Shown one piece after another: positions 1 through 64,000 of a stretch of 64,000 bases of DNA. The notes below the pieces were generated by a model that saw only the letters and a program-made list of their open reading frames with translations, did not search any database and had not been told where the DNA came from. How positions within the stretch are numbered: the stretch's first letter is position 1; each line of letters starts with the position of its first letter. This DNA is from Ancylobacter polymorphus (lineage in GTDB: Bacteria; Pseudomonadota; Alphaproteobacteria; Rhizobiales; Xanthobacteraceae). The stretch spans positions 3,920,001 through 3,984,000 of the forward strand of contig NZ_CP083239.1 of the NCBI RefSeq assembly GCF_022836935.1, given 5' to 3'. The position numbers were made by a program, and so were the translations under genes.

Positions 1-321
1 GAACCGGCGGGTCTCGACGCTATCCTGTTCGAAACGCTGACGGAATTGGCGCCGGCCCGCACGGCCGAGGATGCTCGAATCGCCGCCTATGTCGATGGGC
101 TCGACGCAGCGACACTGGTGGCCGAGCACAGCTATGTCACCGTCAACGGCACCCGCTTCACCCAGGTTCTGGCGACCATTCTCGACCATGTGTTCAATCA
201 CCAGACCCATCACCGCGGCCAGGTTCACTGTCTTATCAGTGGCTTGCTCGGTAATGACGCCGCGCCTTCGCTCGATCTCGTCGCTTTCCAGCGCGCGAGC
301 GGCTTCTCCCGCCAAGGCTAG
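1..321 (+). CDS. DinB family protein, C-terminal part (5' end outside window)
   Basis: An open frame runs from base 1 to the stop at 319-321, so the true start lies upstream of the window. The visible ~106 residues contain the distal metal-binding histidine region of the DinB/YfiT four-helix fold (HVFNHQTHHRGQVH) and the usual family ending (PSLDLVAFQR). DinB-like proteins are small, often DNA-damage-inducible, putative metal-dependent hydrolases or thiol transferases; the substrate cannot be inferred. An internal TTG at 46 could be mistaken for a start, but similarity to the fold extends upstream of it. Confidence 0.85.
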   Translation, partial: EPAGLDAILFETLTELAPARTAEDARIAAYVDGLDAATLVAEHSYVTVNGTRFTQVLATILDHVFNHQTHHRGQVHCLISGLLGNDAAPSLDLVAFQRASGFSRQG

Positions 322-375
322 GCGCCGCGCGCCGTTACTCTTGCCGACGGACCGCCGGCGCGGCACAAGACGGGC

Positions 376-2247
376 ATGATCATTCTCGACGATATCTCGC
401 TCCGCATCGCCGGTCGGCTTCTGATCGACCACGCCTCGGTGGCGCTGCCGGAAGGCGCGCGGATCGGCCTCGTCGGCCGCAACGGCACCGGCAAAACCAC
501 GCTTTTTCGCGCCATTACAGGCGAATTGGAGCTGGAAAGCGGAGATATCCGCATCCCCGCCGCTGCGCGCATCGGCCAGGTGGCGCAGGAGGCGCCAGCC
601 GGACCGGAGAAGCTGATCGACGTGGTGCTGGCGGCGGACACGGAACGCGCCAAGCTTTTGAAGGAACGCGAGAAAGCCACCGATCCCGCGCGCATCGCCG
701 AGATCGAGCTGCGTCTGGTCGACATCGACGCGCACGCTGCGCCCGCACGCGCTGCCCGCATTCTCGCCGGCCTCGGCTTCGATGATGCCGCCCAGCAGCG
801 CGCCTGTTCGGAGTTTTCCGGCGGCTGGCGCATGCGCGTGGCGCTGGCTGCCCTGCTCTTTGCCGAGCCGGACCTGCTGCTGCTGGACGAACCGACCAAC
901 TATCTCGACCTTGAAGGCACGCTGTGGCTGCAGGACTTCCTGTCCCGCTACCCCCGCACCGTGCTCATCGTCAGCCATGACCGCGAACTGCTCAACCAGT
1001 CGGTTGGCTTCATCCTGCATCTCGACCAGGGCAAGCTAACCCTTTGGCGCGGCGGGTATGATTCCTTCGAGCGCCAGCGCGCCGAGAAGCAGGTGGTCGA
1101 CCAGAAGGCGCGGGCGAAGCAGGAAGCCAAGCGCAAGCATATGGAAGCCTTTGTCGAGCGCTTCCGCGCCAAGGCGACCAAGGCGAAGCAGGCGCAATCG
1201 CGGCTGAAGGCGCTGGCCCGCATGGCGCCGATCGCGGAAGCCGCGAGCGAACAGGCGGCGGCGATCTCCATCCGCCATCCCGAGCGCATTCCCTCGCCGC
1301 CGATCCTGACCCTGGACGGCGTTTCGGCCGGCTATACGCCCGGCAAGCCGGTGCTGCGCAACCTCACGCTGCGCATCGACCATGACGACCGCATCGCCCT
1401 GCTCGGGCCGAACGGAAACGGCAAGTCCACGTTTGCCAAGCTGATTTCCGGCCGGCTTGCCCCTCTGGGCGGCAGCATCGTGCGTGCGGCCGGGCTCGAC
1501 ATCGCCTATCTCGCCCAGCACCAACTCGACGAGTTGGTCGCCAATGAGACCGTTTACGACCATGTGCGCCGGCTGATGCCGGAGGCACCGGAAGCCAAGG
1601 TGCGCTCGCGCGCGGCGGAAATGGGCTTTTCCGGCGCGACGGCCAATACGATCATCGCGGCGCTGTCGGGCGGCGAGAAGGCGCGGCTGCTGCTCGGCCT
1701 CGCCGCTTTTCATGGTCCGCATCTGTTGATTTTGGACGAACCGACCAACCATCTCGACATCGCGGCGCGGCAGGCGCTGATTGAGGCGATCAACGATTTT
1801 CCCGGCGCCGTCATCCTCATCAGTCACGACCGCACCCTCCTCGACGCCTCCGCCGAGCGTTTGTGGCTGGTGGCGGAGGGGACGGTGCGCCCCTATGACG
1901 GGGATCTCGACGAATATCAGCGCCTCGTCGTCGGTCGCACCGCCTCTGCGTCGCGCAAGGAGGCGTCAGGCACCCGCGCCGATGAACGGCGGCAGGCGGC
2001 GGATCGGCGCAGCGAGACGGCGCCGCTGCGCAAGCGGATCAAGGATCTCGAGGCGACGATTGCCAAGCTGGAACGCAGCCTCAGCACGCTCGACGCCAAG
2101 CTCGCCGACGACACGCTGTATACGCGGGCGCCGCTGGAGGCGCAGCGTCTGGCGCGTGAGCGCAGCGCGGCGGCGGATGCGCTGGCGAAGGCAGAGGAAG
2201 ACTGGCTCGACGCCTCGGCCGCGCTTGACGAGGCCATGGCCTCCTAG
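376..2247 (+). CDS. ABC-F family ATPase (YheS/Uup type)
   Basis: This 623-residue cytosolic protein has two fused ABC ATPase domains and no membrane segment, the hallmark of the ABC-F family, whose members act on ribosomes. Domain 1 has a Walker A (GRNGTGKTT, residues 35-43), a signature SGGW and the Walker B LLLLDEPTN. Domain 2 repeats the pattern with GPNGNGKST, LSGGEKARLLLG and LILDEPTNHLD. A basic, helical linker near residues 230-280 separates the domains. A coiled-coil tail follows domain 2, as in Uup/YheS proteins. Assignment to ABC-F is secure. Which ABC-F subfamily it belongs to, and whether it rescues stalled ribosomes, is not decidable by eye. Confidence 0.93.
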   Translation: MIILDDISLRIAGRLLIDHASVALPEGARIGLVGRNGTGKTTLFRAITGELELESGDIRIPAAARIGQVAQEAPAGPEKLIDVVLAADTERAKLLKEREKATDPARIAEIELRLVDIDAHAAPARAARILAGLGFDDAAQQRACSEFSGGWRMRVALAALLFAEPDLLLLDEPTNYLDLEGTLWLQDFLSRYPRTVLIVSHDRELLNQSVGFILHLDQGKLTLWRGGYDSFERQRAEKQVVDQKARAKQEAKRKHMEAFVERFRAKATKAKQAQSRLKALARMAPIAEAASEQAAAISIRHPERIPSPPILTLDGVSAGYTPGKPVLRNLTLRIDHDDRIALLGPNGNGKSTFAKLISGRLAPLGGSIVRAAGLDIAYLAQHQLDELVANETVYDHVRRLMPEAPEAKVRSRAAEMGFSGATANTIIAALSGGEKARLLLGLAAFHGPHLLILDEPTNHLDIAARQALIEAINDFPGAVILISHDRTLLDASAERLWLVAEGTVRPYDGDLDEYQRLVVGRTASASRKEASGTRADERRQAADRRSETAPLRKRIKDLEATIAKLERSLSTLDAKLADDTLYTRAPLEAQRLARERSAAADALAKAEEDWLDASAALDEAMAS

Positions 2248-2348
2248 AGCATTTCACTGTTTCACGGAAACAGTGAAATGATCTAATTCTTTGTTTTGTC
2301 GCGTTTTCTTCACGTGAACCGGTATCCACTTCACTCGACAACGCTCTA
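2245..2348. repeat. Palindromic intergenic repeat element (Rhizobiales type)
   Basis: The element is bounded by TAGAGC at 2245-2250 and GCTCTA at 2343-2348, and the left end overlaps the ABC-F stop codon. Inside is a perfect 14-bp inverted repeat, 2250-2263 against 2267-2280, with a three-base loop. An AT-rich arm containing CACGTGAACCGG follows. From memory, elements with this arm are common between genes in Rhizobiales. The hairpin could double as a terminator for the upstream gene, but it has no clean T-tract. Confidence 0.7.
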
Positions 2349-2518
2349 GCCGCAACGCCGCGCACAAAGCCGGAATACCGGGCTGAAGTGGACTTTCATT
2401 TTCTGAGAAATAGGTAGACGCCGTGCGAGGCTTCTCGCATGGCGCGATGTCGCATACGCGTGACAGGATCGCCCGCCGACCGATTGCGGTGAAAACCGCA
2501 TCGCACGATGCCCAAAAG
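2349..2518. other. Intergenic stretch without a supported gene
   Basis: This stretch lies between the repeat element and the porin terminator. It holds a short hairpin, TGCGGT-GAAA-ACCGCA, near 2485-2500. I see no reading frame with a ribosome-binding site and no RNA gene. Confidence 0.5.
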
Positions 2519-2522
2519 CAAA

Positions 2523-2549
2523 AAGCCCCGGCACAAGGCCGGGGCTTTC
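2523..2549 (-). terminator. Rho-independent terminator of the porin gene
   Basis: The 11-bp stem AAAGCCCCGGC / GCCGGGGCTTT (2523-2533 and 2539-2549) has a five-base loop. It is followed on the minus strand by a U-rich run (A-rich at 2514-2524 on the plus strand). It lies about 25 bases past the porin stop codon. Confidence 0.9.
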
Positions 2550-2572
2550 CGTAGAACCGATCCTAGAAGGGA

Positions 2573-3889
2573 TCAGAAAGAACGCTTCGCCGAGAAGGTG
2601 ACGCGGTTCTGCTCGGTGGTGTCGGTCACAGAGGTGCCGAAGTAGGAATTGCCACCGCTGTATTCGGCCGACAGGTAGTCGTACTGCAGGACGAGGGTCA
2701 AGCCCTTGACCGGCTTCCAACCGATGTTCACGCCGACGTTGTAGCCGGTGAAGTCGATGCTATTGATGTTGTCAACCGCGTAATCGTCGGAAGCGGTGTA
2801 GCTACCCACGAGGGTGGTGAAGACGGCGGGCGTCCAGTAGTGGGTCAGCGAACCACCGACGTACCAGCCGGCGACGCCGTCACCGTAGTAGTCGACAACC
2901 GGGAGAGCGCCGGCGAGGCCGAGATAGCCCGGAGCGCCCTTGGAGTAAGCGCCTTCGACGTACAGGGTGGTGGTCTCAGCGAAGTCGAAGCGCACACCAG
3001 CGAGAGCGGCCCAGCCGGAGTCGTCGGCGCTCGAGATGAAGCCCGTGCCACCGAGGCCTACATAGTAAACATCGCCGATGTTGTGGTAAGCACCGGAGAT
3101 CTTGAACGCACCCCAGGTGCCTTCATAGGCAATGTTCGCGACGATATCCGGAACCTGCTGGCCCTGGGTCGTGAACGAACCACCGAACGGCGTGAAATCG
3201 CCGAAGCCGTAGTCGTCTTCGCGAGCCTGACCGTCTTCGAGGGCGATGGTCGCCGAGAAGCCATTGCCGAAGTCAGCGGTGTACTGGATCACGTTGAGCG
3301 ACTGATCCGAGTAGAAGTTACCCGGACGGATGCCGTACCAGCCGTCACCAGCCCAGAAGTCGAAGGCCGAAGTGGCCTGACCGAAGGTGAAGCCCGCGAA
3401 CTGGATATAGCCGTACTTCAGGACAGCGCGGTTACGCGTGGTGTCCGAGAAGACCGCCGAGGTGGTGCCGTCGTCGGTCAGACCGTAGCCGTAGTTCTGC
3501 CCCTGCTCGAAGCGAGCTTCGATGTAGGAACGCAGGGTGCCGTATTCGGTCTGGGTGCGAGCGTCGAGCTGAACAGCGGCGCGGCTGTAGAAGTCGAACT
3601 GACCATCCGGCTTACCGGTGTAACGGAAGAAGCCTTCGCCAACTTCGTAGGCGCTAACAGTGCGCTCGACCTTGGTGTAGTAGGTGTCGGCCGTCACGTA
3701 GCCGCCGACCTTCAGGCAGGTATCGGTGCCCGGGATGTAGTAGAAGCCCGCGCCGTAGGTGGAGCAGATCTTCACATATTCCGCAGCCTTCGCCTTCACA
3801 GGCAGATCGGCCGCCGCAGCAGTCCCGACCATCGCAAGCCCGGCGACCGAGCCGAGCAGCACATTCTTAATGACCGTCTTCAATTTCAT
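2573..3889 (-). CDS. Porin, Rhizobiales Omp2b-like (porin_2 family)
   Basis: This is a 438-residue outer-membrane beta-barrel porin for passive diffusion of small hydrophilic solutes. The start at 3889 was chosen because the sequence just upstream is a strong Shine-Dalgarno (GGGGGAGA) and because it opens directly into a signal peptide (MKLKTVIKNVLL...GTAAAA). The mature N-terminus (DLPVKAKAAEYVKIC) and two nearby cysteines (ICSTYGAGF..., DTCLKVGGY) are typical of alphaproteobacterial porins. The protein is rich in alternating aromatic strands and ends in phenylalanine (FSAKRSF), the barrel-assembly signal. The frame stays open 60 codons further upstream, but that extension lacks a signal peptide and is rejected. 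The gene stands alone with its own terminator. Confidence 0.95.
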   Translation of the reverse strand: MKLKTVIKNVLLGSVAGLAMVGTAAAADLPVKAKAAEYVKICSTYGAGFYYIPGTDTCLKVGGYVTADTYYTKVERTVSAYEVGEGFFRYTGKPDGQFDFYSRAAVQLDARTQTEYGTLRSYIEARFEQGQNYGYGLTDDGTTSAVFSDTTRNRAVLKYGYIQFAGFTFGQATSAFDFWAGDGWYGIRPGNFYSDQSLNVIQYTADFGNGFSATIALEDGQAREDDYGFGDFTPFGGSFTTQGQQVPDIVANIAYEGTWGAFKISGAYHNIGDVYYVGLGGTGFISSADDSGWAALAGVRFDFAETTTLYVEGAYSKGAPGYLGLAGALPVVDYYGDGVAGWYVGGSLTHYWTPAVFTTLVGSYTASDDYAVDNINSIDFTGYNVGVNIGWKPVKGLTLVLQYDYLSAEYSGGNSYFGTSVTDTTEQNRVTFSAKRSF

Positions 3890-4199
3890 TCTCCCCCAAA
3901 TTGGACCAATGTTGGGTTTTCGATTGTCAGGACCCGCCGCACGGCGCGGCACCCACAGCGATACTGTTCGAAACCACCGGACGGCGCAAAGCCAAAGTGG
4001 CGCCAAAGGGCCCTCAGCGCCCATTCCGCCACGATGTGTTGCTGTCGAGACACAATTCTCACACCGCACGTGCCGACCGCCGGACTGGCGGAAACCCCGT
4101 CAAAAGCCTTGGTAAATCAGGGGTTAACGGGCACGCGCCCGAATTCTTCGCCGCTGGGCGCTGCAGAATGTGGCGACCAGTGCCACGCGTGGGCCGCAA
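3890..4199. other. Intergenic region upstream of the porin, downstream of holC
   Basis: This 310-base gap should contain the porin promoter and leader on the minus strand, given the single-gene arrangement and the Shine-Dalgarno at its edge. I could not pick a convincing -35/-10 pair. Small GC hairpins such as CCGCC-GGACT-GGCGG near 4078-4092 are present. No gene is seen. Confidence 0.4.
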
Positions 4200-4646
4200 T
4201 CAGCGGCGCTGCCAGCGCCCGTTCTCGTCCTGCTGCCAGTAGGTCACGTCGTGACCTTCGGCCTTCGCCGCGCGCCACGCCTGGCGGACAGGTTCGACGG
4301 CTTCGGAATCGTTGCCGTCAAAGAGATGGATCACCCGCTGGTAGATGCCCGTATCGGGAATCACTGCGCCATCAATGAGAAAGCGCACCACGGCGCCGTT
4401 GAGATTCGATTCTTCCGTGGTGAGCAGGATGGGCTGTCGGGCCGGCTCGCCCTGGCGGTCGGTGCCATGCGGCAGGAAGGCTGCGTCGTCATAGGTCCAC
4501 AGCAGCGCGTCCAGCGCCTCGATGCGCTCGGTGGAGGTCGCCTGCACCGCGCAGCGCCAGCCCCGCTCCAGGCACTTCTCCAGAAGCTGAGGCAAGGCAG
4601 CGTCGAGCGGCCGGTTCTGCAGGTGATAGAAGAACACGTCGCTCAA
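4200..4646 (-). CDS. holC: DNA polymerase III subunit chi
   Basis: This 148-residue protein matches HolC, the clamp-loader accessory subunit that links the polymerase III tau complex to single-strand binding protein. It has the family opening (VFFYHLQNRPLDAALPQLLEK), a central LDALLWTYDDAAFLPHG and the LNGAVVRFLIDG segment. The length is that of the family. It lies directly downstream of pepA on the same strand (43-base gap), an arrangement common in alphaproteobacteria and likely one transcript. Confidence 0.92.
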   Translation of the reverse strand: MSDVFFYHLQNRPLDAALPQLLEKCLERGWRCAVQATSTERIEALDALLWTYDDAAFLPHGTDRQGEPARQPILLTTEESNLNGAVVRFLIDGAVIPDTGIYQRVIHLFDGNDSEAVEPVRQAWRAAKAEGHDVTYWQQDENGRWQRR

Positions 4647-4689
4647 TGTCCCCTCCCCCGTTGATCCGGCCGCGTTTTCTCAACGCGGA

Positions 4690-6198
4690 TCACGATTCGT
4701 AGTGACGGGCCACCAGATCGTCGAGCAGACGCACGCCCCAGCCCGAGCCCCAGCTGCGGTTGAACTCGGTGGCGGGCGAGGACATGGCCGTGCCGGCGAT
4801 GTCGAGATGTGCCCACGGCACATCGCCGACAAAACGCTGGATGAACTGAGCGGCGGTGATCGAGCCGCCGAACCGCCCGCCCGTGTTCTTCATGTCGGCG
4901 AACTTCGAATCGATCAGCTTGTCGTAGTCGGCGGAAAGCGGCAGGCGCCACACCTTCTCGCCCGTTGTCAGCCCCGAATCCGTGAGTCGTTCGGCCAGCG
5001 TGTCGTTGTTGGAGAACAGGCCCGCATGCTCGGTGCCGAGCGCGACGATGATGGCGCCGGTGAGCGTGGCAAGGTCCACCATGAATTGCGGCTTGAACCG
5101 CTCCTTGGCGTACCAGAGCACGTCGCCGAGCACGAGCCGGCCTTCGGCATCGGTATTGATGATCTCGATGGTCTGGCCCGACATGGAGGTGACGATGTCG
5201 CCGGGGCGCTGCGCCTTGCCGTCGGGCATGTTCTCGACGAGGCCGATGAGACCGACCACATTGGCCTTGGCCTTGCGGCTGGCCAGCGCATGCATCAACC
5301 CGACGACGCAGGCGGCACCCGCCATATCGCCCTTCATGTCCTCCATGCCGGCGGCCTGCTTGATGGAAATGCCACCGGTGTCGAAGACCACGCCCTTGCC
5401 GACGAAGGCCACCGGCGCCTCGTCCGCCTTGCCACCGTTCCACCGCATCACCACGACGCGGCTCTCCTCGCCCGACCCCTGACCGACGCCGAGCAGCGCG
5501 CCCATGCCGAGCTTCTTCAGGTCCTTCTCGCCCAGCACCTCGACATCCACGCCCACCTTGGCGAGGTCGCCCGCGCGCTTGGCGAATTCGGTCGGGGTGA
5601 GCACATTGGCCGGCTCGTTCACGAGATCGCGGGCGATCACCACACCCTCGCCAATGCCCTCGCGCTTCTTCCAGGCGCGCTTCGCGGCGGAATCGTCCGC
5701 TATATAAAGAGTCACTTTCGGCTTCGCGGTCGCCTCGTCCGGCTTCTTCTTCGTCTTGTAGCGGTCGAAGGCATAGGCGCGCAGGCGCAGGCCAAGCGCC
5801 AATTCGGCCGCGGCATCGCCCGGCACTTCGCTACCCGGCAGCGCGAGAACGACGCTGACATCCTTTGTCCCAGCCGGCAGGCGGCCCATGATGGCTCCGC
5901 CCAGCTTCAGCCAATCGAACGCCTTGAGGTCGGCGGGCTTGCCAACGCCCATGACGAGAAGGCGGGAAGCGTCGAGCCCCACCGGCGCCAGAAGATCAAT
6001 CCCCTTGCCGGACTTCCCGGTGAAGCGCTCGGCCTGCATCGCGCTCGTCAACTGAGCGGAGGAGGGAGCAAGCAGCGCTTCGACCGGCCCCGCGAAGGCT
6101 GGCGCGTCCCCTTCCACCGGCTCGGCGGCGAGAACGACGACGAGCCCCTCCAGGCGGGCCGGGAGCTTGGCAAAACTGATCTTCACATGGTCGGGCAT
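4690..6198 (-). CDS. pepA: Leucyl aminopeptidase (M17 family)
   Basis: This 502-residue cytosolic metallo-aminopeptidase removes N-terminal residues from peptides during protein turnover. The M17 catalytic domain is complete. Metal and catalytic residues fall at K268 and D273 ([10 protein letters not shown]), K280, D291 and the family signature NTDAEGRL at 348-355 (D350, E352, R354). The more variable N-terminal domain spans roughly residues 1-170. The ATG at 6198 gives the normal family length. It is followed by holC, probably in the same operon. Confidence 0.96.
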
Positions 6199-6398
6199 CG
6201 GGGCACCTTGAGTTGTCGCGGCTCGGTTCGTTTCTCTTTAGCCGAATGAGCGACAGGGCACGAGCCTCAAACGGGTCGTGTGGGGGACGCGGCTCCGCCC
6301 GATTTGCGCCGGAAGGCCCAGGCAATTATGCATCGTGCACAAGCATGGCCACGCCGGGGCAGCGGGCAGTCGTCGACAGGGATCAGGATAGCCGCTGG

Positions 6399-7559
6399 AT
6401 GAACCGCCTGGATCGCTATGTGTTCCGATCGGCCGTGACCGCGTTTCTCGGGACGCTGCTCGTGCTGACCGCCATGATCTGGGTGACGCAGGCCCTGCGT
6501 GAACTCGACATCATGACGACGCAGGGCCAGACGATCCTCGCCTTCGTCCTCATCACGGCCCTCGCTCTCCCCGCCCTTATTCTCGGCCTAGCGCCGGCGG
6601 CTCTGTTCATGGCGGTGGCGCAGACGCTCTTCCGCATGAACAGCGATTCCGAAATCGTGGTGGCGAGCGCGGCCGGCATCTCGACCTGGCGCTTCCTGCG
6701 TCCTCTGGTGATTCTGGCGCTGCTGGTGGCGGCGGGCTGCGCCGCGCTGTCGATGGAACTCGTACCGGCGGCGATGCGCCAGTTCCGCTACGAGATCACC
6801 CGCGTGCGCGCGGATGTGGTCGCCTTCATCGCTCAGCCCGGCCGTTTCACCACCCTGTCCCAAGGCATGGTGTTCCATGTGCGCGAGCGCAACGCCAACG
6901 GCGTGCTGGGTGGCATCTTCATCAATGACGCGCGTGATCCCAAGCAGGTGAACACCTATCTCGCCGAACGCGGACAGGTGATCGACTCGGCTGAAGGCAC
7001 GTTCCTCGTGCTCGAAGACGGTGCCATTCACCGGCGCACGCCCGGCAAGGCCGACAGCAATGTCGTCGAGTTCCAGCGCTATGCCTTCGATCTCTCCCCT
7101 TTCACCACGAGCGGCGAGACCACCGTCTATCGGGCGCCGGAGAGACCGTTCGCCGATCTCTGGAGCCCGGACCCCAAGGACATCGTCGTGCGGCTCGAAG
7201 GCACGGGCCGCTTCACCGAGGAACTGCACCGCAGGCTCTCGCTGCCGTTTTACGTGCTTGCCTTCTTCGCCATTGCCTGCGCTGCCCTTGCTGAACCGCG
7301 CACGACGCGCGAGGGACGCGGCCTCGCCCTGGCGGGCACCGCGCCCTTCATCATCTTCCTGCAGGTAACGAGCTTCGGATTGATCAACCAGGTACGCACC
7401 GAGCCGGCCCTGATTCCGGTCGTCTACCTCGTGCCTATCTTGTTCATCCTTGGAGCGATGGCCTCGCTGAGCGGGCGTTTCAAGCCGCGGATGCCGGAAG
7501 CGATTCGCATCCGGATCGACCGCCTTGCCCAGCGTGTCGCACGCGCTACCGTGAACTGA
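6399..7559 (+). CDS. lptF: LPS export permease LptF
   Basis: This is one of two permease halves of the LptB2FG complex, which extracts lipopolysaccharide from the inner membrane and pushes it across the periplasm. The 386-residue protein has the YjgP/YjgQ-family layout: three membrane helices, a periplasmic beta-jellyroll (around residues 130-270) and three more helices. The start at 6399 (MNRLDRYVFRSAV) matches the family N-terminus. The frame is open upstream to 6213 but those residues are not family-like; an ATG at 6345 is a possible alternative. lptG follows after 48 bases. Confidence 0.94.
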   Translation: MNRLDRYVFRSAVTAFLGTLLVLTAMIWVTQALRELDIMTTQGQTILAFVLITALALPALILGLAPAALFMAVAQTLFRMNSDSEIVVASAAGISTWRFLRPLVILALLVAAGCAALSMELVPAAMRQFRYEITRVRADVVAFIAQPGRFTTLSQGMVFHVRERNANGVLGGIFINDARDPKQVNTYLAERGQVIDSAEGTFLVLEDGAIHRRTPGKADSNVVEFQRYAFDLSPFTTSGETTVYRAPERPFADLWSPDPKDIVVRLEGTGRFTEELHRRLSLPFYVLAFFAIACAALAEPRTTREGRGLALAGTAPFIIFLQVTSFGLINQVRTEPALIPVVYLVPILFILGAMASLSGRFKPRMPEAIRIRIDRLAQRVARATVN

Positions 7560-7607
7560 GCCGCCGATGCGTCATCGCAAAAACACCACCGGCAGCGGAG
7601 CGGCGGC

Positions 7608-8693
7608 ATGATCGGCCCCACGCTGGGATTCTATTTCGGACGCCGGTTCATCTCGGCGGTGATGGGCATCTTCCTCGGCTGCGCCAGCCTCATCATGCTC
7701 ATCGACCTGCTCGAACTCTCCCGCCGCGTGGGCGAGCGCGATGTCGATTTCGGCACGCTGCTGCTGCTAGTGTTCTACCGCATGCCGTTCTTCACGGAGC
7801 AGCTGCTGCCCTTCGCCGTGCTGTTCGGCGCCATCGGCACATTCCTCACGCTGTCGCGACGGCTGGAACTGGTCGTGGCGCGCGCGGCCGGCATTTCCGC
7901 CTGGCAGTTCATCGCCCCGGCGGCACTGATCGCGGTGGCGCTCGGCACGTTTTCCACAACGGTCTACAATCCGATGTCCGCCGTCTTCAAGGAGCGCGCG
8001 AGCCGTCTGGAGGCGGAAATCTTCAACCGCCAGACCGGTCTCTTCTCGGCCGGCCGCAGCGGCTTCTGGCTGCGCCAGCAGAGCGTCGACGGGCAGGCGA
8101 TCATCCAGGCGGCCGCGACCAGCGATGGCGGGCGCGAACTGACCAGCGTCAACGTGTTCCTGTTTGACGACAAGGACAAGCTCCTGGAGCGCATCGAAGC
8201 CCGTCGCGCCATCCTTGATCCCGGCGCCTGGCGGCTGGAAAATGCACACGTATTAACTCCAGCAATAGGTTTGCAGGAGTACGACGTCTACATGCTGGCC
8301 ACCAATCTCACCCCGAACCAGGTTCAGGAATCGCTTCAGAGCGAGACCGTCCCGTTTTGGGATCTCCCGGCCGCCATCGACGCGGCAACGCGGGTGGGAT
8401 TTGGCGCTGAACGCTACCGGCTGCAGTACCAAAGCCTCCTCGCCAGACCCGCGCTGTTGCTGGCGATGGTGCTCATCGCGGCTTCGGTCAGCCTGCGCGT
8501 GTTCCGGTTCGGCGGCATCGGCCAGACGATTCTCGGTGGCGTCGCCGCCGGCTTTCTGCTTTATGTTTTCACCAAGCTCGCCGAGGACCTCGGTGAGGCC
8601 GGGATTGTGCATCCCATTATCGCAGCGTGGTTTCCAGCGGTCGTAGGGGCATTGATGGGTATTCTCATCCTGCTTCACCGGGAGGACGGATGA
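7608..8693 (+). CDS. lptG: LPS export permease LptG
   Basis: This is the partner permease of LptF, 361 residues, with the same YjgP/YjgQ architecture and a conserved opening (MIGPTLGFYFGRRFISAVMG). Helices 1-3 occupy roughly residues 10-120 and the last three roughly 270-355. Its stop codon overlaps the lptD start (ATGA), so inner-membrane and outer-membrane parts of the Lpt bridge are translated together. The ATPase LptB and the bridge protein LptC are not in this window. Confidence 0.94.
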   Translation: MIGPTLGFYFGRRFISAVMGIFLGCASLIMLIDLLELSRRVGERDVDFGTLLLLVFYRMPFFTEQLLPFAVLFGAIGTFLTLSRRLELVVARAAGISAWQFIAPAALIAVALGTFSTTVYNPMSAVFKERASRLEAEIFNRQTGLFSAGRSGFWLRQQSVDGQAIIQAAATSDGGRELTSVNVFLFDDKDKLLERIEARRAILDPGAWRLENAHVLTPAIGLQEYDVYMLATNLTPNQVQESLQSETVPFWDLPAAIDAATRVGFGAERYRLQYQSLLARPALLLAMVLIAASVSLRVFRFGGIGQTILGGVAAGFLLYVFTKLAEDLGEAGIVHPIIAAWFPAVVGALMGILILLHREDG

Positions 8694-11212
8694 AGGTCGG
8701 CACTGTGCTAGCCGGCCAGGCAGATTCGGCGATCCCGCGACTGAAACGTCGCCTGCGTCAGTCTGCCTGCGCGTTTGTGTTCAGCTCCGTTGCGTTGGTC
8801 GCCCTCGGCCCGACGTCGCCTGCGCTTGCCCAGATGACGGCTGCCCAGCCCACGGCAGCCCAAACCTCGCCCCAGCCGTCCGCCGCCCAGCCGGCCGGCC
8901 TTGCGGGCGGCCTGGTCACACGCCAGACCGATCCCAACGCCAAGATGCTGGTGACCGCCGACCAGCTTGTCTACGACAACACCCGCAACGAGGTGATCGC
9001 TGACGGCAACGTCCAGATTTATTACGATGGCGCCGTGCTTGAGGCGCGACGCGTCGTGTATGACCGCAACGCCAACCGACTGCGTGCGGAAGGCGGCGTC
9101 CGCCTGAAGGACAAGGACGGCACGGTCATCGCCGCCGACAATCTCGATCTGTCACAGGACTTCAGCAACGGGTTCGTCAATTCCCTGCGCATTGATTCGC
9201 CGCAGGACATGCATTTCGTGGCCTCCCGCGCTGACCGCGAGAATGGCGACACCACGATCCTGACGAGCGGCGCCTACACGCCGTGCGAACCCTGTAAGGA
9301 GAACCCGCAAAAGCCGCCCATGTGGCAGGTGAAGGCGGCGAAGATCATTCATAAGGAAAAAGAGCAGACGATCTATTTCGAGGACGCCCGGCTTGAGTTC
9401 CTGGGCATCCCGATCGCGTGGGCTCCTTATCTCGAAGCGCCCGATCCGACGGTGAAGCGCAAGTCCGGCTTCCTAATTCCGCAATTCGTGAACACGTCGG
9501 AGATCGGCTTCGGCGCCACCATTCCGTATTTCTGGAACATCGCGCCCAATATGGACGTGACGTTCTCGCCGCTCATCGTCTCCAAGCAGGGCGTTCTGAT
9601 GGACGCCGAATTCCGGCACAGGCTGGAGACCGGCACCTACAGCATCCGCGCCGCTGGCATCGACCAGATGGACAGGGACGCGTTCAATGGTCAGCCCGGC
9701 GATCGCGACCAGCGCGGTGTGCTCGAGACGCATGGCCGCTTCAATATCAACGAGAATTGGTACTGGGGCTGGGACGGCTGGCTGATGTCAGACCAGACCT
9801 TCCTCCAGGACTACAATCTGATCAGCGCGACGACGCGCGAGGTCACCTCGCAGATCTACCTCGTCGGCCAGGGCGACCGCTCCTATTTCGACCTCCGGGC
9901 GATGTATTTCACCGGCCTGACCTCCTATGACGTCGAGGCTCAGCAGCCGGTCATCCACCCGGTGCTGGACTACAGCAAGACGCTGGGCGATTCCGTATTC
10001 GGCGGCCAGCTCAGCTATGACGTGAACTTCACGAGCCTGACGCGCGACGAGATCGACCTGCGCGCGACCTCCGCTGCCTATGCGCCGCTCGTGCCCGAGC
10101 TTTATGACGGGCCGACCAACCAGTGCGACCTCACCCGTGTTGCCGCGGCTGGCGCAAACCTGCGCGATGCGTGCCTGATGCGCGGCATGGTCGGCAGCTA
10201 CAGCCGCCTGTCGGGCGTGGTCGACTGGCGCCGCACGTTCATCGACCAGGCCGGCCAGACCTGGACGCCGTTCTTCAACATGCAGCTCGACGTTGCCTCG
10301 GTGCAGGCCCAGACGGAAGACGAGCCTTGGCTCGGCACCGGCGGCGACACGCAGCTCGTGCGCGCCATGCCCGCCGTCGGTCTCGAGTACCGCTACCCCT
10401 TCATCGCGGTGCAGAGCTGGGGAACGCAAACGATCCAGCCGATCGCTCAGGTCATCGTCCGCCCGGACGAGACCCATATCGGCCAGCTGCCGAACGAAGA
10501 CGCCCAGAGCTTGATCTTCGACGACACCAACCTGTTCGAGATCAACAAATATTCCGGCTATGACCGCGTCGAAGGCGGCGGCCGCGCCAACGTCGGCATC
10601 CAGTACACCGCCAATTTCAACGACGGCGGCCAGATCAATGCTCTGTTCGGGCAGTCCTACCAGCTGTTCGGCACCAACTCCTACGCCAATTACGATATGG
10701 CCAACACGGGTGCCGAATCCGGCCTTGAGGATGACGCCTCCGACTATGTGGCGCGGCTCTATTACCAGCCGACGGATAATTTCTCGCTCGTCAACCGGTT
10801 CCGCTTCGACAATACCGACTGGTCGGTCGAACGTTACGAAGTCGAAGGACGGGCCGTCATCAACAAGAAGCTGACGGTTTCTGCCCTTTACGGCCTCTAC
10901 ACGGCCCAGCCGCTGCTCGGTTATTACGAGGAACGCGAGGGCATTCTCGGCACGGGCACACTGAAGCTCAACGATAACTGGAGCCTGCAAGCGGCCGCCC
11001 GCTACAATCTCAACCTCGACGAGATCGACTTCACCCTGTTTGGCATCTCCTATATCGATGAGTGCTTCGGCATCGCGCTCAGCTATCGCTCGGACTACAC
11101 CGAGAGCGGAAACCGGCAGCGCGTGGACACGGTGCTTCTCACCTTCACGTTGAAAACGCTGGGTGAAGCGGGCTTCTCGACCAATGTCGGTTCGAACAGC
11201 AGCAGCAATTGA
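8690..11212 (+). CDS. lptD: LPS assembly protein LptD
   Basis: This is the outer-membrane translocon that inserts lipopolysaccharide into the outer leaflet, working with the lipoprotein LptE. The start at 8690 overlaps the lptG stop by four bases and is preceded by GGGAGGACGG. It gives an 840-residue precursor with a signal sequence ending near ALAQ. The N-terminal OstA/LptA-like jellyroll (around residues 80-200; MLVTADQLVYDN, VIADGNVQIYYDG) is followed by the large C-terminal barrel domain. Cysteines occur in three clusters (CEPC; CDLTR and ACLMRG; DECFG), compatible with the structural disulfides of the family. It ends in a low-complexity SNSSSN tail rather than an aromatic. Confidence 0.94.
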   Translation: MKVGTVLAGQADSAIPRLKRRLRQSACAFVFSSVALVALGPTSPALAQMTAAQPTAAQTSPQPSAAQPAGLAGGLVTRQTDPNAKMLVTADQLVYDNTRNEVIADGNVQIYYDGAVLEARRVVYDRNANRLRAEGGVRLKDKDGTVIAADNLDLSQDFSNGFVNSLRIDSPQDMHFVASRADRENGDTTILTSGAYTPCEPCKENPQKPPMWQVKAAKIIHKEKEQTIYFEDARLEFLGIPIAWAPYLEAPDPTVKRKSGFLIPQFVNTSEIGFGATIPYFWNIAPNMDVTFSPLIVSKQGVLMDAEFRHRLETGTYSIRAAGIDQMDRDAFNGQPGDRDQRGVLETHGRFNINENWYWGWDGWLMSDQTFLQDYNLISATTREVTSQIYLVGQGDRSYFDLRAMYFTGLTSYDVEAQQPVIHPVLDYSKTLGDSVFGGQLSYDVNFTSLTRDEIDLRATSAAYAPLVPELYDGPTNQCDLTRVAAAGANLRDACLMRGMVGSYSRLSGVVDWRRTFIDQAGQTWTPFFNMQLDVASVQAQTEDEPWLGTGGDTQLVRAMPAVGLEYRYPFIAVQSWGTQTIQPIAQVIVRPDETHIGQLPNEDAQSLIFDDTNLFEINKYSGYDRVEGGGRANVGIQYTANFNDGGQINALFGQSYQLFGTNSYANYDMANTGAESGLEDDASDYVARLYYQPTDNFSLVNRFRFDNTDWSVERYEVEGRAVINKKLTVSALYGLYTAQPLLGYYEEREGILGTGTLKLNDNWSLQAAARYNLNLDEIDFTLFGISYIDECFGIALSYRSDYTESGNRQRVDTVLLTFTLKTLGEAGFSTNVGSNSSSN

Positions 11213-11311
11213 CGGCGGGGTCGTATTGACGCCACATCCGCCGACAAGAACAGCGGGGCAGCGCTCGGTGGATGTACGGAACGCCGCTGTGATCGCCAGG
11301 ATGGAGAGAAA

Positions 11312-12292
11312 ATGCGGGCAGGGTCTTTGAGACGGGATGGCTGGCCAGCCAGTCGTCATCGGGTCGTCGGCCCGTTCGTTCGCGCGCTCCTCTTCGGCTG
11401 CGCGCTCGTCGCCTGCTCGCCGCTTCTGCCGGCTCCCGCCCAGGCCCAGCAGATACTTGTGCTCGTCCAGGGCCAGCCCATCACCAGCTTCGATGTCGCC
11501 CAGCGCATCAAACTCGCCCAGCTCACCGAGCGACAGACGCTGACGCAGAAGCAGGCGCTTGAGGACCTGATCGACGAGCGCCTCAAGATCGTCACCGCCG
11601 AGCGCTTCGGCGTCACGGCGGACAAGGACGAAGTCGACAAGATGTTTGCCCGCATGGGCAGCCGTAGCGGACGTACGCCCGAGCAGCTGACCCAGGCCCT
11701 GGCGCAGTCCGGCCTCGACGCCGGTATGCTCAAGACCAAGATGCGCGCCGACTATGTCTGGAACAACTATGTGCGCGGCCGCTTCTCATCGGTCGCCACC
11801 ATTCGGGACTCGGACGTCTTCGCGGCGCTTCAGTCGAAGGGTGAGGATCTCACCCGCGCCCAGCGCACCACGGAATACACCGTGCGCCAGATCGTGCTCG
11901 TGGTCGGGCGTACCGCCAACCCTGGCGAGCGTTCGCAGCGCATGGCGGAAGCCAACACCCTGCGCAAGCAGTTCACCGATTGCGAGGCCGGCGTCCAGAC
12001 GGCGCGCGGCATGCGCGAGACCGTCGTCCGCGATCCCGTCATCCGCACCTCGGCCGATATGAGCGCGCCGGTGCGCAAGATCATGGATGACACGCCGGTC
12101 GGCCAGTTGACCGCCCCGGAGGTCACCCGCGCCGGCATCGAGATGATCGCCATCTGCAACCGACGCGAAGTGGTCGGGGAAAGCGCCCAGAAGCGCGAGA
12201 TCCGCGCGGAACTGGAGAACAAGCAGTTCGAAGCGGTGTCGCGCAAGCTCCTCGACGAGGCGCGCAAATCCGCCATGATCCAGTACCGCTGA
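11312..12292 (+). CDS. SurA-like periplasmic chaperone (SurA N-terminal domain)
   Basis: This 326-residue exported protein has a long, arginine-rich N-terminus, a hydrophobic core and a processing site near AQAQQ. The mature part begins ILVLVQGQPITSFDVAQRI, the SurA N-domain opening, followed by LEDLIDERLK, also family-typical. A clear parvulin signature is not visible in the C-terminal half, which has weak prolyl-isomerase-like spacing. SurA proteins chaperone outer-membrane barrels, which fits its position directly after lptD and before pdxA and rsmA. GGAGAG precedes the ATG. I infer a chaperone with degenerate or absent isomerase activity. Confidence 0.82.
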   Translation: MRAGSLRRDGWPASRHRVVGPFVRALLFGCALVACSPLLPAPAQAQQILVLVQGQPITSFDVAQRIKLAQLTERQTLTQKQALEDLIDERLKIVTAERFGVTADKDEVDKMFARMGSRSGRTPEQLTQALAQSGLDAGMLKTKMRADYVWNNYVRGRFSSVATIRDSDVFAALQSKGEDLTRAQRTTEYTVRQIVLVVGRTANPGERSQRMAEANTLRKQFTDCEAGVQTARGMRETVVRDPVIRTSADMSAPVRKIMDDTPVGQLTAPEVTRAGIEMIAICNRREVVGESAQKREIRAELENKQFEAVSRKLLDEARKSAMIQYR

Positions 12293-12299
12293 GCGGCGC

Positions 12300-13316
12300 A
12301 TGGCACCCCCGCCCGCTCTGGCGCTCACTTTGGGCGAGCCGGCCGGCATTGGCCCTGACATCACGCTCGCGGCCTGGCTGATCCGCCAGCAACGCAGCCT
12401 GCCAGCCTTTTTCGCCGTCGGCGATGCGGCGGTGCTTCGCCGTCGGGCGGCTGCGCTCGGCCTCGACGTGCCGGTGCGCGAATGCGAACCGGAAGAGGCT
12501 GCCACCCTCTTTCCAGATGCGCTTCCGATCGTCAGCGCGGGGCCGGCCGTCACCGCTGCGCCGGGCCATCCGGATGAGACCAGCGCGCCCTCTGCCCGCG
12601 CGGCGATTGATGGCGCCGTCGCCTTGGTGAAAGCCGGACGTGCAAGCGCGGTGGTGACCAATCCAATCTCGAAGGCGGTACTCTACGCCGACGGCTTCGC
12701 CTTTCCCGGCCACACCGAATATCTCGCGCATCTCGCCGGCACGCCCGCCCCGCGCCCGGTCATGATGATCTGGTCGCCGGAACTCGCCGTTATCCCCGCC
12801 ACGATCCACGTGCCGCTCGCCGAGGTGCCGCGCCTGCTGACGCGCGAATTGATCGTCGAGACCGCCCGCATCACCGCCTATGATCTCCGGCACCGCTTCG
12901 GCATCGAGGCGCCTCGCCTCGCCATTTGCGGACTGAACCCACATGCGGGCGAAGAGGGCACGCTGGGGCGCGAGGATGAGGAGATCACTCGTCCGGCCGT
13001 CGAAGCGTTGCGGCAGGAGGGCATCGACGCGCGCGGACCGCTTCCGGCAGACACGCTGTTCCATGCGGCCGCCCGCGCCACCTATGACGCCGCCATTGGA
13101 GCCTATCACGACCAGGTGCTGGCGCCGGCCAAGGCGCTGGCCTTCGACCGCGCGGTCAATGTGACCCTGGGCCTGCCCTTCGTACGCACTTCGCCCGACC
13201 ATGGTACAGCCTTCGCGCTTGCCGGGACGGGGCGCGCCGACCCGTCCAGCTTGATCGAGGCCCTGCGTCTAGCGCACCGGCTCAGCGCGCGCGACGCGGC
13301 TCGGACGGAGCGCTGA
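12300..13316 (+). CDS. pdxA: 4-hydroxythreonine-4-phosphate dehydrogenase
   Basis: PdxA oxidises 4-phosphooxy-L-threonine in the DXP-dependent pyridoxal phosphate pathway. The 338-residue protein opens with the family pattern (ALTLGEPAGIGPDITL). It shows three metal-binding histidines in their usual settings: FPGHTEYLA, LNPHAGEEG and AYHDQVLAPAKAL. The segment TNPISKAVLY is also diagnostic. The ATG lies eight bases after the preceding stop, and rsmA follows by ten bases, the classical surA-pdxA-rsmA order. Confidence 0.96.
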   Translation: MAPPPALALTLGEPAGIGPDITLAAWLIRQQRSLPAFFAVGDAAVLRRRAAALGLDVPVRECEPEEAATLFPDALPIVSAGPAVTAAPGHPDETSAPSARAAIDGAVALVKAGRASAVVTNPISKAVLYADGFAFPGHTEYLAHLAGTPAPRPVMMIWSPELAVIPATIHVPLAEVPRLLTRELIVETARITAYDLRHRFGIEAPRLAICGLNPHAGEEGTLGREDEEITRPAVEALRQEGIDARGPLPADTLFHAAARATYDAAIGAYHDQVLAPAKALAFDRAVNVTLGLPFVRTSPDHGTAFALAGTGRADPSSLIEALRLAHRLSARDAARTER

Positions 13317-13325
13317 GGCGAGGCG

Positions 13326-14186
13326 ATGAGCATCGACAACCTGCCGCCGCTGCGTGACGTCATCCGGGAGCACGGGCTCTCGGCGCTGAAGTCGCTCGGG
13401 CAGAACTTTCTGCTCGATCTCAATCTCACTTCGAAGATCGCCCGCACCGCCGGCCGCCTCGACGATCTGACCGTGATCGAGGTCGGCCCCGGTCCGGGCG
13501 GCCTGACCCGGGCGATCCTGGCATTGGGCGCGCGGCGCGTGATCGCCATCGAGCGCGATACACGTTGCGTGGCGGCACTGGGCGCGGTCGCCGCGCATTA
13601 TCCCGGCCGGCTGGAAGTTATTGAAGGCGACGCGCTGGAGACCGACTATCGCGCCCTCCTCACCCCGGGGGAACGCGCCGTCATCATCGCCAACCTGCCC
13701 TATAATGTTGGCACGCCGCTGCTCGTCGGCTGGCTGTCGGCCGATCCCTGGCCACCCTGGTATGAGAGCCTGACGCTGATGTTCCAGCGCGAGGTCGCCG
13801 AGCGCATCGTTGCCGCACCGGGCGACGATCATTATGGCCGCCTCGCCGTGCTGACCGGTTGGCGGGCACAGGCGCATATCGCCTTCGACGTGCCGCCTTC
13901 GGCCTTTGTACCGCCGCCGAAGGTCACCTCCTCCGTGGTTCATATCGTGCCGCGCAAGGCCCCCCTGCCCTGTGCGCTGAACGCGCTGGAGCGCGTCACC
14001 GAGGCCGGCTTCGGCCAGCGTCGCAAGATGCTGCGGCAGAGCCTCAAGGGTCTGGGCGTGGACACGGGCGCTCTACTGGAGACCGCCGGCATCGCCCCGA
14101 CGGAACGCGCCGAGCGGGTGACGGTGGAGGGTTTTGTCGCCCTGGCCAATGCCTGGGTGGCGATGCGGCAAGCTGGAAGGGACTGA
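13326..14186 (+). CDS. rsmA: 16S rRNA dimethyladenosine transferase (KsgA)
   Basis: RsmA/KsgA dimethylates two adjacent adenosines in the 3' hairpin of 16S rRNA during small-subunit assembly. The 286-residue protein has the N-terminal SLGQNFLLD, an S-adenosylmethionine loop ([16 protein letters not shown]), the acidic IERD and EGDALETD, and the catalytic [11 protein letters not shown]. All are expected of the RrmA/KsgA fold. It closes the plus-strand envelope operon and converges on gmk, with only 26 bases between the two stop codons. Confidence 0.96.
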
Positions 14187-14212
14187 GCGCGGCGGCCCGC
14201 GCTCCTTCGCCG

Positions 14213-14908
14213 CTATTCCACCAGCTCGGCGAGTTCGCGGTCCAGCCGTTCGATCACGGGCTCAAGACCCGGCTGACGTTCGCGCCGCAGACGCTCGGCG
14301 AGCAGGATGTTGCGCAGATTGGCGAAGGTCGAATTCAGGTCGGCATTGACCAGCACATAATTGTAATCGCGCCAATGCGCGATCTCGGTGCGTGCGTTGC
14401 GCAGCCGTTTCTCGATCACGCCGGAGGCATCCTCGGCGCGCCGCTCAAGCCGCGTCTTCAGCTCAGCCGCCGAAGGAGGCAGGATGAACACGCCGACAAT
14501 GTCCTGGCGCATCTTCTCATAGAGCTGCTCGGCCCCCTGATAGTCTATGTCGAACAGCACGTCCCGCCCGGCGGACAGCGCGGCTTCCACCGGTTCGCGC
14601 GGCGTGCCGTAGAAATTGCCGTGCACCTCTGCCCATTCCAGGAGGTCGCCGGCGTCGCGCAGCCGCTCGAAGCGCTCGCGCGTGAGGAAGTGGTAATGCA
14701 CACCCTCGACCTCGCTCGGCCGCCGCCCCCGCGTCGTCACCGACACGGAGAGGTAGATATCGGGATTCTGCTCCAGAAGCAGGCGGGCCAGCGTCGACTT
14801 TCCCGCCCCGGAGGGCGAGGAAAGGATCAGCATCAGCCCCCGCCGCCCGCCAATGGCGGCGCCTGGGGTCGCGGCATTTTCGTTGGTGTCGCTCACCCTG
14901 TCCCTCAC
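14213..14908 (-). CDS. gmk: Guanylate kinase
   Basis: Gmk phosphorylates GMP to GDP. The protein has the P-loop [10 protein letters not shown], the GMP-binding [21 protein letters not shown] segment and the lid-region arginines; full length is about 231 residues. The GTG at 14908 overlaps the yicC stop codon (GTGA), which argues for translational coupling. An in-frame GTG at 14896 is a close alternative. The order yicC-gmk is conserved in alphaproteobacteria. Confidence 0.94.
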
Positions 14909-15792
14909 TCGATGTTCTGAACCTGTTCGCGGAACTGTTCGACCACGCCTTTCAGCTCCAGCCCGATAGCCGTCAACGAGACGTCATTGGCCTTGGAGCA
15001 GAGCGTATTGGTTTCGCGGTTGAATTCCTGCGCGAGGAAATCGAGACGGCGACCGATGGCGCCACCTTCTCCCAGCATGGCACGCGCCGCCGCCACATGG
15101 GTCACCAACCGGTCCAGTTCCTCGCGCACATCCACCTTGGAGGCGATCATCAGCGCCTCCTGGTGCAGGCGGTCAGGGTCGAAATTGGCGCCCGTATCCA
15201 TCAGCACGCGGATCTGGTCGGCCAGCTTCGCACGGATGGCCTCCGGCCGCCGAGCGGGATTCGCCTCGGCGGCGGCCGTGAGCCGGGCGATCGCGTCGAG
15301 ACGATCGCCCAGCACGATCGCCAACGCGGCACCTTCCTGCACCCGCATGGCGGCAAGATCCGCCAGCGCCTGCTCGAAGCCGGCAATGATGGCCGTCTCC
15401 AGCGCCGCCCGCGCGTCGTCGCTTTCCTGTGCCTCGCTGATTTCAAGCACGCCCTTCAAACTGATGAGGCTTTCCAGTTGAACCGGGGGCGCGCCGAGAT
15501 CCTCGGCCACGCGCCGCACCGACTGTGCGATGCTGCGCAACACGGCCTCATTGACGCGCACGCTGACCTCGGGGTCGGTGCGCGTGAGCGAGAGATTGGC
15601 ATTGACGTTCCCGCGCGCGAGGACGCGCGCCGCGCTCTGCCGCAGGCCGTTCTCCAGCCCCTCCCAGCCGCCAGGAAGCCGCAACCGAACGTCGAGGCCC
15701 TTGCCATTGACGGATTTGAGCTCCCAGGCCCAGCTCCAGGCACCGCTGGTGCCCTGCGCGCGCGCGAATCCCGTCATGCTGGCCAGCGTCAT
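14905..15792 (-). CDS. yicC: YicC family endoribonuclease
   Basis: This 295-residue protein has the YicC N-terminal domain (MTGFARAQG near the start) and the C-terminal DUF1732 domain ([21 protein letters not shown]). From the literature on the family, YicC acts as an RNA endonuclease involved in small-RNA turnover; nothing here shows the substrate. Its stop overlaps the start of gmk. mltG ends 88 bases upstream of it on the same strand. Confidence 0.93.
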
Positions 15793-15880
15793 GCCTTCCC
15801 CCTGCCCCGTCCCTGGACGGCGGGCGGACCATACCGGCGGGCGCCTCCAGCCTCAAGCCGGCAACGGCACGTCACAGGCA

Positions 15881-17023
15881 TCAGTCGACGGGAGTGGCTC
15901 CCGTCGTGCCCGACGTTCCCGCCGGCTGCGCTGCGGGGTCAACCTTGCGCTCACGCTCGATCTGCCGCCAGCGCGCGACGTTCTTGTTGTGCTGGTCGAG
16001 CGTCGGGGCGAAGGCGTGCCCGCCGGTGCCGTCGGCGACGAAATAGAGATTGTCGCTCTTGGCCGGACGGGCGGTGGCCTCCAGCGAGGCACGCCCGGGA
16101 TTGCCGATGGGCCCCGGAGGCAGGGCGGGAATCGTATAGGTGTTGAACGGCGTCGGCGTCGTTATGTCGGTACGGGTGAGCGGCCGCTCCAGCCGGCCTT
16201 TGCCGCGCACCAGACCATAGATGATCGTCGGGTCCGACTGCAGCCGCATCTTCTTGTTCAGCCGATTGATGAAGACCGACGCCACCTGCGCCCGCTCCTC
16301 GGGAACGCCGGTTTCCTTCTCGACGATGGAGGCGAGGATCACCAGTTCCTGCGGCGATTTCAGCGGAAGATCGGGGTCGCGCGTGTCCCAGATTTCCTTC
16401 AGTGCGGCATCCTGCGTGCGCGCCATGCGGCGCAGCAGGTCCTCGCGGGACGTGCCGCGCGTGATCTTGTAGGTGTCCGGCATCAGGCTCCCCTCGCGCG
16501 GCACCTGACGTACATTCCCCGACAGTTCCTCGACCGCCAGCACCCGCTCCACGATCTGGTCGCTGGTCAGGCCTTCAGGGATGGTGACGACATATTCGAT
16601 CACCTTGCCCGAAACGATGGTGTTCAGCACCTGCTGGATGGAAGAGCCGGCAGCGAAGGCATATTCGCCGGCCTTGAGCTTGCCGGAGGCGCGCGTGCCC
16701 GCGGCCGCACCGACGAACACCCACTTGTCGTCGATCACCCCCTGCTTGAGCAGGAGATCGGCAATGTCCATCACGCCATAGTCATTGGGGATGATGACCG
16801 CCTTCTCCTGGGCCAGCGGACCGGGCGCGTAATAGCGCGTCTTGCCGATCCACAGCGCGCCGCCGCCAAGGACGATGGCGACGATGAGCAGGGTGAACAC
16901 CATGCTGCCGGCGACGACGAGCGGGTGATTTGCGCGGCGCGACGCCCGGTGCGGATCGCGCTCCTTGCCGGGGGGCGTGGGAGCGGCAGCGCCGTTAGGC
17001 GTTAGAGAAGTCGGATCGGTCAT
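15881..17023 (-). CDS. mltG: Endolytic transglycosylase MltG
   Basis: MltG cleaves nascent peptidoglycan strands near the membrane and sets glycan chain length. The 380-residue protein has a proline-rich cytosolic start, one membrane anchor around residues 35-60 and a periplasmic YceG-like domain. The catalytic glutamate region is ILASIVEKETGVPEERAQVA, and the substrate-binding RLQSDPTIIYGL follows. The C-terminal tail is variable and proline/threonine-rich. The start at 17023 (MTDPTS) was preferred over an upstream ATG at 17062 because the extra 13 residues are not family-like. Confidence 0.94.
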   Translation of the reverse strand: MTDPTSLTPNGAAAPTPPGKERDPHRASRRANHPLVVAGSMVFTLLIVAIVLGGGALWIGKTRYYAPGPLAQEKAVIIPNDYGVMDIADLLLKQGVIDDKWVFVGAAAGTRASGKLKAGEYAFAAGSSIQQVLNTIVSGKVIEYVVTIPEGLTSDQIVERVLAVEELSGNVRQVPREGSLMPDTYKITRGTSREDLLRRMARTQDAALKEIWDTRDPDLPLKSPQELVILASIVEKETGVPEERAQVASVFINRLNKKMRLQSDPTIIYGLVRGKGRLERPLTRTDITTPTPFNTYTIPALPPGPIGNPGRASLEATARPAKSDNLYFVADGTGGHAFAPTLDQHNKNVARWRQIERERKVDPAAQPAGTSGTTGATPVD

Positions 17024-17143
17024 CGGATGCCTCGCCTCGCGTTCGCGGGCAGCGCAACGCACTGGCAGACTACCCGGAAAAATGGCGAAAGCGGGAAAGC
17101 GACCGCCCCAGGGCGCCGCCCTCCCGCCGTTTGCCGGTCTCGC

Positions 17144-18406
17144 TCAGTTCGCGTAGCGCTTGAACACGACGGACGCGTTGGTGCCGCCGAAGCCGAAAGA
17201 GTTCGACAGCGCATACTCGATCTCACGCTTGCGCGGCGTGTGCGGCACAAGGTCGATCGGCGTGTCGATCGAGGGATTGTCGAGGTTGATCGTCGCCGGG
17301 GCGATCTGGTCGCGGATGGCAAGCAGCGAGAAAATCGCCTCCACCGCGCCTGCCGCGCCGAGCAGATGACCGATGGCCGACTTGGTCGACGACATCGACA
17401 CCTTGGCGGCATTGTTGCCAAGAAGGCGTTGCACGGCGCCGAGTTCGATCTCGTCCGCCATGGTCGAGGTGCCATGGGCGTTGATGTAGTCGATCTCAGC
17501 GGCGGTGATCCCCGCCCGCTTCAGCGCCGCGGTCATGCAGCGGAAGGCCCCGTCGCCGTCCTCGGACGGCGCGGTGATGTGGTAGGCGTCGCCCGACAGG
17601 CCGTAGCCGACGATTTCGCCGTAAATCTTGGCGCCGCGCGCCAGCGCGTGGTCGAGGGCCTCGACCACAACGACGCCGGCACCCTCCCCCATGACGAAGC
17701 CGTCGCGGTCCTTGTCATAGGGGCGCGAGGCCTTCTCGGGCGTGTCGTTATAACTGGTCGACAGCGCACGACAGGCGGCGAAGCCGGCCAGGCCGAGGCG
17801 ATTGATCGAGGATTCGGTGCCGCCCGCCACCATCACATCGGCATCGCCGAAAGCAACCAGGCGGGACGCATCGCCAATGGCATGCGCGCCGGTGGAGCAG
17901 GCAGTGACGACCGCGTGATTCGGGCCCTTGAGGCCATGCTCGATGGAGACATAGCCCCCGGCGAGATTGATCAGGCGGCCGGGAATGAAGAAGGGGGAAA
18001 CGCGGCGCGGGCCACGCTCCTGCATCAGCAGCGCAGTCTCGGCGATGCCCTGAAGCCCACCGATGCCGGAGCCAATCATCACGCCGGTGGCGCACTGGTC
18101 GTCATAGGAAGAGGGATGCCAGTCGGCATCATCAAGCGCCTGACGCGCCGCCGCCATCGCATAGACGATGAAATCATCGACCTTGCGCTGCTCTTTCGGC
18201 TCCATCCACTGATCGGGATTGAACGTGCCATCGGAGCCATCGCCGCGGGGTAGCTGACAGGCGATCTTGGCCGGGAGGTCGGAGACATCGAAGCTCTCGA
18301 CGCGACGGGCCCCGCTCTGTCCGGCAAGCAGCCGCTGCCAGGTGATCTCGACACCGCATCCGAGCGGCGTCACCATGCCGAGGCCGGTAACGACGACGCG
18401 CCTCAT
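17144..18406 (-). CDS. fabF: 3-oxoacyl-[acyl-carrier-protein] synthase II
   Basis: FabF elongates fatty acids by condensing acyl-ACP with malonyl-ACP. The 420-residue protein has the nucleophilic cysteine C170 in VVTACSTGAHAIG, and the catalytic histidines in INAHGTSTMADEIE and STKSAIGHLLGAAGAVEA. It begins with the usual MRRVVVTGLGMVTPLG. It lies 72 bases downstream of acpP on the same strand, the normal acpP-fabF pair. Confidence 0.97.
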   Translation of the reverse strand: MRRVVVTGLGMVTPLGCGVEITWQRLLAGQSGARRVESFDVSDLPAKIACQLPRGDGSDGTFNPDQWMEPKEQRKVDDFIVYAMAAARQALDDADWHPSSYDDQCATGVMIGSGIGGLQGIAETALLMQERGPRRVSPFFIPGRLINLAGGYVSIEHGLKGPNHAVVTACSTGAHAIGDASRLVAFGDADVMVAGGTESSINRLGLAGFAACRALSTSYNDTPEKASRPYDKDRDGFVMGEGAGVVVVEALDHALARGAKIYGEIVGYGLSGDAYHITAPSEDGDGAFRCMTAALKRAGITAAEIDYINAHGTSTMADEIELGAVQRLLGNNAAKVSMSSTKSAIGHLLGAAGAVEAIFSLLAIRDQIAPATINLDNPSIDTPIDLVPHTPRKREIEYALSNSFGFGGTNASVVFKRYAN

Positions 18407-18478
18407 CCGATATCTCCGGAAACGTCACACCAGTAGGCGCCGCGACGGACGAGCCGCCGCAGCGCGCGAGAGCAGCAC

Positions 18479-18715
18479 TCAGGCCGCGTTCTTTTCCAGG
18501 AAGCTGATCGCGTCACCGACGGTCAGGATCGTCTCGGCGGCGTCGTCGGGAATTTCGCAGTTGAAGGCTTCTTCAAAGGCCATGACCAGCTCGACGGTGT
18601 CGAGGCTGTCAGCGCCGAGGTCGTCGATGAAGCTCGCATTCTCGGTAACCTTCTCGGGCTCGACGCCCAGATGCTCGGCTACAATCTTCTTCACGCGCTC
18701 GGCAATATCGCTCAT
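18479..18715 (-). CDS. acpP: Acyl carrier protein
   Basis: This 78-residue acidic four-helix protein carries growing acyl chains on a phosphopantetheine arm. The attachment serine is S37 in [14 protein letters not shown], and the length and charge match AcpP exactly. It is flanked by fabG upstream and fabF downstream. The 226 bases before it are non-coding and should hold its promoter, as acpP is usually expressed strongly. Confidence 0.97.
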
Positions 18716-18941
18716 CGGTTCACCCTCGTCCGTATCCGGAGGTTGCTACGTTGTACCATTTGGCCCCCGCGCGAACGCGGCTTTGGCGGCCTGCTTTTTT
18801 GCCCCGATTACAGGATGTCCCGAACGATTCCGCAATGGACATGCGGTGTTCGACCCTGTGAGCCGAGGCGGCTGTTAGCACACTTCAAACGCCAAAACCA
18901 GCACCGTTAAAGTCCTGTTAATGGCGCTCGGGCGGGCCTCG

Positions 18942-19679
18942 TCAGATCATGGCCATCCCGCCATTCACATGCAGCGTCTGGCCGGTGACATATCCGGCCT
19001 CGGCGGATGCGAGATAGACGGCGGCAGCGGCGATATCCTCGGGCGAACCCAGCCGCGCGGCCGGGACGGCGGAGAGAATCGCCTGCTTCTGCTTGTCGTT
19101 CAGCACGTCGGTCATCGGCGTGGCGATGAAACCCGGCGCGATGCAGTTCACCGTCACACCGCGCGCCGCCACTTCCTTGGCGAGCGCCTTGGACATGCCG
19201 ATCATGCCAGCCTTGGCGGCGGCATAATTGCCCTGGCCGGCATTGCCGGTCACTCCGACCACCGAGGTGATGCCGATGATGCGGCCGGTGCGCCGGCGCA
19301 TCATCGAGCGCGCCGCGGCGCGGGTGAGGCGAAACCCGGCGGTGAGGTTCACCGCGATCACCGTGTCCCACATCTCGTCGGTGAGGCGCACGAACAGGCC
19401 ATCGCGGGTGATGCCGGCATTGTTGACGAGAATGTCCAGCTCGCCCATGGCCTCCTCGGCCTGCGGCACCAACTGCTCGACCTGCTCGATGTTCGAGAGG
19501 TCGCAGGGCAGCACATGGGTGCGCTCGCCCATCTCGGCGGCCAGCGCCTCCAGCACCTCGCGCCGCGTGCCCGACAGCGCCACCGTCGCGCCCTGCGCGT
19601 GCAGCGCCTTGGCGATGGCGCCACCGATCCCGCCCGTGGCGCCGGTGACGAGCGCCGTCTTCCCGGTCAGATCGAACAT
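18942..19679 (-). CDS. fabG: 3-oxoacyl-[acyl-carrier-protein] reductase
   Basis: FabG performs the first reduction of the fatty-acid elongation cycle using NADPH. It is a 245-residue short-chain dehydrogenase with the cofactor loop TGATGGIGGAI, NNAGITRDG, the catalytic serine region GITSVVG and YAAAKAG (Tyr and Lys). The start at 19679 (MFDLTGKTALVTG) matches the family and is preceded on the minus strand by CAGGAGTTTCCC. The 25-codon upstream extension overlaps the fabD stop and is not family-like. Confidence 0.97.
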   Translation of the reverse strand: MFDLTGKTALVTGATGGIGGAIAKALHAQGATVALSGTRREVLEALAAEMGERTHVLPCDLSNIEQVEQLVPQAEEAMGELDILVNNAGITRDGLFVRLTDEMWDTVIAVNLTAGFRLTRAAARSMMRRRTGRIIGITSVVGVTGNAGQGNYAAAKAGMIGMSKALAKEVAARGVTVNCIAPGFIATPMTDVLNDKQKQAILSAVPAARLGSPEDIAAAAVYLASAEAGYVTGQTLHVNGGMAMI

Positions 19680-19701
19680 GGGAAACTCCTGAATTGCTGT
19701 C

Positions 19702-20652
19702 TCAAGCCTGGTCTGCGGAAGCGGCGTAGGCGGCGACATCCTCGGGCGTGCCAACGCTTGCCGCGGCCACCTGGCGGGCGATACGCTTGGTGAGGCCGGA
19801 AAGCACCTTGCCAGTCCCCACCTCGACCAGCCGGCTCACGCCCTGCTCCGCCATAAACGCAACGGATTCGCGCCAGCGCACCGTGCTCGTCACCTGCTGC
19901 ACCAGCAGAGCGCGAATCTCATCCGGCGCGTTGACCGGCGCGGCGGTGACATTGGCGACCAGAGGCACCTTCGGCGCCCGCACCTCGACGCCTGCCAGCG
20001 CCTCGCGCATGGCGTCGGCGGCGGAAGCAATGAGACGGCAGTGGAACGGGGCGGAAACCGTGAGCGGAATCGCGCGCGAGGCGCCCTCGCGCTTGGCGAT
20101 CTCGCAGGCGCGCTCGACCGCGGCCGCGTTGCCGGAGACAACCACCTGACCGGGCGCGTTGTCATTGGCGATGTCGCACACCTCGCCCTGCGCCGCTTCG
20201 GCGGCAACAGCAGCCACCTTATCGAAGTCGAGACCCAGGATCGCCGCCATCGCACCCGTGCCAACCGGCGTCGCGGCCTGCATTGCGGTGCCGCGCAGGC
20301 GCAGCAGGCGCGCCGTATCGGCAATGGAGAGCGAACCGGCGGCGGCAAGCGCCGAGTATTCGCCCAGCGAGTGGCCGGCGACGAAGGCCGCGTCGCGGGC
20401 GAGGTCCAGCCCCGCCTCGGCTTCGAGAACGCGGAGCGCGGCGAGAGAAGCGGCCATCAGCGCGGGCTGGGTGTTTGCGGTCAGCGTCAGCGTCTCGATG
20501 GGGCCGTCCCACATCACGGCGGAAAGTTTCTCGCCAAGCGCGGCGTCCACTTCCTCGAACACGGCGCGCGCAACCGGGAACTGGTCGGCCAGGGCCTTGC
20601 CCATGCCGACGGCCTGGCTGCCCTGACCGGGGAAAACGAACGCGATGCTCAT
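19702..20652 (-). CDS. fabD: Malonyl-CoA:ACP transacylase
   Basis: FabD loads malonate onto acyl carrier protein. The 316-residue protein has the glutamine-containing opening FVFPGQGSQAVGMG and the active-site serine S95 in GHSLGEYSALAA. The catalytic histidine sits in SAPFHCRLI. It begins the minus-strand fabD-fabG-acpP-fabF block. A 470-base gap on its upstream side separates it from divergent rpsF. Confidence 0.96.
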   Translation of the reverse strand: MSIAFVFPGQGSQAVGMGKALADQFPVARAVFEEVDAALGEKLSAVMWDGPIETLTLTANTQPALMAASLAALRVLEAEAGLDLARDAAFVAGHSLGEYSALAAAGSLSIADTARLLRLRGTAMQAATPVGTGAMAAILGLDFDKVAAVAAEAAQGEVCDIANDNAPGQVVVSGNAAAVERACEIAKREGASRAIPLTVSAPFHCRLIASAADAMREALAGVEVRAPKVPLVANVTAAPVNAPDEIRALLVQQVTSTVRWRESVAFMAEQGVSRLVEVGTGKVLSGLTKRIARQVAAASVGTPEDVAAYAASADQA

Positions 20653-20908
20653 GACGTTGGAAGAACCTATACGCTGAGAATTGGCGGGCGCAGGAACAAC
20701 GCCCTGCGTTACATGTCAAGTTGCAGCGGCGCGGCCCTGTGGGCAGACGCGCGATTCCTGCGGCTCGACTGCACGCTATTCTGTACGGGCGGCGGCGGCG
20801 ATGTCCGAAGGGACGCGATGCCGCCACACCTCGCGTATATAGAGTGTGGCGGGGTCGCAGGGATGGTGAGCGCAGCGCGGCAAAGCCCGCCTCTCCTCTC
20901 CCCGCGCC

Positions 20909-20936
20909 TTGATTTCCCGCGTTTTTCGCGTATAAG
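20909..20936 (+). promoter_or_regulatory. Candidate sigma-70-type promoter for rpsF operon
   Basis: TTGATT (20909-20914) and TATAAG (20931-20936) are separated by 16 bases and point toward rpsF. It would give a leader of roughly 185 bases. The position and the similarity to consensus support it, but no start site is known. Confidence 0.5.
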
Positions 20937-21053
20937 CCCGCGCACTGTCAGTCCCGGCCGGGGGCTGAACGGACGGTTGCGCTTGGCTTTTTGACTCCGC
21001 GCAGCAGCGAATCCGCGGATTCGCGTCGTCCCGTGTCCCCGCCTTCGAGAATA

Positions 21054-21075
21054 TTCGAGCCTTTCCGGGCTCGAA
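21054..21075 (+). promoter_or_regulatory. Leader hairpin upstream of rpsF, possible S6:S18 autoregulatory site
   Basis: TTCGAGCC and GGCTCGAA form a perfect 8-bp stem with the loop TTTCCG. rpsF operons in many bacteria carry a leader RNA bound by the S6:S18 complex. The loop here contains the CCG that such sites use, but the match is too small to be sure. Confidence 0.25.
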
Positions 21076-21125
21076 GGGCTCGGCGTCGGGATGATGGCCG
21101 CAATAGTGCGGAACATAGGAAAGGC

Positions 21126-21608
21126 ATGAACATGGCTCTTTACGAGCACGTGTTCCTCGCGCGCCAGGATGTGACGGCGCAGCAGGTCGAGGAACTCACG
21201 ACACGCTTCAAGGGCGTGATCGAGGCGAATGGCGGCACGGTCTCCAAGACCGAATACTGGGGCGTGAAGACGCTCACCTACCGCGTCCGCAAGAACCGCA
21301 AGGCGCATTTCTCGCTGATGAACATCGACGCCCCTCCGGCCGCCGTGGCCGAGATGGAGCGCCAGATGCGCATCGACGAGGACATCCTCCGCTACCTCAC
21401 CGTCCGGGTCGAGGAGCTTGAGGAAGGCCAGTCGGTCATGCTGCAGAAGCGCGACCGTGATGACCGCGGCGACCGCGGTTTCGGTGACCGCGGCTTCGGC
21501 GGCGATCGCGGCTTTGGTGGCGGCGGGCGCGGCTTCGGCGGCGATCGTGGCGACCGCGGCCCGCGCCGTGACCGTGAAGAAGCTCCGGCCAACGTGGAGA
21601 CTGAGTGA
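21126..21608 (+). CDS. rpsF: 30S ribosomal protein S6
   Basis: S6 binds the central domain of 16S rRNA as a heterodimer with S18, encoded next. The core (residues 1-105) is canonical: [38 protein letters not shown] and the C-terminal DIGR-like [12 protein letters not shown]. The protein is 160 residues, much longer than the E. coli core because of a low-complexity tail of Asp-Arg-Gly and Gly-Phe-Gly repeats (about residues 110-150). The ATG at 21126 follows AGGAAAGGC closely; the in-frame ATG at 21132 is an equally plausible start. Confidence 0.95.
21460..21570 (+). repeat. In-frame tandem GACCGCGG/GGCTTCGGC-type repeats in rpsF tail
   Basis: The 3' part of rpsF consists of short imperfect repeats of GACCGCGG and GGCTTCGGCGGC units, encoding DRG and GFG motifs. 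These may vary in copy number between strains. Confidence 0.7.
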
Positions 21609-21877
21609 TGGCTTTCGGTGGCACCGGCGGCGCAGCCGCGAACTCCTCGGGCGCCCGTCGCCCCTTCTTCCGCCGTCGCAAGACCTGCCCGTTCTCCGGC
21701 GCCAATGCGCCGAAGATCGACTACAAGGACGTGCGTCTGCTGCAGCGCTACATTTCCGAGCGCGGCAAGATCGTTCCCTCGCGCATCACGGCCGTGTCGG
21801 CCAAGAAGCAGCGCGAACTGGCCCAGGCGATCAAGCGCGCGCGCTTCCTCGGCCTGCTGCCCTTCGTGATCCGCTGA
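21608..21877 (+). CDS. rpsR: 30S ribosomal protein S18
   Basis: S18 pairs with S6 on the small subunit. The product is 89 residues with the characteristic [26 protein letters not shown] and a basic C-terminus ([13 protein letters not shown]). Its ATG overlaps the rpsF TGA (TGATG), so the two partners are translationally coupled. A GTG three bases upstream is a less likely start. A strong hairpin follows the gene. Confidence 0.96.
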
Positions 21878-21891
21878 TCGCGTGAAATTTC

Positions 21892-21919
21892 TGTCCCCGG
21901 CCACGGCCGGGGACATTTT
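21892..21919 (+). terminator. Hairpin terminator or attenuator after rpsR
   Basis: The stem TGTCCCCGGCC / GGCCGGGGACA (21892-21902, 21905-21915) with a tiny loop is followed by TTTT and then CTG. The DUF2232 gene and rplI lie downstream on the same strand, so it may act as a partial terminator that lowers their expression relative to rpsF-rpsR. Confidence 0.75.
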
Positions 21920-22016
21920 CTGAACCCCATTTCCGACAGGTTTCCGGCCTTCCGGGGACCTTGGCTGGGACGGACGATGATCCGCCCCTAACCGCTAAAG
22001 GCGGGACAGCGCGTCG

Positions 22017-22973
22017 ATGATACAGAACTGGCTCATAGCGCTCGGCGCCGGCGCGGCGTCCGCTCTTCTCGTGGCGACTGTTTCCACGGGCAGCCCGCTT
22101 GCGCTCCCCCTGTTCTATCTCGCCCCCCTGCCCGTCCTCATTGTCGGCCTCGGCTGGACGCACGTTTCCGCGCTGGTCGCCGCATCGGCGGCGGCCGTCG
22201 CCATCGGCGTTTTCTTCGGCCTCGAACTGCTGACCGCCTATGTCGCGGGCGTCGGTCTGCCGGCCTATGTGCTGGCCTATCTCGCGCTGATGGCCCGCGA
22301 GCCGCAGCCGGGCGCACCGCTGGAATGGTTCCCGGTCGGCCGCATCGTTCTTGCCTCCGGCATTCTTGGCTGCCTCGCCGTGGCGGCGCTGATCCCGCTC
22401 GTGGCCGGCAGTGTCGAAGGCTATCAGGCCGCCCTGCGCGCGCTTTTCCAGGCGATGTTCGAGGAGACGCCCGGTGCCGGCGGGGCAGATGTGGAACGGA
22501 TGATCGACCTTCTGGTCCTCATCATGCCGCCAGCCGCCGCTGTCGTCACCATGGTGACGCAGATCGGCAATCTGTGGCTGGCCGCCCACGCCGCTCGTCT
22601 CTCCGGCCGGCTTATGCGCCCCTGGCCCGATCTCGCGGCTATCTCGGTGCCGCGTCCGGTCGCCGTCGTGCTCGTGGGCGCGTTCATCGCCGCCAATCTG
22701 GCAGGCGGTTTCGTCGGCCTGCTGTCGCAGTTGCTCGCCTCCACCCTGGTCATGGTGTTCGCCTTCATCGGGCTGGCCGTCATCCACTGGATCACGCGGG
22801 GTGCTGCCGGCCGCGCCCTGGTGATCGCCACGGTCTGGATCGCGGCACTGGCCCTCGGCTGGCCCTTCGCCATCCTCGCCCTGCTCGGCCTCGCGGAAAC
22901 GCTGTTCGGCGTGCGCTACCGGTTCCGCCGGGGCGGGCCGCCCGGGCGCCCGCCGGCCGCCAATGACATCTGA
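22017..22973 (+). CDS. DUF2232 / YybS-like integral membrane protein
   Basis: This 318-residue, very hydrophobic protein has about eight predicted membrane helices and no signal for export of soluble domains. The DUF2232 (YybS) family is repeatedly found between rpsR and rplI in alphaproteobacteria and in the same neighbourhood in Bacillus. Its function is unknown; a transport or folding role in the membrane has been suggested for the wider family. It opens [18 protein letters not shown]. The start at 22017 lies about 100 bases after the rpsR terminator. Confidence 0.85.
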
Positions 22974-23016
22974 GATTCCCACCTTCCCGCATCGACGCAT
23001 TGAATGGAGAACTGAA

Positions 23017-23586
23017 ATGGAAGTCATTCTGCTTGAGCGTGTCGCCAAGCTCGGCCAGATGGGCGAAGTCGTCCGCGTCCGCGACGGCTATGCCCGTAAT
23101 TTCCTTCTGCCCTCGGGCAAGGCGCTGCGCGCCACCAAGGAGAACAAGGGCCGCTTCGAGTCGATGAAGGCTCAGCTCGAAGCCCGCAACCTCGAACTGA
23201 AGTCCGAGGCGGCGAAGGTGGGCGAAAGCCTCCAGGGCACCGAGGTCGTTCTCGTCCGCCAGGCTGGCGAGACGGGTTATCTCTACGGCTCGGTGTCGAC
23301 CCGCGACATCGCCGACGCGCTGACCGCGGCCGGCTTCTCCGTCGAGCGCCGCCAGATTGTCCTGAACCACCCGATCAAGACCATCGGCGTGCATGAGGTG
23401 CCGGTCACCCTCCACCCGGAGGTCGAGGTTACGGTTCGCGCCAATGTCGCCCGTAGCCCCGAGGAAGCGCAGCGCCAGTCGCGCGGTGAGGATCTCAGCG
23501 TCGTGCGCGATGACGAGGACGAAGAAGAGTTCCTGGAAGAGGCCGCTGCCGAAGACGGCGACGACGCCGAAGCCGAGCAAGCCTGA
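23017..23586 (+). CDS. rplI: 50S ribosomal protein L9
   Basis: L9 binds 23S rRNA at the base of the L1 stalk. The 189-residue protein has the N-terminal RNA-binding lobe ([33 protein letters not shown]), a long connecting helix and the C-terminal lobe. It carries an extra acidic tail (residues ~165-189, [18 protein letters not shown]) found in Rhizobiales L9. The ATG at 23017 follows TGGAGA and matches the universal N-terminus. The frame is open from 22963, overlapping the previous gene, but that is not used. Confidence 0.96.
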
Positions 23587-23617
23587 TAGTTTACCTTGCG
23601 TTATCGGCGCAAAGTCG

Positions 23618-23650
23618 AAGCCCGGCCAGCGATGGCCGGGCTTTTTTGCA
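23618..23650 (+). terminator. Rho-independent terminator after rplI
   Basis: An 11-bp stem AAGCCCGGCCA / TGGCCGGGCTT (23618-23628 and 23633-23643) with loop GCGA is followed by a T-run (23644-23647). It ends the rpsF-rpsR-DUF2232-rplI unit. Confidence 0.92.
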
Positions 23651-23807
23651 TAGATGCGGCTGTTCGGGAGGTTGCGAGGCTTGGAAGCTTGTGATGCAAT
23701 GATCGGCAGATAAACCACATGCCCAGCGCATGGGCAGGCAGTCTTCGTGCGGAGACGGGCCTATTCGCGTTGTCTTCGCCGGCTGCCCCGTACTTTGGGA
23801 TTGGCCG

Positions 23808-25067
23808 ATGGAACGGTTGCTCGCCAAGGTCCTCGCGCGCATTGTGCGCCGTGGCTCCCTGTCCGTGGTCTTCGCCTCCGGCGATCGCGCCGTGTTCGGG
23901 GATGGCAGTGGACCACCCCTCACTGTGCGCTTCACCTCTCATGCCTGGCAGCGCCAGATCGTCCTCGATCCCGAACTGAGCTTCGGCGAGGCCTATATGG
24001 AAGGCGGCATGGTGGTGGAGCAGGGCGACATCGCCGAGGTGCTCGCGCTGCTGATGGCGCAGGTCGGCCTCGAGGTGCCCAGCGCCAGCGCGCAGTTCTT
24101 CCTAAGGCTGCGCTTTCTGTTCCGACGCTTGGCGCAATTCAACCCGCCGGAGCGTTCGCAGAAGAACGTCGCCCATCATTACGATCTCGATGGACGGCTC
24201 TACTCGCTGTTCCTCGACGCCGACCGGCAATATTCCTGCGCATATTTCGAGACACCCGACCAGTCACTGGATGACGCCCAACTGGCCAAGAAGCGGCATA
24301 TCGCGGCCAAGCTGCTGTTTGATCGGCCGGGCCTGTCCGCGCTCGACATTGGCTGCGGCTGGGGCGGGATGGGACTTTACCTCGCCGCTCATGCGGGAGC
24401 GAAAGTCACCGGAGTGACGCTGTCGCAGGAGCAGCATGGCGTGGCGAGGTGCCGCGCCGAGGAGCGGGGCCTCGCCGGGCGAGCCGATTTCCGCCTGCAG
24501 GATTATCGCGACGTGGAAGGCCCGTTCGACCGCATCGTCTCGGTCGGCATGTTCGAGCATGTCGGCGTCGGTCATTACGAGGAGTACTTCGCCAAGGTGG
24601 CGGCGCTCATGAAGGAGGACGGCGTCGCGCTCATCCACTCCATCGGCCGCTCGGAAGGTCCCGGCATCACCAATCCCTGGATCGCCAAATACATCTTCCC
24701 CGGCGGCTATATCCCCGCCCTCTCCGAGGTGCTGCCGGCGATCGAGAAGGCGGGGCTGCTTGTCACCGATATAGAGATCCTGCGCCTGCATTATGCCGAG
24801 ACGCTGAAAGCTTGGCGGGAGCGTTTCCTCGCCCATCGCGAGGAGGTGGAGCGGCTCTACGATGCGCGTTTCGTGCGGATGTTCGAGTTCTACCTCGCCT
24901 CGTCCGAGATGGCCTTCCGCCATCAGGGCATGATGGTGTTCCAGGTGCAGCTGGCCAAACGGGAGGGCGTGGTGCCGATGACCCGCAGCTATATTGCGCA
25001 GGGCGAAGCGGCGCTGCGGGGCATGGAGAACCAGAACCGGCCCGGCCTGCGATTGGCGGGTGAGTAG
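23808..25067 (+). CDS. cfa: Cyclopropane-fatty-acyl-phospholipid synthase
   Basis: CFA synthase transfers a methylene group from S-adenosylmethionine to unsaturated acyl chains in membrane phospholipids, stiffening the membrane under stress. The 419-residue protein has an N-terminal lipid-binding domain (GEAYMEGGMVVEQGD), the approach motif VAHHYDLDGRLYSLFLD and QYSCAYFE. The S-adenosylmethionine loop is ALDIGCGWGGMGLYLA. The catalytic region includes FDRIVSVGMFEHVG and IHSIGRS. ATG 23808 (MERLLAKVLARI) fits better than the upstream ATG at 23730. The gene appears to be a single unit after the rplI terminator. Confidence 0.93.
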   Translation: MERLLAKVLARIVRRGSLSVVFASGDRAVFGDGSGPPLTVRFTSHAWQRQIVLDPELSFGEAYMEGGMVVEQGDIAEVLALLMAQVGLEVPSASAQFFLRLRFLFRRLAQFNPPERSQKNVAHHYDLDGRLYSLFLDADRQYSCAYFETPDQSLDDAQLAKKRHIAAKLLFDRPGLSALDIGCGWGGMGLYLAAHAGAKVTGVTLSQEQHGVARCRAEERGLAGRADFRLQDYRDVEGPFDRIVSVGMFEHVGVGHYEEYFAKVAALMKEDGVALIHSIGRSEGPGITNPWIAKYIFPGGYIPALSEVLPAIEKAGLLVTDIEILRLHYAETLKAWRERFLAHREEVERLYDARFVRMFEFYLASSEMAFRHQGMMVFQVQLAKREGVVPMTRSYIAQGEAALRGMENQNRPGLRLAGE

Positions 25068-25233
25068 CCGGCAACCTCTGGGCGCCGGGCCGGTGGTGGC
25101 GGATTCCCGTCAAGCCAGATTCGGCTTTCCACAGGCGCTCCACAGGACAAAATAGGCCGCGCGCGATTCGCCCCGGACATCTGCCCGGTGCGGCGTTAGC
25201 TGTGGCGTCGACCCACCTGCACCCGGAACAGCC

Positions 25234-26718
25234 ATGCTCGATTCTCCGAACCGCCCACCGGCGGAGACCGATGCGTCCTATCGCACCGCCCCGCACAATA
25301 TCGAGGCCGAGCAGGCGCTGCTGGGGGCGATCCTCGTCAACAACGAGGCCTTCTACCGCGTATCCGACTTTCTGGAGCCGCGGCACTTCTTCGAGCCGAT
25401 CCATGTCGCCATCTTCGAGACGGCGGCCGCGTTGATCCGTGCCGGCAAGGTCGCGACGCCCGTCACGCTGAAGACTTTTCTGCCGGCCGATTTCGACGCC
25501 GGCGGGCTGACGGCGCCGCAATATCTCGCCCGCCTCGCGGCGGAAGCGACGACGATCATCAATGCCGAGGATTACGGGCGCACCATTTACGACCTCTCGG
25601 TACGGCGCGATCTCATCCAGATCGGCGAGGAGATCGTCAACGAGGCCTATGAGGCCCCGATCGACGCCACACCGCAGGAGCAGATCGAGGAAGCGGAGAA
25701 GCGGCTCTACGAGCTGGCCGAAACCGGCCGCTACGATGGCGGTTTCATGCGCTTCAACGACGCGCTGAAGGAAGCCGTCGACATGGCGAGCCGCGCCTTC
25801 CAGCGCGACGGCCACCTCTCCGGCACCGCCTCCGGCCTCGACGACCTCGACCAGATGATGGGCGGGCTGCAGCCTTCGGACCTCATCATCCTCGCCGGCC
25901 GTCCGGCGATGGGTAAGACCTCGCTGGCCACCAACATCGCCTTCAACGTCGCGGCGGCGTACACATCGGAAACACTGCCCGACGGGTCGATCCGCGCGGT
26001 GGATGGCGGCGTGGTCGGCTTCTTCTCGCTGGAAATGTCGGCGGAGCAGCTCGCCACCCGTATTCTCGCCGAGCAGGCCGAGATCGCCTCCTACAAGATC
26101 CGACGCGGCGACATCTCCGAGCACGAATTCGACAAGCTCGCCAGCTGCGCCCAGATGATGCAGACGATCCCGCTCTATATCGACGACACCGGCGGCATCT
26201 CCATCGCCCAGCTGCGCGCCCGCGCCCGGCGGCTGAAGCGCCAGCGCGGTCTCGATTTCATGGTGGTGGACTATCTCCAGCTGCTCACCGGCTCGTCCAA
26301 GAGCTCCTCGCAGGGCCGCGTGCAGGAGATCACCGAGATCACCACCGGCTTGAAGGCACTGGCGAAGGAACTCGGCGTGCCGATCATGGCGCTCTCGCAG
26401 CTCTCGCGTCAGGTCGAGGCCCGCGATGACAAGCGTCCGCAATTGTCCGATCTTCGCGAATCCGGCTCGATCGAGCAGGATGCCGACGTGGTGATGTTCG
26501 TGTTCCGTGAGGAGTACTACCTCAAGGGCCGCGAGCCGAAGGAAGGCACCGAGGAATGGTTCAAGTGGGACCAGGACATGAAGGCCGCGCAAGGCATCGC
26601 CGAGGTCATTATCGGCAAGCAGCGCCACGGACCGACCGGCACGGTGAAAGTCTCATTCGAGCCGCAGTTCACCCGCTTCTCCAATCTGGTGCAGTCGGAC
26701 CGGCTGCCTGAGCCGTGA
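25234..26718 (+). CDS. dnaB: Replicative DNA helicase
   Basis: DnaB is the hexameric 5'-3' helicase of the replication fork. The 494-residue protein has the N-terminal primase-interaction domain (HNIEAEQALLGAIL) and a linker. The RecA-like motor has Walker A GRPAMGKTS (222-230), Walker B DFMVVDYLQLL and the sensor LSQLSRQVEARDDKRP. The closing GTVKVSFEPQFTRFSNL is typical. No intein interrupts the motor domain. The rplI...dnaB-alr-radA order is conserved in Rhizobiales. Confidence 0.97.
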   Translation: MLDSPNRPPAETDASYRTAPHNIEAEQALLGAILVNNEAFYRVSDFLEPRHFFEPIHVAIFETAAALIRAGKVATPVTLKTFLPADFDAGGLTAPQYLARLAAEATTIINAEDYGRTIYDLSVRRDLIQIGEEIVNEAYEAPIDATPQEQIEEAEKRLYELAETGRYDGGFMRFNDALKEAVDMASRAFQRDGHLSGTASGLDDLDQMMGGLQPSDLIILAGRPAMGKTSLATNIAFNVAAAYTSETLPDGSIRAVDGGVVGFFSLEMSAEQLATRILAEQAEIASYKIRRGDISEHEFDKLASCAQMMQTIPLYIDDTGGISIAQLRARARRLKRQRGLDFMVVDYLQLLTGSSKSSSQGRVQEITEITTGLKALAKELGVPIMALSQLSRQVEARDDKRPQLSDLRESGSIEQDADVVMFVFREEYYLKGREPKEGTEEWFKWDQDMKAAQGIAEVIIGKQRHGPTGTVKVSFEPQFTRFSNLVQSDRLPEP

Positions 26719-26727
26719 GCGCCCATT

Positions 26728-27861
26728 GTGAGTTCTGATCCCCTCCCGCTCGCCGAGGCCGGCGGTCTTCTCACCCTGGACCTCTCGGCCCTGGCGGCGA
26801 ATTATCAGGAACTGGCGCGTCGCGTCGCGCCGGCCGCCTGCGCCGCCGTGGTCAAGGGCGACGGCTACGGCATCGGCCTCGCGGCGGCCGCCACCACGCT
26901 CTGGCACGCCGGCGCCCGCAGCTTCTTCGTCGCCCTGCTGAGCGAAGCCCGGCGCCTGCGCGCCCTTCTCCCCGACGCTGAAATCTTCGTTCTCAACGGC
27001 CTGTTCCCCGGCACCGAAGCTGCCTATCAGGAAAACGGGCTGCGGCCGGTGCTCGGCAGCACGGACGAGATCGCAAACTGGCGCGATTTCTGCGACCGTA
27101 TCGGCCAGGCACTGCCCGCCGCCATCCATGTCGACACTGGCATGAACCGGCTAGGGCTGACCCCGGCCGAGGCGGTGAACGTGGCGGAGGGCCGGGACGA
27201 ACTCGGCTTTCCGCTCGCCCTGCTGATGAGCCACCTTGCCTGTGCCGACGAGCCGGACCACCCGCTCAATGCGCGCCAATTGGAGGATTTCCGCGCCATC
27301 GCCGCGCTGTTCCCGGATGTGCGTGCCTCGCTGTCCAACTCCGCCGGGGCGCTCGGTGACGCCGCCTATCATTTCGATCTGGTCCGCCCCGGTATCGCCG
27401 TTTATGGCGGGCGCCCGCGGGCGGATGTCGCGCCGCTGCGGCCGGTGGTGCGGCTCGAACTGCGTATCGCCCGCATCCGCCACGTGCATGAGGGTGAAAC
27501 GGTCGGTTATGGCGGCGCCCACACCGCCATCCGCCCTTCGCGCGTCGCTATCCTCTCCGCCGGCTATGCCGACGGCATCCCGCGTCTCGCGGGCGCCTCC
27601 GACCTGCGCCCCGGAGCGGAGGCCGTGGTGGCGGGCCATCGCTGCCCCTTGATCGGCCGCATCTCGATGGACCTGCTTGCCGTCGACATCACCGAACTGC
27701 CCGAAGATGCGGTCCAGCTCGGCGACTTCGCGACCCTGCTCGGTGACGGGCTGACGCTCGACAATCTCGCCCGCCACTCCCAGACCATCGACTACGAAAT
27801 CCTCACCTCGCTCGGCCGCCGCTATCACAGGCGCATCCTGCCGGCGGCGCAAGAGATTTGA
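26728..27861 (+). CDS. alr: Alanine racemase
   Basis: Alr makes D-alanine for peptidoglycan using pyridoxal phosphate. The 377-residue protein shows the cofactor lysine K43 in AAVVKGDGYGIG and the second catalytic base in LSAGYADGIPR. It also has IDYEILTSLGRRYHR at the C-terminus. The start is a GTG ten bases after the dnaB stop. The two genes are probably co-transcribed. Confidence 0.95.
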   Translation: MSSDPLPLAEAGGLLTLDLSALAANYQELARRVAPAACAAVVKGDGYGIGLAAAATTLWHAGARSFFVALLSEARRLRALLPDAEIFVLNGLFPGTEAAYQENGLRPVLGSTDEIANWRDFCDRIGQALPAAIHVDTGMNRLGLTPAEAVNVAEGRDELGFPLALLMSHLACADEPDHPLNARQLEDFRAIAALFPDVRASLSNSAGALGDAAYHFDLVRPGIAVYGGRPRADVAPLRPVVRLELRIARIRHVHEGETVGYGGAHTAIRPSRVAILSAGYADGIPRLAGASDLRPGAEAVVAGHRCPLIGRISMDLLAVDITELPEDAVQLGDFATLLGDGLTLDNLARHSQTIDYEILTSLGRRYHRRILPAAQEI

Positions 27862-27919
27862 TCCCGGTTTGTTCTCGCGCTAGAAGCGCGGGAACTTCTC
27901 AGTACGGGACCCGTTCTCC

Positions 27920-29341
27920 ATGGCCAAACGCAGCACCAGCTTTCTCTGCCAGATTTGTGGCGCCGTGCATGCGCGCTGGCAGGGCCGGTGCGACGCCTGC
28001 GGCGCGTGGAACTCGATCGCCGAGGAAACCACGGCGGCCGATACCATGCCCGCCACGCTGCGCGGCGGACGGCGCGGCCGGCTGATTGCGCTGGAAAGCC
28101 TCACCGGCACCTCGGAAGACGCGCCCCGCGTGCAGGTCGGCATTTCCGAACTCGACCGCGTCGCCGGCGGCGGCATCGTGCCCGGCTCGGTGCTGCTGAT
28201 CGGCGGCGATCCCGGCATCGGCAAGTCAACCCTGCTGATCCAGGCCTCGGCGAAGCTCGCGAGCGCCGGGCATCGCATCATCTATGTCTCCGGTGAAGAA
28301 GCCGTCGCCCAGGTGCGCCTGCGCGCGGAACGGCTCGGCCTCTCCGGCGCACCGGTGGAACTCGCCGCCGAAACCAATGTCGAGGATATCGTCGCTACCC
28401 TCTCGGAAGGCCGCCGGCCGGCACTGGTGGTGATCGATTCGATCCAGACCATGTGGACCGACACGGTGGAGTCCGCGCCCGGCACGGTGACACAGGTGCG
28501 CTCTTCGGCGCAGATCCTCATCCGCTACGCCAAGCGCGCCGGCGCCGCCGTCATTCTGGTTGGCCATGTGACCAAGGACGGCCAGATCGCCGGCCCGCGC
28601 GTGGTCGAGCACATGGTCGACGCCGTGCTCTCCTTCGAGGGCGACGGCGCCCATCATTTCCGCATTCTCCGTGCGCAGAAGAACCGCTTCGGGCCGACCG
28701 ACGAGATCGGCGTGTTCGAAATGACCGGCCTCGGCCTTGCGGAAGTGGCCAACCCGTCCGCCCTATTCCTGTCGAACCGCGACAGCGGAGCGCCCGGCAC
28801 GGCCGTCTATGCGGGTATGGAGGGCACGCGGCCGGTGCTGGTGGAAATCCAGGCGCTTGTCGTGCCGACCAGCCTCGGCACGCCGCGCCGGGCCGTGGTC
28901 GGCTGGGACCCCAGCCGCCTGTCCATGGTGCTCGCCGTGCTGGAAGCGCGCTGCGGCATCAAGCTCGGCGCGCATGATGTGCATCTCAACGTCGCCGGCG
29001 GCTTCCGCATCAGCGAGCCGGCGGCGGATGTGGCGGTGGCGGCGGCGCTCATCTCGTCGCTTTCCGGCGCGGTACTGCCCCCCGACAGCGTCTATTTCGG
29101 CGAGGTCAGCCTCACCGGCGCGGTGCGCGCCGTGCCGCATGCGGTCGCGCGGCTCAAAGAGGCGGCGAAGCTCGGTTTCACTCGCGCGGTGGCGCCGGCG
29201 GCCAAGGGAACGGCAGCCAACGCACGCGACGCCGGCGAGGCGCCACTGGCGGTCGATGCCATCAGCTCTCTTGGGGATATCGTCGCCACCATCGCCGCCA
29301 AGGGATCGCGCCGCGGCAGCGACAAGGCGCAAGAGGGATGA
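27920..29341 (+). CDS. radA: DNA repair protein RadA
   Basis: RadA/Sms is a RecA-like, DnaB-type branch-migration helicase used in recombination. The 473-residue protein has an N-terminal four-cysteine zinc finger (C10, C13, C24, C27), a Walker A GGDPGIGKST (95-104) and the RadA-specific KNRFGPTDEIGVFEM. A C-terminal Lon-like domain with inactive protease residues spans about 300-455. It sits 58 bases after alr, in the same direction. Confidence 0.96.
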   Translation: MAKRSTSFLCQICGAVHARWQGRCDACGAWNSIAEETTAADTMPATLRGGRRGRLIALESLTGTSEDAPRVQVGISELDRVAGGGIVPGSVLLIGGDPGIGKSTLLIQASAKLASAGHRIIYVSGEEAVAQVRLRAERLGLSGAPVELAAETNVEDIVATLSEGRRPALVVIDSIQTMWTDTVESAPGTVTQVRSSAQILIRYAKRAGAAVILVGHVTKDGQIAGPRVVEHMVDAVLSFEGDGAHHFRILRAQKNRFGPTDEIGVFEMTGLGLAEVANPSALFLSNRDSGAPGTAVYAGMEGTRPVLVEIQALVVPTSLGTPRRAVVGWDPSRLSMVLAVLEARCGIKLGAHDVHLNVAGGFRISEPAADVAVAAALISSLSGAVLPPDSVYFGEVSLTGAVRAVPHAVARLKEAAKLGFTRAVAPAAKGTAANARDAGEAPLAVDAISSLGDIVATIAAKGSRRGSDKAQEG

Positions 29342-29449
29342 CGCGCGGGCCTCACCGCGCTATACCTCGCGCGGCCCGCTGCGGGGCCGGATCAGTCCAG
29401 ATTCGCTGCGCTTTCGCGTGAAGCCCAGCCCCACCACGGTGAGATCGTC

Positions 29450-30049
29450 TTGACGCTCCTCGACATCATCCTGATCGCCGTGATGGTCGTATCCGGCCTG
29501 CTTGCTATGGTGCGCGGCTTTGTGCGCGAGGTCTTCGCCATCGTCTCGTGGGTGGCGGCGGCGCTGGTCACGCTCTATGCCTATCCGCACGCTTTGCCCT
29601 TCGCCAAGCAGTACATCAGCAACGACACCTTCGCGATGGCGGCGACTGTCGGTTCGCTGTTCATCATCACTCTGCTGATCGTCTCGATCATCACGGTGCG
29701 GATTTCCGACCTCGTGCTCGACAGCCGCATCGGGGCGCTCGACCGCACCCTCGGTTTCCTGTTCGGCCTGGCCCGCGGCTTCCTCATCATGGTTGTGGCC
29801 TTCCTGTTCTTCAACTGGCTGGTCCAGAACGAGCAGGGTCAGCCCGAGTGGATTCGCGACGCGCGGACCAAGCTGGTCTTGCAAAGTGCGGGTGACTGGC
29901 TCATCTCCATCCTGCCGGAAGACCCTGAGAGCCTCATCCGTGAGATGCGCAGCTCGAAGGACGCCGAGCCGACCGAGCCGCCGCCCGAGCCCGTCGCACC
30001 GGGCAGCGCGCCGGCCACGCCGAGCCCGGTGACGCCGTCGGCGCCTTAA
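29450..30049 (+). CDS. cvpA: CvpA family membrane protein
   Basis: This 199-residue protein has four membrane helices in its first 150 residues and a cytosolic, proline/glutamate-rich tail. CvpA family proteins lie beside purF in many proteobacteria, as here. They are linked genetically to colicin V export and envelope stress, but the molecular function is unsettled. The opening TLLDIILIAVMVVSGLLAMVRG and RTLGFLFGLARGFLI are typical. The call of the start is a TTG, without a better ATG nearby. Confidence 0.9.
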   Translation: MTLLDIILIAVMVVSGLLAMVRGFVREVFAIVSWVAAALVTLYAYPHALPFAKQYISNDTFAMAATVGSLFIITLLIVSIITVRISDLVLDSRIGALDRTLGFLFGLARGFLIMVVAFLFFNWLVQNEQGQPEWIRDARTKLVLQSAGDWLISILPEDPESLIREMRSSKDAEPTEPPPEPVAPGSAPATPSPVTPSAP

Positions 30050-30146
30050 TTCGACCGCGCCCGTGCGCCAAGCGTCCCGGGCACAGTTGCTTTTGAGCAG
30101 AGTGGAGCGGGCGCAGCCTTGACCTGCGCCGAGGAGCGAAGACCCT

Positions 30147-31646
30147 ATGGCCGATCTAATGGGTGATCATGTGGCGTCGAAATCGGCGCAGTCGGATGAT
30201 TTCTACGACGACTACGGGGACACGCTGCGCGAGGAGTGCGGCGTGTTCGGCATTTACGGCCACCCCGATGCCGCGGCGATCACCGCCCTCGGCCTGCATG
30301 CTCTGCAGCATCGCGGCCAGGAGGCGGCTGGCATAACCACTTACGACGGAAGGCGTTTTCACTCCGAACGGCGTCTAGGCCTGGTGAGCGATGCCTTCTC
30401 CGACGGCGAGGCGATCAAGCGTCTGCCGGGTCATATCGCGGTCGGCCATGTGCGCTATTCGACCACGGGCGAAACCATCCTCCGCAACGTTCAGCCGCTC
30501 TTCGCCGAGCTCGATGGCGGCGGCTTCGCCATTGCCCATAATGGCAATCTGACCAACGGCCTCACCCTGCGCCGCCAGCTCATCCGCGACGGCGCGATCT
30601 GCCAGTCGACCTCCGATACCGAGGTGATGCTCCACCTCGTCGCCCGCTCCAAGCGTGCGCGCTTCACCGAGCGTTTCATCGATGCGCTGCGTTCGCTCGA
30701 AGGCGCCTATGCCTTTGTCGGCCTCACCAACAAGAAGCTGGTCGGCGCCCGCGACCCGCTCGGCATCCGCCCGCTGGTGCTCGGCGAGCTCGACGGCCAC
30801 CCGATCCTGACCTCCGAGACCTGCGCCCTCGACATAATTGGTGCGCGTCACGTGCGGGACATCGAGCCCGGCGAAGTGATCGTCTTCTCCTCCGACAAGG
30901 TGGAAACGCTGCGCCCCTTCGGCAGCGTGCCGCCGCGCCCCTGCATCTTCGAGTACATCTATTTCGCCCGCCCGGACTCCGTGGTTGGCGGTCGCTCGGT
31001 CTATCAGGTGCGCAAGACCATGGGCATGCAGCTCGCGGCGGAAGCGCCGGCCGACGCGGATCTCGTGGTGCCAGTGCCGGATTCCGGCGTGCCGGCGGCG
31101 ATCGGCTATTCCCAGGCGTCGGGCCTGCCCTACGAGCTCGGCATCATCCGCAACCACTATGTCGGCCGCACCTTCATCCAGCCGACCCAGTCGGTACGCG
31201 ACCAGGGCGTGCGGATGAAGCACTCGGCCAATCGGGCCGTCGTCGAGGGCAAGCGTATCGTGCTGATCGACGACAGTCTGGTGCGCGGCACCACGTCGGT
31301 AAAGATTGTCCGCATGATGCGCGAAGCCGGGGCCCGCGAGGTGCATTTCCGCATCTCCTCGCCGCCCATCACCCATCCCGACTATTACGGCATCGACACG
31401 CCGGATCGCGACAAGCTGCTGGCGGCGACACACGACCTCGAAGGCATGCGCCGCTATATCGGCGCCGACAGCCTCGCCTTCCTTTCCATCGACGGCATCT
31501 ACAAGTCGATGGGCTATGAGGGCCGCGACCCGCTCCGCCCGCAATTCACCGACCATTGCTTCACCGGCGAATACCCCACCCCGCTGTCGGATCGCGACGG
31601 CGAAGTGTCGCCGCGCCAGCTCTCGTTGCTGGCTGAGGCGAGCTGA
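30147..31646 (+). CDS. purF: Amidophosphoribosyltransferase
   Basis: PurF commits PRPP to purine synthesis by transferring ammonia from glutamine. The 499-residue precursor carries a 30-residue propeptide before the N-terminal nucleophile C31 (EECGVFGIYGH), as in the cleaved class of the family. The glutaminase domain continues to about residue 255. The phosphoribosyltransferase domain has the PRPP loop VLIDDSLVRGTTSVK. Cysteines expected for an iron-sulfur cluster in this class are partly visible (CIFEYIY, near the C-terminus DHCFTGEYP), so a cluster is possible but not shown. Confidence 0.95.
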   Translation: MADLMGDHVASKSAQSDDFYDDYGDTLREECGVFGIYGHPDAAAITALGLHALQHRGQEAAGITTYDGRRFHSERRLGLVSDAFSDGEAIKRLPGHIAVGHVRYSTTGETILRNVQPLFAELDGGGFAIAHNGNLTNGLTLRRQLIRDGAICQSTSDTEVMLHLVARSKRARFTERFIDALRSLEGAYAFVGLTNKKLVGARDPLGIRPLVLGELDGHPILTSETCALDIIGARHVRDIEPGEVIVFSSDKVETLRPFGSVPPRPCIFEYIYFARPDSVVGGRSVYQVRKTMGMQLAAEAPADADLVVPVPDSGVPAAIGYSQASGLPYELGIIRNHYVGRTFIQPTQSVRDQGVRMKHSANRAVVEGKRIVLIDDSLVRGTTSVKIVRMMREAGAREVHFRISSPPITHPDYYGIDTPDRDKLLAATHDLEGMRRYIGADSLAFLSIDGIYKSMGYEGRDPLRPQFTDHCFTGEYPTPLSDRDGEVSPRQLSLLAEAS

Positions 31647-31651
31647 GCGGT

Positions 31652-32068
31652 ATGGTCGAGCTGCGCGAGTGGCATCGCGGCCGGCTGATTGACCATATCT
31701 CACTGGTCGTCGCCGATTACGAGGCCTGCCGCCGCTTCTATGCGGCGGTGCTTGCCGTGCTTGATGTGCCCCTCGTGGAGGGCGATGGCTATTTCTTCGC
31801 CGACGAGCTCTTCGTCTCGCCCGGCGTGCCGACAACCGGGCGCGCGCATATCGCCTTCCAGGCAGGGGACGAGGAGACGGTGCGCCGCTTCCACGCCGCC
31901 GCCCTCGCCCATGGCGGCCGGGACAATGGACCGCCGGGGCTGCGCGACTATCACCCCGGCTATTACGCCGCCTTCGTGCTCGATCCCGAAGGCAACAACA
32001 TCGAAGCGGTCTTCCACGGCCCGGCCCGGCGCTCCGCGCCGTCCGTGGTCATGACCGACGACAACTGA
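31652..32068 (+). CDS. VOC family protein (glyoxalase/bleomycin-resistance fold)
   Basis: This 138-residue protein has one paired beta-alpha-beta-beta-beta module of the vicinal oxygen chelate superfamily. The opening LIDHISLVVADYEACRRFYAAVL and the closing FVLDPEGNNIEAVFHG supply the expected His and Glu metal ligands. It could be a dioxygenase, isomerase or resistance protein; the substrate is not inferable. It begins five bases after purF stops and is followed by the SDR gene, so the three may share a transcript. Confidence 0.88.
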   Translation: MVELREWHRGRLIDHISLVVADYEACRRFYAAVLAVLDVPLVEGDGYFFADELFVSPGVPTTGRAHIAFQAGDEETVRRFHAAALAHGGRDNGPPGLRDYHPGYYAAFVLDPEGNNIEAVFHGPARRSAPSVVMTDDN

Positions 32069-32085
32069 ACCTTCAAGGAAACGCC

Positions 32086-32856
32086 ATGTCCGACCTTCCT
32101 GCGGCCGAAGCTGCCCTGCGCCCGCTCGATGGCCGCATCGCCCTCGTCACCGGCGCCACACGTGGCATCGGTCGGGCGACCGCCCTCGCTCTTGCCGCCG
32201 CCGGTGCGCATGTCGTGGCGGTGGGGCGTACCAGCGGCGCGCTGGAGGAGCTCGACGACGCGATCATCGCCGCGCGCTCGACAGCGACGCTGGTGCCGCT
32301 CGACATCAAGGACGGCGAGGGTCTCGACCGGCTTGGCGGTGCGCTTTACGAGCGGTTCGGTCGGCTCGACATTTTCGTGGGCAATGCCGGCGTGCTGGGC
32401 CCGATGACCCCGCTGGCGCAGATCGAGCCCAAGGAGTGGAATGATACGCTGGCGGTGAACCTCACCGCAAACTGGCGGCTCATTCGCTCGCTCGATCCAC
32501 TGCTGCGGCTCTCCACCGCCGGGCGCGCGGTCCTCGTGTCCTCCGGCGCCGCTCACAAGGCCCGCCCGTTCTGGGGCGCCTACGCCGTCACCAAGGCGGC
32601 TGTGGAAGTGCTCGCACGCACCTGGGCAGCCGAGGTGGAGAATATTTCCAGCCTCAGGGTGAACCTCATCAATCCCGGCCCCATCCGCACCCGCATGCGT
32701 GCCAAGGCCTTCCCGAGCGAAGACCCGAACACGCTGCCGAGCCCGGAAGAGCTGGCGCAGGCCATCCTCGCGCTGTGCCTGCCGAGTGTCGTGGAAACGG
32801 GTCAGCTCTATGATTTTCCGACACGCGGCTTTAAGGGTTTCCCGATACCTGCCTGA
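32086..32856 (+). CDS. SDR family NAD(P)-dependent oxidoreductase
   Basis: This 256-residue classical short-chain dehydrogenase has the cofactor loop TGATRGIGRAT, the stabilising GNAGVLGP, catalytic SSGAAHKA and YAVTKAAVE, and INPGPIRTRM. The Ser-Tyr-Lys triad is complete, so it should be active. The substrate is unknown. It lies 17 bases after the VOC gene and follows purF in Rhizobiales in a similar way. Confidence 0.93.
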   Translation: MSDLPAAEAALRPLDGRIALVTGATRGIGRATALALAAAGAHVVAVGRTSGALEELDDAIIAARSTATLVPLDIKDGEGLDRLGGALYERFGRLDIFVGNAGVLGPMTPLAQIEPKEWNDTLAVNLTANWRLIRSLDPLLRLSTAGRAVLVSSGAAHKARPFWGAYAVTKAAVEVLARTWAAEVENISSLRVNLINPGPIRTRMRAKAFPSEDPNTLPSPEELAQAILALCLPSVVETGQLYDFPTRGFKGFPIPA

Positions 32857-32884
32857 ACAGGCCATAGGTTGAGGGTTTGGCATT

Positions 32885-34051
32885 TTGGAGATTTTGATCG
32901 GCACCAACCATCTGGCGCTGATGGCCGGTTCCGAGCTGATATGTCTGGAACTGGCCCGTTATTTCCGCAGCTTGGGACATCGCGTCACGCTGTTCACCAA
33001 TGTCGCGTCGGACCCGATGGCGGGCATGTTCAAGTCGCTGCTCGGGCTGGGCATCGTCACCGACCCACGCGCGATCGCGCCTTTTTCCTATGATGTCGTG
33101 TATCTCCAGCATCATGTTGCCGGGCTGTTCGACTACCGTCTGGACTCCGCTTCGCGGGAGCGCACGGCCTTTGTGTTCGGCAAACTGGGGCGCCGGACCT
33201 TCATGGAAAGCGGCGGCTGGCGGTTTGATCGCCTGCTGGCCGACGCCTATTTCGCAAATTCCGTGGAAACCGCGCGCAGGCTCAACGAGCTTGAAGTTAC
33301 CGCGCCCGTTTCCGTTTTCTACAACGCTGCCCCGTCGGCCTATTTCCGGCACCCTCCCGAAGCCGCGCGAAAGCTGGGGAGGATCACCGTCATCACCAAC
33401 CACCTCGATCCTGCTCTGGCCGCCGCACTGGACCAACTGTCACTCGACATCCAGATTGAGCGGATCGGGCTTCAGTTTCGCCAAAGGCTGGTGAGCCCCG
33501 ACCTGATCGGCCGTTCCGACCTCGTCATCAGCATCGGCAAGACCATCCCCTATGCGCTTGCCGCGCGTGTGCCTGTCTATGTCTACGACCATTTCGGTGG
33601 TCCGGGCTATCTCACGGCCGACAACTTCGCCCTGACAGCGCGATTCAACTTTACCGGCCGCTGCTGCGAGCGGCGGCTGGACCCGGGTGAAATCGCCCGC
33701 GAGATCACCGCAGGCTATGCAACCGCGGATGCATTCGCCCGGACACTGGGCGATTCAGTGCTCGAGCGTTACCGGCTGGAGCCCCATCTCGACGCCATGC
33801 TCGCCGTGCCGCCTTCCCACAACGCCGCACGTGCGGAACAGCTGGCGCGCGACCCCATGATCGCGCAGGAGCGACTTCTGGCCGCCGATCTGCGCCAGCA
33901 CTGGCGCAACGCGCAAAACCAGCAGCGGCAGGGACTAAGGTTGAGACACTCCGTGCGCCGCTGGCTTGCCGCCGGCCGCCGCTGGACACGCCACGCCGCC
34001 CGCAAAGGGCTGCATGAACTGGGCAAACTGCCTCAGTCCTTCTCGGCGTAG
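32885..34051 (+). CDS. Glycosyltransferase-like protein (GT4/GT-B fold), unassigned
   Basis: This 388-residue protein looks like a GT-B glycosyltransferase. It opens [25 protein letters not shown], which is like the acceptor-binding loop of GT4 enzymes (GG-SE pattern), and has an [15 protein letters not shown] helix ([13 protein letters not shown]). The C-terminal half has a donor-domain-like strand series ([29 protein letters not shown]) but no clear EX7E motif, so activity is uncertain. The C-terminus is Arg/Ala-rich. A TTG is the only close start. It could help build a surface polysaccharide; there are no other polysaccharide genes nearby. Confidence 0.65.
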
Positions 34052-35379
34052 GGATTGTCCTTCTCTCGCAGCGTCAGGCGGATCGGAACGCCGGGAAGGT
34101 TGAAAGTGGTGCGCAGATTGTTGACGAGATAGCGCACATAGCTCTCGGGCAGCGCATCGGCGCGCGAGCAGAACAGCACGAAGCTCGGCGGGCGCGCCTT
34201 GGGCTGGGTGATGTAGCGCAGCTTGATGCGACGGCCCGACACGGCCGGTGGCGGATGTTGGTCAGTGGTCTCGATCAGCCAGCGGTTCAGCGGATTGGTG
34301 GAGACGCGGCGGTTCCACACCTCATGCGCCTGCTGCACCGCCCGCACCAGGCGGTCGAGCCCCTCTCCGGTGAGGGCCGAGACCAGCACCACCGGCGCGC
34401 CCTTCACCTGCGGCAGCCGGTCGTCGGCCTCCTGGCGCATGCGGGTGACGAAGCCCTGCTGATCCTTCACCAGATCGGATTTCGAGATCGCCAGCACCAC
34501 CGCCCGCCCCTCGCGCTCGACGAGGTCGGCGATGCGCACATCCTGCTCCTCGAAGGGATGGGTGGCGTCCATCAGCACGATGACGACTTCGGCGAAGCGC
34601 GCGGCGCGCAACCCGTCGGCGACGGACAGCTTTTCCAGCTTGTCGTCAATGCGCGCGCGCTTGCGCATGCCGGCCGTATCGAAGACGCGCAGCTCCACAC
34701 CGTGGCGCTCCACATCCACGGCGATGGAATCGCGTGTGATGCCGGCTTCAGGCCCGGTCAGCAGCCGGTCCTCCCCCAGCAGGGCGTTGATCAGGGTCGA
34801 TTTGCCCGCATTCGGCCGCCCGAGAACGGCGACCCGGATGCGTCGCCCGGCTTCCGGGTCTATCCCTTCGTCTTCATCATCTTCGTCCGGCAGGCAAAGC
34901 GCCAGCGCACGAAGCAGGTCAGCCATGCCATCGCCATGCTCGGCGGAAAGCTCCACCGGCTCGCCGAGTCCGAGCGCGTAAGCGTCGAGCGTGCCGCTTT
35001 CAGATCCCTTGGCTTCAGCCTTGTTGGCCACGAGGATGGTGTGCTTGCCGGAGCGCCGCGCCAATTCGCCAAAGGCGCGGTCGCTCGGTGTGACACCGGC
35101 CTTGGCGTCGATCAGGAACAGCAGCACATCGGCATCGGCGATGGCGGCTTCGGTCTGGGCGCGCATACGGCCTTCAAGCGATTCCGCCTTGGCCTCCTCC
35201 AGCCCCGCCGTGTCGATGACACGGAAGGAGAGATGGCCGAGCCGCGCATCCCCCTCGCGCCGGTCGCGGGTCACGCCCGGGCGATCATCGACGAGCGCAA
35301 GGCGCTTGCCGACCAGACGATTGAACAGCGTCGACTTGCCGACATTCGGCCGGCCGACAATCGCGACGGTCATCGTCAT
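34033..35379 (-). CDS. der: Ribosome-associated GTPase Der (EngA)
   Basis: Der assembles the large ribosomal subunit. The 448-residue protein has tandem GTPase domains: first [19 protein letters not shown] and NKAE; second [22 protein letters not shown] and SKSD. A C-terminal KH-like domain follows ([20 protein letters not shown]). The length is normal. Its stop codon lies inside the 3' end of the convergent glycosyltransferase-like gene (19-base overlap). Confidence 0.96.
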
Positions 35380-35409
35380 GGGAAAAAGGGGCCTCCGCGC
35401 CCGTCAGCT

Positions 35410-35706
35410 TTACCGGGCCGGCGCAGTAGCGCTCGCCGCTCCGGCCGCCGGCGGCTCGTTCTGGTAGGGATTGTAGGCCGAGTTCGCCGGCTGCGGCGGG
35501 GCCTGATTATAGTCGACCCCCGGAACACCTTCGGGGAAAACCGGCTGGCGCGCGCCGGGAAGCGGCTTCTCGCGTTCATTGAACGGATTGAGCGCATCGA
35601 GCGTCTCGCAGCCGGCGGCAGCCAGCGTGAGACCGAGAACCGGCAGCAGAAACAGGGCGCGGCGCAGGCGGGAACGAGTGGAGGACGTGTCACGGCGCAT
35701 CAGCAC
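35410..35706 (-). CDS. Small predicted lipoprotein (98 aa), unknown function
   Basis: This 98-residue protein has a basic N-terminus, a hydrophobic stretch and the lipobox LAAAGC, so it should be a lipoprotein anchored by the cysteine at about residue 33. The mature part is short, proline/asparagine-rich and probably disordered. It lies in the slot between the YfgM-like gene and der. Other Rhizobiales often have the outer-membrane assembly protein BamB in that slot. It starts five bases from the previous stop. I do not recognise a family. Confidence 0.75.
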   Translation of the reverse strand: MLMRRDTSSTRSRLRRALFLLPVLGLTLAAAGCETLDALNPFNEREKPLPGARQPVFPEGVPGVDYNQAPPQPANSAYNPYQNEPPAAGAASATAPAR

Positions 35707-35710
35707 CTCC

Positions 35711-36475
35711 TCACGGCGCGGGGGGAGCGGAAGCCGGCGGCGTGGCCGGAGCGGGCTCGGCAGGGGCCGGCGTGGCGGTGGGCGTCCCGGCGGGAGCGGT
35801 CGCCGCAGGCACGGCAGCCGCCGGAACCGGCATCGAAGAGGCCGCGAGCGTGCGCATCAACTCGGCGCGACGGCGCAGACCGGGCGGCGTCTGCCCATCG
35901 TTGAGGATCGCGGTGAAGGTCTCCGTCGCCGCTTTATAGTCGCCCGCCTTGTACTGGGCGAGGCCGATAATCTCGCGGGCAGAATGGCGGAACGCCCCCT
36001 CGGGCGTGTCGAGCGGCTTCATCCGGCCTTCGATGTCGGCGAGCGAAGCCGTATCCACCAGCAGCAGCGCCGCGCGAACCTGGGCAACATTCTGCATCAA
36101 CGCGCTGACCGACGGGTCCTTCGCCAGCGCGTCGTAATCCGCGACGGCGGCGGGGGCATTGGTCTTGGCAAGTTCGTCGGCCGCTCGGAAACGCGCGAGA
36201 AGCCGGTAACCGCTGGTGCCGTCCTTCTCCAGCGCGACGAAAGCGGCTTCGGCTTCCGCCGTCTTGCCCTCGGAAGCGAGCTTCTGGGCCGCCTCGAATT
36301 GCGCACCGGCTGCCTGATCCTGCTTCAGCTTCCACCATTCATAACCGCGCCAGCCGGCGACGGCGACGACGATGAGCACGGCCAGGCCAATGACAAAGCC
36401 GCCATAGCGGGTCCATAGGCGGCCGAAACGCTCGCGGCGCAGGTCCTCGTCGATCTCGTTGAAGATGTCAGCCAT
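35711..36475 (-). CDS. YfgM-like membrane-anchored TPR protein
   Basis: This 254-residue protein has one membrane anchor near residues 27-46, after a basic, acidic-mixed cytosolic start (MADIFNEIDEDLRRERF). A periplasmic helical repeat domain follows (TPR_21/YfgM type: AGAQFEAAQKLASEGKTAEA, RTLAASS), then a long Pro/Ala tail. YfgM proteins interact with the SecYEG translocon and periplasmic chaperones. It precedes the lipoprotein and der. Start at 36475 was chosen because the upstream 33 residues are not family-like. Confidence 0.85.
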   Translation of the reverse strand: MADIFNEIDEDLRRERFGRLWTRYGGFVIGLAVLIVVAVAGWRGYEWWKLKQDQAAGAQFEAAQKLASEGKTAEAEAAFVALEKDGTSGYRLLARFRAADELAKTNAPAAVADYDALAKDPSVSALMQNVAQVRAALLLVDTASLADIEGRMKPLDTPEGAFRHSAREIIGLAQYKAGDYKAATETFTAILNDGQTPPGLRRRAELMRTLAASSMPVPAAAVPAATAPAGTPTATPAPAEPAPATPPASAPPAP

Positions 36476-36624
36476 GAAACGTCCGTGAGCAACTCGCCGC
36501 GGGCCGCCGCAGCAAGGCGGGGCCGGTACTGATAAAGGGCCGCGTAAACTACCGATGCGGCTTGAACAAGGCAAATCGCGCGGCGGACGGGGCGGCGCCG
36601 CGCTTTGCCCCGGAAAGACGCCGC

Positions 36625-37446
36625 CTAGCCCTTCTTCGGGGCGTAGACGTGCTCCGGACCGGGGAAGCTGCGCGCACGCACCTCGCTGGCATAGGCCTCC
36701 ACAGCGGCGCCGATGGCGGGCCCGATTTCGGCGAACTTCTTGACGAAACGGGGCACGCGGTCGGACAGGCCGAGCATGTCTTCCAGCACGAGAATCTGGC
36801 CGTCGCAGGCCGGCGAGCCGCCGATGCCGATCGTGGGAGGCGCGACCTCTTGCGTGATCTGGCGGGCCAGCGGCTCGGAAATCGCCTCAAGCACGATGGA
36901 GAAGGCGCCGGCATCGGCGATGGAGCGGGCGTCGTCGAGAATCAGCGCCGCGCTCGCCTCATCGCGCCCCAGCGCCTTGAACGAGCCGAGCGTGTTGATG
37001 GCCTGCGGAGTCAGGCCAACATGACCCATGACCGGCACACCGCGATCGGCGAGAAAGCGCACCGTCTCCGCCATGCGGCGCCCGCCTTCCAGCTTCACGG
37101 CGCCGGCGCCGCTTTCCTTCAGCACCCGTGCGGCGGTGGCGAAGGCCTGCTGCGGCGACCCCTCATAGGAGCCGAAGGGCAGGTCCACCACCACCAGCGC
37201 CCGCGCCGAGCCGCGCATCACCGCCTGCCCTTGCAGGATCATCATGTCCACGGTCACCGGCACGGTGGTCTCCATGCCGTGCATCACCATGCCGAGCGAA
37301 TCGCCCACCAGCATGAAGTCGACATGCGGGTCGATCAGGCGGGCGGTATGGGCGTGGTAGGCGGTCAGCGAGACGATGGGCTCGCCGCCCTTCTTCGCGC
37401 GGATGTCCGGAGCGGTAAGGCGGCGGACAGCGGACTGAACGGACAT
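36625..37446 (-). CDS. panB: 3-methyl-2-oxobutanoate hydroxymethyltransferase
   Basis: PanB makes ketopantoate in pantothenate/CoA synthesis, using methylene-tetrahydrofolate. The 273-residue protein has the metal-binding [29 protein letters not shown] and MGHVGLTPQ segments of the TIM-barrel family. It is 149 bases upstream of the YfgM-like gene on the same strand. Confidence 0.96.
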
Positions 37447-37482
37447 GTCAGGCGATTTCCTCGTTTTCCTGCATGGGCTTGC

Positions 37483-38058
37483 TCAGCCCATGACCGGCAC
37501 CCCGACGATGTAGGGGTGGAACCAGAAAGAGAGGAAGGCATAAAGCACGACACCCAAGCCCACCGCAATGAGATCACCCCACCAGTGGGTCGGCGCGACG
37601 GGGAGCGGCGCCTTCCGGCGCTTGGCCATGATCCGCAGCACCACTGCCCAGGCGAGGATGACGACAGCGAGCGTCACCGTCGCGGCGTCGCCATTGGCGA
37701 GAAGATGCGCCAGCGCCCAGGTCTTGATGGCGACGAGGAAGGGAAACTTCAGCCACGCCTTGATATGGCTCGGCACCAGCGCCGCCACGGCGAAGATGGA
37801 CGAGAACAGCATGAGCAACAGAGCGAGATGGCGCAGACCCACCGGCGGATCATAGAGCTGCGCCGGCCCTTCCGCCCGCCACTGGCCGAAGCCATAGGCG
37901 ATCATCAGCACGCCGGCGATGGCGAGGATGCCATGCACGATGCGATAGGTGGTGGCCCCCAGCTGCGCCGTGGCCGCTGCGGCCATCTTGCGGCGCGCGG
38001 CAATGATGTGAATGGCAACGAACAGGGCGAGCCCCGCCAGCATCAGGATCATGATCAT
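37483..38058 (-). CDS. NnrU family protein
   Basis: This 191-residue membrane protein has about five to six helices and the NnrU-type patterns GLALFVAIHIIAARRK and RHLALLLMLFSSIFAVAALVPSHIKAWLKFP. NnrU proteins were linked to nitric-oxide reduction genes in denitrifiers, but many paralogs occur elsewhere and this neighbourhood has no such genes. Function is therefore uncertain. A second ATG at 38052 is an alternative start. Confidence 0.85.
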   Translation of the reverse strand: MIMILMLAGLALFVAIHIIAARRKMAAAATAQLGATTYRIVHGILAIAGVLMIAYGFGQWRAEGPAQLYDPPVGLRHLALLLMLFSSIFAVAALVPSHIKAWLKFPFLVAIKTWALAHLLANGDAATVTLAVVILAWAVVLRIMAKRRKAPLPVAPTHWWGDLIAVGLGVVLYAFLSFWFHPYIVGVPVMG

Positions 38059-38083
38059 CCTCCCCGTGTGACGGCGCGCACGC

Positions 38084-38095
38084 TAGAGCGTTTCC
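38084..38095. repeat. Possible fragment of intergenic palindromic repeat
   Basis: TAGAGCGTTTCC resembles the outer edge of the intergenic element seen at 2245-2348. There is no partner arm, so this is at best a remnant. Confidence 0.3.
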
Positions 38096-38247
38096 AACCC
38101 CCGCGCCATCCGGGCAAGGGCCGACTTTTTGTCCCGCCCCGCCGATGCTGGGGGCCGTGGGGATGCGTAAACCATAGGGCGCGTCTGCTCTCCCACCGGC
38201 GACGCGCGCATGCCACAATGATGACACCATTGGTGGGAGGAGCGGGA

Positions 38248-38898
38248 ATGAAAGTGCTGGCGTTTCTTGCGCTGGGTCTTGCGTCGGCTCTCGTACAGCC
38301 GGCTTCGGCCCAGTCCATGCGGATGGCGGCCGTCGACGCGCCGCCGGCAACGGTCGCAGCGCCGCCGGAGATGAGCCCGCCCTCCACGGCAACCCCGGCC
38401 GCGCTCTCCGCACCCGCCGTCTCCACCACGCCGGACAGCTCTCTCCCCGTGACCGCGCCGTCGGCTGCTTCGTCACCGATCGAGGCAGCATCGGCCGGCC
38501 CCCTTCCCACCCCGCTCGAAGCCGCAGCGCCGCCACCGCCCGACGTGCAAGTGATGATCAGCGTTTCCAAGCAGCGCATGGTGGTGTCGGTCGCCGGCAA
38601 GGAACGTTACGCCTGGCCCGTCTCAACCGCCCGCAAGGGCTACCGGACCCCGCTCGGCACCTACCGGCCGGAACGCATGCACAAGCGCTATTTCTCGCGG
38701 AAATACGACAATGCGCCGATGCCCTACGCGATCTTCTTCCACCGGGGCTGGGCGATCCACGGCACGAACGCCATCGGCCGGCTCGGCCGCCCCGCCTCGC
38801 ATGGCTGCGTGCGCCTGCACCCGAACAATGCCCGCGCGCTCTTCGCCCTGGTAAGCGAACATGGTCGCGCCAACACGCAGATCACGGTCAGCCGCTGA
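38248..38898 (+). CDS. L,D-transpeptidase (YkuD domain)
   Basis: This 216-residue exported enzyme crosslinks peptidoglycan, or tethers outer-membrane proteins, via meso-diaminopimelate. It has a signal peptide (cleavage near ASAQS), a Pro/Ala/Ser-rich linker (residues 30-95) and a YkuD domain. The catalytic region is HGTNAIGRLGRPASHGCVRL, with the nucleophilic cysteine in SHGC. The ATG at 38248 follows GGGAGGAGCGGGA, a strong ribosome-binding site. A very long upstream open frame in the same phase is antisense shadow and is excluded. Confidence 0.93.
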   Translation: MKVLAFLALGLASALVQPASAQSMRMAAVDAPPATVAAPPEMSPPSTATPAALSAPAVSTTPDSSLPVTAPSAASSPIEAASAGPLPTPLEAAAPPPPDVQVMISVSKQRMVVSVAGKERYAWPVSTARKGYRTPLGTYRPERMHKRYFSRKYDNAPMPYAIFFHRGWAIHGTNAIGRLGRPASHGCVRLHPNNARALFALVSEHGRANTQITVSR

Positions 38899-38922
38899 GA
38901 GCGGTCCGGAAGGCGGCGCAGG

Positions 38923-40530
38923 TCACGCCGCCTTCTTCACATCCTTCACATCGGTGAAGACGATGCCCGGCCAGCGATCGCCGGTGTAGCCGATCATGAA
39001 GGCCGAGGGGCTGAGGAAGACCAGATCGCCATCAAGGTCTTCCGCCGTCGACAGCCGGTTGCCGGCGGCGAAATCCGCGAGCTTCTTGGGGTCTTCCGAC
39101 GACACCCAGCGGGCGAGCTGGAATTCCGACATATCGAAGCCGACCTCCAGCCCGTATTCGGCCTCCAGCCGGTTCTTCAGCACGTCGAGCTGCAACGGGC
39201 CAACAACGCCGACCAGCGCGGGCGAGCCGTCCGTGGGGCGGAACACCTGAACGACACCTTCCTCGGCCATTTCCTGCAGCGCCTGCTTCAGCTTCTTGGC
39301 CTTCATCGCGTCGGGCAGCTTCACCCGGCGCAGAATCTCCGGCGCGAAGGACGGCACGCCGACGAAATTGATGTCCTCGCCCTCGGTGAGCGTGTCGCCG
39401 ATGCGCAGATTGCCGTGGTTGGGAATGCCCACTACATCGCCGGCATAGGCCTCCTCGGCCAGCTGGCGGTCCTGAGCGAAGAAGAACTGCGGCGTCGCAA
39501 GACTCATCGGCTTGCCGGTGCGCACCAGCTTCGCCTTCATGCCGCGCTGAAGCTTGCCCGAGCACAGGCGGGCAAAGGCGATGCGGTCGCGATGGTTCGG
39601 GTCCATGTTCGCCTGGATCTTGAACACGAACGCGGTCATCCGCGCTTCCTCGGCCTCCACCTTACGCTTGTCCGCCTGCTGCGCGCGCGGCGGCGGGGCG
39701 TAGCGGCCGAGTCCTTCCAGGAGGTCGCCGACACCGAAATTGCGCAGCGCCGAGCCGAAATAGACCGGCGTAAGATGCCCCTCGAGGAAGGCCTGGATGT
39801 CGAAGGAGTTGCCGACCTCGCGCACGAGGCCGAGTTCCTCCGCCAGATTCTCCTCATCCAGCGTGACATTGAGCGCGGCGATCTGCGCCATGCTCATCTG
39901 CCGCAGCGGGCCGGTCTTCCCCTCGTCGCCATCGAGCAGACGCATGCCGCCAGTGGCGACATCCATGGTGCCGACGAAATCACGCCCCTGGCCCACCGGC
40001 CAGGTCATCGGCGTGGTGTCGAGCGCCAGCGTCTTCTCGATCTCGTCGAGAATCTCGAACGGATCGCGGCTCTCGCGGTCCATCTTGTTGATGAAGGTGA
40101 TGATGGGAATGTCGCGCAGGCGGCACACTTCCAGCAGCTTGCGGGTGCGCGCTTCGATGCCCTTGGCGGCGTCGATCACCATCACCGCCGCGTCAACCGC
40201 CGTCAGCGTGCGGTAGGTGTCTTCCGAGAAATCCTCATGGCCCGGCGTGTCCAGCAGGTTGAACACATGGCCGTCGAACTCGAAGGTCATCACCGAGGTC
40301 GCGACCGAAATGCCACGCTCGCGCTCGATCGCCATCCAGTCCGAGCGCGTGGAGCGGCGGTCCTTCTTCGCCCGCACCTGCCCGGCAAGCTGGATCGCGC
40401 CACCGAACAGCAGCAGCTTTTCGGTCAGCGTGGTCTTACCCGCATCGGGATGCGAGATGATCGCGAAGGTGCGGCGGCGCGCAACCTCGGTGGCGATGGG
40501 TGAGGCTGCGGAATTGGAGAGTGCGTTCAT
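38923..40530 (-). CDS. prfC: Peptide chain release factor 3
   Basis: RF3 is a translational GTPase that recycles RF1/RF2 from ribosomes. The 535-residue protein shows G1 SHPDAGKTTLTE, the switch I region SDWMAIERERGISV, DTPGHEDF and FINKMDRES, then domains II and III. The start at 40530 (MNALSN) gives the family-like N-terminus; the frame extends 43 codons upstream without support. Confidence 0.95.
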   Translation of the reverse strand: MNALSNSAASPIATEVARRRTFAIISHPDAGKTTLTEKLLLFGGAIQLAGQVRAKKDRRSTRSDWMAIERERGISVATSVMTFEFDGHVFNLLDTPGHEDFSEDTYRTLTAVDAAVMVIDAAKGIEARTRKLLEVCRLRDIPIITFINKMDRESRDPFEILDEIEKTLALDTTPMTWPVGQGRDFVGTMDVATGGMRLLDGDEGKTGPLRQMSMAQIAALNVTLDEENLAEELGLVREVGNSFDIQAFLEGHLTPVYFGSALRNFGVGDLLEGLGRYAPPPRAQQADKRKVEAEEARMTAFVFKIQANMDPNHRDRIAFARLCSGKLQRGMKAKLVRTGKPMSLATPQFFFAQDRQLAEEAYAGDVVGIPNHGNLRIGDTLTEGEDINFVGVPSFAPEILRRVKLPDAMKAKKLKQALQEMAEEGVVQVFRPTDGSPALVGVVGPLQLDVLKNRLEAEYGLEVGFDMSEFQLARWVSSEDPKKLADFAAGNRLSTAEDLDGDLVFLSPSAFMIGYTGDRWPGIVFTDVKDVKKAA

Positions 40531-40603
40531 GCGAGCCGATGTGGCAGGGAAGCCGCGCCGGATCAAGGGGTGAGCGGCTTTCCGTGATACGGGAAGGCCG
40601 CCC

Positions 40604-40951
40604 TCAGCCGAACTGCTTCTCGTAGAGTTCCGGCTTGAAGCCCACCAGCAGCGTGCCATCGACGTCGAGCACCGGCCGCTTGATGAGGGATGGCTGGGCC
40701 TGCATCAGCGCCACCGCCTTCGCCTCATCGATATCGACCTTCTCGGCATCGGGCAGATTACGAAACGTGGTGCCGGCACGGTTGAGCAGGACTTCCCAGC
40801 CGATCTTGCCGGCCCAGTTCTGCAGCCGTGCCGCGTCGATGCCGGCAGCTTTGTAATCGTGGAACACATAGACGACGCCCCGCCCGTCAAGCCAGGCGCG
40901 CGCCTTCTTCATCGTGTCGCAGTTCTTGATGCCGTAGATCGTGACGCTCAT
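40604..40951 (-). CDS. ArsC/Spx family reductase-like protein (YffB type)
   Basis: This 115-residue thioredoxin-fold protein matches the ArsC-like Yffb/Spx family. The N-terminus SVTIYGIKNCDTMKKARAWL has one cysteine (C11) where ArsC has its catalytic residue. RPVLDVDGTLLVGFKPELYEKQF is the family end. YffB-type proteins are often glutathione-linked oxidoreductases rather than arsenate reductases. No arsenic gene is nearby. Confidence 0.9.
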   Translation of the reverse strand: MSVTIYGIKNCDTMKKARAWLDGRGVVYVFHDYKAAGIDAARLQNWAGKIGWEVLLNRAGTTFRNLPDAEKVDIDEAKAVALMQAQPSLIKRPVLDVDGTLLVGFKPELYEKQFG

Positions 40952-41023
40952 GCTCGTCTCCTCCGCAATACCGCCCCCGTGATAACGGGGACGGCACGGC
41001 GTTTGAAGACCGCAGGCCGCGAT

Positions 41024-41245
41024 CTACTTGGCGGTCGCGGCACCGATGGCACCACCGGCAACCGCGCCAATGCCCGCGCCCCAGGCAGCGCCGGTGCCGC
41101 CGCCGGCGATGCCGCCGATCACCGCGCCAGTACCTGCGCCGATCACCGCGCCCGTGCCCGCCCGGCGCTGGGTCGTGGTGCAGCCGGCGACGAGGAGAGC
41201 GGCGACGGCGATGACAGTGAGCTTCGTGGCGATGGCTTTGGACAT
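41024..41245 (-). CDS. Glycine-zipper lipoprotein (73 aa)
   Basis: This 73-residue precursor has a lipobox LLVAGC near residue 21 and then a glycine-rich repeat (GAGTGAVIGGIAGGGTGAAWG) typical of YMGG/glycine-zipper small outer-membrane or envelope lipoproteins. The start at 41245 is used; an upstream ATG (41287) adds a non-family segment. Function is unknown, but such proteins are abundant in Rhizobiales. Confidence 0.82.
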   Translation of the reverse strand: MSKAIATKLTVIAVAALLVAGCTTTQRRAGTGAVIGAGTGAVIGGIAGGGTGAAWGAGIGAVAGGAIGAATAK

Positions 41246-41352
41246 TGGCGTTCTCCCCAGGATTCGATGGCTGAAACTACCTCCCACCTGCCCGCCTCAC
41301 AATCGCGATCGATTAAGCATAAGCACGGAGAGCAACCCAGAAGCGAAGCCCC

Positions 41353-41676
41353 TCAGCGCCAGCTTCTCACCCAACGGCCGGGTTCGTAGACCCATTGACC
41401 TCGACGCAGCACCCAGCGCGGGCCGACATATTCAAAGCCGCGGCGGTTTTCTTCCCAGTGGCCGGCTGACCAGACCCATCCCCGCCCCGGCCACCAGGCC
41501 CAATGTCCCGGCACCCAAGCGTAACCCCGGCGTGGCGCCGGGCGAGGCTCGCGTCGGGGAGCCGGCGGAGGGCTCGTCGGCGCGGACTGCGCCTGTGCCG
41601 TCTGATGCGCGGCGATACCGAGCGGCGCGGAGAGAAGGGCGGCAGCGACCTTGAGAAGGGATCGACGCGAGAGCAT
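41353..41676 (-). CDS. YXWGXW-type repeat protein with Tat-like signal
   Basis: This 107-residue secreted protein begins MLSRRSLLKVAAALL, a good twin-arginine consensus (SRRSLLK), followed by a Pro/Arg linker. It then has Trp/Tyr-rich repeats (WVPGHWAWWPGRGWVWSAGHW, WVYEPGRW), resembling the YXWGXW repeat family. Its function is unknown. The divergent SoxYZ-like gene starts 207 bases away. Confidence 0.78.
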   Translation of the reverse strand: MLSRRSLLKVAAALLSAPLGIAAHQTAQAQSAPTSPPPAPRREPRPAPRRGYAWVPGHWAWWPGRGWVWSAGHWEENRRGFEYVGPRWVLRRGQWVYEPGRWVRSWR

Positions 41677-41882
41677 CAGGCTCACTCCAGCTTGAAAGAG
41701 GCGCGGCGACAGCCAAGCCCTCAGCAGGGCGTGGACGTCACAAAGCTGGATGATGACCGCCGCGCGCTGCCCACGCAATCGTCGCGGGCTCGCGGTATCG
41801 TGGCCTGAGATTCAACGTCGAAAAGGTGTATGATGGTGCCAACCGCCGGACGGGCAACGATCCGGCAGGCCGGGAGGTCGCC

Positions 41883-42713
41883 ATGCACCGCTATCAACGC
41901 CGTCTACGCCTTTTCCTCGCCGTCACGCTGTTTTCTGCCCTCGCCGTCAGCGCCGCCGCCGCGCAGGAGCCGGGAGCCGATGCCACCTGGAAGTCGCTGC
42001 GGCCGGATATCTTCGGCGAGCGTCCCATTGAGGAGGCGAGTCCGCTTGTTCGCCTCACCGCCCCCAAACGGGCGGAGGACGCCGCCATGGTGCCGATCGA
42101 CGTGGAAATCGTGTTGCCCGAGGGCGATCCGCGCACCGTATCCAAGCTGACGCTGATCGTCGACGAGAACCCCGCCCCGCTTGCGGCCACATTCACCTTC
42201 GGTGGCAATCGCCGCGATGTGGCGCTCGGCACCCGGCTGCGGGTGAACTCCTATTCCTATGTGCGCGCCATCGCGGAGACCAGCGACGGCGGCCTGCACA
42301 TGGCCGAGCGCTATGTAAAGGCCTCGGGCGGCTGCTCCGCCCCGGCAATGAAGGACGAAGAAGCGCAGCTGAAAAATCTCGGCCAGCTCAAGCTGAAATC
42401 GGTGAAGGCGGACGGGATGGATGACGCCAGCCAGGCGAGCCGCGTCTCGCAGCTGCAGCTGATGATCCGTCACCCCAACTATTCCGGCCTGCAGATGGAC
42501 CCGCTGACGCGGGCCTATATCCCCGCCAAGTTCGTCGACAATATCCGCGTGACCCAGGGCGACGAGCTGATCTTCTCCATGGTCGGCGGCATCTCGCTCA
42601 GCGAGGATCCTGCGATCCGCGTCTCCTACGACCCGGATGGCAAGGAAGTCCATGTCGACGCCGGCGATACGGACGGACGCAAGTTCGAGGGCGAGCTGAA
42701 GCCGGCGAGTTGA
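41883..42713 (+). CDS. Quinoprotein dehydrogenase-associated SoxYZ-like carrier (fused)
   Basis: This 276-residue secreted protein has a signal peptide ending near AAAAQ, a SoxY-like domain (residues ~40-155) and a SoxZ-like domain (~165-276). The SoxY part ends in YVKASGGCS, with GGC at 149-151, resembling the GGCGG swinging-arm motif of SoxY but internal rather than C-terminal because SoxZ is fused after it. C151 is the only cysteine. In sulfur oxidation, SoxYZ carries substrates covalently on this cysteine. In TIGR04557 family members the carrier is associated with quinoprotein dehydrogenases and has no proven substrate. The neighbouring pqq genes fit that association. Start at 41883 follows GGGAGGTCGCC. 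Confidence 0.87.
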   Translation: MHRYQRRLRLFLAVTLFSALAVSAAAAQEPGADATWKSLRPDIFGERPIEEASPLVRLTAPKRAEDAAMVPIDVEIVLPEGDPRTVSKLTLIVDENPAPLAATFTFGGNRRDVALGTRLRVNSYSYVRAIAETSDGGLHMAERYVKASGGCSAPAMKDEEAQLKNLGQLKLKSVKADGMDDASQASRVSQLQLMIRHPNYSGLQMDPLTRAYIPAKFVDNIRVTQGDELIFSMVGGISLSEDPAIRVSYDPDGKEVHVDAGDTDGRKFEGELKPAS

Positions 42714-42774
42714 CCGCCGGGCCAGCAACAAGCGGGAGCCACGGATCGCGCCGCTCCCGCCCTCCCGCCTTCGA

Positions 42775-43224
42775 TCAATAGAAACAGGTGACTTCCGCTT
42801 CCGCCTGCGCCCGATGCAGATCGGCCACGATGTCGCGGAACAGGCCCGTATTGCGGAACAGCTCGGCCTGCTGCCCCGCCACCTGGCTGACGCTCATGAT
42901 GGTTTCGGCTTCCTCATAGCGCTCATAGGGCATGATGGTCGCGATGGTGTCGATCGAGCAGGAGCACTTTTCAAGCGCCTGCCGCGTCTGGCCGTTCACG
43001 ATCATGCAGGCGAACACATAGTCGGCCCGCGCCGCCGTGGGGTAATCGTTGATCAGGCCGGAAGTCGGCGCCTTGGGCACCGGCTTGCGCGCGCCGGCGG
43101 TGAGGCCGGGAGACAGCGTCTCCTGCGCCAGCACGCCGCCGGCCCCCAGCAGCGTGAACATCAGGACGGCGGCGAGATGCCCCGCCTTCGCCGTCCGCAC
43201 GGACCGTGTGTTCGCCATGGTCAT
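42775..43224 (-). CDS. Secreted cysteine-containing protein of unknown function, methanol island
   Basis: This 149-residue protein has a signal peptide (residues 1-34, LLGAGGVLAQE), then a domain with four cysteines: C73, C87, C89 (KCSCS) and C147 near the end (VTCFY). The central helix contains YERYEEAETIM. I do not recognise a family. The Cys-x-Cys pair suggests a disulfide or metal site. An upstream ATG at 43224 and an internal one at 43218 are both possible starts; GGAG precedes them. It lies 20 bases downstream of the next secreted protein, probably in one transcript with the pqq genes. Confidence 0.75.
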   Translation of the reverse strand: MTMANTRSVRTAKAGHLAAVLMFTLLGAGGVLAQETLSPGLTAGARKPVPKAPTSGLINDYPTAARADYVFACMIVNGQTRQALEKCSCSIDTIATIMPYERYEEAETIMSVSQVAGQQAELFRNTGLFRDIVADLHRAQAEAEVTCFY

Positions 43225-43244
43225 TCCTCTCCTGGGGCGGCCGC

Positions 43245-43931
43245 CTATTTCACTGCTGGCGTGTGGGTCACGCCGGTCAGCGTAAGGCTGGTCTCGATCA
43301 TGTTGGAGCTGCCATCCGCCTTGGGCGTGACGACATCGATGGAATAGAGCCCGCCGGGCACCGCGTCGGCGAACAGGAATTCGTAGCGCCGCCCCACCAG
43401 TTCCAGCAGCTTGTCCTTGTTCGGGTCCTCGGCGAAGGGCAGCATGGTGAGCTTCCAGCCCTCGACCTCACGTCCATCAAAGGAAAAGCGCGCTGGCGTC
43501 ACGGTGCCGGTGGAAAGATGCTCACGCACCCGGTTGCGCAAATAAAACGGGCTGCCCTTGGTCAGCTGCGCGATTTCCTTTACGTCACGCTCCAGCAGGA
43601 TGAGCGCGATCGGATTGCCGTTCATGGTCGGGAAAGGCCCGGCCTCGCCCTCCTGACTGCCACGGTGAATGATGACATCCGCGACCCGTTTGGCGGGATC
43701 GTCGGCCGGCGCCTCGACCTTCATGTCCAGCGTTTCCTCAAAGCCGTCGCCGAGCTTGGCCTCGGAAGTCACATGCTTATAGGCATAGATCAGAGTCGTG
43801 CCCGGCTGCACCTGGGCGAGATAGGGACGCTCGAAGAACAGCTCGGCGGCCGTTGGCGCGGCAAACGCGGCGGACGCGACAAGGGTCGCCAGCGAGGCCG
43901 CGGCGGCAAGGGTGCGGGCAATACGCAACAT
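43245..43931 (-). CDS. Secreted protein of unknown function, methanol island
   Basis: This 228-residue precursor has a signal peptide ending near AFAAP. The mature part is beta-rich with few cysteines (none in the mature portion), including LIYAYKHVTSEA, DVIIHRGSQEGEAGPFP and ARFSFDGREVEGWKL. I recognise no domain; a lipocalin-like or beta-barrel-like fold is conceivable but only guessed. It lies 12 bases downstream of pqqE, suggesting the same operon. Confidence 0.72.
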   Translation of the reverse strand: MLRIARTLAAAASLATLVASAAFAAPTAAELFFERPYLAQVQPGTTLIYAYKHVTSEAKLGDGFEETLDMKVEAPADDPAKRVADVIIHRGSQEGEAGPFPTMNGNPIALILLERDVKEIAQLTKGSPFYLRNRVREHLSTGTVTPARFSFDGREVEGWKLTMLPFAEDPNKDKLLELVGRRYEFLFADAVPGGLYSIDVVTPKADGSSNMIETSLTLTGVTHTPAVK

Positions 43932-43943
43932 GGAACGTCTCCG

Positions 43944-45089
43944 TCAGCCGGCGCGGTCGGGCTGGAAATAGCGTCGGTAGTCATAGATCTCGGAGCCGTC
44001 GGCATCGGCTTCGGCCAGCGCCAGCAGGTCGGCGTGCAGCGGCGACAAATGGCAGGCGGGATCGGTGGCGGCGGCATCGCCGGCAATGGCCATGGCCTGG
44101 CAGCGGCAGCCACCCCAGTCGATTTCCTTGCGGTCGCAGCTCTTGCACAGCGGCGGCATCCAGTCCGTGCCGCGAAAGGCGTTGAAGGCCGGTGAATTCA
44201 CCCAGACATCGCTGAGCGAATGGTCTCGCACATTCCAGAAATCGAGGTTCGGAATCGTCTCCGCCGCATGGCAGGGCAGCACCTTGCCGGAGGGCGTGAC
44301 ATTGAGCGACTGACGGCCCCAGCCATTCATGCAGGGCTTGGGGTACTTGGCGTAATAGTCCGGCACGACGGCGTCGATGGTAAGGATGCCCTTGAGCCGC
44401 GTGCGCGCCTCCTCCACCACGTCGAGCGCCCAGAACACCTGGTCGCGGGTCGGCATCAACGCGCCGCGATTGCGCAGCGCCCAGCCATAATATTGCGAAT
44501 GGGCGATCTCGATGCGTTTGGCACCGAGGGACAAGGCGAGCTCGATGAAGTCCGGGATCTGGTGGATGTTGGCCCGGTGCACCACGGAATTGATGGTGAG
44601 CGGCAGGCCGAGCCGCCGGACCTCATGGGCAACCGCAAGCTTCCTCTCATGCGCACCGCGGAAATTCGAGACCTTGTCGGTCATGTCAGCCGTCGCGCCC
44701 TGGAAGGACAGCTGAACATGGTCGATGCCGGCATCGGAAATGGACTGCAGCCGCTCCGCCGTCACGCCCACGCCGGCGGTGATCAGATTGGTGTAGAGCC
44801 CCACCTCGACACAGTGGCGGATCATCTGTTCGAGATCGCGCCGCGCCGTGGGCTCGCCGCCGGAGAGATGGACCTGCAGCACGCCGAGCTTGGCCGCCTC
44901 GGAGAACACCCGCAGCCAGGTCTCGGTGTCGAGTTCGACATTGCGCCGGTCGAGCTCGACCGGGTTGGAGCAATAGGGGCATTGCAGCGGGCAGCGATGC
45001 GTCAGCTCCGCCAGCATGCCATAGGGGATGGGAGGCGCCGGGCGTGCCGGCACCTCCAGCTGGTGACGAGGCTCATCAATGAGGCTCAT
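43944..45089 (-). CDS. pqqE: PQQ biosynthesis radical SAM protein PqqE
   Basis: PqqE forms the carbon-carbon crosslink between Glu and Tyr in the PqqA peptide. The 381-residue protein has the radical SAM triad C33, C37, C40 ([13 protein letters not shown]), the S-adenosylmethionine-binding [11 protein letters not shown] and a SPASM extension with six cysteines near the end ([19 protein letters not shown] and DPACHLS). It overlaps pqqD by four bases. Confidence 0.97.
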
Positions 45090-45397
45090 GATGCGGCATC
45101 CCCGACCAAGGGCGAGGTGACCTCGATCAGCCCCTTCTCGGCGAGCCCGGCGAGGAAGGCATCGACATCTGTGGCGATCGTCTGACGCTCCACCGTGAAG
45201 GCGGTCGCGAGTTCATCGACGATGAGGCCGATGGAGCGCGCACCGTCCACCTTTTTCAGGATCTCGACCGCGACAGGATCGGGATTGAGCACCCGTTCGG
45301 GCGCCAGCAGCACCCACTGGCCCCGCGCCTCGTCATGCCGGAGTCGCACACCGCGCGCCAGCCTGGGAACGCTGTTCGCCGCAAGAGTCGCTGTCAT
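45086..45397 (-). CDS. pqqD: PQQ biosynthesis peptide chaperone PqqD
   Basis: PqqD binds the PqqA peptide and presents it to PqqE. The 103-residue protein has the winged-helix-like RiPP recognition element, with [20 protein letters not shown] and the [18 protein letters not shown] [20 protein letters not shown] pattern. The start at 45397 overlaps the pqqC stop (ATGA-type overlap). The longer frame upstream overlaps pqqC and is rejected. Confidence 0.95.
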
Positions 45398-46131
45398 CAC
45401 CCCTCCTTCGGGACGAAGGCTCCCGGATAGGCCATTCTCGGGTCGATATAGGCGAAATAGAGCGCGTCGAGTTGCACCCACAGCACGTCGCACTTGAATT
45501 CCAGCGCCCGGATCGCCTGTTCCTGCTGCTCCGGCGTGCGGGCGTGCTGCTTTACATAGTCGAGCGCGAAGTCCGCATCGCGCGGCGCCTGGGTCAGGCG
45601 CTTGTCGAAATAGGCAAGAGTCTCCTTGGAGACGAAATCATAGTTCTTCAGCATGCCGGCGACACGCTCGCCGATGATGCCGGGCGAGAACATCTCCGTG
45701 AGCGAGGAGGCGATGGCCTCAAGCAGCGTCTTCTCGCGGACGAAATGCACATAGGCGTCGACTGCGAACTTGGTCGCCGGCAGCAGACCGCGCAGCGAGG
45801 TGACGGTATGGCGGTCGAGCCCGAGGCTGTCAGTCAGCACCAGCCAGCGGGCGATGCCGCCCTCCCCCTCATGGTCGCCATCGTGATCGACGATGCGCTG
45901 GCGCCAGACGCGGCGCAGTTCCGGCTCCTCCATGCGGGCGAGAATGGCGGAATCCTTCACCGGGATCATCGCCTGGTAGTAATAGCGATTGAGCGCCCAG
46001 GCCTGAACCTGACCAAAGGTTAGCTGACCATTATGCAGCAACTTGTGAAAGGGATGCAGGCTGTGATAGCGGCGCGTACCCACATCGCGCAGGCGCGCCT
46101 CAAGTTCTTCCGGCGAAAGAAGCGTGGTCAT
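45397..46131 (-). CDS. pqqC: Pyrroloquinoline-quinone synthase PqqC
   Basis: PqqC carries out the final eight-electron oxidation and ring closure to PQQ. The 244-residue protein has the heme-oxygenase-like all-helical fold, with YHSLHPFHKLLHNGQLT, NRYYYQAMIPVKD and IVDHDGDHEGEGGIARWL containing the conserved histidines and arginines. Its start at 46131 overlaps the pqqB stop by four bases. Confidence 0.96.
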   Translation of the reverse strand: MTTLLSPEELEARLRDVGTRRYHSLHPFHKLLHNGQLTFGQVQAWALNRYYYQAMIPVKDSAILARMEEPELRRVWRQRIVDHDGDHEGEGGIARWLVLTDSLGLDRHTVTSLRGLLPATKFAVDAYVHFVREKTLLEAIASSLTEMFSPGIIGERVAGMLKNYDFVSKETLAYFDKRLTQAPRDADFALDYVKQHARTPEQQEQAIRALEFKCDVLWVQLDALYFAYIDPRMAYPGAFVPKEG

Positions 46132-47066
46132 AGGGCAATCTCCATCCCATCGTGAGCGATTTCCCATCCGGCTTTATTCGCCGTGATCCGCTCATCTGAG
46201 CCATCAACCAGCACCGGATTGGTGTTGTTGATGTGAACATAGATTTTCCGCCCGACGTTGACCTCGCGCAAAGCCTCGATCGAACCGCGCGGACCGGACA
46301 TCGACATATGCCCCATCCGCGCCCCGGTCTTGGTGCCGACACCGGCGAGCACCATCTCGTCATCCTGCCAGAGCGTGCCGTCGAACAGCACAGCGTCCGC
46401 GCCGTCCAGCCGTGCGCGCAAGGTGTCCGTCATGGCCGCACAGCCGGGAATATACAGAACGCGCCGGCCGCCGGCAGCGAGTTCGACACCGATGGTTTGC
46501 TCACCCTCGCGATCGGTGGTGAGCGACCCCTGCTCGGCCTGCTCGCGCGCTTCAAGATAGAGGGCGATCTTGCCCGGCACCGGAAAAATCGTCGCGTGCA
46601 CGCCTGAGACCAGTTCAAACGACGCGCCCAGCTGCACCGGGCGGCGCGCCACGACATCGGGGGCCAGCACATCGAAGGCGCTGCTGCCCGCGAGCACTCC
46701 GTGCACACCCGGCGTCGCCATCAGCGCGAAAGGCTGCGCCTCGCGCAGGCTGAGCAGGCCGGCGACATGGTCGATATCGGCATTGGTCAACAGTACGGAT
46801 TTGAGCGGCGAATGCCGCAGCCCCTCTCGGGGATGCAAGGCAGGGGTTGCCTGCAATTGCGCGAGAATTTCGGGCGCGCAGTTCACCAGCGCCCAGTCGC
46901 GACCATTAGATGTCACAGCGATCGACGCCTGCGTTCGCCGCTTGACGCGGGGATCGTTCGCCCATGCAAGCGAACAGACCGCGCAGCGGCAGTTCCACTG
47001 AGGGAACCCACCGCCCGCGGCTGATCCGAGGATCACAAGCTTGAAGTGGGACGGGGGCGTGGTCAT
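46128..47066 (-). CDS. pqqB: PQQ biosynthesis hydroxylase PqqB
   Basis: PqqB is a metallo-beta-lactamase-fold, iron-dependent hydroxylase acting on the crosslinked tyrosine. The 312-residue protein has GSAAGGGFPQWNCRCAVC near the start and TNADIDHVAGLLSLRE, the metal site. It lacks the complete HxHxDH of ordinary hydrolases, as is normal for PqqB. The ATG at 47066 was chosen; the frame extends only to a TTG at 47072. Confidence 0.96.
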   Translation of the reverse strand: MTTPPSHFKLVILGSAAGGGFPQWNCRCAVCSLAWANDPRVKRRTQASIAVTSNGRDWALVNCAPEILAQLQATPALHPREGLRHSPLKSVLLTNADIDHVAGLLSLREAQPFALMATPGVHGVLAGSSAFDVLAPDVVARRPVQLGASFELVSGVHATIFPVPGKIALYLEAREQAEQGSLTTDREGEQTIGVELAAGGRRVLYIPGCAAMTDTLRARLDGADAVLFDGTLWQDDEMVLAGVGTKTGARMGHMSMSGPRGSIEALREVNVGRKIYVHINNTNPVLVDGSDERITANKAGWEIAHDGMEIAL

Positions 47067-47104
47067 CGGCAAAGCGACTTCATGCCATCCCGTCCCCAGA
47101 AGGC

Positions 47105-47182
47105 TCAGAAGTCAGCCGGGTAGTAGGCGTTGACTTCCATGCCGACGCAGACTTCAACAATGCGAGGAGCAGTCCAGGCCAT
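47105..47182 (-). CDS. pqqA: PQQ precursor peptide PqqA
   Basis: This 25-residue gene is too short for ordinary ORF finders. Read on the minus strand from the ATG at 47182, it encodes the precursor of PQQ. The key pair is E16 and Y20 in EVNAY, the residues crosslinked by PqqE. The C-terminus is YPADF. A strong Shine-Dalgarno (AGGAGG) lies 6 bases before the ATG. It sits 38 bases upstream of pqqB, completing pqqABCDE in order. Confidence 0.96.
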   Translation of the reverse strand: MAWTAPRIVEVCVGMEVNAYYPADF

Positions 47183-47277
47183 ATCGTCCTCCTGATGTTG
47201 TCCAATCCCTCTTTACTTCATAAGAAGATTATAAGAGATTGAGTTGCTTTGCGGATATTTCACCGCTTCAATAATGT

Positions 47278-47295
47278 GATGATCCTTTGGTCATC
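47278..47295. promoter_or_regulatory. Imperfect inverted repeat upstream of pqqA, possible operator
   Basis: GATGATCC-TTT-GGTCATC forms an inverted repeat with a single-base bulge. It lies inside the predicted pqqA leader, between the response regulator stop and pqqA. The adjacent response regulator could bind it, but this is a guess. Confidence 0.3.
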
Positions 47296-47332
47296 CGTCA
47301 AGAAGACCTGACCATCTTTCCCTCAGGCACAC

Positions 47333-47341
47333 ATTATACCA
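47333..47341 (-). promoter_or_regulatory. Extended -10 promoter candidate for pqqA operon
   Basis: On the minus strand the sequence is TGGTATAAT, a consensus -10 with the TGn extension. No good -35 is visible. The start site would be near 47326, giving a leader of about 145 bases before pqqA. A second TATAAT occurs on the same strand at 47228-47233. Confidence 0.5.
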
Positions 47342-47368
47342 CAGCGATGTGATCGCGGGCGGTACATC

Positions 47369-48058
47369 TCAATTCCCGTCCGCATCCAGCATGAAGCCGC
47401 GGCCGCGCACCGTGACGATGAGGTGCGCCCCTTCCGGCAGGGCCTCCGCCAGCTTGTGGCGGAGATAGCCGACATACACATCCACGACGTTCAGAGAGGC
47501 GCCGCCATGCCCCGCCCAAAGCGCGGCGAAGATATCCGCGCGCGACAGGGGCTCGCCGGGATGACGCATGAGCAACGCCAGGAGTTCCACCTCACGTTCG
47601 GTCAGCCGCACACGAACGCCGCCGAACTGAGCCTGCCGGGTGTCGAGATCGAGCGAGAGCGCCCCGACCTCCAGTGTGCGGGGCTCACTCCCGGCACTGC
47701 TGCGGCGCAGGGCCTGCACCTTCACCCGCGCCAACAGTTCCTCGAATGCGAAGGGCTTGACGATGTAGTCGTCCGCCCCCGCCATCAACCCCTCCGTGCG
47801 CTCATTCACGCTGGAACGGGCAGAGAGCATGAGAATTGGCGCGGTCTGTCCGCCGGCCCGCAGCGCCTTGCACACTTCGATGCCCGAACGCCCCGGCAGC
47901 ATGACGTCGAGAATGATCGCCCCCCACGGCTTGCCCGTGGCAACCCGCAGCGCCGCCTCGCCGTCACCGACCAGTTCCACGTCGTAACTCTCGGAGGAAA
48001 AGCCCCGCCGCAGCAGCGAGCCGATATCGGGATCGTCCTCCACGACCAGAATGTTCAT
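47369..48058 (-). CDS. OmpR-family response regulator
   Basis: This 229-residue DNA-binding response regulator has a receiver domain with acidic D8/D9, phosphoacceptor D51 (IILDVMLPG) and the lysine in DDYIVKPF. A winged-helix C-terminal domain follows (VRLTEREVELLALLMRHPGEPLSRADIF, VDVYVGYLRHKL). It starts four bases inside the kinase stop codon (ATGA), so the two are co-translated. It lies directly upstream of pqqA with a 186-base gap. Regulation of pqq or other methanol genes is an inference from position. Confidence 0.94.
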   Translation of the reverse strand: MNILVVEDDPDIGSLLRRGFSSESYDVELVGDGEAALRVATGKPWGAIILDVMLPGRSGIEVCKALRAGGQTAPILMLSARSSVNERTEGLMAGADDYIVKPFAFEELLARVKVQALRRSSAGSEPRTLEVGALSLDLDTRQAQFGGVRVRLTEREVELLALLMRHPGEPLSRADIFAALWAGHGGASLNVVDVYVGYLRHKLAEALPEGAHLIVTVRGRGFMLDADGN

Positions 48059-49686
48059 TGGGCGGCCTCCAGTGTGATGTCCGGTAGCGGCAGCGGCAGG
48101 CGCACTGCGACGCAGGTGCCGCGCCGCCCCCCGGTCTCTCCCGTACTGCTTTCAATGGCGATTCGACCCCCATGGCGGTCGACGATCCACTTTGCGAGGG
48201 CGAGACCTATACCGAAACCTGTCCCTTCGCGCGTGCCCGCCGAGCCGCGCCAGAAGCGCTCGAACACATGCGGCAATTCGTCGGGCGGAATGCCGGTGCC
48301 ATGGTCGCGCACCTCGATCACCACCTCTTCGCCCTCCCGGCGCGCGCCGAGCCGCACGCTCTCGCCGGGAGGCGAGTGACGCACCGCATTGGCGACGAGC
48401 CCGTCGAAGGTTTGGCGCAGCCATTCGCGGTCGGCATCGACGGCGAGCCCCTCCGCCCCCTCTTCTGCCTCCAGCACGAGCCCGCTCGCCCGCGCCAGCG
48501 GCGCCATGCCTTCGCACACGTCGCTCAACAGGTCCGACACCAGGAACAGTGAGCGGTCGAGTTCGATCTGGCCGCTTTCGGACCGCGCGATTCGCAGGAG
48601 ATCCTCCACCCGGCGATGTAGACGGCGGGCGCGCGACTGGATCACCAGCAATGCCGCGCGCAGATCCTCCTCGCGCGGTTTCTGCGGGCGCAGCGTGATC
48701 TCCACCTCGCCGAGAATCACCGTCAGCGGCGTGCGCAATTCGTGGCTGACATCGGTGAAGAAGCGCCGGCGCGCCATGTCGACATTCTCAAGTCGGGTAT
48801 TGGCAGCGCGCAATTCGGCCGTGCGGGCCTCGACGATCTGCTGCAACTGCTTCTGATCGGCCACCAGCCGGACTTCGCGGCGGGCGAGATGCGCCGCCAT
48901 GCGATTGAACCGCGCCATGGCGAGGCTGAGTTCGTCATGCCCCGTCACGTTGACACGTGTGTCCGACCGTCCGCGCGCGATCGCCGCCGCCGCCGCCGCG
49001 ACATCGGCCACGCGGTTCACCAGCGTGCGGCCGAGGAGATGGTAGAGAGCGACCGCCAACAGGAAGGCGAGCGCCACGCCGGCCAGCCCCCAGCGGATGG
49101 TGCGCTCACGCAGTTCCCGGACCTGATTATAGGCGTCGAGGGCGGTGGTGCGCTCCTCCTCCATGGCCTGGCTGAGCGGCGCACCGAAGCCCGCGGCGAA
49201 CACGTCCAGCGCGACGCGGGCGGCCGTCGCGGGCTCCTCCGCCTGCAGCGCGAGATCGACCTGCCGGTCCAGCACATCGAACTGCGCCCGCAGCCGGGCG
49301 ATGGTGCGGCTGCGGGCCGCCATCAATGTCCGCTGCTCCTCGCCGACCAGCCGGCCCACATAGGACGAGAGCGCCTCCTCCAGCCGCGCGAAGGCTTCAC
49401 GCGTCCGCTCGGCGGCGAGAACGCGGCCGGCGCGGGCCGGGGTACGCTCGGCGTGGGGCGGCTCATGCCCGGCCTGCAACGCCAGAAGTGCGTAATCGCC
49501 GATGCGCCCCGAAATCGTGGAGAGCAGTTCCAGCCGGGTCTGCGCCGAAACCAGCCGATCCAACTGGCTGCTGACGGCCCCCAGCGCGAGGACAAGCGCC
49601 AAAGTCGAAGCCGCCGTCACGAAGACGGCAACCGACAGCAAAAGCGCCATGCGCGCTCTGAGCGATGAGAACAAGCCGCGCCCCAT
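48055..49686 (-). CDS. Sensor histidine kinase, membrane-bound
   Basis: This 543-residue protein has two membrane helices (about 11-37 and 199-218) flanking a periplasmic, coiled-coil-like helical sensor region, then a HAMP domain. The phosphoacceptor is H315 (DVSHELRTPLTVI) and the HATPase domain includes NAVRHSPPGE, DHGTGIP and GTGFGIGLALAK. It is the partner of the following response regulator. The sensor domain is Ala/Glu/Arg-rich and has no obvious ligand site, so the signal is unknown. Confidence 0.93.
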   Translation of the reverse strand: MGRGLFSSLRARMALLLSVAVFVTAASTLALVLALGAVSSQLDRLVSAQTRLELLSTISGRIGDYALLALQAGHEPPHAERTPARAGRVLAAERTREAFARLEEALSSYVGRLVGEEQRTLMAARSRTIARLRAQFDVLDRQVDLALQAEEPATAARVALDVFAAGFGAPLSQAMEEERTTALDAYNQVRELRERTIRWGLAGVALAFLLAVALYHLLGRTLVNRVADVAAAAAAIARGRSDTRVNVTGHDELSLAMARFNRMAAHLARREVRLVADQKQLQQIVEARTAELRAANTRLENVDMARRRFFTDVSHELRTPLTVILGEVEITLRPQKPREEDLRAALLVIQSRARRLHRRVEDLLRIARSESGQIELDRSLFLVSDLLSDVCEGMAPLARASGLVLEAEEGAEGLAVDADREWLRQTFDGLVANAVRHSPPGESVRLGARREGEEVVIEVRDHGTGIPPDELPHVFERFWRGSAGTREGTGFGIGLALAKWIVDRHGGRIAIESSTGETGGRRGTCVAVRLPLPLPDITLEAAQ

Positions 49687-49807
49687 CCCGCCTCACCGGA
49701 TGACGCCATCCCCATGCGATGGCGCCCCAATGATTTCACGGACGCGACCCTTGCGCACGCTGCGATGCAACAGGACGCGCGTGCGACAGCGGCGCGCTAG
49801 GCCGCTA

Positions 49808-50017
49808 TCAAATCTCGCGCCCGCCCGCGCCGGGAGAAGCGCAGCGCCATTTAAGCACCTTCCATTTAGGGTGGGTCTCGGTCCATTCGGCAATCACCGG
49901 CATGGCGCCGATCATGCACTGCATGGGCGCCGGCGGCGCTTCCAGCCCGACAGAGACCGCCTCCTCGCGGCACGTGCCGGGGCTGGCAATGAGGCAGATG
50001 GAAAGTATGAGCTCCAT
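49808..50017 (-). CDS. Small conserved cysteine protein, unknown function (69 aa)
   Basis: This 69-residue protein opens MELILSICLIASPGTCREE and contains cysteines at residues 8, 16, 34 and 59, plus a conserved-looking end PVIAEWTETHPKWKVLKWRC. From memory, similar small proteins occur across Rhizobiales and are annotated as hypothetical, which supports it being real. The hydrophobic start could be a short signal, but the cleavage site is unclear. It stands between the kinase and fae. Confidence 0.65.
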   Translation of the reverse strand: MELILSICLIASPGTCREEAVSVGLEAPPAPMQCMIGAMPVIAEWTETHPKWKVLKWRCASPGAGGREI

Positions 50018-50487
50018 GTTGGTCCTCGTGGCGTGAGTGCAACGCCGTCCGAGCGTTCCCCCGAAGGCCGGCTTTGATCTCTACGCCGCACGCGGCAGTT
50101 GGATCACTCATCAATGCTGCGACGCAGCAAGAACCTTGCCAGTTACATCCGGCCTGGCCGCTGCCGCGCGTTCCGAGCGCTTGTGAGCAGCCCGCGACCA
50201 CAGCCGGCGAACTATGCCGCATTTTTGGTCGTGCCGCCAGTTTCCTCAAGGCGCGACCATTAGCCATGCGCGACATTATTCCGTGGGGCAAGCGCGCCTG
50301 CCGGCGTCATACGAATGAAGAATCCCTTGCAGATAAAGGCGAAGCGGGCCTAGTCTCTCGCCGTAACGTGTCTGGTCGCGCTATCGGGCCAACCGGTTTG
50401 GTGTTCCAAACGCTGCAACAAAGATAGCCGGGACATCGGGGGACAATTCCCGTCCCTTGTCATGCAACCCCGTTCTGGGAGGAATAG
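50018..50487. other. Intergenic region upstream of fae
   Basis: This 470-base gap must contain the fae promoter. A short inverted repeat TTTGG-TGTT-CCAAA occurs near 50398-50411, and the fae ribosome-binding site GGGAGGAATAG lies at its right edge. Open frames crossing the gap are composition artefacts without Shine-Dalgarno sites. I do not see a riboswitch or RNA gene. Confidence 0.5.
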
Positions 50488-50994
50488 ATGGCCAAGATCA
50501 ACAAGGTACTCATCGGCGAGTCGCTGGTGGGCGACGGCAACGAGGTCGCCCATATCGACCTCATCATCGGACCGCGCGGCTCCGCGGCCGAAAGCGCCTT
50601 CCTGAATGCGCTGACCAACAACAAGGACGGCTTCACCTCGCTGCTCGCGGTCGTGACTCCGAACCTGCTGGCCAAGCCGAACACCATCCTCTTCAACAAA
50701 GTGACCATCAAGGACGCCCGCCAGGCCGTCCAGATGTTCGGCCCGGCCCAGTACGCGGTCGCGAAGGCTGTCGTCGACAGCGTCGCTGAAGGCGTGATCC
50801 CGGAAGACGAAGCCGACGACCTGTTCATCTCGGTCGGCGTGTTCATCCACTGGGAAGCGGCGGACGACGCCAAGATCCAGCAGTTCAACTATGAGGCCAC
50901 CAAGGAAGCGATCAAGCGCGCCGTGGAAGGCCAGCCGACGATCAAGGAAGTTCTTGCTCAGGCCGCTTCGGCCAAGCACCCCTTCGCCGCTTAG
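50488..50994 (+). CDS. fae: Formaldehyde-activating enzyme
   Basis: Fae condenses formaldehyde with tetrahydromethanopterin, the entry step of the C1 oxidation pathway that removes the toxic product of methanol oxidation. The 168-residue protein is highly typical: [20 protein letters not shown], with the active-site histidine H22, [39 protein letters not shown] and VGVFIHWEA. The other H4MPT genes are not in the window. GGGAGGAA precedes the ATG, and a terminator follows. Confidence 0.97.
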
Positions 50995-51162
50995 ATCGGA
51001 AGCAACCCTGGGCAGACAACAGCTCCGCCCGCGGCCCAATACCCGAAGGGCCTGCTCCAGCGGTTGGCGGCGATCTTCCTGAACAAGTGAGGGCCGCACA
51101 CGCCCTTGCTTGCGCCACGGAGGCGGCGGTTTCCGCCCTCTCACGCCGACGCAGATCATTTT

Positions 51163-51193
51163 GGCCCGGGGCTTCACCGCTCCGGGCCTTTTT
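51163..51193 (+). terminator. Rho-independent terminator downstream of fae
   Basis: GGCCCGG (51163-51169) pairs with CCGGGCC (51182-51188), with further pairing inside the loop, and is followed by TTTTT. It lies about 170 bases past the fae stop codon. Confidence 0.82.
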
Positions 51194-51291
51194 CATTCGG
51201 GACGTGCGGGAGGCGCGCTTGTGGCCGAACAGCGCTGCCGATCCGTCAGACCACCAGAGAACAGATACGTTCCGTTCGGCCAGAGCACGCG

Positions 51292-51320
51292 CCGATCAGC
51301 TTGCATCGCAAGCTGATCGG
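51292..51320. repeat. Inverted repeat A (12-bp arms)
   Basis: CCGATCAGCTTG and CAAGCTGATCGG (51292-51303 and 51309-51320) are perfect complements around the loop CATCG. The outer part CCGATCAG/CTGATCGG is shared with repeat B 38 bases downstream. Confidence 0.85.
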
Positions 51321-51358
51321 ATAACGCGTTCTCCATCTGAGAGTTAGAGGGCGATTTA

Positions 51359-51385
51359 CCGATCAGATTGGTTCAATCTGATCGG
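51359..51385. repeat. Inverted repeat B (11-bp arms), possible terminator of ABC genes
   Basis: CCGATCAGATT and AATCTGATCGG (51359-51369 and 51375-51385) form a perfect stem with loop GGTTC. It lies nine bases beyond the stop of the minus-strand ABC ATPase, so it may act as its terminator. Shared arms with repeat A indicate an intergenic repeat family. Confidence 0.85.
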
Positions 51386-51393
51386 ATCGCACC

Positions 51394-52107
51394 CTAGGCC
51401 GCATCCAGGCTATGGCGCACCGCGTCGAGACACGCGGGCGTCGCCCGCTCCTCCGGCGTGAGGTTGATCGGCATATCGCGGACGACCCGCACCGGCGCGC
51501 CGTCCAGCACGACGATACGGCTCGCCAGTTCCACCGCCTCACGCCGGTCATGCGTGACGAACAGCACGGTGGCCGGCCGCTGGGCGAGCAGGCGGCGCAG
51601 TAGATCGCGCAGCCGCGCCGCGCCCGCCTCGTCCAGCGAGACGAAGGGCTCGTCCATCAACAGCACGTCGGGCGCAATGGCGAAAGCGCGAGCCAGCGCC
51701 ACGCGCCGCTGCTGGCCGAGCGACAGGCGCTCGGGATAGGCCCCCGCGAGGTCGGCCAATCCGACCTCCTGGAGCATCGCCTCCGCCGCCCGGCGCCCCA
51801 CTTCCCCCGCCGGCAGCGGCAGGGCGACGTTCTGAAGCACAGTGCGCCATGGCAGCAGCCGGGGGTTCTGGAACGCATAAGCGAGGCGCGGGGTCGCGGT
51901 GCCGAAGCGGATCGCGCCACGAAAATCGCGGTCCAGCCCGGCCACGATGTTGAGCAGCGTGGTCTTGCCGATGCCCGATTCACCCAGCAGCGCCACGAAG
52001 GCGCCTTCCGCGATATCGAGATGGAAGTCCCGAAAGACCGCGCGGCCCGCCTCTCCCGCCTGCGCGGGATAGCGCTTCTCGTCGATCGCGATCGTGATCG
52101 TGCTCAT
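51394..52107 (-). CDS. ABC transporter ATP-binding protein (NitT/TauT type)
   Basis: This 237-residue ATPase has Walker A GESGIGKTT, the Q-loop AYAFQNPRLLPWRT and signature LSLGQQRRVALARA. Walker B is VLLMDEPFVSLD, with the switch histidine in FVTHDRREA. Sequence resembles ATPases of nitrate/taurine/aliphatic sulfonate importers. The start at 52107 overlaps the permease stop by four bases. With the two genes upstream it forms a complete importer. Confidence 0.92.
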   Translation of the reverse strand: MSTITIAIDEKRYPAQAGEAGRAVFRDFHLDIAEGAFVALLGESGIGKTTLLNIVAGLDRDFRGAIRFGTATPRLAYAFQNPRLLPWRTVLQNVALPLPAGEVGRRAAEAMLQEVGLADLAGAYPERLSLGQQRRVALARAFAIAPDVLLMDEPFVSLDEAGAARLRDLLRRLLAQRPATVLFVTHDRREAVELASRIVVLDGAPVRVVRDMPINLTPEERATPACLDAVRHSLDAA

Positions 52108-52853
52108 CGCCGCCACCTGTTGGCGCGGCGCTCCCAAGGCTGGAGGATACCGATTTCAATGAGTTGGACCACCGCCGTGAAGGCGAGCGCATAAGCGAGG
52201 ATGCCGGCGACATCGAACAGCTGGAATGCGGTCTGCAACTCGAAGCCGACGCCGTTGGACCGGCCGAGCAGTTCCACAACGAGCACGATTTTCCAGGTGA
52301 GCGCCAGGCCGGAGCGGGCACTGGCGGCGAAGAACGGCACCAGCTGCGGCAGGACGACCTCGCGCAATGTCCGCAGGCGCGGCACCCGGTAGACCTGCGC
52401 CATCTCGTCGAGATCGCGCGACAGCGCCGCCGCGCCCTCGCGCATCGTCACCGCGACATTGGGGATCTTGTTGATCGCGACCGCCGTGATCGCCGCCACC
52501 TCGGTGAGACCGAACCAGACATAGCAGAGAATGATGACGACCAGCGCCGGCAGGTTGAGCAACACCACCAGCCACGGCCCGAACAGTTCATTCAGCGCCA
52601 CCGAGCGGCCCAGCACGATGCCGATCGCCGAACCCAGCGTCATGGCGATGAGGAAGCTGGCGGCGACGCGGGCGAGCGTGATGGCGACGCTTTCCGGCAG
52701 CACCCCGGTGCGCGTGGCGCGTAACATGGCCGCGAACACCTCAAGCGGTCCGGGCAGCAGGCGCGATTGCGCCCACAGCGCGGCGACCTGCCAGAACAGC
52801 AGCAGCGCCAACAAGGAAGCGGCCGTCAGCAGCAGACGCCGGGACGTGGACAC
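52104..52853 (-). CDS. ABC transporter permease (NitT/TauT type)
   Basis: This 249-residue permease has about six membrane helices and the EAA-like loop (RDLDEMAQVYRVPRLRTLREVVLPQLVPFF) for contact with the ATPase. The GTG at 52853, five bases after the binding-protein stop, is chosen as start; the longer frame runs through the upstream gene and is not used. The family imports small organic anions or related compounds. Confidence 0.88.
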   Translation of the reverse strand: MSTSRRLLLTAASLLALLLFWQVAALWAQSRLLPGPLEVFAAMLRATRTGVLPESVAITLARVAASFLIAMTLGSAIGIVLGRSVALNELFGPWLVVLLNLPALVVIILCYVWFGLTEVAAITAVAINKIPNVAVTMREGAAALSRDLDEMAQVYRVPRLRTLREVVLPQLVPFFAASARSGLALTWKIVLVVELLGRSNGVGFELQTAFQLFDVAGILAYALAFTAVVQLIEIGILQPWERRANRWRR

Positions 52854-52857
52854 GGTT

Positions 52858-53865
52858 TCACTCGCCGATAGGGCCGAACAGCGAACGGTCGAAACGGGGA
52901 TCGGGTCCCACCAATTCCTCTCCGCCGATCTGCGCAAGCACCTCGAACAGCTTGGCGCAGGAAACCCGCTCCGCCTCGCCGAACGCGCCGGGAATACCGG
53001 CGCGGTAATAGTCGCGCAGGCGGACGAACTCAGCATCGTCCGCCGCTTGCATCAGCGGGCGAAGACGGGTCCAGGCCGAATCGTCGGTGGCCAGCACGCG
53101 ATTGGCCGCCGCCGCCGCACGCAGGAAGGCCGCGATCGCCGCGCCGCGTTCCGCCATGACGGCGTTGCGCCAGACGAAGCCAACCAACGGCGGCACCGGA
53201 TCGATGCCGAGCCCTCGCACCATCTCGCTGACATCCAGCAGCCGAGTGAAGCCGCGGGCATCGAGCCGCGCGGCATAGGGCCAGAAGGTCAGCACCGCAT
53301 CGACGCGGCCGAGCGGTAATTGCTCGCTCACCAGCGGCGGGGCGCCATAGACCGGCTCGGCGGCGCTGGCGAGATCGACGCCGAGCTTCACCTTTCCATA
53401 GGCGCGAAGCAGCAGCCAGCTCTTGTCGAGCGCGCCGCCGGCAACGCCGATGCGCCGGCCGCGCAGATCCTCCAGTGTTCTCACCGGCCCCTTCGCCGCC
53501 ACCATCACCGCGCCCAGCGCGTTGGAAAACGGCGCGAAACGCATGCGCTCACCATCGGTCGTGTGCCGCATGGCCCAGAGCCAGTCGCTGACGATGAGAT
53601 CGATGTCACCCGCCTGCAGCGCCACCGTCGTCGCCTGCCCGCTGGCGAAATCGACGCTTTCCAGCGCCAGCCCTTCGCGCTGATCAAGCCCCTCGGCACG
53701 GATGGTCTCCACCAGCCAGTTGAGCGTGCCGAATTTCAGCGTCCCGACACGCAGCGCCAACGCCGGCCCGCCTTGGGCGCGCAGCAGCGTGGGCGTGGCA
53801 ACGAGGCCCGCCGCCGCCGCGAGCAAGGCCCGTCGCGAGAGCTTCGTGAGCGTGACACGGGTCAT
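52858..53865 (-). CDS. ABC transporter substrate-binding protein (NitT/TauT type)
   Basis: This 335-residue protein has a Tat-like signal (LSRRALLAAAAGLVATP) and an NMT1/THI5-like type-2 binding domain. The segment LKFGTLNWLVETI precedes VDFASGQATTVALQAGDIDLIVSDW, and GRRIGVAGGALDKSWLL forms the second-domain entrance. The substrate is unknown. It overlaps the DUF3280 gene upstream by four bases. Location in the methanol island suggests uptake of a compound related to this metabolism, but I cannot say which. Confidence 0.88.
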   Translation of the reverse strand: MTRVTLTKLSRRALLAAAAGLVATPTLLRAQGGPALALRVGTLKFGTLNWLVETIRAEGLDQREGLALESVDFASGQATTVALQAGDIDLIVSDWLWAMRHTTDGERMRFAPFSNALGAVMVAAKGPVRTLEDLRGRRIGVAGGALDKSWLLLRAYGKVKLGVDLASAAEPVYGAPPLVSEQLPLGRVDAVLTFWPYAARLDARGFTRLLDVSEMVRGLGIDPVPPLVGFVWRNAVMAERGAAIAAFLRAAAAANRVLATDDSAWTRLRPLMQAADDAEFVRLRDYYRAGIPGAFGEAERVSCAKLFEVLAQIGGEELVGPDPRFDRSLFGPIGE

Positions 53866-54413
53866 GGGGCGGCCTTCCCGGTAAGCGGAGGATCGAGCAG
53901 ACGGTTGCGCACGAGATAGGAGACACCGCGCAGCCAGGATTCATCGGTGTTGTTGCGGATATCGGCGCTGTCAGCACGCAGCACCTCGCCGGTGGCGACA
54001 TCGCGCAGCTGGAAATTGATGTTGAGGATGAGGTTCGACACCTTCTGCACCAATCCGATGACCTCGATCTGCGCACCGAGGGCCTGGGCGATCGGCAATT
54101 CACAACCATTGCAGTTGCGAAACGGCGTTGCTTCCACGATCTGCGCTTGCTGTGGCGAAAGGTCCAGCACGTCATAGCCCGCCTCCTTCAGCCGACGCCG
54201 AACCTCGTCGGTGATGAGGTCGAGCCTGTGGATCTCCTCCGGCTTCGGGCCGCGAATGTCGACTTCGCTGCTGGTGTCGAGCAGTTCGAATTCGAACACC
54301 GCAACTCGCGTCGCGGCCTGCGCGGTGCTCACCGCTCCAAGGCCGGTCCCCAGCGACGTCGACAAGGCGAGAGCCAAACCAAGGAGCCGTCCGGTACGAA
54401 CTGGAAATCTCAT
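53862..54413 (-). CDS. DUF3280-like secreted protein
   Basis: This 183-residue exported protein has a signal peptide to about residue 33 (STAQAATRV). The domain begins VAVFEFELLDTSSEVD, like DUF2380/DUF3280 proteins, which build a beta-alpha fold related to the periplasmic TolB N-domain. It contains a Cys-x-x-Cys, C101 and C104, in FRNCNGCELP. Known relatives sit next to PQQ alcohol dehydrogenase genes. The start at 54413 (MRFPVRT) is used; the frame is open 16 codons further. It is the first gene of the minus-strand importer operon. Confidence 0.8.
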   Translation of the reverse strand: MRFPVRTGRLLGLALALSTSLGTGLGAVSTAQAATRVAVFEFELLDTSSEVDIRGPKPEEIHRLDLITDEVRRRLKEAGYDVLDLSPQQAQIVEATPFRNCNGCELPIAQALGAQIEVIGLVQKVSNLILNINFQLRDVATGEVLRADSADIRNNTDESWLRGVSYLVRNRLLDPPLTGKAAP

Positions 54414-54506
54414 CCGGCTTGCCTCCTCGCTTGGCGATTTCTTCCCGGCTCGCGCAATCATATCGACAAGAACTCCTCCTGCAACCCAGCGGGAAAAAGT
54501 TCCCGA

Positions 54507-54520
54507 TTGAAATATTTCAA
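54507..54520. promoter_or_regulatory. Perfect 14-base palindrome in the divergent promoter region
   Basis: TTGAAATATTTCAA lies between the divergent DUF3280 and binding-protein genes, next to a small hairpin GGGAA-AAAG-TTCCC (54491-54504). The first half also gives a -35-like TTGAAA, 18 bases before GACAAT (54531-54536). It is a plausible regulator site. Confidence 0.45.
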
Positions 54521-54581
54521 CTATGCTTGCGACAATAGGAGCGTTACATTCTCTTATTAGTTTCTTATGTACTCAATTTTA

Positions 54582-54610
54582 TTGAATGCCTGATTTTGTT
54601 TGCGTAGAGT
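54582..54610 (+). promoter_or_regulatory. Candidate promoter for the plus-strand ABC operon
   Basis: TTGAAT (54582-54587) and TAGAGT (54605-54610) are separated by 17 bases. It lies 73 bases upstream of the first ATG of the operon at 54683, in a locally AT-rich segment. Confidence 0.4.
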
Positions 54611-54682
54611 TTTCCCCAAGGCGCACGAGAAAAGTTCCGAGGACCACCTCCTCGAGAACGCAAGCCGCGGGATGGAAAGCCG

Positions 54683-55930
54683 ATGATGAGGATGGCAAGC
54701 GCCGTCGGCGCGACGCTTATGGCGATGGTTTACGCCTCTGCCCCCGCCGTGGCGCAGGACGCTGCGGCACCCGCCGCTCCCCCCGCCTCCCCGCCTTTGG
54801 CCGCCAAGCCGGCGGCGGTGATCGGTCCGGAACAGACGTTTCTCATCGGCGTGGTGCGCCAGCTGCCGGAGCCGCCGCCTTGGATCGCCCCCCTGCAAAT
54901 GCCTCCCGATGATCTCGGCATCGCCGGCGCCGAGCTCGGTATTCGCGACAACCTCACCAGCGGCCGCTTCCTGAAGCTGGACTACAAGCTGTCGAGCGAG
55001 ATCGTGCCCACGGATGGCGATCCGCTGCCGGCGGTGGCGAAGCTGGTTGAGGCTGGCAACCGCTTCATACTGCTCGACGTGCCGCCGGATGCGCTGCTGA
55101 AAATCGCCGACAGCTACAAGGACCGCGACATCGTCTTCATCAATGTCGGCGCCACCGATGACCGGCTGCGGCAGAAGGACTGCCGGGCCAATGTGTTCCA
55201 CATTGCCCCCAGCCGCTCGATGCTCACCGACGCACTGGCCCAGTTCCTCGTCACCAAGCGCTGGCAGAACTGGTTCCTGATGGTCGGGCGCACCGACAAT
55301 GACAAGCTCTATGGCGAGGCGGTGAAGCGCTCGGCCAAAAAGTTCGGCGCCAAGATTGTCGCCGAAAAGACCTGGGACTACGGACCCGACGCGCGCGCCA
55401 CCGCCCAGTCGGAAGTGCCGCGCGGCACGCAGGTCGGCGAGTACGACATGTTGATCGTCGCCGACGAGCTCGGTGAGCTCGGCGACATCCTGCCCTACAA
55501 CACCTGGCTGCCCCGCCCGATCGCCGGCACCCAGGGGCTGATGGCGCTTTCCTGGCATCCGACCATGGAAAATTGGGGCGCCTCGCAATTGCAGAGCCGG
55601 TTCTTCAAGCAGTCCAAGCGGATGATGCAGCCGCTGGATTTCCAGATGTGGCAGGGCGTGTTCGCCGTCGGCTCGGCCAGCCTGAAGACGCGCAACAGCG
55701 ACCCGGCGAAGATCGAGGCGCAGATGCTCTCGCCGGACTACGACTTGCCGGTGTTCAAGGGTGTCGCCGCGTCATTCCGCAGTTGGGACCACCAGCTGCG
55801 CCAGCCGATCCTGCTGACCCACGCCACCAATACGGTGACGCTCTCGCCGCAGGCCGGCTTCCTGCACCAGACCTCTCCGCTTGACACGCTGGGCTTCGAC
55901 CGCCCCGAAACGCTCTGCAAATTCCAATAA
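54683..55930 (+). CDS. Type-1 ABC substrate-binding protein of the PQQ-alcohol-dehydrogenase system
   Basis: This 415-residue exported protein has a signal peptide (to about residue 26, APAVAQ) and a periplasmic-binding-protein type 1 fold, similar to branched-chain amino acid receptors. Segments include LGIAGAELGIRDNLTSGRFL, the second-domain WFLMVGRTDNDKLYGEAVKRS and WHPTMENWGASQLQSRFFK. It matches my memory of TIGR03863, a family always found with PQQ-dependent alcohol dehydrogenases. The ligand is not established. It starts the plus-strand operon. Confidence 0.88.
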   Translation: MMRMASAVGATLMAMVYASAPAVAQDAAAPAAPPASPPLAAKPAAVIGPEQTFLIGVVRQLPEPPPWIAPLQMPPDDLGIAGAELGIRDNLTSGRFLKLDYKLSSEIVPTDGDPLPAVAKLVEAGNRFILLDVPPDALLKIADSYKDRDIVFINVGATDDRLRQKDCRANVFHIAPSRSMLTDALAQFLVTKRWQNWFLMVGRTDNDKLYGEAVKRSAKKFGAKIVAEKTWDYGPDARATAQSEVPRGTQVGEYDMLIVADELGELGDILPYNTWLPRPIAGTQGLMALSWHPTMENWGASQLQSRFFKQSKRMMQPLDFQMWQGVFAVGSASLKTRNSDPAKIEAQMLSPDYDLPVFKGVAASFRSWDHQLRQPILLTHATNTVTLSPQAGFLHQTSPLDTLGFDRPETLCKFQ

Positions 55931-55956
55931 AATCAAACGATTGCCTGGAGGAAACG

Positions 55957-56943
55957 ATGAAACGACAGATGCTGCTGTCCACCGGCCTGGCCACCCTTGT
56001 GGGGCTGATGCTGGCGGATGCCCTGCCGGCCGAGGCGTCTCCGCGCGCCTTCGTGACCAATGAGCGCGACCACACGATGAGCGTCGTCGACATGTCGACG
56101 CTGCAGGTCACGAACACCATCAAGACCGGGCGTCGCCCGCGCGGCATCATCGCCAGCCCTGACGGCAAGCTGATCTATGTCTGCGCCTCCGACGACAACC
56201 GCGTCGAGGTCTATGACGCGGCGACCCTGAAGCTGGTCAAGACGCTGCGTTCGGGCCCCGACCCGGAGCTGTTCGTGCTCCACCCCTCGGGCAACCCGCT
56301 CTACATCGCCAACGAAGACGACAACATGGTCACGGTGGTGAATGTCGAGAACAACGACCTGATCGCCGAGATCCCGGTCGGCGTCGAGCCGGAAGGCATG
56401 GGCATCAGCCCCGACGGCAAATACATGGTCAACACGTCCGAGACGACCAACATGGCGCATGTGGTCGATACCTCGAACAACGAGATCATCGAGAACATCC
56501 TCGTCGATTCCCGCCCGCGCATCGCCGAGTTCAGCAAGGACGGCAAGCAGCTCTGGGTGTCGTCGGAGGTCGGCGGCACGGTGTCGGTGATCGACCCCGC
56601 GACCTGGAAGATCGTCAAGAAGATCTCCTTCAAGATCCCCGGCGTGGCGGACGACGCCATCCAGCCCGTAGGCGTGCGCATCACCAAGGACGGTTCGAAG
56701 GCCTTCGTCGCGCTCGGCCCGGCCAACCGGGTGGCGGTCGTCAATGCCAAGACGCTGGAAGTCGAGAAATATCTGCTGGTCGGCCAGCGCGTCTGGCAAC
56801 TCGGCTTCACGCCGGACGAGAAGTTCCTGCTCTCGACCAACGGCAATTCCAACGACATCTCGGTGATCGACGTCGCCGATGAGAAGGTCACCAAATCCGT
56901 CACGGTCGGCCGCCTGCCCTGGGGCGTGGTCGTGGTGCCGTGA
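55957..56943 (+). CDS. YVTN-type beta-propeller protein, PQQ-catabolism associated
   Basis: This 328-residue secreted protein has a signal peptide ending near AEASPRA and about seven repeats of the YVTN/lactonase-like blade (for example PRAFVTNERDHTMSVVD, RGIIASPDGKLIYVCASDDN). The family corresponds to TIGR03866, co-occurring with the preceding binding protein. No catalytic residue or cofactor motif is evident. It starts 26 bases after the binding protein stops. A scaffold or binding role is inferred. Confidence 0.88.
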   Translation: MKRQMLLSTGLATLVGLMLADALPAEASPRAFVTNERDHTMSVVDMSTLQVTNTIKTGRRPRGIIASPDGKLIYVCASDDNRVEVYDAATLKLVKTLRSGPDPELFVLHPSGNPLYIANEDDNMVTVVNVENNDLIAEIPVGVEPEGMGISPDGKYMVNTSETTNMAHVVDTSNNEIIENILVDSRPRIAEFSKDGKQLWVSSEVGGTVSVIDPATWKIVKKISFKIPGVADDAIQPVGVRITKDGSKAFVALGPANRVAVVNAKTLEVEKYLLVGQRVWQLGFTPDEKFLLSTNGNSNDISVIDVADEKVTKSVTVGRLPWGVVVVP

Positions 56944-56990
56944 CTGACATTCTTCACCAGAAAACTAAGCAATATCGGGAGGAACCCCTC

Positions 56991-57428
56991 ATGACCCTTC
57001 GCCGCAAAGCCGCTCTTTCCTTCACCTTCGCCGCCCTTCTCGCCACTTCCGGCGCCGCCATCGCGGCCGGCGACCTGACGCTGAAGCCCACCGAACTGAA
57101 GCCGCTCGAACTCGGGCTGGGCAATGCCGGCTATGGTGTCTCGGAGACCAAGTACAATCTGGAAACCGGCAAGGCCTACAGCCTCGAACTCAGCTCCACC
57201 GGCAAGAAGGAATGCGCCTGGCAGGCGCCGGAGTTCTTCAAAAGCATCTTCCTGCGTAAGGTGGAGGTAGAGGAGGTCGAGGTGAAGGCCGTCGCCCTGA
57301 CCGAGATCGAGTTCGAAAAGGAAGGCGAGGCCGAACTGTTCTTCGTGCCCATCAAGCCCGGCACCTTCGCCTGGTACTGCAAGGGCATGGAGGAGCGGGG
57401 CATGAAGGGCGAGTTCATCGTCAAGTAA
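56991..57428 (+). CDS. Histidine-free cupredoxin-like secreted protein
   Basis: This 145-residue precursor has a signal peptide (to about residue 26) and a beta-sandwich pattern like plastocyanin-type proteins. The loop GTFAWYCKGMEERGMKGEF at 124-142 resembles the C-terminal copper loop of cupredoxins, with C130 and M138. There is no histidine in the predicted protein, so the usual Cys-His-His-Met site is absent. A second cysteine is C75 in KKECAW. The middle is unusually acidic (VEVEEVEV, EFEKEGEAEL). Start at 56991 is used because it follows GGGAGGAACCC. The gene is followed by a terminator. Confidence 0.75.
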   Translation: MTLRRKAALSFTFAALLATSGAAIAAGDLTLKPTELKPLELGLGNAGYGVSETKYNLETGKAYSLELSSTGKKECAWQAPEFFKSIFLRKVEVEEVEVKAVALTEIEFEKEGEAELFFVPIKPGTFAWYCKGMEERGMKGEFIVK

Positions 57429-57464
57429 TCCGTCCAGGCCTGTATTTCGATCCTCGTGACCCTT

Positions 57465-57491
57465 GTCCCCGGCCCCGCCGGGGACTTTCTT
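57465..57491 (+). terminator. Terminator or attenuator between cupredoxin-like gene and ABC ATPase
   Basis: GTCCCCGGC / GCCGGGGAC (57465-57473 and 57477-57485) with loop CCC is followed by TTTCTT. It lies inside the operon, 27 bases before the next start codon, so it may set a lower level for the ABC genes. Confidence 0.75.
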
Positions 57492-57511
57492 CTCTCGGTA
57501 CGGGAGATGCC

Positions 57512-58303
57512 ATGACGGAACCGACCAGCTCCACGCCCCACGTCTCCGGCCTGGCCGATGGGGTGCCGGCGCTCGATATCCGCGCGGTCAGCCATGCTTT
57601 TGGTGCGCGCAAGGCGCTGGACGATGTCAGCCTCACCGTGCCCGCCGGCAGCTTCACCGCCCTCCTGGGCCCCAACGGCGCCGGCAAGACGACGTTGTTC
57701 TCGCTGGTCACCCGGCTCTATGACAACCGCAGCGGCGCGATCCATGTGCTCGGGGCCGATGTGCGGCGCCGGCCCGCCGAAGCGCTCAGCCGGCTCGGCG
57801 TCGTGTTCCAGGCGCGGACGCTCGACCTCGAACTCTCCGTCCTCGACAATCTGCTCTACCACGCCACGCTGCACGGCATCGGCTTCGGCGCCGGACGCCG
57901 CCGGGCGATGGAGCTGCTGGCGCAGGATGGCCTAGCCGAACGCGCGCGCGACAAGGTTCGCAACCTCTCCGGCGGGCAGATGCGCCGGGTGGAGATCGTG
58001 CGTGCGCTCATGCACCGCCCGCGCCTGCTGCTGCTCGACGAGCCGACCGTCGGCCTCGACATCGCCTCGCGCGCGGCCGTGGTGGCCCTTGTCCGCGCGC
58101 TGGTGACGCACGAAGGGATCGGCGTGCTGTGGGCGACCCACATCATCGAGGAGATCGGCCCCGGCGACCGCGTCGTGGTGCTGCACCGCGGACAGATCCG
58201 TGCCAGCGGTTCCTATGAAGAGATGCGCGCCCGCGCCGGCGGCGAGGACCTGTCCACGGCCTTCCTGCAGCTGGTCAACGAGACGGGTGAGGCAGCGGCA
58301 TGA
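57512..58303 (+). CDS. ABC transporter ATP-binding protein, PQQ-associated (exporter-type)
   Basis: This 263-residue ATPase has Walker A GPNGAGKTT, the Q-loop VVFQARTLD and signature LSGGQMRRVEIVRAL. Walker B is LLLLDEPTVGLD, with the H-loop in LWATHIIEE. It resembles ABC-2 (drug/polysaccharide/NosF-type) ATPases, and fits TIGR03864. It overlaps the permease by four bases. Its expected partner, an ABC-2 permease, is the next gene. Confidence 0.91.
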   Translation: MTEPTSSTPHVSGLADGVPALDIRAVSHAFGARKALDDVSLTVPAGSFTALLGPNGAGKTTLFSLVTRLYDNRSGAIHVLGADVRRRPAEALSRLGVVFQARTLDLELSVLDNLLYHATLHGIGFGAGRRRAMELLAQDGLAERARDKVRNLSGGQMRRVEIVRALMHRPRLLLLDEPTVGLDIASRAAVVALVRALVTHEGIGVLWATHIIEEIGPGDRVVVLHRGQIRASGSYEEMRARAGGEDLSTAFLQLVNETGEAAA

Positions 58304-59136
58304 CCCCGGCGCGATTCCGCCTGCCGCTGACCGGCTATGTCATCGTCCTCACCGGCATTTGCTGGCGCGAGGCGCTGCGCTTCCTCAACCAGCGCGGCCG
58401 CTTTCTCTCCGCCCTGGTGCGCCCACTGGTGTGGCTGTTCATCTTCGCCGCCGGCTTCCGTTCGGTGCTCGGCGTCTCGATCATCCCGCCTTATGAGACC
58501 TATGTGCTCTACGAGGTCTATGTGACCCCGGGGCTAGTGGCGATGATTCAGCTGTTCAACGGTTTGCAATCCTCGCTCTCCATGGTCCACGACCGCGAAG
58601 TCGGCGCCATGCGTATCCTTCTGGTGAGCCCCTATCCGCGCTGGTACTTGCTGGTGTGCAAGCTCATCGCCGGCATCGGCGTGTCGCTGCTGCAGGTCTA
58701 TGCCTTCCTCGCCGTCGCCTGGTTCTGGGAGGTGGAACTGCCGCCCATCGGCTATGTCACCGTGATCCCCGCGCTCCTCCTCTCCGGCCTTATGCTCGGC
58801 GCCATGGGGCTGCTCATGTCCTCGGTGTTCCGGCAGATGGAGAACTTTGCCAGCGTGATGAACTTCGTCATCTTTCCGATGTTCTTCGCCTCCTCGGCGC
58901 TCTACCCGCTCTGGCGGGTGCAGGAGAGCAGCCTCGCCCTCTGGTGGATCTGCACCTTCAACCCCTTCACCTATGCCGTGGAGCTGATCCGCTTCGCGCT
59001 TTACGGCCAATTCGCGCCTTTTGCCGCGCTGGTGGTCGGGGGGTGCGCGGCGCTGTTCCTCGCCGCCGCGATCTTGGCCTATGATCCTTCCGCTGGCGTC
59101 ATGGCCCGTCGCGGCGGACCGGAAACGGCCAAATGA
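58300..59136 (+). CDS. ABC-2 type permease, PQQ-associated
   Basis: This 278-residue permease has six membrane helices and ABC-2 patterns such as REALRFLNQRGRFLSALV, HDREVGAMRILLVSPYPRWYLL and MLGAMGLLMSSVFRQMENFASVMNF. ABC-2 permeases usually export lipids, polysaccharides or drugs, so the partnership with a periplasmic binding protein (54683-55930) is unusual. It corresponds to the TIGR03861 family. The next gene starts 70 bases on. Confidence 0.9.
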   Translation: MTPARFRLPLTGYVIVLTGICWREALRFLNQRGRFLSALVRPLVWLFIFAAGFRSVLGVSIIPPYETYVLYEVYVTPGLVAMIQLFNGLQSSLSMVHDREVGAMRILLVSPYPRWYLLVCKLIAGIGVSLLQVYAFLAVAWFWEVELPPIGYVTVIPALLLSGLMLGAMGLLMSSVFRQMENFASVMNFVIFPMFFASSALYPLWRVQESSLALWWICTFNPFTYAVELIRFALYGQFAPFAALVVGGCAALFLAAAILAYDPSAGVMARRGGPETAK

Positions 59137-59206
59137 GCCGGCCCCTGCACGGCCCTGTCGAAACGGAAGCCGCAGAGCTTCCGGGCAATATCTCGAGGAA
59201 AAGCCC

Positions 59207-59836
59207 ATGCCCACATTTCACCCTGCCTTGCGTCGCCTAAGCCTCGCCGTGCCTCTCCTGCTCGTGGGCGTCGCCCCCGCCCTCGCCGCCGCCCCCAGCG
59301 GCGGACTCTGGCCCTGCATTCAGCGCAAAGTGCCTGAGCTTGCGGTCGGTCAAATGTGGTCCGGTCCTCCGATCGAAAACCTGCAATGGCAGGACGACCG
59401 GCAAGTCGCCGATCTTGTGCCGGTGCTGGCCGCCCAGCGCACGCCTATCGAGGAAGCGACGAAGCAGATCGACGCCTTCGCCGGCACGCTCGGGCCGAAC
59501 GACAAGCAGCGCCTCACCCTGCTGTTCGCCGGCGTGTTCGAGCAAATCAATGCTCGGCGCAGTCGCATCATGAGCGGCATTGAGCGCTATTCCGAACACC
59601 AGATCGAACTTTCCAAACGCATCAAGGAGCAGAGCCTTGCTCTCGCCAAGGCCAAGAAGGCCGCGACCACGGATGAGGAAAAGACCAAGGCGCAGGAACT
59701 CGAAAAGCAGTTGCTGTGGGACACGCGCGTTTATGATGCGCGCCAGCAATCGATGACGGCAGTGTGCGAGAGCCCGGTGCTGCTGGAACAGCGCGTCTTC
59801 GCCCTCGCCCGCGCCATTCAGGAAAAGCTTCCATGA
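59207..59836 (+). CDS. Secreted helical protein of unknown function in PQQ operon
   Basis: This 209-residue precursor has a signal peptide (to about residue 29, APALAAA). The mature part contains two cysteines, WPCIQRK at the start and AVCESPV near the end. A long helix or coiled coil lies between (SEHQIELSKRIKEQSLALAKAKKA, DEEKTKAQELEKQLL). No domain is recognised. Start 59207 is preceded by a weak GAGG. The frame open further upstream lies within the permease gene. Confidence 0.72.
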   Translation: MPTFHPALRRLSLAVPLLLVGVAPALAAAPSGGLWPCIQRKVPELAVGQMWSGPPIENLQWQDDRQVADLVPVLAAQRTPIEEATKQIDAFAGTLGPNDKQRLTLLFAGVFEQINARRSRIMSGIERYSEHQIELSKRIKEQSLALAKAKKAATTDEEKTKAQELEKQLLWDTRVYDARQQSMTAVCESPVLLEQRVFALARAIQEKLP

Positions 59837-59843
59837 AGAGGCG

Positions 59844-59866
59844 GCCCCGGCCTCAATGGCCGGGGC
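59844..59866. terminator. Bidirectional hairpin between convergent operons
   Basis: GCCCCGGCC / GGCCGGGGC (59844-59852 and 59858-59866) with loop TCAAT lies between the stops of two converging genes. No clear T-tract on either side, so the call is moderate. Confidence 0.6.
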
Positions 59867-59913
59867 GTCTCTCAACCCGGCGCACGGTTTCGCGCGAGAG
59901 ATAAAGATGACGT

Positions 59914-60504
59914 TCAGGGCGTCGGCTGACCTTGCTCCAGCGGCAGCCCGGCCCTGGCCCAGCCATCGCTGCCGGCGGGATACCAGGCGATGTTGGTGTA
60001 GCCATATTCGGTAATCGCACGCTTGGCGGCGTTCCAACTCATCCAACAATCGGTCTGGCAGTAAAGCACCAGCGGTGCCGCGCGATCGCCGCCGGCCAGA
60101 GCGTCAAGGCGGGTGCGGAAATAGGCGTCAGTCTCGGCCGAAAGCGCACCATAGCCGACATTGGGTAGCCAGACGCTGCCGGGCAAGTGATCGCGCCTCT
60201 TGTCGCGCCACAGCGTGCCCGGAGGGAGATTGGCCGGCTTCACATCCCGCGGCATCACGTCAACGAAGATCGCGGCTTTAGCGCGCCAGAGCTTCTCGGC
60301 CTGCGCCGTGTCGATTACCTGGGCGCCCTTGAGGGTGGCCGGGGTCGGGGCCCGGTAAGCCTCCATACGGTAGGCCGTCGGCTCGGGCACGACCTCTTCG
60401 CCCCGGCCAACGGTCGGAGCGAAGACATAGAGCACAGCGGCGAGCCCGGCGATGCCCAGCCAGGCCAGCCGGTGGAGGGTGGGGTCGGGCCGATAGTGTT
60501 TCAC
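59914..60504 (-). CDS. PQQ-dependent catabolism-associated Cys-Cys-Trp motif protein (rhodanese-like)
   Basis: This 196-residue protein has an N-terminal membrane anchor or signal (residues ~14-32) and a rhodanese-like domain. A conserved cysteine pair sits at C149 and C153 in LYCQTDCWMSWNAAKRA, where rhodaneses have their catalytic cysteine. It matches the family named for its CXXCW motif (TIGR03865), though in this copy three residues separate the cysteines. A role in sulfur or redox-cofactor handling is suggested by the family, not shown. GTG 60504 was chosen because AGGAGG precedes it; the longer frame overlaps the upstream gene. Confidence 0.87.
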   Translation of the reverse strand: MKHYRPDPTLHRLAWLGIAGLAAVLYVFAPTVGRGEEVVPEPTAYRMEAYRAPTPATLKGAQVIDTAQAEKLWRAKAAIFVDVMPRDVKPANLPPGTLWRDKRRDHLPGSVWLPNVGYGALSAETDAYFRTRLDALAGGDRAAPLVLYCQTDCWMSWNAAKRAITEYGYTNIAWYPAGSDGWARAGLPLEQGQPTP

Positions 60505-60521
60505 CGCCGCCTCCTGCACAT

Positions 60522-61400
60522 CTAAGGCGCCGCTTCGATGGGGCGGTCCTGATTGTCGAGAAGGGGCACGCCATAGTCGAGCAGGATGCGGTTGATCGCG
60601 CCCTGCTCCTTCTGGATGAAGCCGTTCAGCTGGTGCTTCCAGTTCAGCTCGCCGGGGCGGATGCCGAAGGTGATGCGGTAGATGAGCGAGGGATCGCCCT
60701 TCTCCTTCACCAGTGGAACCACCGAGAGCGGGACAGCCGACTTCTTGGCGTAGTAGCCGCCGATCGGGCCCCACAGGATGCCGGCATCAATCTCGCCCTC
60801 GTCGAGATCCGCGATCATCGCCTCGGCCGGGCTGTCGAAGCGGCGATCCACCATCAGCGCGTAGGGCCGTGCCAGCGGCATCAGGCCGTTCCGTGTCAGC
60901 AAGTCGCCCGGCGGGGTACCCGCAATGACGCCGATCCGCTTGCCCTTCAGCCGCGGGTCTTCCAGCGTGTCGACGCTGGCGAGTTCCCCGTCCTTCTTGG
61001 TGATCAGCACCCAAGCCGAGCGGTAATAGGGATTGGTGTTGAGGATCGGGTCGCCGGCGGCGACATAACCCATGACCACATCGCAGCGCTTGGCGCCGAG
61101 CGTCATGCGATAGAAGCCGGTCGCCTGCGGAAACCAGGTGTAATCGAGGGCGAGGCCGAGCTTCTCGGCCATGAGCTCCGCAATTTTGTTCTCGAAGCCC
61201 TGCCCTTCCTCATTGGTGAAAGGCATGTTGGCGGGATCGGCGCAGACCCGCAATGTCGAGCGGTCGACCAGATCGGCCACCTGGGCCGAGGCCGCGTGGG
61301 GAAAGGCGGCGAGGGCGAGGAGCGTCACGCAGACCGCGACACCCCTCCCCTTACGGCGCGCCGAGCGATGGCAAGGTCCCGGCTGCGCCCTGTCCGCCAT
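60522..61400 (-). CDS. xoxJ: Quinoprotein dehydrogenase-associated binding protein XoxJ (MxaJ-like)
   Basis: This 292-residue exported protein has a type-3 (amino-acid-receptor-like) solute-binding fold. It begins LRVCADPANMPFTNEEGQGF, then GYVAAGDPILNTNPYYRSAW and IRPGELNWKHQLN. XoxJ is thought to help mature or activate XoxF in the periplasm; it is not linked to a permease here. The start at 61400 follows the xoxG stop by four bases. An ATG at 61436 is possible but would overlap xoxG. Confidence 0.9.
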   Translation of the reverse strand: MADRAQPGPCHRSARRKGRGVAVCVTLLALAAFPHAASAQVADLVDRSTLRVCADPANMPFTNEEGQGFENKIAELMAEKLGLALDYTWFPQATGFYRMTLGAKRCDVVMGYVAAGDPILNTNPYYRSAWVLITKKDGELASVDTLEDPRLKGKRIGVIAGTPPGDLLTRNGLMPLARPYALMVDRRFDSPAEAMIADLDEGEIDAGILWGPIGGYYAKKSAVPLSVVPLVKEKGDPSLIYRITFGIRPGELNWKHQLNGFIQKEQGAINRILLDYGVPLLDNQDRPIEAAP

Positions 61401-61404
61401 GGGC

Positions 61405-61995
61405 TCAGCTCGGCCGTCCGAAGCACTGGTTTTCATTTGCTGTATACGCCTTGGTCTTGTCCTCGCGCTTGCTGGGACGCTCGCGGCCGAGCGCGCCGTC
61501 AGCGCGGGCCTTGAGATAGACGTAGATGTCGTCGAGGTAGCACATGACGTTCTTGTTCTCGCCGAAGGCGGGCATGACCTGGTCCGCCGTGCCGACACCG
61601 ACATTCTGCTTGCCGTTGACGACGATTTCCATGAACTGCGCATAGGTCATGGTCTTCAGCGAGTTGGCGAGCGCCGGCGCGTAGCTGGAGCCCATGCCGT
61701 CCGGGCCGTGGCAGACATGGCACTCGGCATGGTAGCGGCGATAGCCGGAATAGGTGTACCAGTCCATCGTGCCGTCGGGCTGGATGTTATAGGTCGGATC
61801 GCCGTCTGGCAGCGTGTACTTGCCGAGCTCGTCCTTCTCCTTCTCGACCGGCGCCGGGGCGGCGGCGGCCGGGGCCTGTTCCTGCGCGAGGACCGGAGCG
61901 GGAAGGGACAGGGCGGCCGCCAGGATGAGCGCCGCAGCGCCGGCGGATGCCGGCAGCATGCCGGAAACAAACCATCCGCGAACAGGTTTCGTCAT
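61405..61995 (-). CDS. xoxG: Cytochrome c XoxG, electron acceptor of methanol dehydrogenase
   Basis: This 196-residue exported c-type cytochrome is the likely direct electron acceptor of XoxF. It has a signal peptide to about residue 38, an Ala/Pro linker, and one heme-binding motif C92-H-V-C95-H96. The methionine ligand is probably in ADQVMPAFGE. Extra cysteines (VMCYLDD and ENQCFG) lie outside the heme site, as expected for the 4-cysteine methanol-related family. It follows xoxF with a 209-base gap and precedes xoxJ, the standard xoxFGJ order. Confidence 0.93.
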   Translation of the reverse strand: MTKPVRGWFVSGMLPASAGAAALILAAALSLPAPVLAQEQAPAAAAPAPVEKEKDELGKYTLPDGDPTYNIQPDGTMDWYTYSGYRRYHAECHVCHGPDGMGSSYAPALANSLKTMTYAQFMEIVVNGKQNVGVGTADQVMPAFGENKNVMCYLDDIYVYLKARADGALGRERPSKREDKTKAYTANENQCFGRPS

Positions 61996-62170
61996 GAAGC
62001 AGTCTCCTCAAGGCGCCGCAGGGGCCATTCTGGCGTCCGGGCAGCGTCACGCGGGACGCCGCTCCACGGCTTGGAATTTTTCTAAGAGTCTCATAAACGC
62101 CGGGGCTGCGAGACGTGAGGGCCCGGCGCACCGGACAAGCCGGCGGCCAGGCCCCTTTTCGTCTCGAACT

Positions 62171-62194
62171 GGCGGGCGCTCTAAGACGCCCGCC
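62171..62194. other. GC-rich hairpin downstream of xoxF, upstream of xoxG
   Basis: GGCGGGCG and CGCCCGCC (62171-62178 and 62187-62194) form an 8-bp stem just after the xoxF stop. There is no U-tract, so it may serve as an mRNA-stabilising 3' structure that separates high xoxF from xoxG expression. Confidence 0.4.
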
Positions 62195-62204
62195 ATTCCT
62201 TGGC

Positions 62205-64000
62205 TCAGTTCGGCAGAGCGAACACGGTCAGCTGGCCGCCGAGATTGGTATAGTTGGACAGGGCGGCATAACCACCCACCGCACCGAGGCCGGCATTCGG
62301 GTCGGTGAGTCCAGCCGCCAGGCCGATGCCCGCCCAGCCACCGACACCCGACAGGATGGCGATGTACTGCTTGCCCTTGTGCTCATAGGTGGTGACGTTG
62401 CCGATGATGCCCGACGGGGTCTTGAACTTGTAGAGTTCCTTACCCGTCTTGGCGTCAACCGCCTTCAGGTAACCTTCGAGCGTGCCGTAGAAGACCACGT
62501 CGCCAGCGGTGGCGAGCGCACCCGACCACACCGAGAAGGGCTCCGGCAGCGACCAGACGATCTTACCCTTGGTGTTGTCCCAGGCGATGAAGTTGCCCAT
62601 GCCGCCATGGCTGTTCGGCGCGGGATACATCGACAGGGTGGCACCGACATAGGGCTGGCCCGCAGTGTAGCTGACGCGGAACGGCTCGTAGTCCATGCAG
62701 ACGTGGTTGGTGGGCACGTAGAACAGGTTGGTCTTGGGCGAGAACGCCGCCGGCTGCTGGTCCTTGGTGCCGAGCGCCGCCGGGCAGATGCCCTTGGTGT
62801 TCACGTCTTCACCGTTCTGGGCGGTCGAATACTTGGCCACGACCAGCGGACGACCATAGGTCGGGCTGTTCTTGTCCATGTCGACCTTGGTGGCCCAGTT
62901 CACCACCGGATCGAACTTCTCGGCGACGAGCAGCTCACCGGTTACGCGGTCGAGGGTGTAGCCGAAGCCGTTACGGTCGAAATGGGTGAGCAGCTTGCGC
63001 GGCTTGCCGTCGAACTGCTGATCCGTAAGGATCATTTCGTTGACGCCGTCAAAGTCCCATTCGTCATGGGGGGTCATCTGGTAGACCCACTTGGCCACGC
63101 CCGTATCCGCGTCGCGAGCCCAGATGGTCATCGACCACTTGTTGTCGCCAGGACGCTGAGCCGGGTTCCAGGTCGAGGGGTTGCCCGAGCCGTAATAGAC
63201 GAGGTTGGTTTCGGGGTCATAGGAATACCAGCCCCAGGTGCACCCGCCGCCGATCTTCCACTGGTCGCCTTCCCAGCTCTTCAGCGAGGAATCCTTGCCG
63301 ACCGGCTTGCCGAGCGCCGTGGTCTTCTCCGGGTCAATGAGCATCTCATTGTCCGGGCCCATGGAATAGCCGCGCCACACCTGCTTGCCGGTCTTGGTGT
63401 CATAGGCCGTCACATGGCAACGCACGCCGAACTCGCCGCCGGAGATACCTACGATGACCTTGTCCTTCACCGGGAGAACGGTGGCGGTGTTGGTTTCGCC
63501 CTTCTTCGGGTCGCCGTTGACCACCGACCACTTCTTGGCACCGGTCTTGGCGTCGAGCGCGACGAGGGTGGTGTCGGCCTGATGCAGGAAGATCGTGCCG
63601 TCGGAATAGGCAAGGCCGCGGTTGACGGTGTCGCAGCACATCACCGGGATGACGTTCGGATCCTGCTTCGGCTCGTATTTCCAAAGAATACGACCCTCAT
63701 TGTTAAGGTCGAGGGCGTAGACGATGTTGGGGAACGGCGTGTGGACATACATCACATCGCCGATGATGAGCGGACCGCCCTCATGACCACGGAGGACGCC
63801 CGTCGAGAAGGTCCAGGCCACCTGGATCTTGCCGACATTGTTGGCGTTGATCTGGTCGAGCTTGGAATAGCGGGTATTGGCGTAGTCGCCGGTCTGGATA
63901 CCCCATTGCTTGGGGTCCTTGATGATGCTGACCAGCCCGTCATTGGCCGATGCGGGCCAAGCATAGAGCGCCGCAGCACCCAACAGTGCTGTCGCAAGAA
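62205..64000 (-). CDS. xoxF: Lanthanide-dependent methanol dehydrogenase XoxF (5' end outside window)
   Basis: XoxF is a periplasmic PQQ enzyme that oxidises methanol to formaldehyde. About 598 residues are visible; the frame stays open to the window edge, and the first residues are the end of a signal peptide ([10 protein letters not shown]), so the true start lies beyond 64000. The catalytic site DEWDFDG (63045-63065) has the catalytic aspartate followed two residues on by a second aspartate, the DxD signature that coordinates lanthanide; calcium-type MxaF has Ala there. A vicinal Cys-Cys ([10 protein letters not shown], about 63633-63638) and the eight-bladed propeller repeats (for example [16 protein letters not shown] segments) are also present. 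No mxaF or mxaI is visible. Confidence 0.96.

Follow-up and report, generated by a model that had tools for sequence, protein, structure and literature searches.

A compact lut/ped lanthanide locus adjoining xoxF in Ancylobacter polymorphus and its probable role in lanthanide supply

Organization of the locus

The whole stretch of DNA analysed (64,000 nucleotides, hereafter the window) carries six genes at 54683-59836 that are almost certainly lutA, lutB, lutC, lutE, lutF and lutG of the lut/ped system, i.e. the lanthanide utilisation and transport system known from genetics in Methylorubrum extorquens AM1 and Pseudomonas putida KT2440 (PMC7391723, PMC6839425; here and below both are cited from excerpts). 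The features are as follows.

53862..54461, - strand: DUF3280 protein, divergent from lutA, candidate extra component (PF11684, 172.8 bits)
54683..55930, + strand: lutA (pedA1), secreted type-1 periplasmic binding protein (TIGR03863, Peripla_BP_6)
55957..56943, + strand: lutB (pedA2), secreted YVTN beta-propeller (TIGR03866)
56991..57428, + strand: lutC, secreted protein with a predicted cupredoxin fold and without a conserved copper site (AlphaFold2, Foldseek)
57465..57485, + strand: terminator-like GC hairpin with a T-rich tail between lutC and lutE (9 pairs, 8 of them G-C)
57512..58303, + strand: lutE (pedB), ABC ATPase (TIGR03864)
58300..59136, + strand: lutF (pedC), ABC-2 type permease, with a 4-base overlap with lutE (TIGR03861, PF01061)
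59207..59836, + strand: lutG, secreted helical-hairpin protein with two invariant Cys (44-row alignment, AlphaFold2)

The lut/ped core is complete, with LutA, LutB, LutE and LutF each scoring above their own NCBIfam cut-off, and the gene order lutA-lutB-lutC-lutE-lutF-lutG matches the conserved lut order. All six genes listed in the first-pass annotation were recovered in the order and on the strand given. The lut names were mapped by gene order in Methylobacterium loci and by the landiscernin match of the protein that precedes the ATPase in those loci, which fits LutD. The most likely starts are ATG 56991 for lutC, with a ribosome-binding-like GGGAGGA upstream, and ATG 59207, not 59021, for lutG, leaving intergenic gaps of 26, 47, 83, -4 and 70 bases from lutA through to lutG. 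Since the five terminator-like hairpins in the lut region are no excess over shuffled sequences (mean 4.4), the hairpin at 57465-57485 is weak evidence of a transcript boundary. The single transcription unit of the first-pass annotation is putative; in AM1, the authors judge that the lut genes are likely not one transcript (PMC7391723). The DUF3280 gene was found divergent to lutA and at most 1.8 kb away in 37 of 80 loci. An Rfam scan of the window returned nothing at gathering scores.

Neighbouring xox genes and comparison with known lut systems

Adjoining the lut genes and convergent to them lie xoxF and its partner genes.

59914..60774 (listed open frame), - strand: PQQ-associated CXXCW rhodanese-like protein (TIGR03865, 218.8 bits)
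60522..61643 (listed open frame), - strand: xoxJ-type binding protein, the match covering residues 131-362 (TIGR03871, 289.9 bits)
61405..61995, - strand: c-type cytochrome, xoxG by position (TIGR03874, 230.5 bits)
62205..63983 (listed frame; runs further upstream), - strand: xoxF, lanthanide-dependent methanol dehydrogenase (TIGR03075, 783.3 bits)

XoxF carries the lanthanide D-x-D signature (DEWDFD, 63048-63065), and its best PDB match is the lanthanide-dependent XoxF 6oc5. The genome also encodes a second full quinoprotein, which is MxaF-like with D-Y-A, and a lanthanide/calcium switch would therefore make sense. PQQ synthesis genes are likewise present in the window. The frame at 59914-60774 was considered as xoxG and rejected in favour of the CXXCW protein (TIGR03865), whose true start lies inside the frame because the family match spans residues 126-284. 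A further frame, 50350-51177 (- strand), was rejected as a gene, being antisense to fae.

Searches of the genome gave no match for LutH at E <= 1e-5 and none for lanmodulin at E <= 0.01, while LutD, reported to bind Ln (PMC7391723), gave weak matches only (E 0.02 and 0.08); for the match at E 0.02, no frame passed a crude motif filter. The queries were verified as a TonB receptor (LutH), an EF-hand protein (lanmodulin) and landiscernin (LutD), and a control genome was positive for all three. The locus is therefore a compact form of lut, which helps to define the core as A, B, C, E, F and G. The AM1 cluster (lutA-lutI with lanM) contains LutA, B, C, E, F and G in identical order; here, in contrast, there is no lutD between lutC and lutE, the genome lacks LutH and lanmodulin matches and yields only the weak LutD matches, and xoxF and its partners are convergent and adjacent. 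The pedA1A2BC genes of P. putida KT2440, which also lacks a LutH homologue (PMC12997753), share the core of binding protein, YVTN propeller, ATPase and permease, but serve the ethanol dehydrogenase PedH instead of XoxF and appear, in the excerpt, as a four-gene listing without LutC or LutG (PMC6839425). In Bradyrhizobium and Sinorhizobium, homologues of lutA, B, E, F and G are reported and LutH is weak or absent (excerpt of PMC12628762), whereas lutC is additionally present here.

Secreted proteins

LutA reaches 450.5 bits against TIGR03863 (cut-off 413.6) and matches Pfam Peripla_BP_6; a profile of 30 sequences aligns part of the protein with Leu/Ile/Val-binding proteins in the PDB. The LutB propeller scores 501.5 bits against TIGR03866 (cut-off 287.3) and has, beyond the generic repeat, 12 acidic positions that are D/E in 27 of 27 LutB rows, a YVTN row recognised as a paralogue (L132) being excluded from these counts.

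A cupredoxin fold is predicted for LutC, and copper ligands are not conserved in it. The sequence match to the Pfam cupredoxin family is below threshold (16.9 bits, cut-off 27), and it is the AlphaFold2 model (pLDDT 86.5) that bears out the earlier cupredoxin-like reading, with a cupredoxin as the best Foldseek match (probability 1.00, E 9e-7; 471 matches at E <= 0.001). No Cys, His or Met column is invariant in the 27-row alignment, in which C75 and C130 are each kept in 3 rows, M133 in 1 and M138 in 14, and the mature LutC of the window has no His. Five acidic positions, on the other hand, are retained in 26 or 27 of the 27 rows. A second LutC copy was sought within the window and not found.

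The LutG model (pLDDT 90.6) shows helices at 99-152 and 156-205. LutG has no Pfam family. Nothing significant came from the fold search with its model (best E 0.2), and we therefore draw no functional conclusion from the fold. When LutA, LutC, LutG and LutF were searched against the PDB as single sequences, the matches were weak or chance-like at best.

The exporter-like ABC pair

LutE scores 332.9 bits against TIGR03864 (cut-off 302.25), and its next best family is the exporter DrrA (192.6 bits, under DrrA's own cut-off). LutF scores 379.5 bits against TIGR03861 (cut-off 241.35) and 95.5 bits against Pfam ABC2_membrane (PF01061, cut-off 26.9); all three of its Pfam matches at E <= 0.01 are ABC-2 families, with neither PF00528 nor any other importer permease domain among them. 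The next best match of LutF after its own family is the drug exporter DrrB, below the curated cut-off of that family, and the best PDB profile match is 'Transport permease protein' 8tsh (E 8e-4). A simple hydropathy scan of LutF, which overlooked the second helix, delimited membrane segments that contain no conserved acidic residue, their conserved charges being Arg/Lys.

ABC-2 permeases are exporters as a rule, and a type-1 binding protein is classically the receptor of an importer. Here the exporter-like ATPase and the ABC-2 domain are present but, unlike in an ABC-2 exporter, a dedicated binding protein is encoded alongside. The pairing of a receptor with an ABC-2 permease, to which the first-pass annotation drew attention, is real, with TIGR03863 LutA beside PF01061/TIGR03861 LutF. 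Among the papers listed by searches of the open-licence PMC literature for the lut ABC-2 puzzle and for a NosDFY-like reading of lut, none was seen to state it.

Distribution across genomes and loci

Among 289 genomes of the host's class, LutA was found in 39 (counted at E <= 1e-30; 29 above the curated cut-off), LutB in 35 and LutF in 40, with LutA and LutF together in 36 and all three in 33. LutA co-occurs with LutF (36/39 LutA-positive and 36/40 LutF-positive genomes have the pair); these counts cover, for three of the parts, the differing phyletic distribution that the first-pass annotation had named as a refutation.

Of the 45 genomes that encode a D-x-D quinoprotein, 33 have the pair, as against none of the 26 whose quinoproteins are all of other types (Fisher p 2e-10, uncorrected for kinship). 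The earlier remark that the set accompanies quinoprotein dehydrogenases is right. As the pair tracks D-x-D genomes and is absent from the others, the association points to the metal and not to PQQ or the alcohol. Scoring considered up to four quinoprotein candidates per genome, and 111 sequences were read (31 from loci and 80 fetched), plus genomes G027 and G118, in which the DNA-pattern match falls within a listed quinoprotein match; in genomes without D-x-D, every listed match was read. Genome G123 was counted as lacking D-x-D because the frame that contains its pattern match does not resemble XoxF (before this reclassification the counts were 33/46 and 0/25). Three members of that class, G049, G174 and G270, have a second protein with D-x-E; G277 aligned poorly. 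Conversely, no D-x-D quinoprotein was found in 7 of the 40 LutF-positive genomes, three of them among the 36 that also have LutA, and 12 of the 45 D-x-D genomes lack the pair.

Of 69 loci whose upstream sequence reaches far enough, 60 keep the order LutA-LutB-LutE-LutF; LutG follows LutF in 62 of 75, and LutC is present in 34 of 80. XoxF itself (>70% identity) lies in the fetched flanks of only 26 of 80 named loci, and XoxF or XoxJ relatives in those of 46. One locus, from a Terriglobia MAG, may be mis-binned.

Proposed lanthanide supply to XoxF

The substrate class of lut/ped is already known from other organisms, and the locus is a copy of that system; the earlier view that no transported substrate had been settled is out of date in the light of La3+ genetics in P. 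putida and AM1 (PMC6839425, PMC7391723). We consider it very probable that the substrate here is a lanthanide, and the D-x-D association, with 0/26 in genomes holding only other quinoproteins, supports this class-wide, beyond AM1 and P. putida. The LutF genomes without D-x-D (7/40), the D-x-D genomes without the pair (12/45) and the low number of loci flanked by XoxF (26/80) speak against the tie. Of the earlier proposal of a product, lipid or cofactor needed by the dehydrogenase, the cofactor part holds, as a metal, while an organic product is disfavoured. Movement of PQQ, of an alcohol or of some other organic compound that the dehydrogenase produces would fit the link to PQQ enzymes, the PQQ synthesis genes in the window and older family names that mention alcohol; it is nevertheless highly improbable, as the 26 genomes with only non-D-x-D quinoproteins need PQQ too, and as P. 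putida transporter mutants grow on oxidised intermediates and their Ca-enzyme growth is not different (PMC6839425).

The locus is probably the periplasmic and inner-membrane half of the lut/ped system, supplying the neighbouring XoxF and working by import. Ln3+, likelier as a small chelate than as a naked ion, would reach the periplasm through an outer-membrane route and be received by LutA, probably with LutB and LutC, which we infer to be carboxylate-rich lanthanide handlers; the LutE/LutF pair would then spend ATP to carry it, probably still chelated, into the cytoplasm, where it could be stored and act as the signal for switching to xoxF. LutG may be a structural partner. The direction in this organism is inferred, and net movement through LutF is likely inward. 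In AM1, lutE and lutF mutants show no methanol growth with La3+ until suppressors arise, loss of lutA, lutB or lutG slows growth, and La3+ deposits lie in the periplasm of lutA, lutE and lutF mutants and, as crystals, in the cytoplasm of the wild type (PMC7391723). Several observations sit uneasily with import, i.e. the ABC-2 exporter nature of LutF, the exporter-like next best family of LutE and the scanned LutF segments devoid of a conserved acid. Slow growth of the AM1 lutA mutant, set against none in lutE/lutF mutants, is odd for an obligate receptor (PMC7391723), La3+ still induces pedH in the P. putida transporter mutant, so that cytoplasmic entry seems dispensable for sensing there (PMC6839425), whereas a 2026 review holds that the switch requires Lut/Ped transport (PMC12997753), and strain RH AL1 keeps La3+ in the periplasm despite LutAEF homologues (PMC10848612).

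Two further readings were weighed. LutABCEFG might, instead of or besides importing, be a periplasmic lanthanide-insertion machine, which we regard as unlikely; ATP hydrolysis by LutE would be passed on as movement via LutF, an ABC-2 mechanotransmitter, and LutA, LutB and LutC would strip the chelate and load apo-XoxF or apo-PedH, a sequence of steps for which our expectation is equally low. XoxF and PedH are periplasmic, as is nitrous oxide reductase, and NosY is of the ABC-2 type. The precedent is NosDFY, a membrane-spanning ABC-type transporter needed to mature a copper centre of nitrous oxide reductase and, like the present system, devoted to the metal site of a single enzyme encoded next to it (excerpt of PMC7660919); profile searches (TIGR/Pfam), however, gave no NosD family among the matches of the six Lut proteins. 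In the AM1 lutA, lutE and lutF mutants La3+ lies in the periplasm, but growth that depends on XoxF is slow or absent, and the authors allow that La3+, being bound by lanthanophores, may not be inserted into XoxF (PMC7391723). Insertion would also accommodate the periplasmic La3+ of RH AL1, the P. putida mutant lacking pedA1A2BC, which keeps pedH induction and needs ~100-fold more La3+ for PedH-dependent growth, and the loading of apo-PedH by Ln3+ in vitro (PMC6839425). Against it stand the cytoplasmic La crystals of wild-type AM1, a sensor study cited for lanthanide entry into the cytosol (PMC7391723) and the classical importer role of type-1 binding proteins. Export by LutEF of a chelator or of Ln3+ from the cytoplasm towards XoxF, with LutA as periplasmic receiver and not donor, is more doubtful still: LutF and LutE, own families aside, score best with drug-exporter families, and lanthanide return to the periplasm has been raised as a possibility, but the periplasmic deposits of the AM1 mutants are the opposite of blocked metal export (PMC7391723), and LutA, which co-occurs with LutF, would be superfluous to a pair that only exports.

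If true, insertion would make the locus a rare-earth counterpart of NosDFY. The paradox of a receptor paired with an exporter would disappear, and it would become clear why an enzyme of the periplasm seems to depend on a pump directed towards the cytoplasm. Between import, the preferred reading, and insertion, the contrast between invariant acids in LutB and LutC, periplasmic companions of LutEF (LutB in order in 60/69 loci, LutC in 34/80), and none in the scanned LutF membrane segments is of particular bearing, both sides of it being in line with insertion.

Identity of the six-gene operon

The gene listing of the window places six genes on one strand at 54683-59836, and the gene set described in the first-pass annotation is real and was correctly described, with four members matching curated families over the cut-off, i.e. 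LutA/PedA1 (TIGR03863), LutB/PedA2 (TIGR03866), LutE/PedB (TIGR03864) and LutF/PedC (TIGR03861). The cupredoxin-like protein and the secreted helical protein, with best-placed start codons at 56991 and 59207, respectively, gave no family match over the cut-off in NCBIfam and Pfam searches. The set is the lut/ped system, i.e. the lanthanide utilisation and transport system of M. extorquens AM1 and its P. putida counterpart. Methylobacterium lut loci run in the order binding protein, propeller, cupredoxin-like protein, ~80-residue protein, ATPase, permease and helical protein, and the 80-residue protein matches landiscernin (PDB; E 1e-20). Therefore, the propeller was named LutB, the cupredoxin-like protein LutC, the 80-residue protein LutD and the helical protein LutG, by position. 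Of eight Methylobacterium loci examined, seven have an open frame exceeding 800 residues 3' of the helical-protein gene and three a downstream lanmodulin-like EF-hand protein; taking two of the downstream proteins as queries confirmed their TonB receptor and EF-hand identity.

The operon in the window lacks lutD, and a search of the whole A. polymorphus genome gave only weak LutD matches (E 0.02 and 0.08), no LutH match (E <= 1e-5) and no lanmodulin match (E <= 0.01); all three proteins were found in the positive-control genome, G283. Similarly reduced sets are described for the ped system (PMC12997753) and for some rhizobial lut sets (PMC12628762), and the operon therefore belongs to a known type of system rather than a novel one. 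A GC-rich terminator-like hairpin lies between lutC and lutE (57465-57485) and, judged from sequence, may attenuate lutEFG relative to lutABC; the count of such hairpins is not above chance.

According to PMC7391723, La3+-dependent growth of AM1 needs lutE and lutF, lutA, lutB and lutG mutants grow slowly, lutC mutants slightly slowly, and loss of lutD has no significant effect, while La3+ deposits are periplasmic in lutA, lutE and lutF mutants and cytoplasmic in the wild type. P. putida provides a second genetic case (PMC6839425). In view of these genetics, the first-pass statement that no substrate had been settled is out of date. The earlier observation is largely explained, and its value lies in a sharper lanthanide association and a testable question about the ABC-2 permease.

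Conservation and association with D-x-D dehydrogenases

We kept the best 80 of at least 585 confirmed LutF loci of named relatives, i.e. the closest relatives rather than a census. The order lutA-lutB-lutE-lutF was found in 60 of the 69 loci whose sequence reaches 4.5 kb or more 5' of lutF, lutG came next in 62 of 75, and a same-strand LutC was detected by similarity in 34 of 80. The fetched flanks held a XoxF of >70% identity in 26 of the 80 loci, and XoxF or XoxJ relatives in 46. By LutF, the nearest among the matches listed were Ancylobacter and a Xanthobacteraceae MAG (85-88%). Ancylobacter relatives carry a LutC homologue away from lut and near fae (~0.6-1.1 kb in locus L068, ~0.9-1.3 kb in L070); no second, fae-side copy was found within the window.

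Among 289 genomes of the class searched, LutF was over the cut-off in 40, LutB over the cut-off in 35, LutA at E <= 1e-30 in 39 (29 over the cut-off) and PQQ alcohol dehydrogenases at E <= 1e-100 in 71. Dehydrogenases were typed by the residue two past the catalytic Asp in 111 sequences, with a DNA pattern as an aid in two genomes. Both LutA and LutF are present in 36 genomes, and a D-x-D dehydrogenase, the lanthanide type, is encoded in 33 of these. Put the other way, the pair is present in 33 of the 45 genomes with a D-x-D dehydrogenase vs none of the 26 with only other types, G123 being counted in the latter group (Fisher p 2e-10, uncorrected for kinship).

There is also counter-evidence. 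The pair is missing from 12 D-x-D genomes, although G008 (93% complete) and G253 (68% complete) among them carry LutA. Conversely, three genomes (G130, G155 and G191) have LutA and LutF without a full-length dehydrogenase; when they were searched for XoxF, one gave a 34%-identical fragment and the other two gave nothing. Four further genomes (G123, G124, G126 and G227) are LutF-positive without LutA, and no D-x-D dehydrogenase was found in any of them. Therefore, a receptor-less LutF-like protein exists, and its role may be a different one. At three named loci (L090, L121 and L130), LutEF-like pairs have neither LutA nor LutB nearby, those of L090 and L121 adjoining SoxYZ-like carrier genes and that of L121 also a SoxH-like metallohydrolase; by sequence, these pairs are a possible receptor-less paralogue group.

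Proposed uptake or insertion of lanthanide

LutC has a predicted cupredoxin fold (pLDDT 86.5; Foldseek E 9e-7), and its possible copper ligands are not conserved among the 27 aligned sequences (C75 and C130 in 3, M133 in 1, M138 in 14); acidic positions E74, E81, E97, E107 and E109 are kept in 26 or 27 of 27. LutB has Asp or Glu in 27/27 sequences at 12 acidic positions additional to the generic YVTN repeat, one of which is shared by its paralogue; from propeller topology, most of them presumably lie on one face. LutG is modelled as a long helical hairpin (pLDDT 90.6), with Cys37 and Cys187 invariant. The LutA profile matches Leu/Ile/Val-binding proteins across part of its length only. Conserved charges in the LutF membrane segments are Arg/Lys and none is acidic, which is weak evidence as the hydropathy scan missed the second helix.

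Lanthanide uptake via lut is the best supported reading: LutA and its partners would hand the lanthanide, probably chelated, to LutEF, which would pass it into the cytoplasm. The genetic requirement and the location of the La3+ deposits come from the published work above; here we infer the chelate form, the roles of LutB, LutC and LutG, and the direction of transport in A. polymorphus. The main rival is a lanthanide insertion machine resembling NosDFY, the ABC complex serving metal-centre maturation of nitrous oxide reductase, which would suit the ABC-2 fold of LutF, its acidic periplasmic partners and a periplasmic client enzyme. It would also suit the storage of La3+ in the periplasm by strain RH AL1 (PMC10848612) and the pedH induction retained in the P. 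putida transporter mutant (PMC6839425), although a 2026 review has the switch depend on the transporter (PMC12997753). However, an insertion machine has to account for the cytoplasmic lanthanide in AM1. PMC7391723 itself allows either periplasmic metal release or cytoplasmic release followed by re-export. A limited literature search found no publication that addresses the ABC-2 puzzle or compares lut with NosDFY.

Genomic neighbourhood

The neighbourhood in the window is methylotrophic. Convergent to lut lie xoxF and the genes for a CXXCW rhodanese-like protein, an xoxJ-type binding protein and a c-type cytochrome (by position, xoxG). The window also contains the following genes:

41826-42713, + strand, quinoprotein dehydrogenase-associated SoxYZ-like carrier (TIGR04557, 258.7 bits)
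43944-45089, radical-SAM protein, PqqE inferred from position
45397-46167, PqqC
46128-47072, beta-lactamase-fold protein, PqqB inferred from position
47369-49686, two-component system
50488-50994, formaldehyde-activating enzyme
51394-53865, - strand, SsuABC-like importer of the classical type (ATPase, binding protein and PF00528 permease; below NCBIfam SsuA/SsuC cut-offs)
53862-54461, - strand, DUF3280 gene, divergent from lutA

The SoxYZ-like carrier is another quinoprotein-linked gene of puzzling role. The SsuABC-like importer lies close to lut and xox, and an adjacent SsuA-SsuC-like pair was found in 36 of the 80 best-matching named loci (15 being non-Bradyrhizobium loci), in varying positions and orientations. 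This importer could be the system that actually takes up the chelate. A DUF3280 gene is divergent to lutA in 37 of these 80 loci, those with the arrangement including members of Bradyrhizobium, Methylobacterium and Paracoccus, and its product is a candidate for an unrecognised lut component.

Outside the window, the A. polymorphus genome encodes a second full PQQ alcohol dehydrogenase (C1:3258063-3259694), MxaF-like and with the calcium-type D-Y-A; therefore, a lanthanide/calcium switch is probable in this species.
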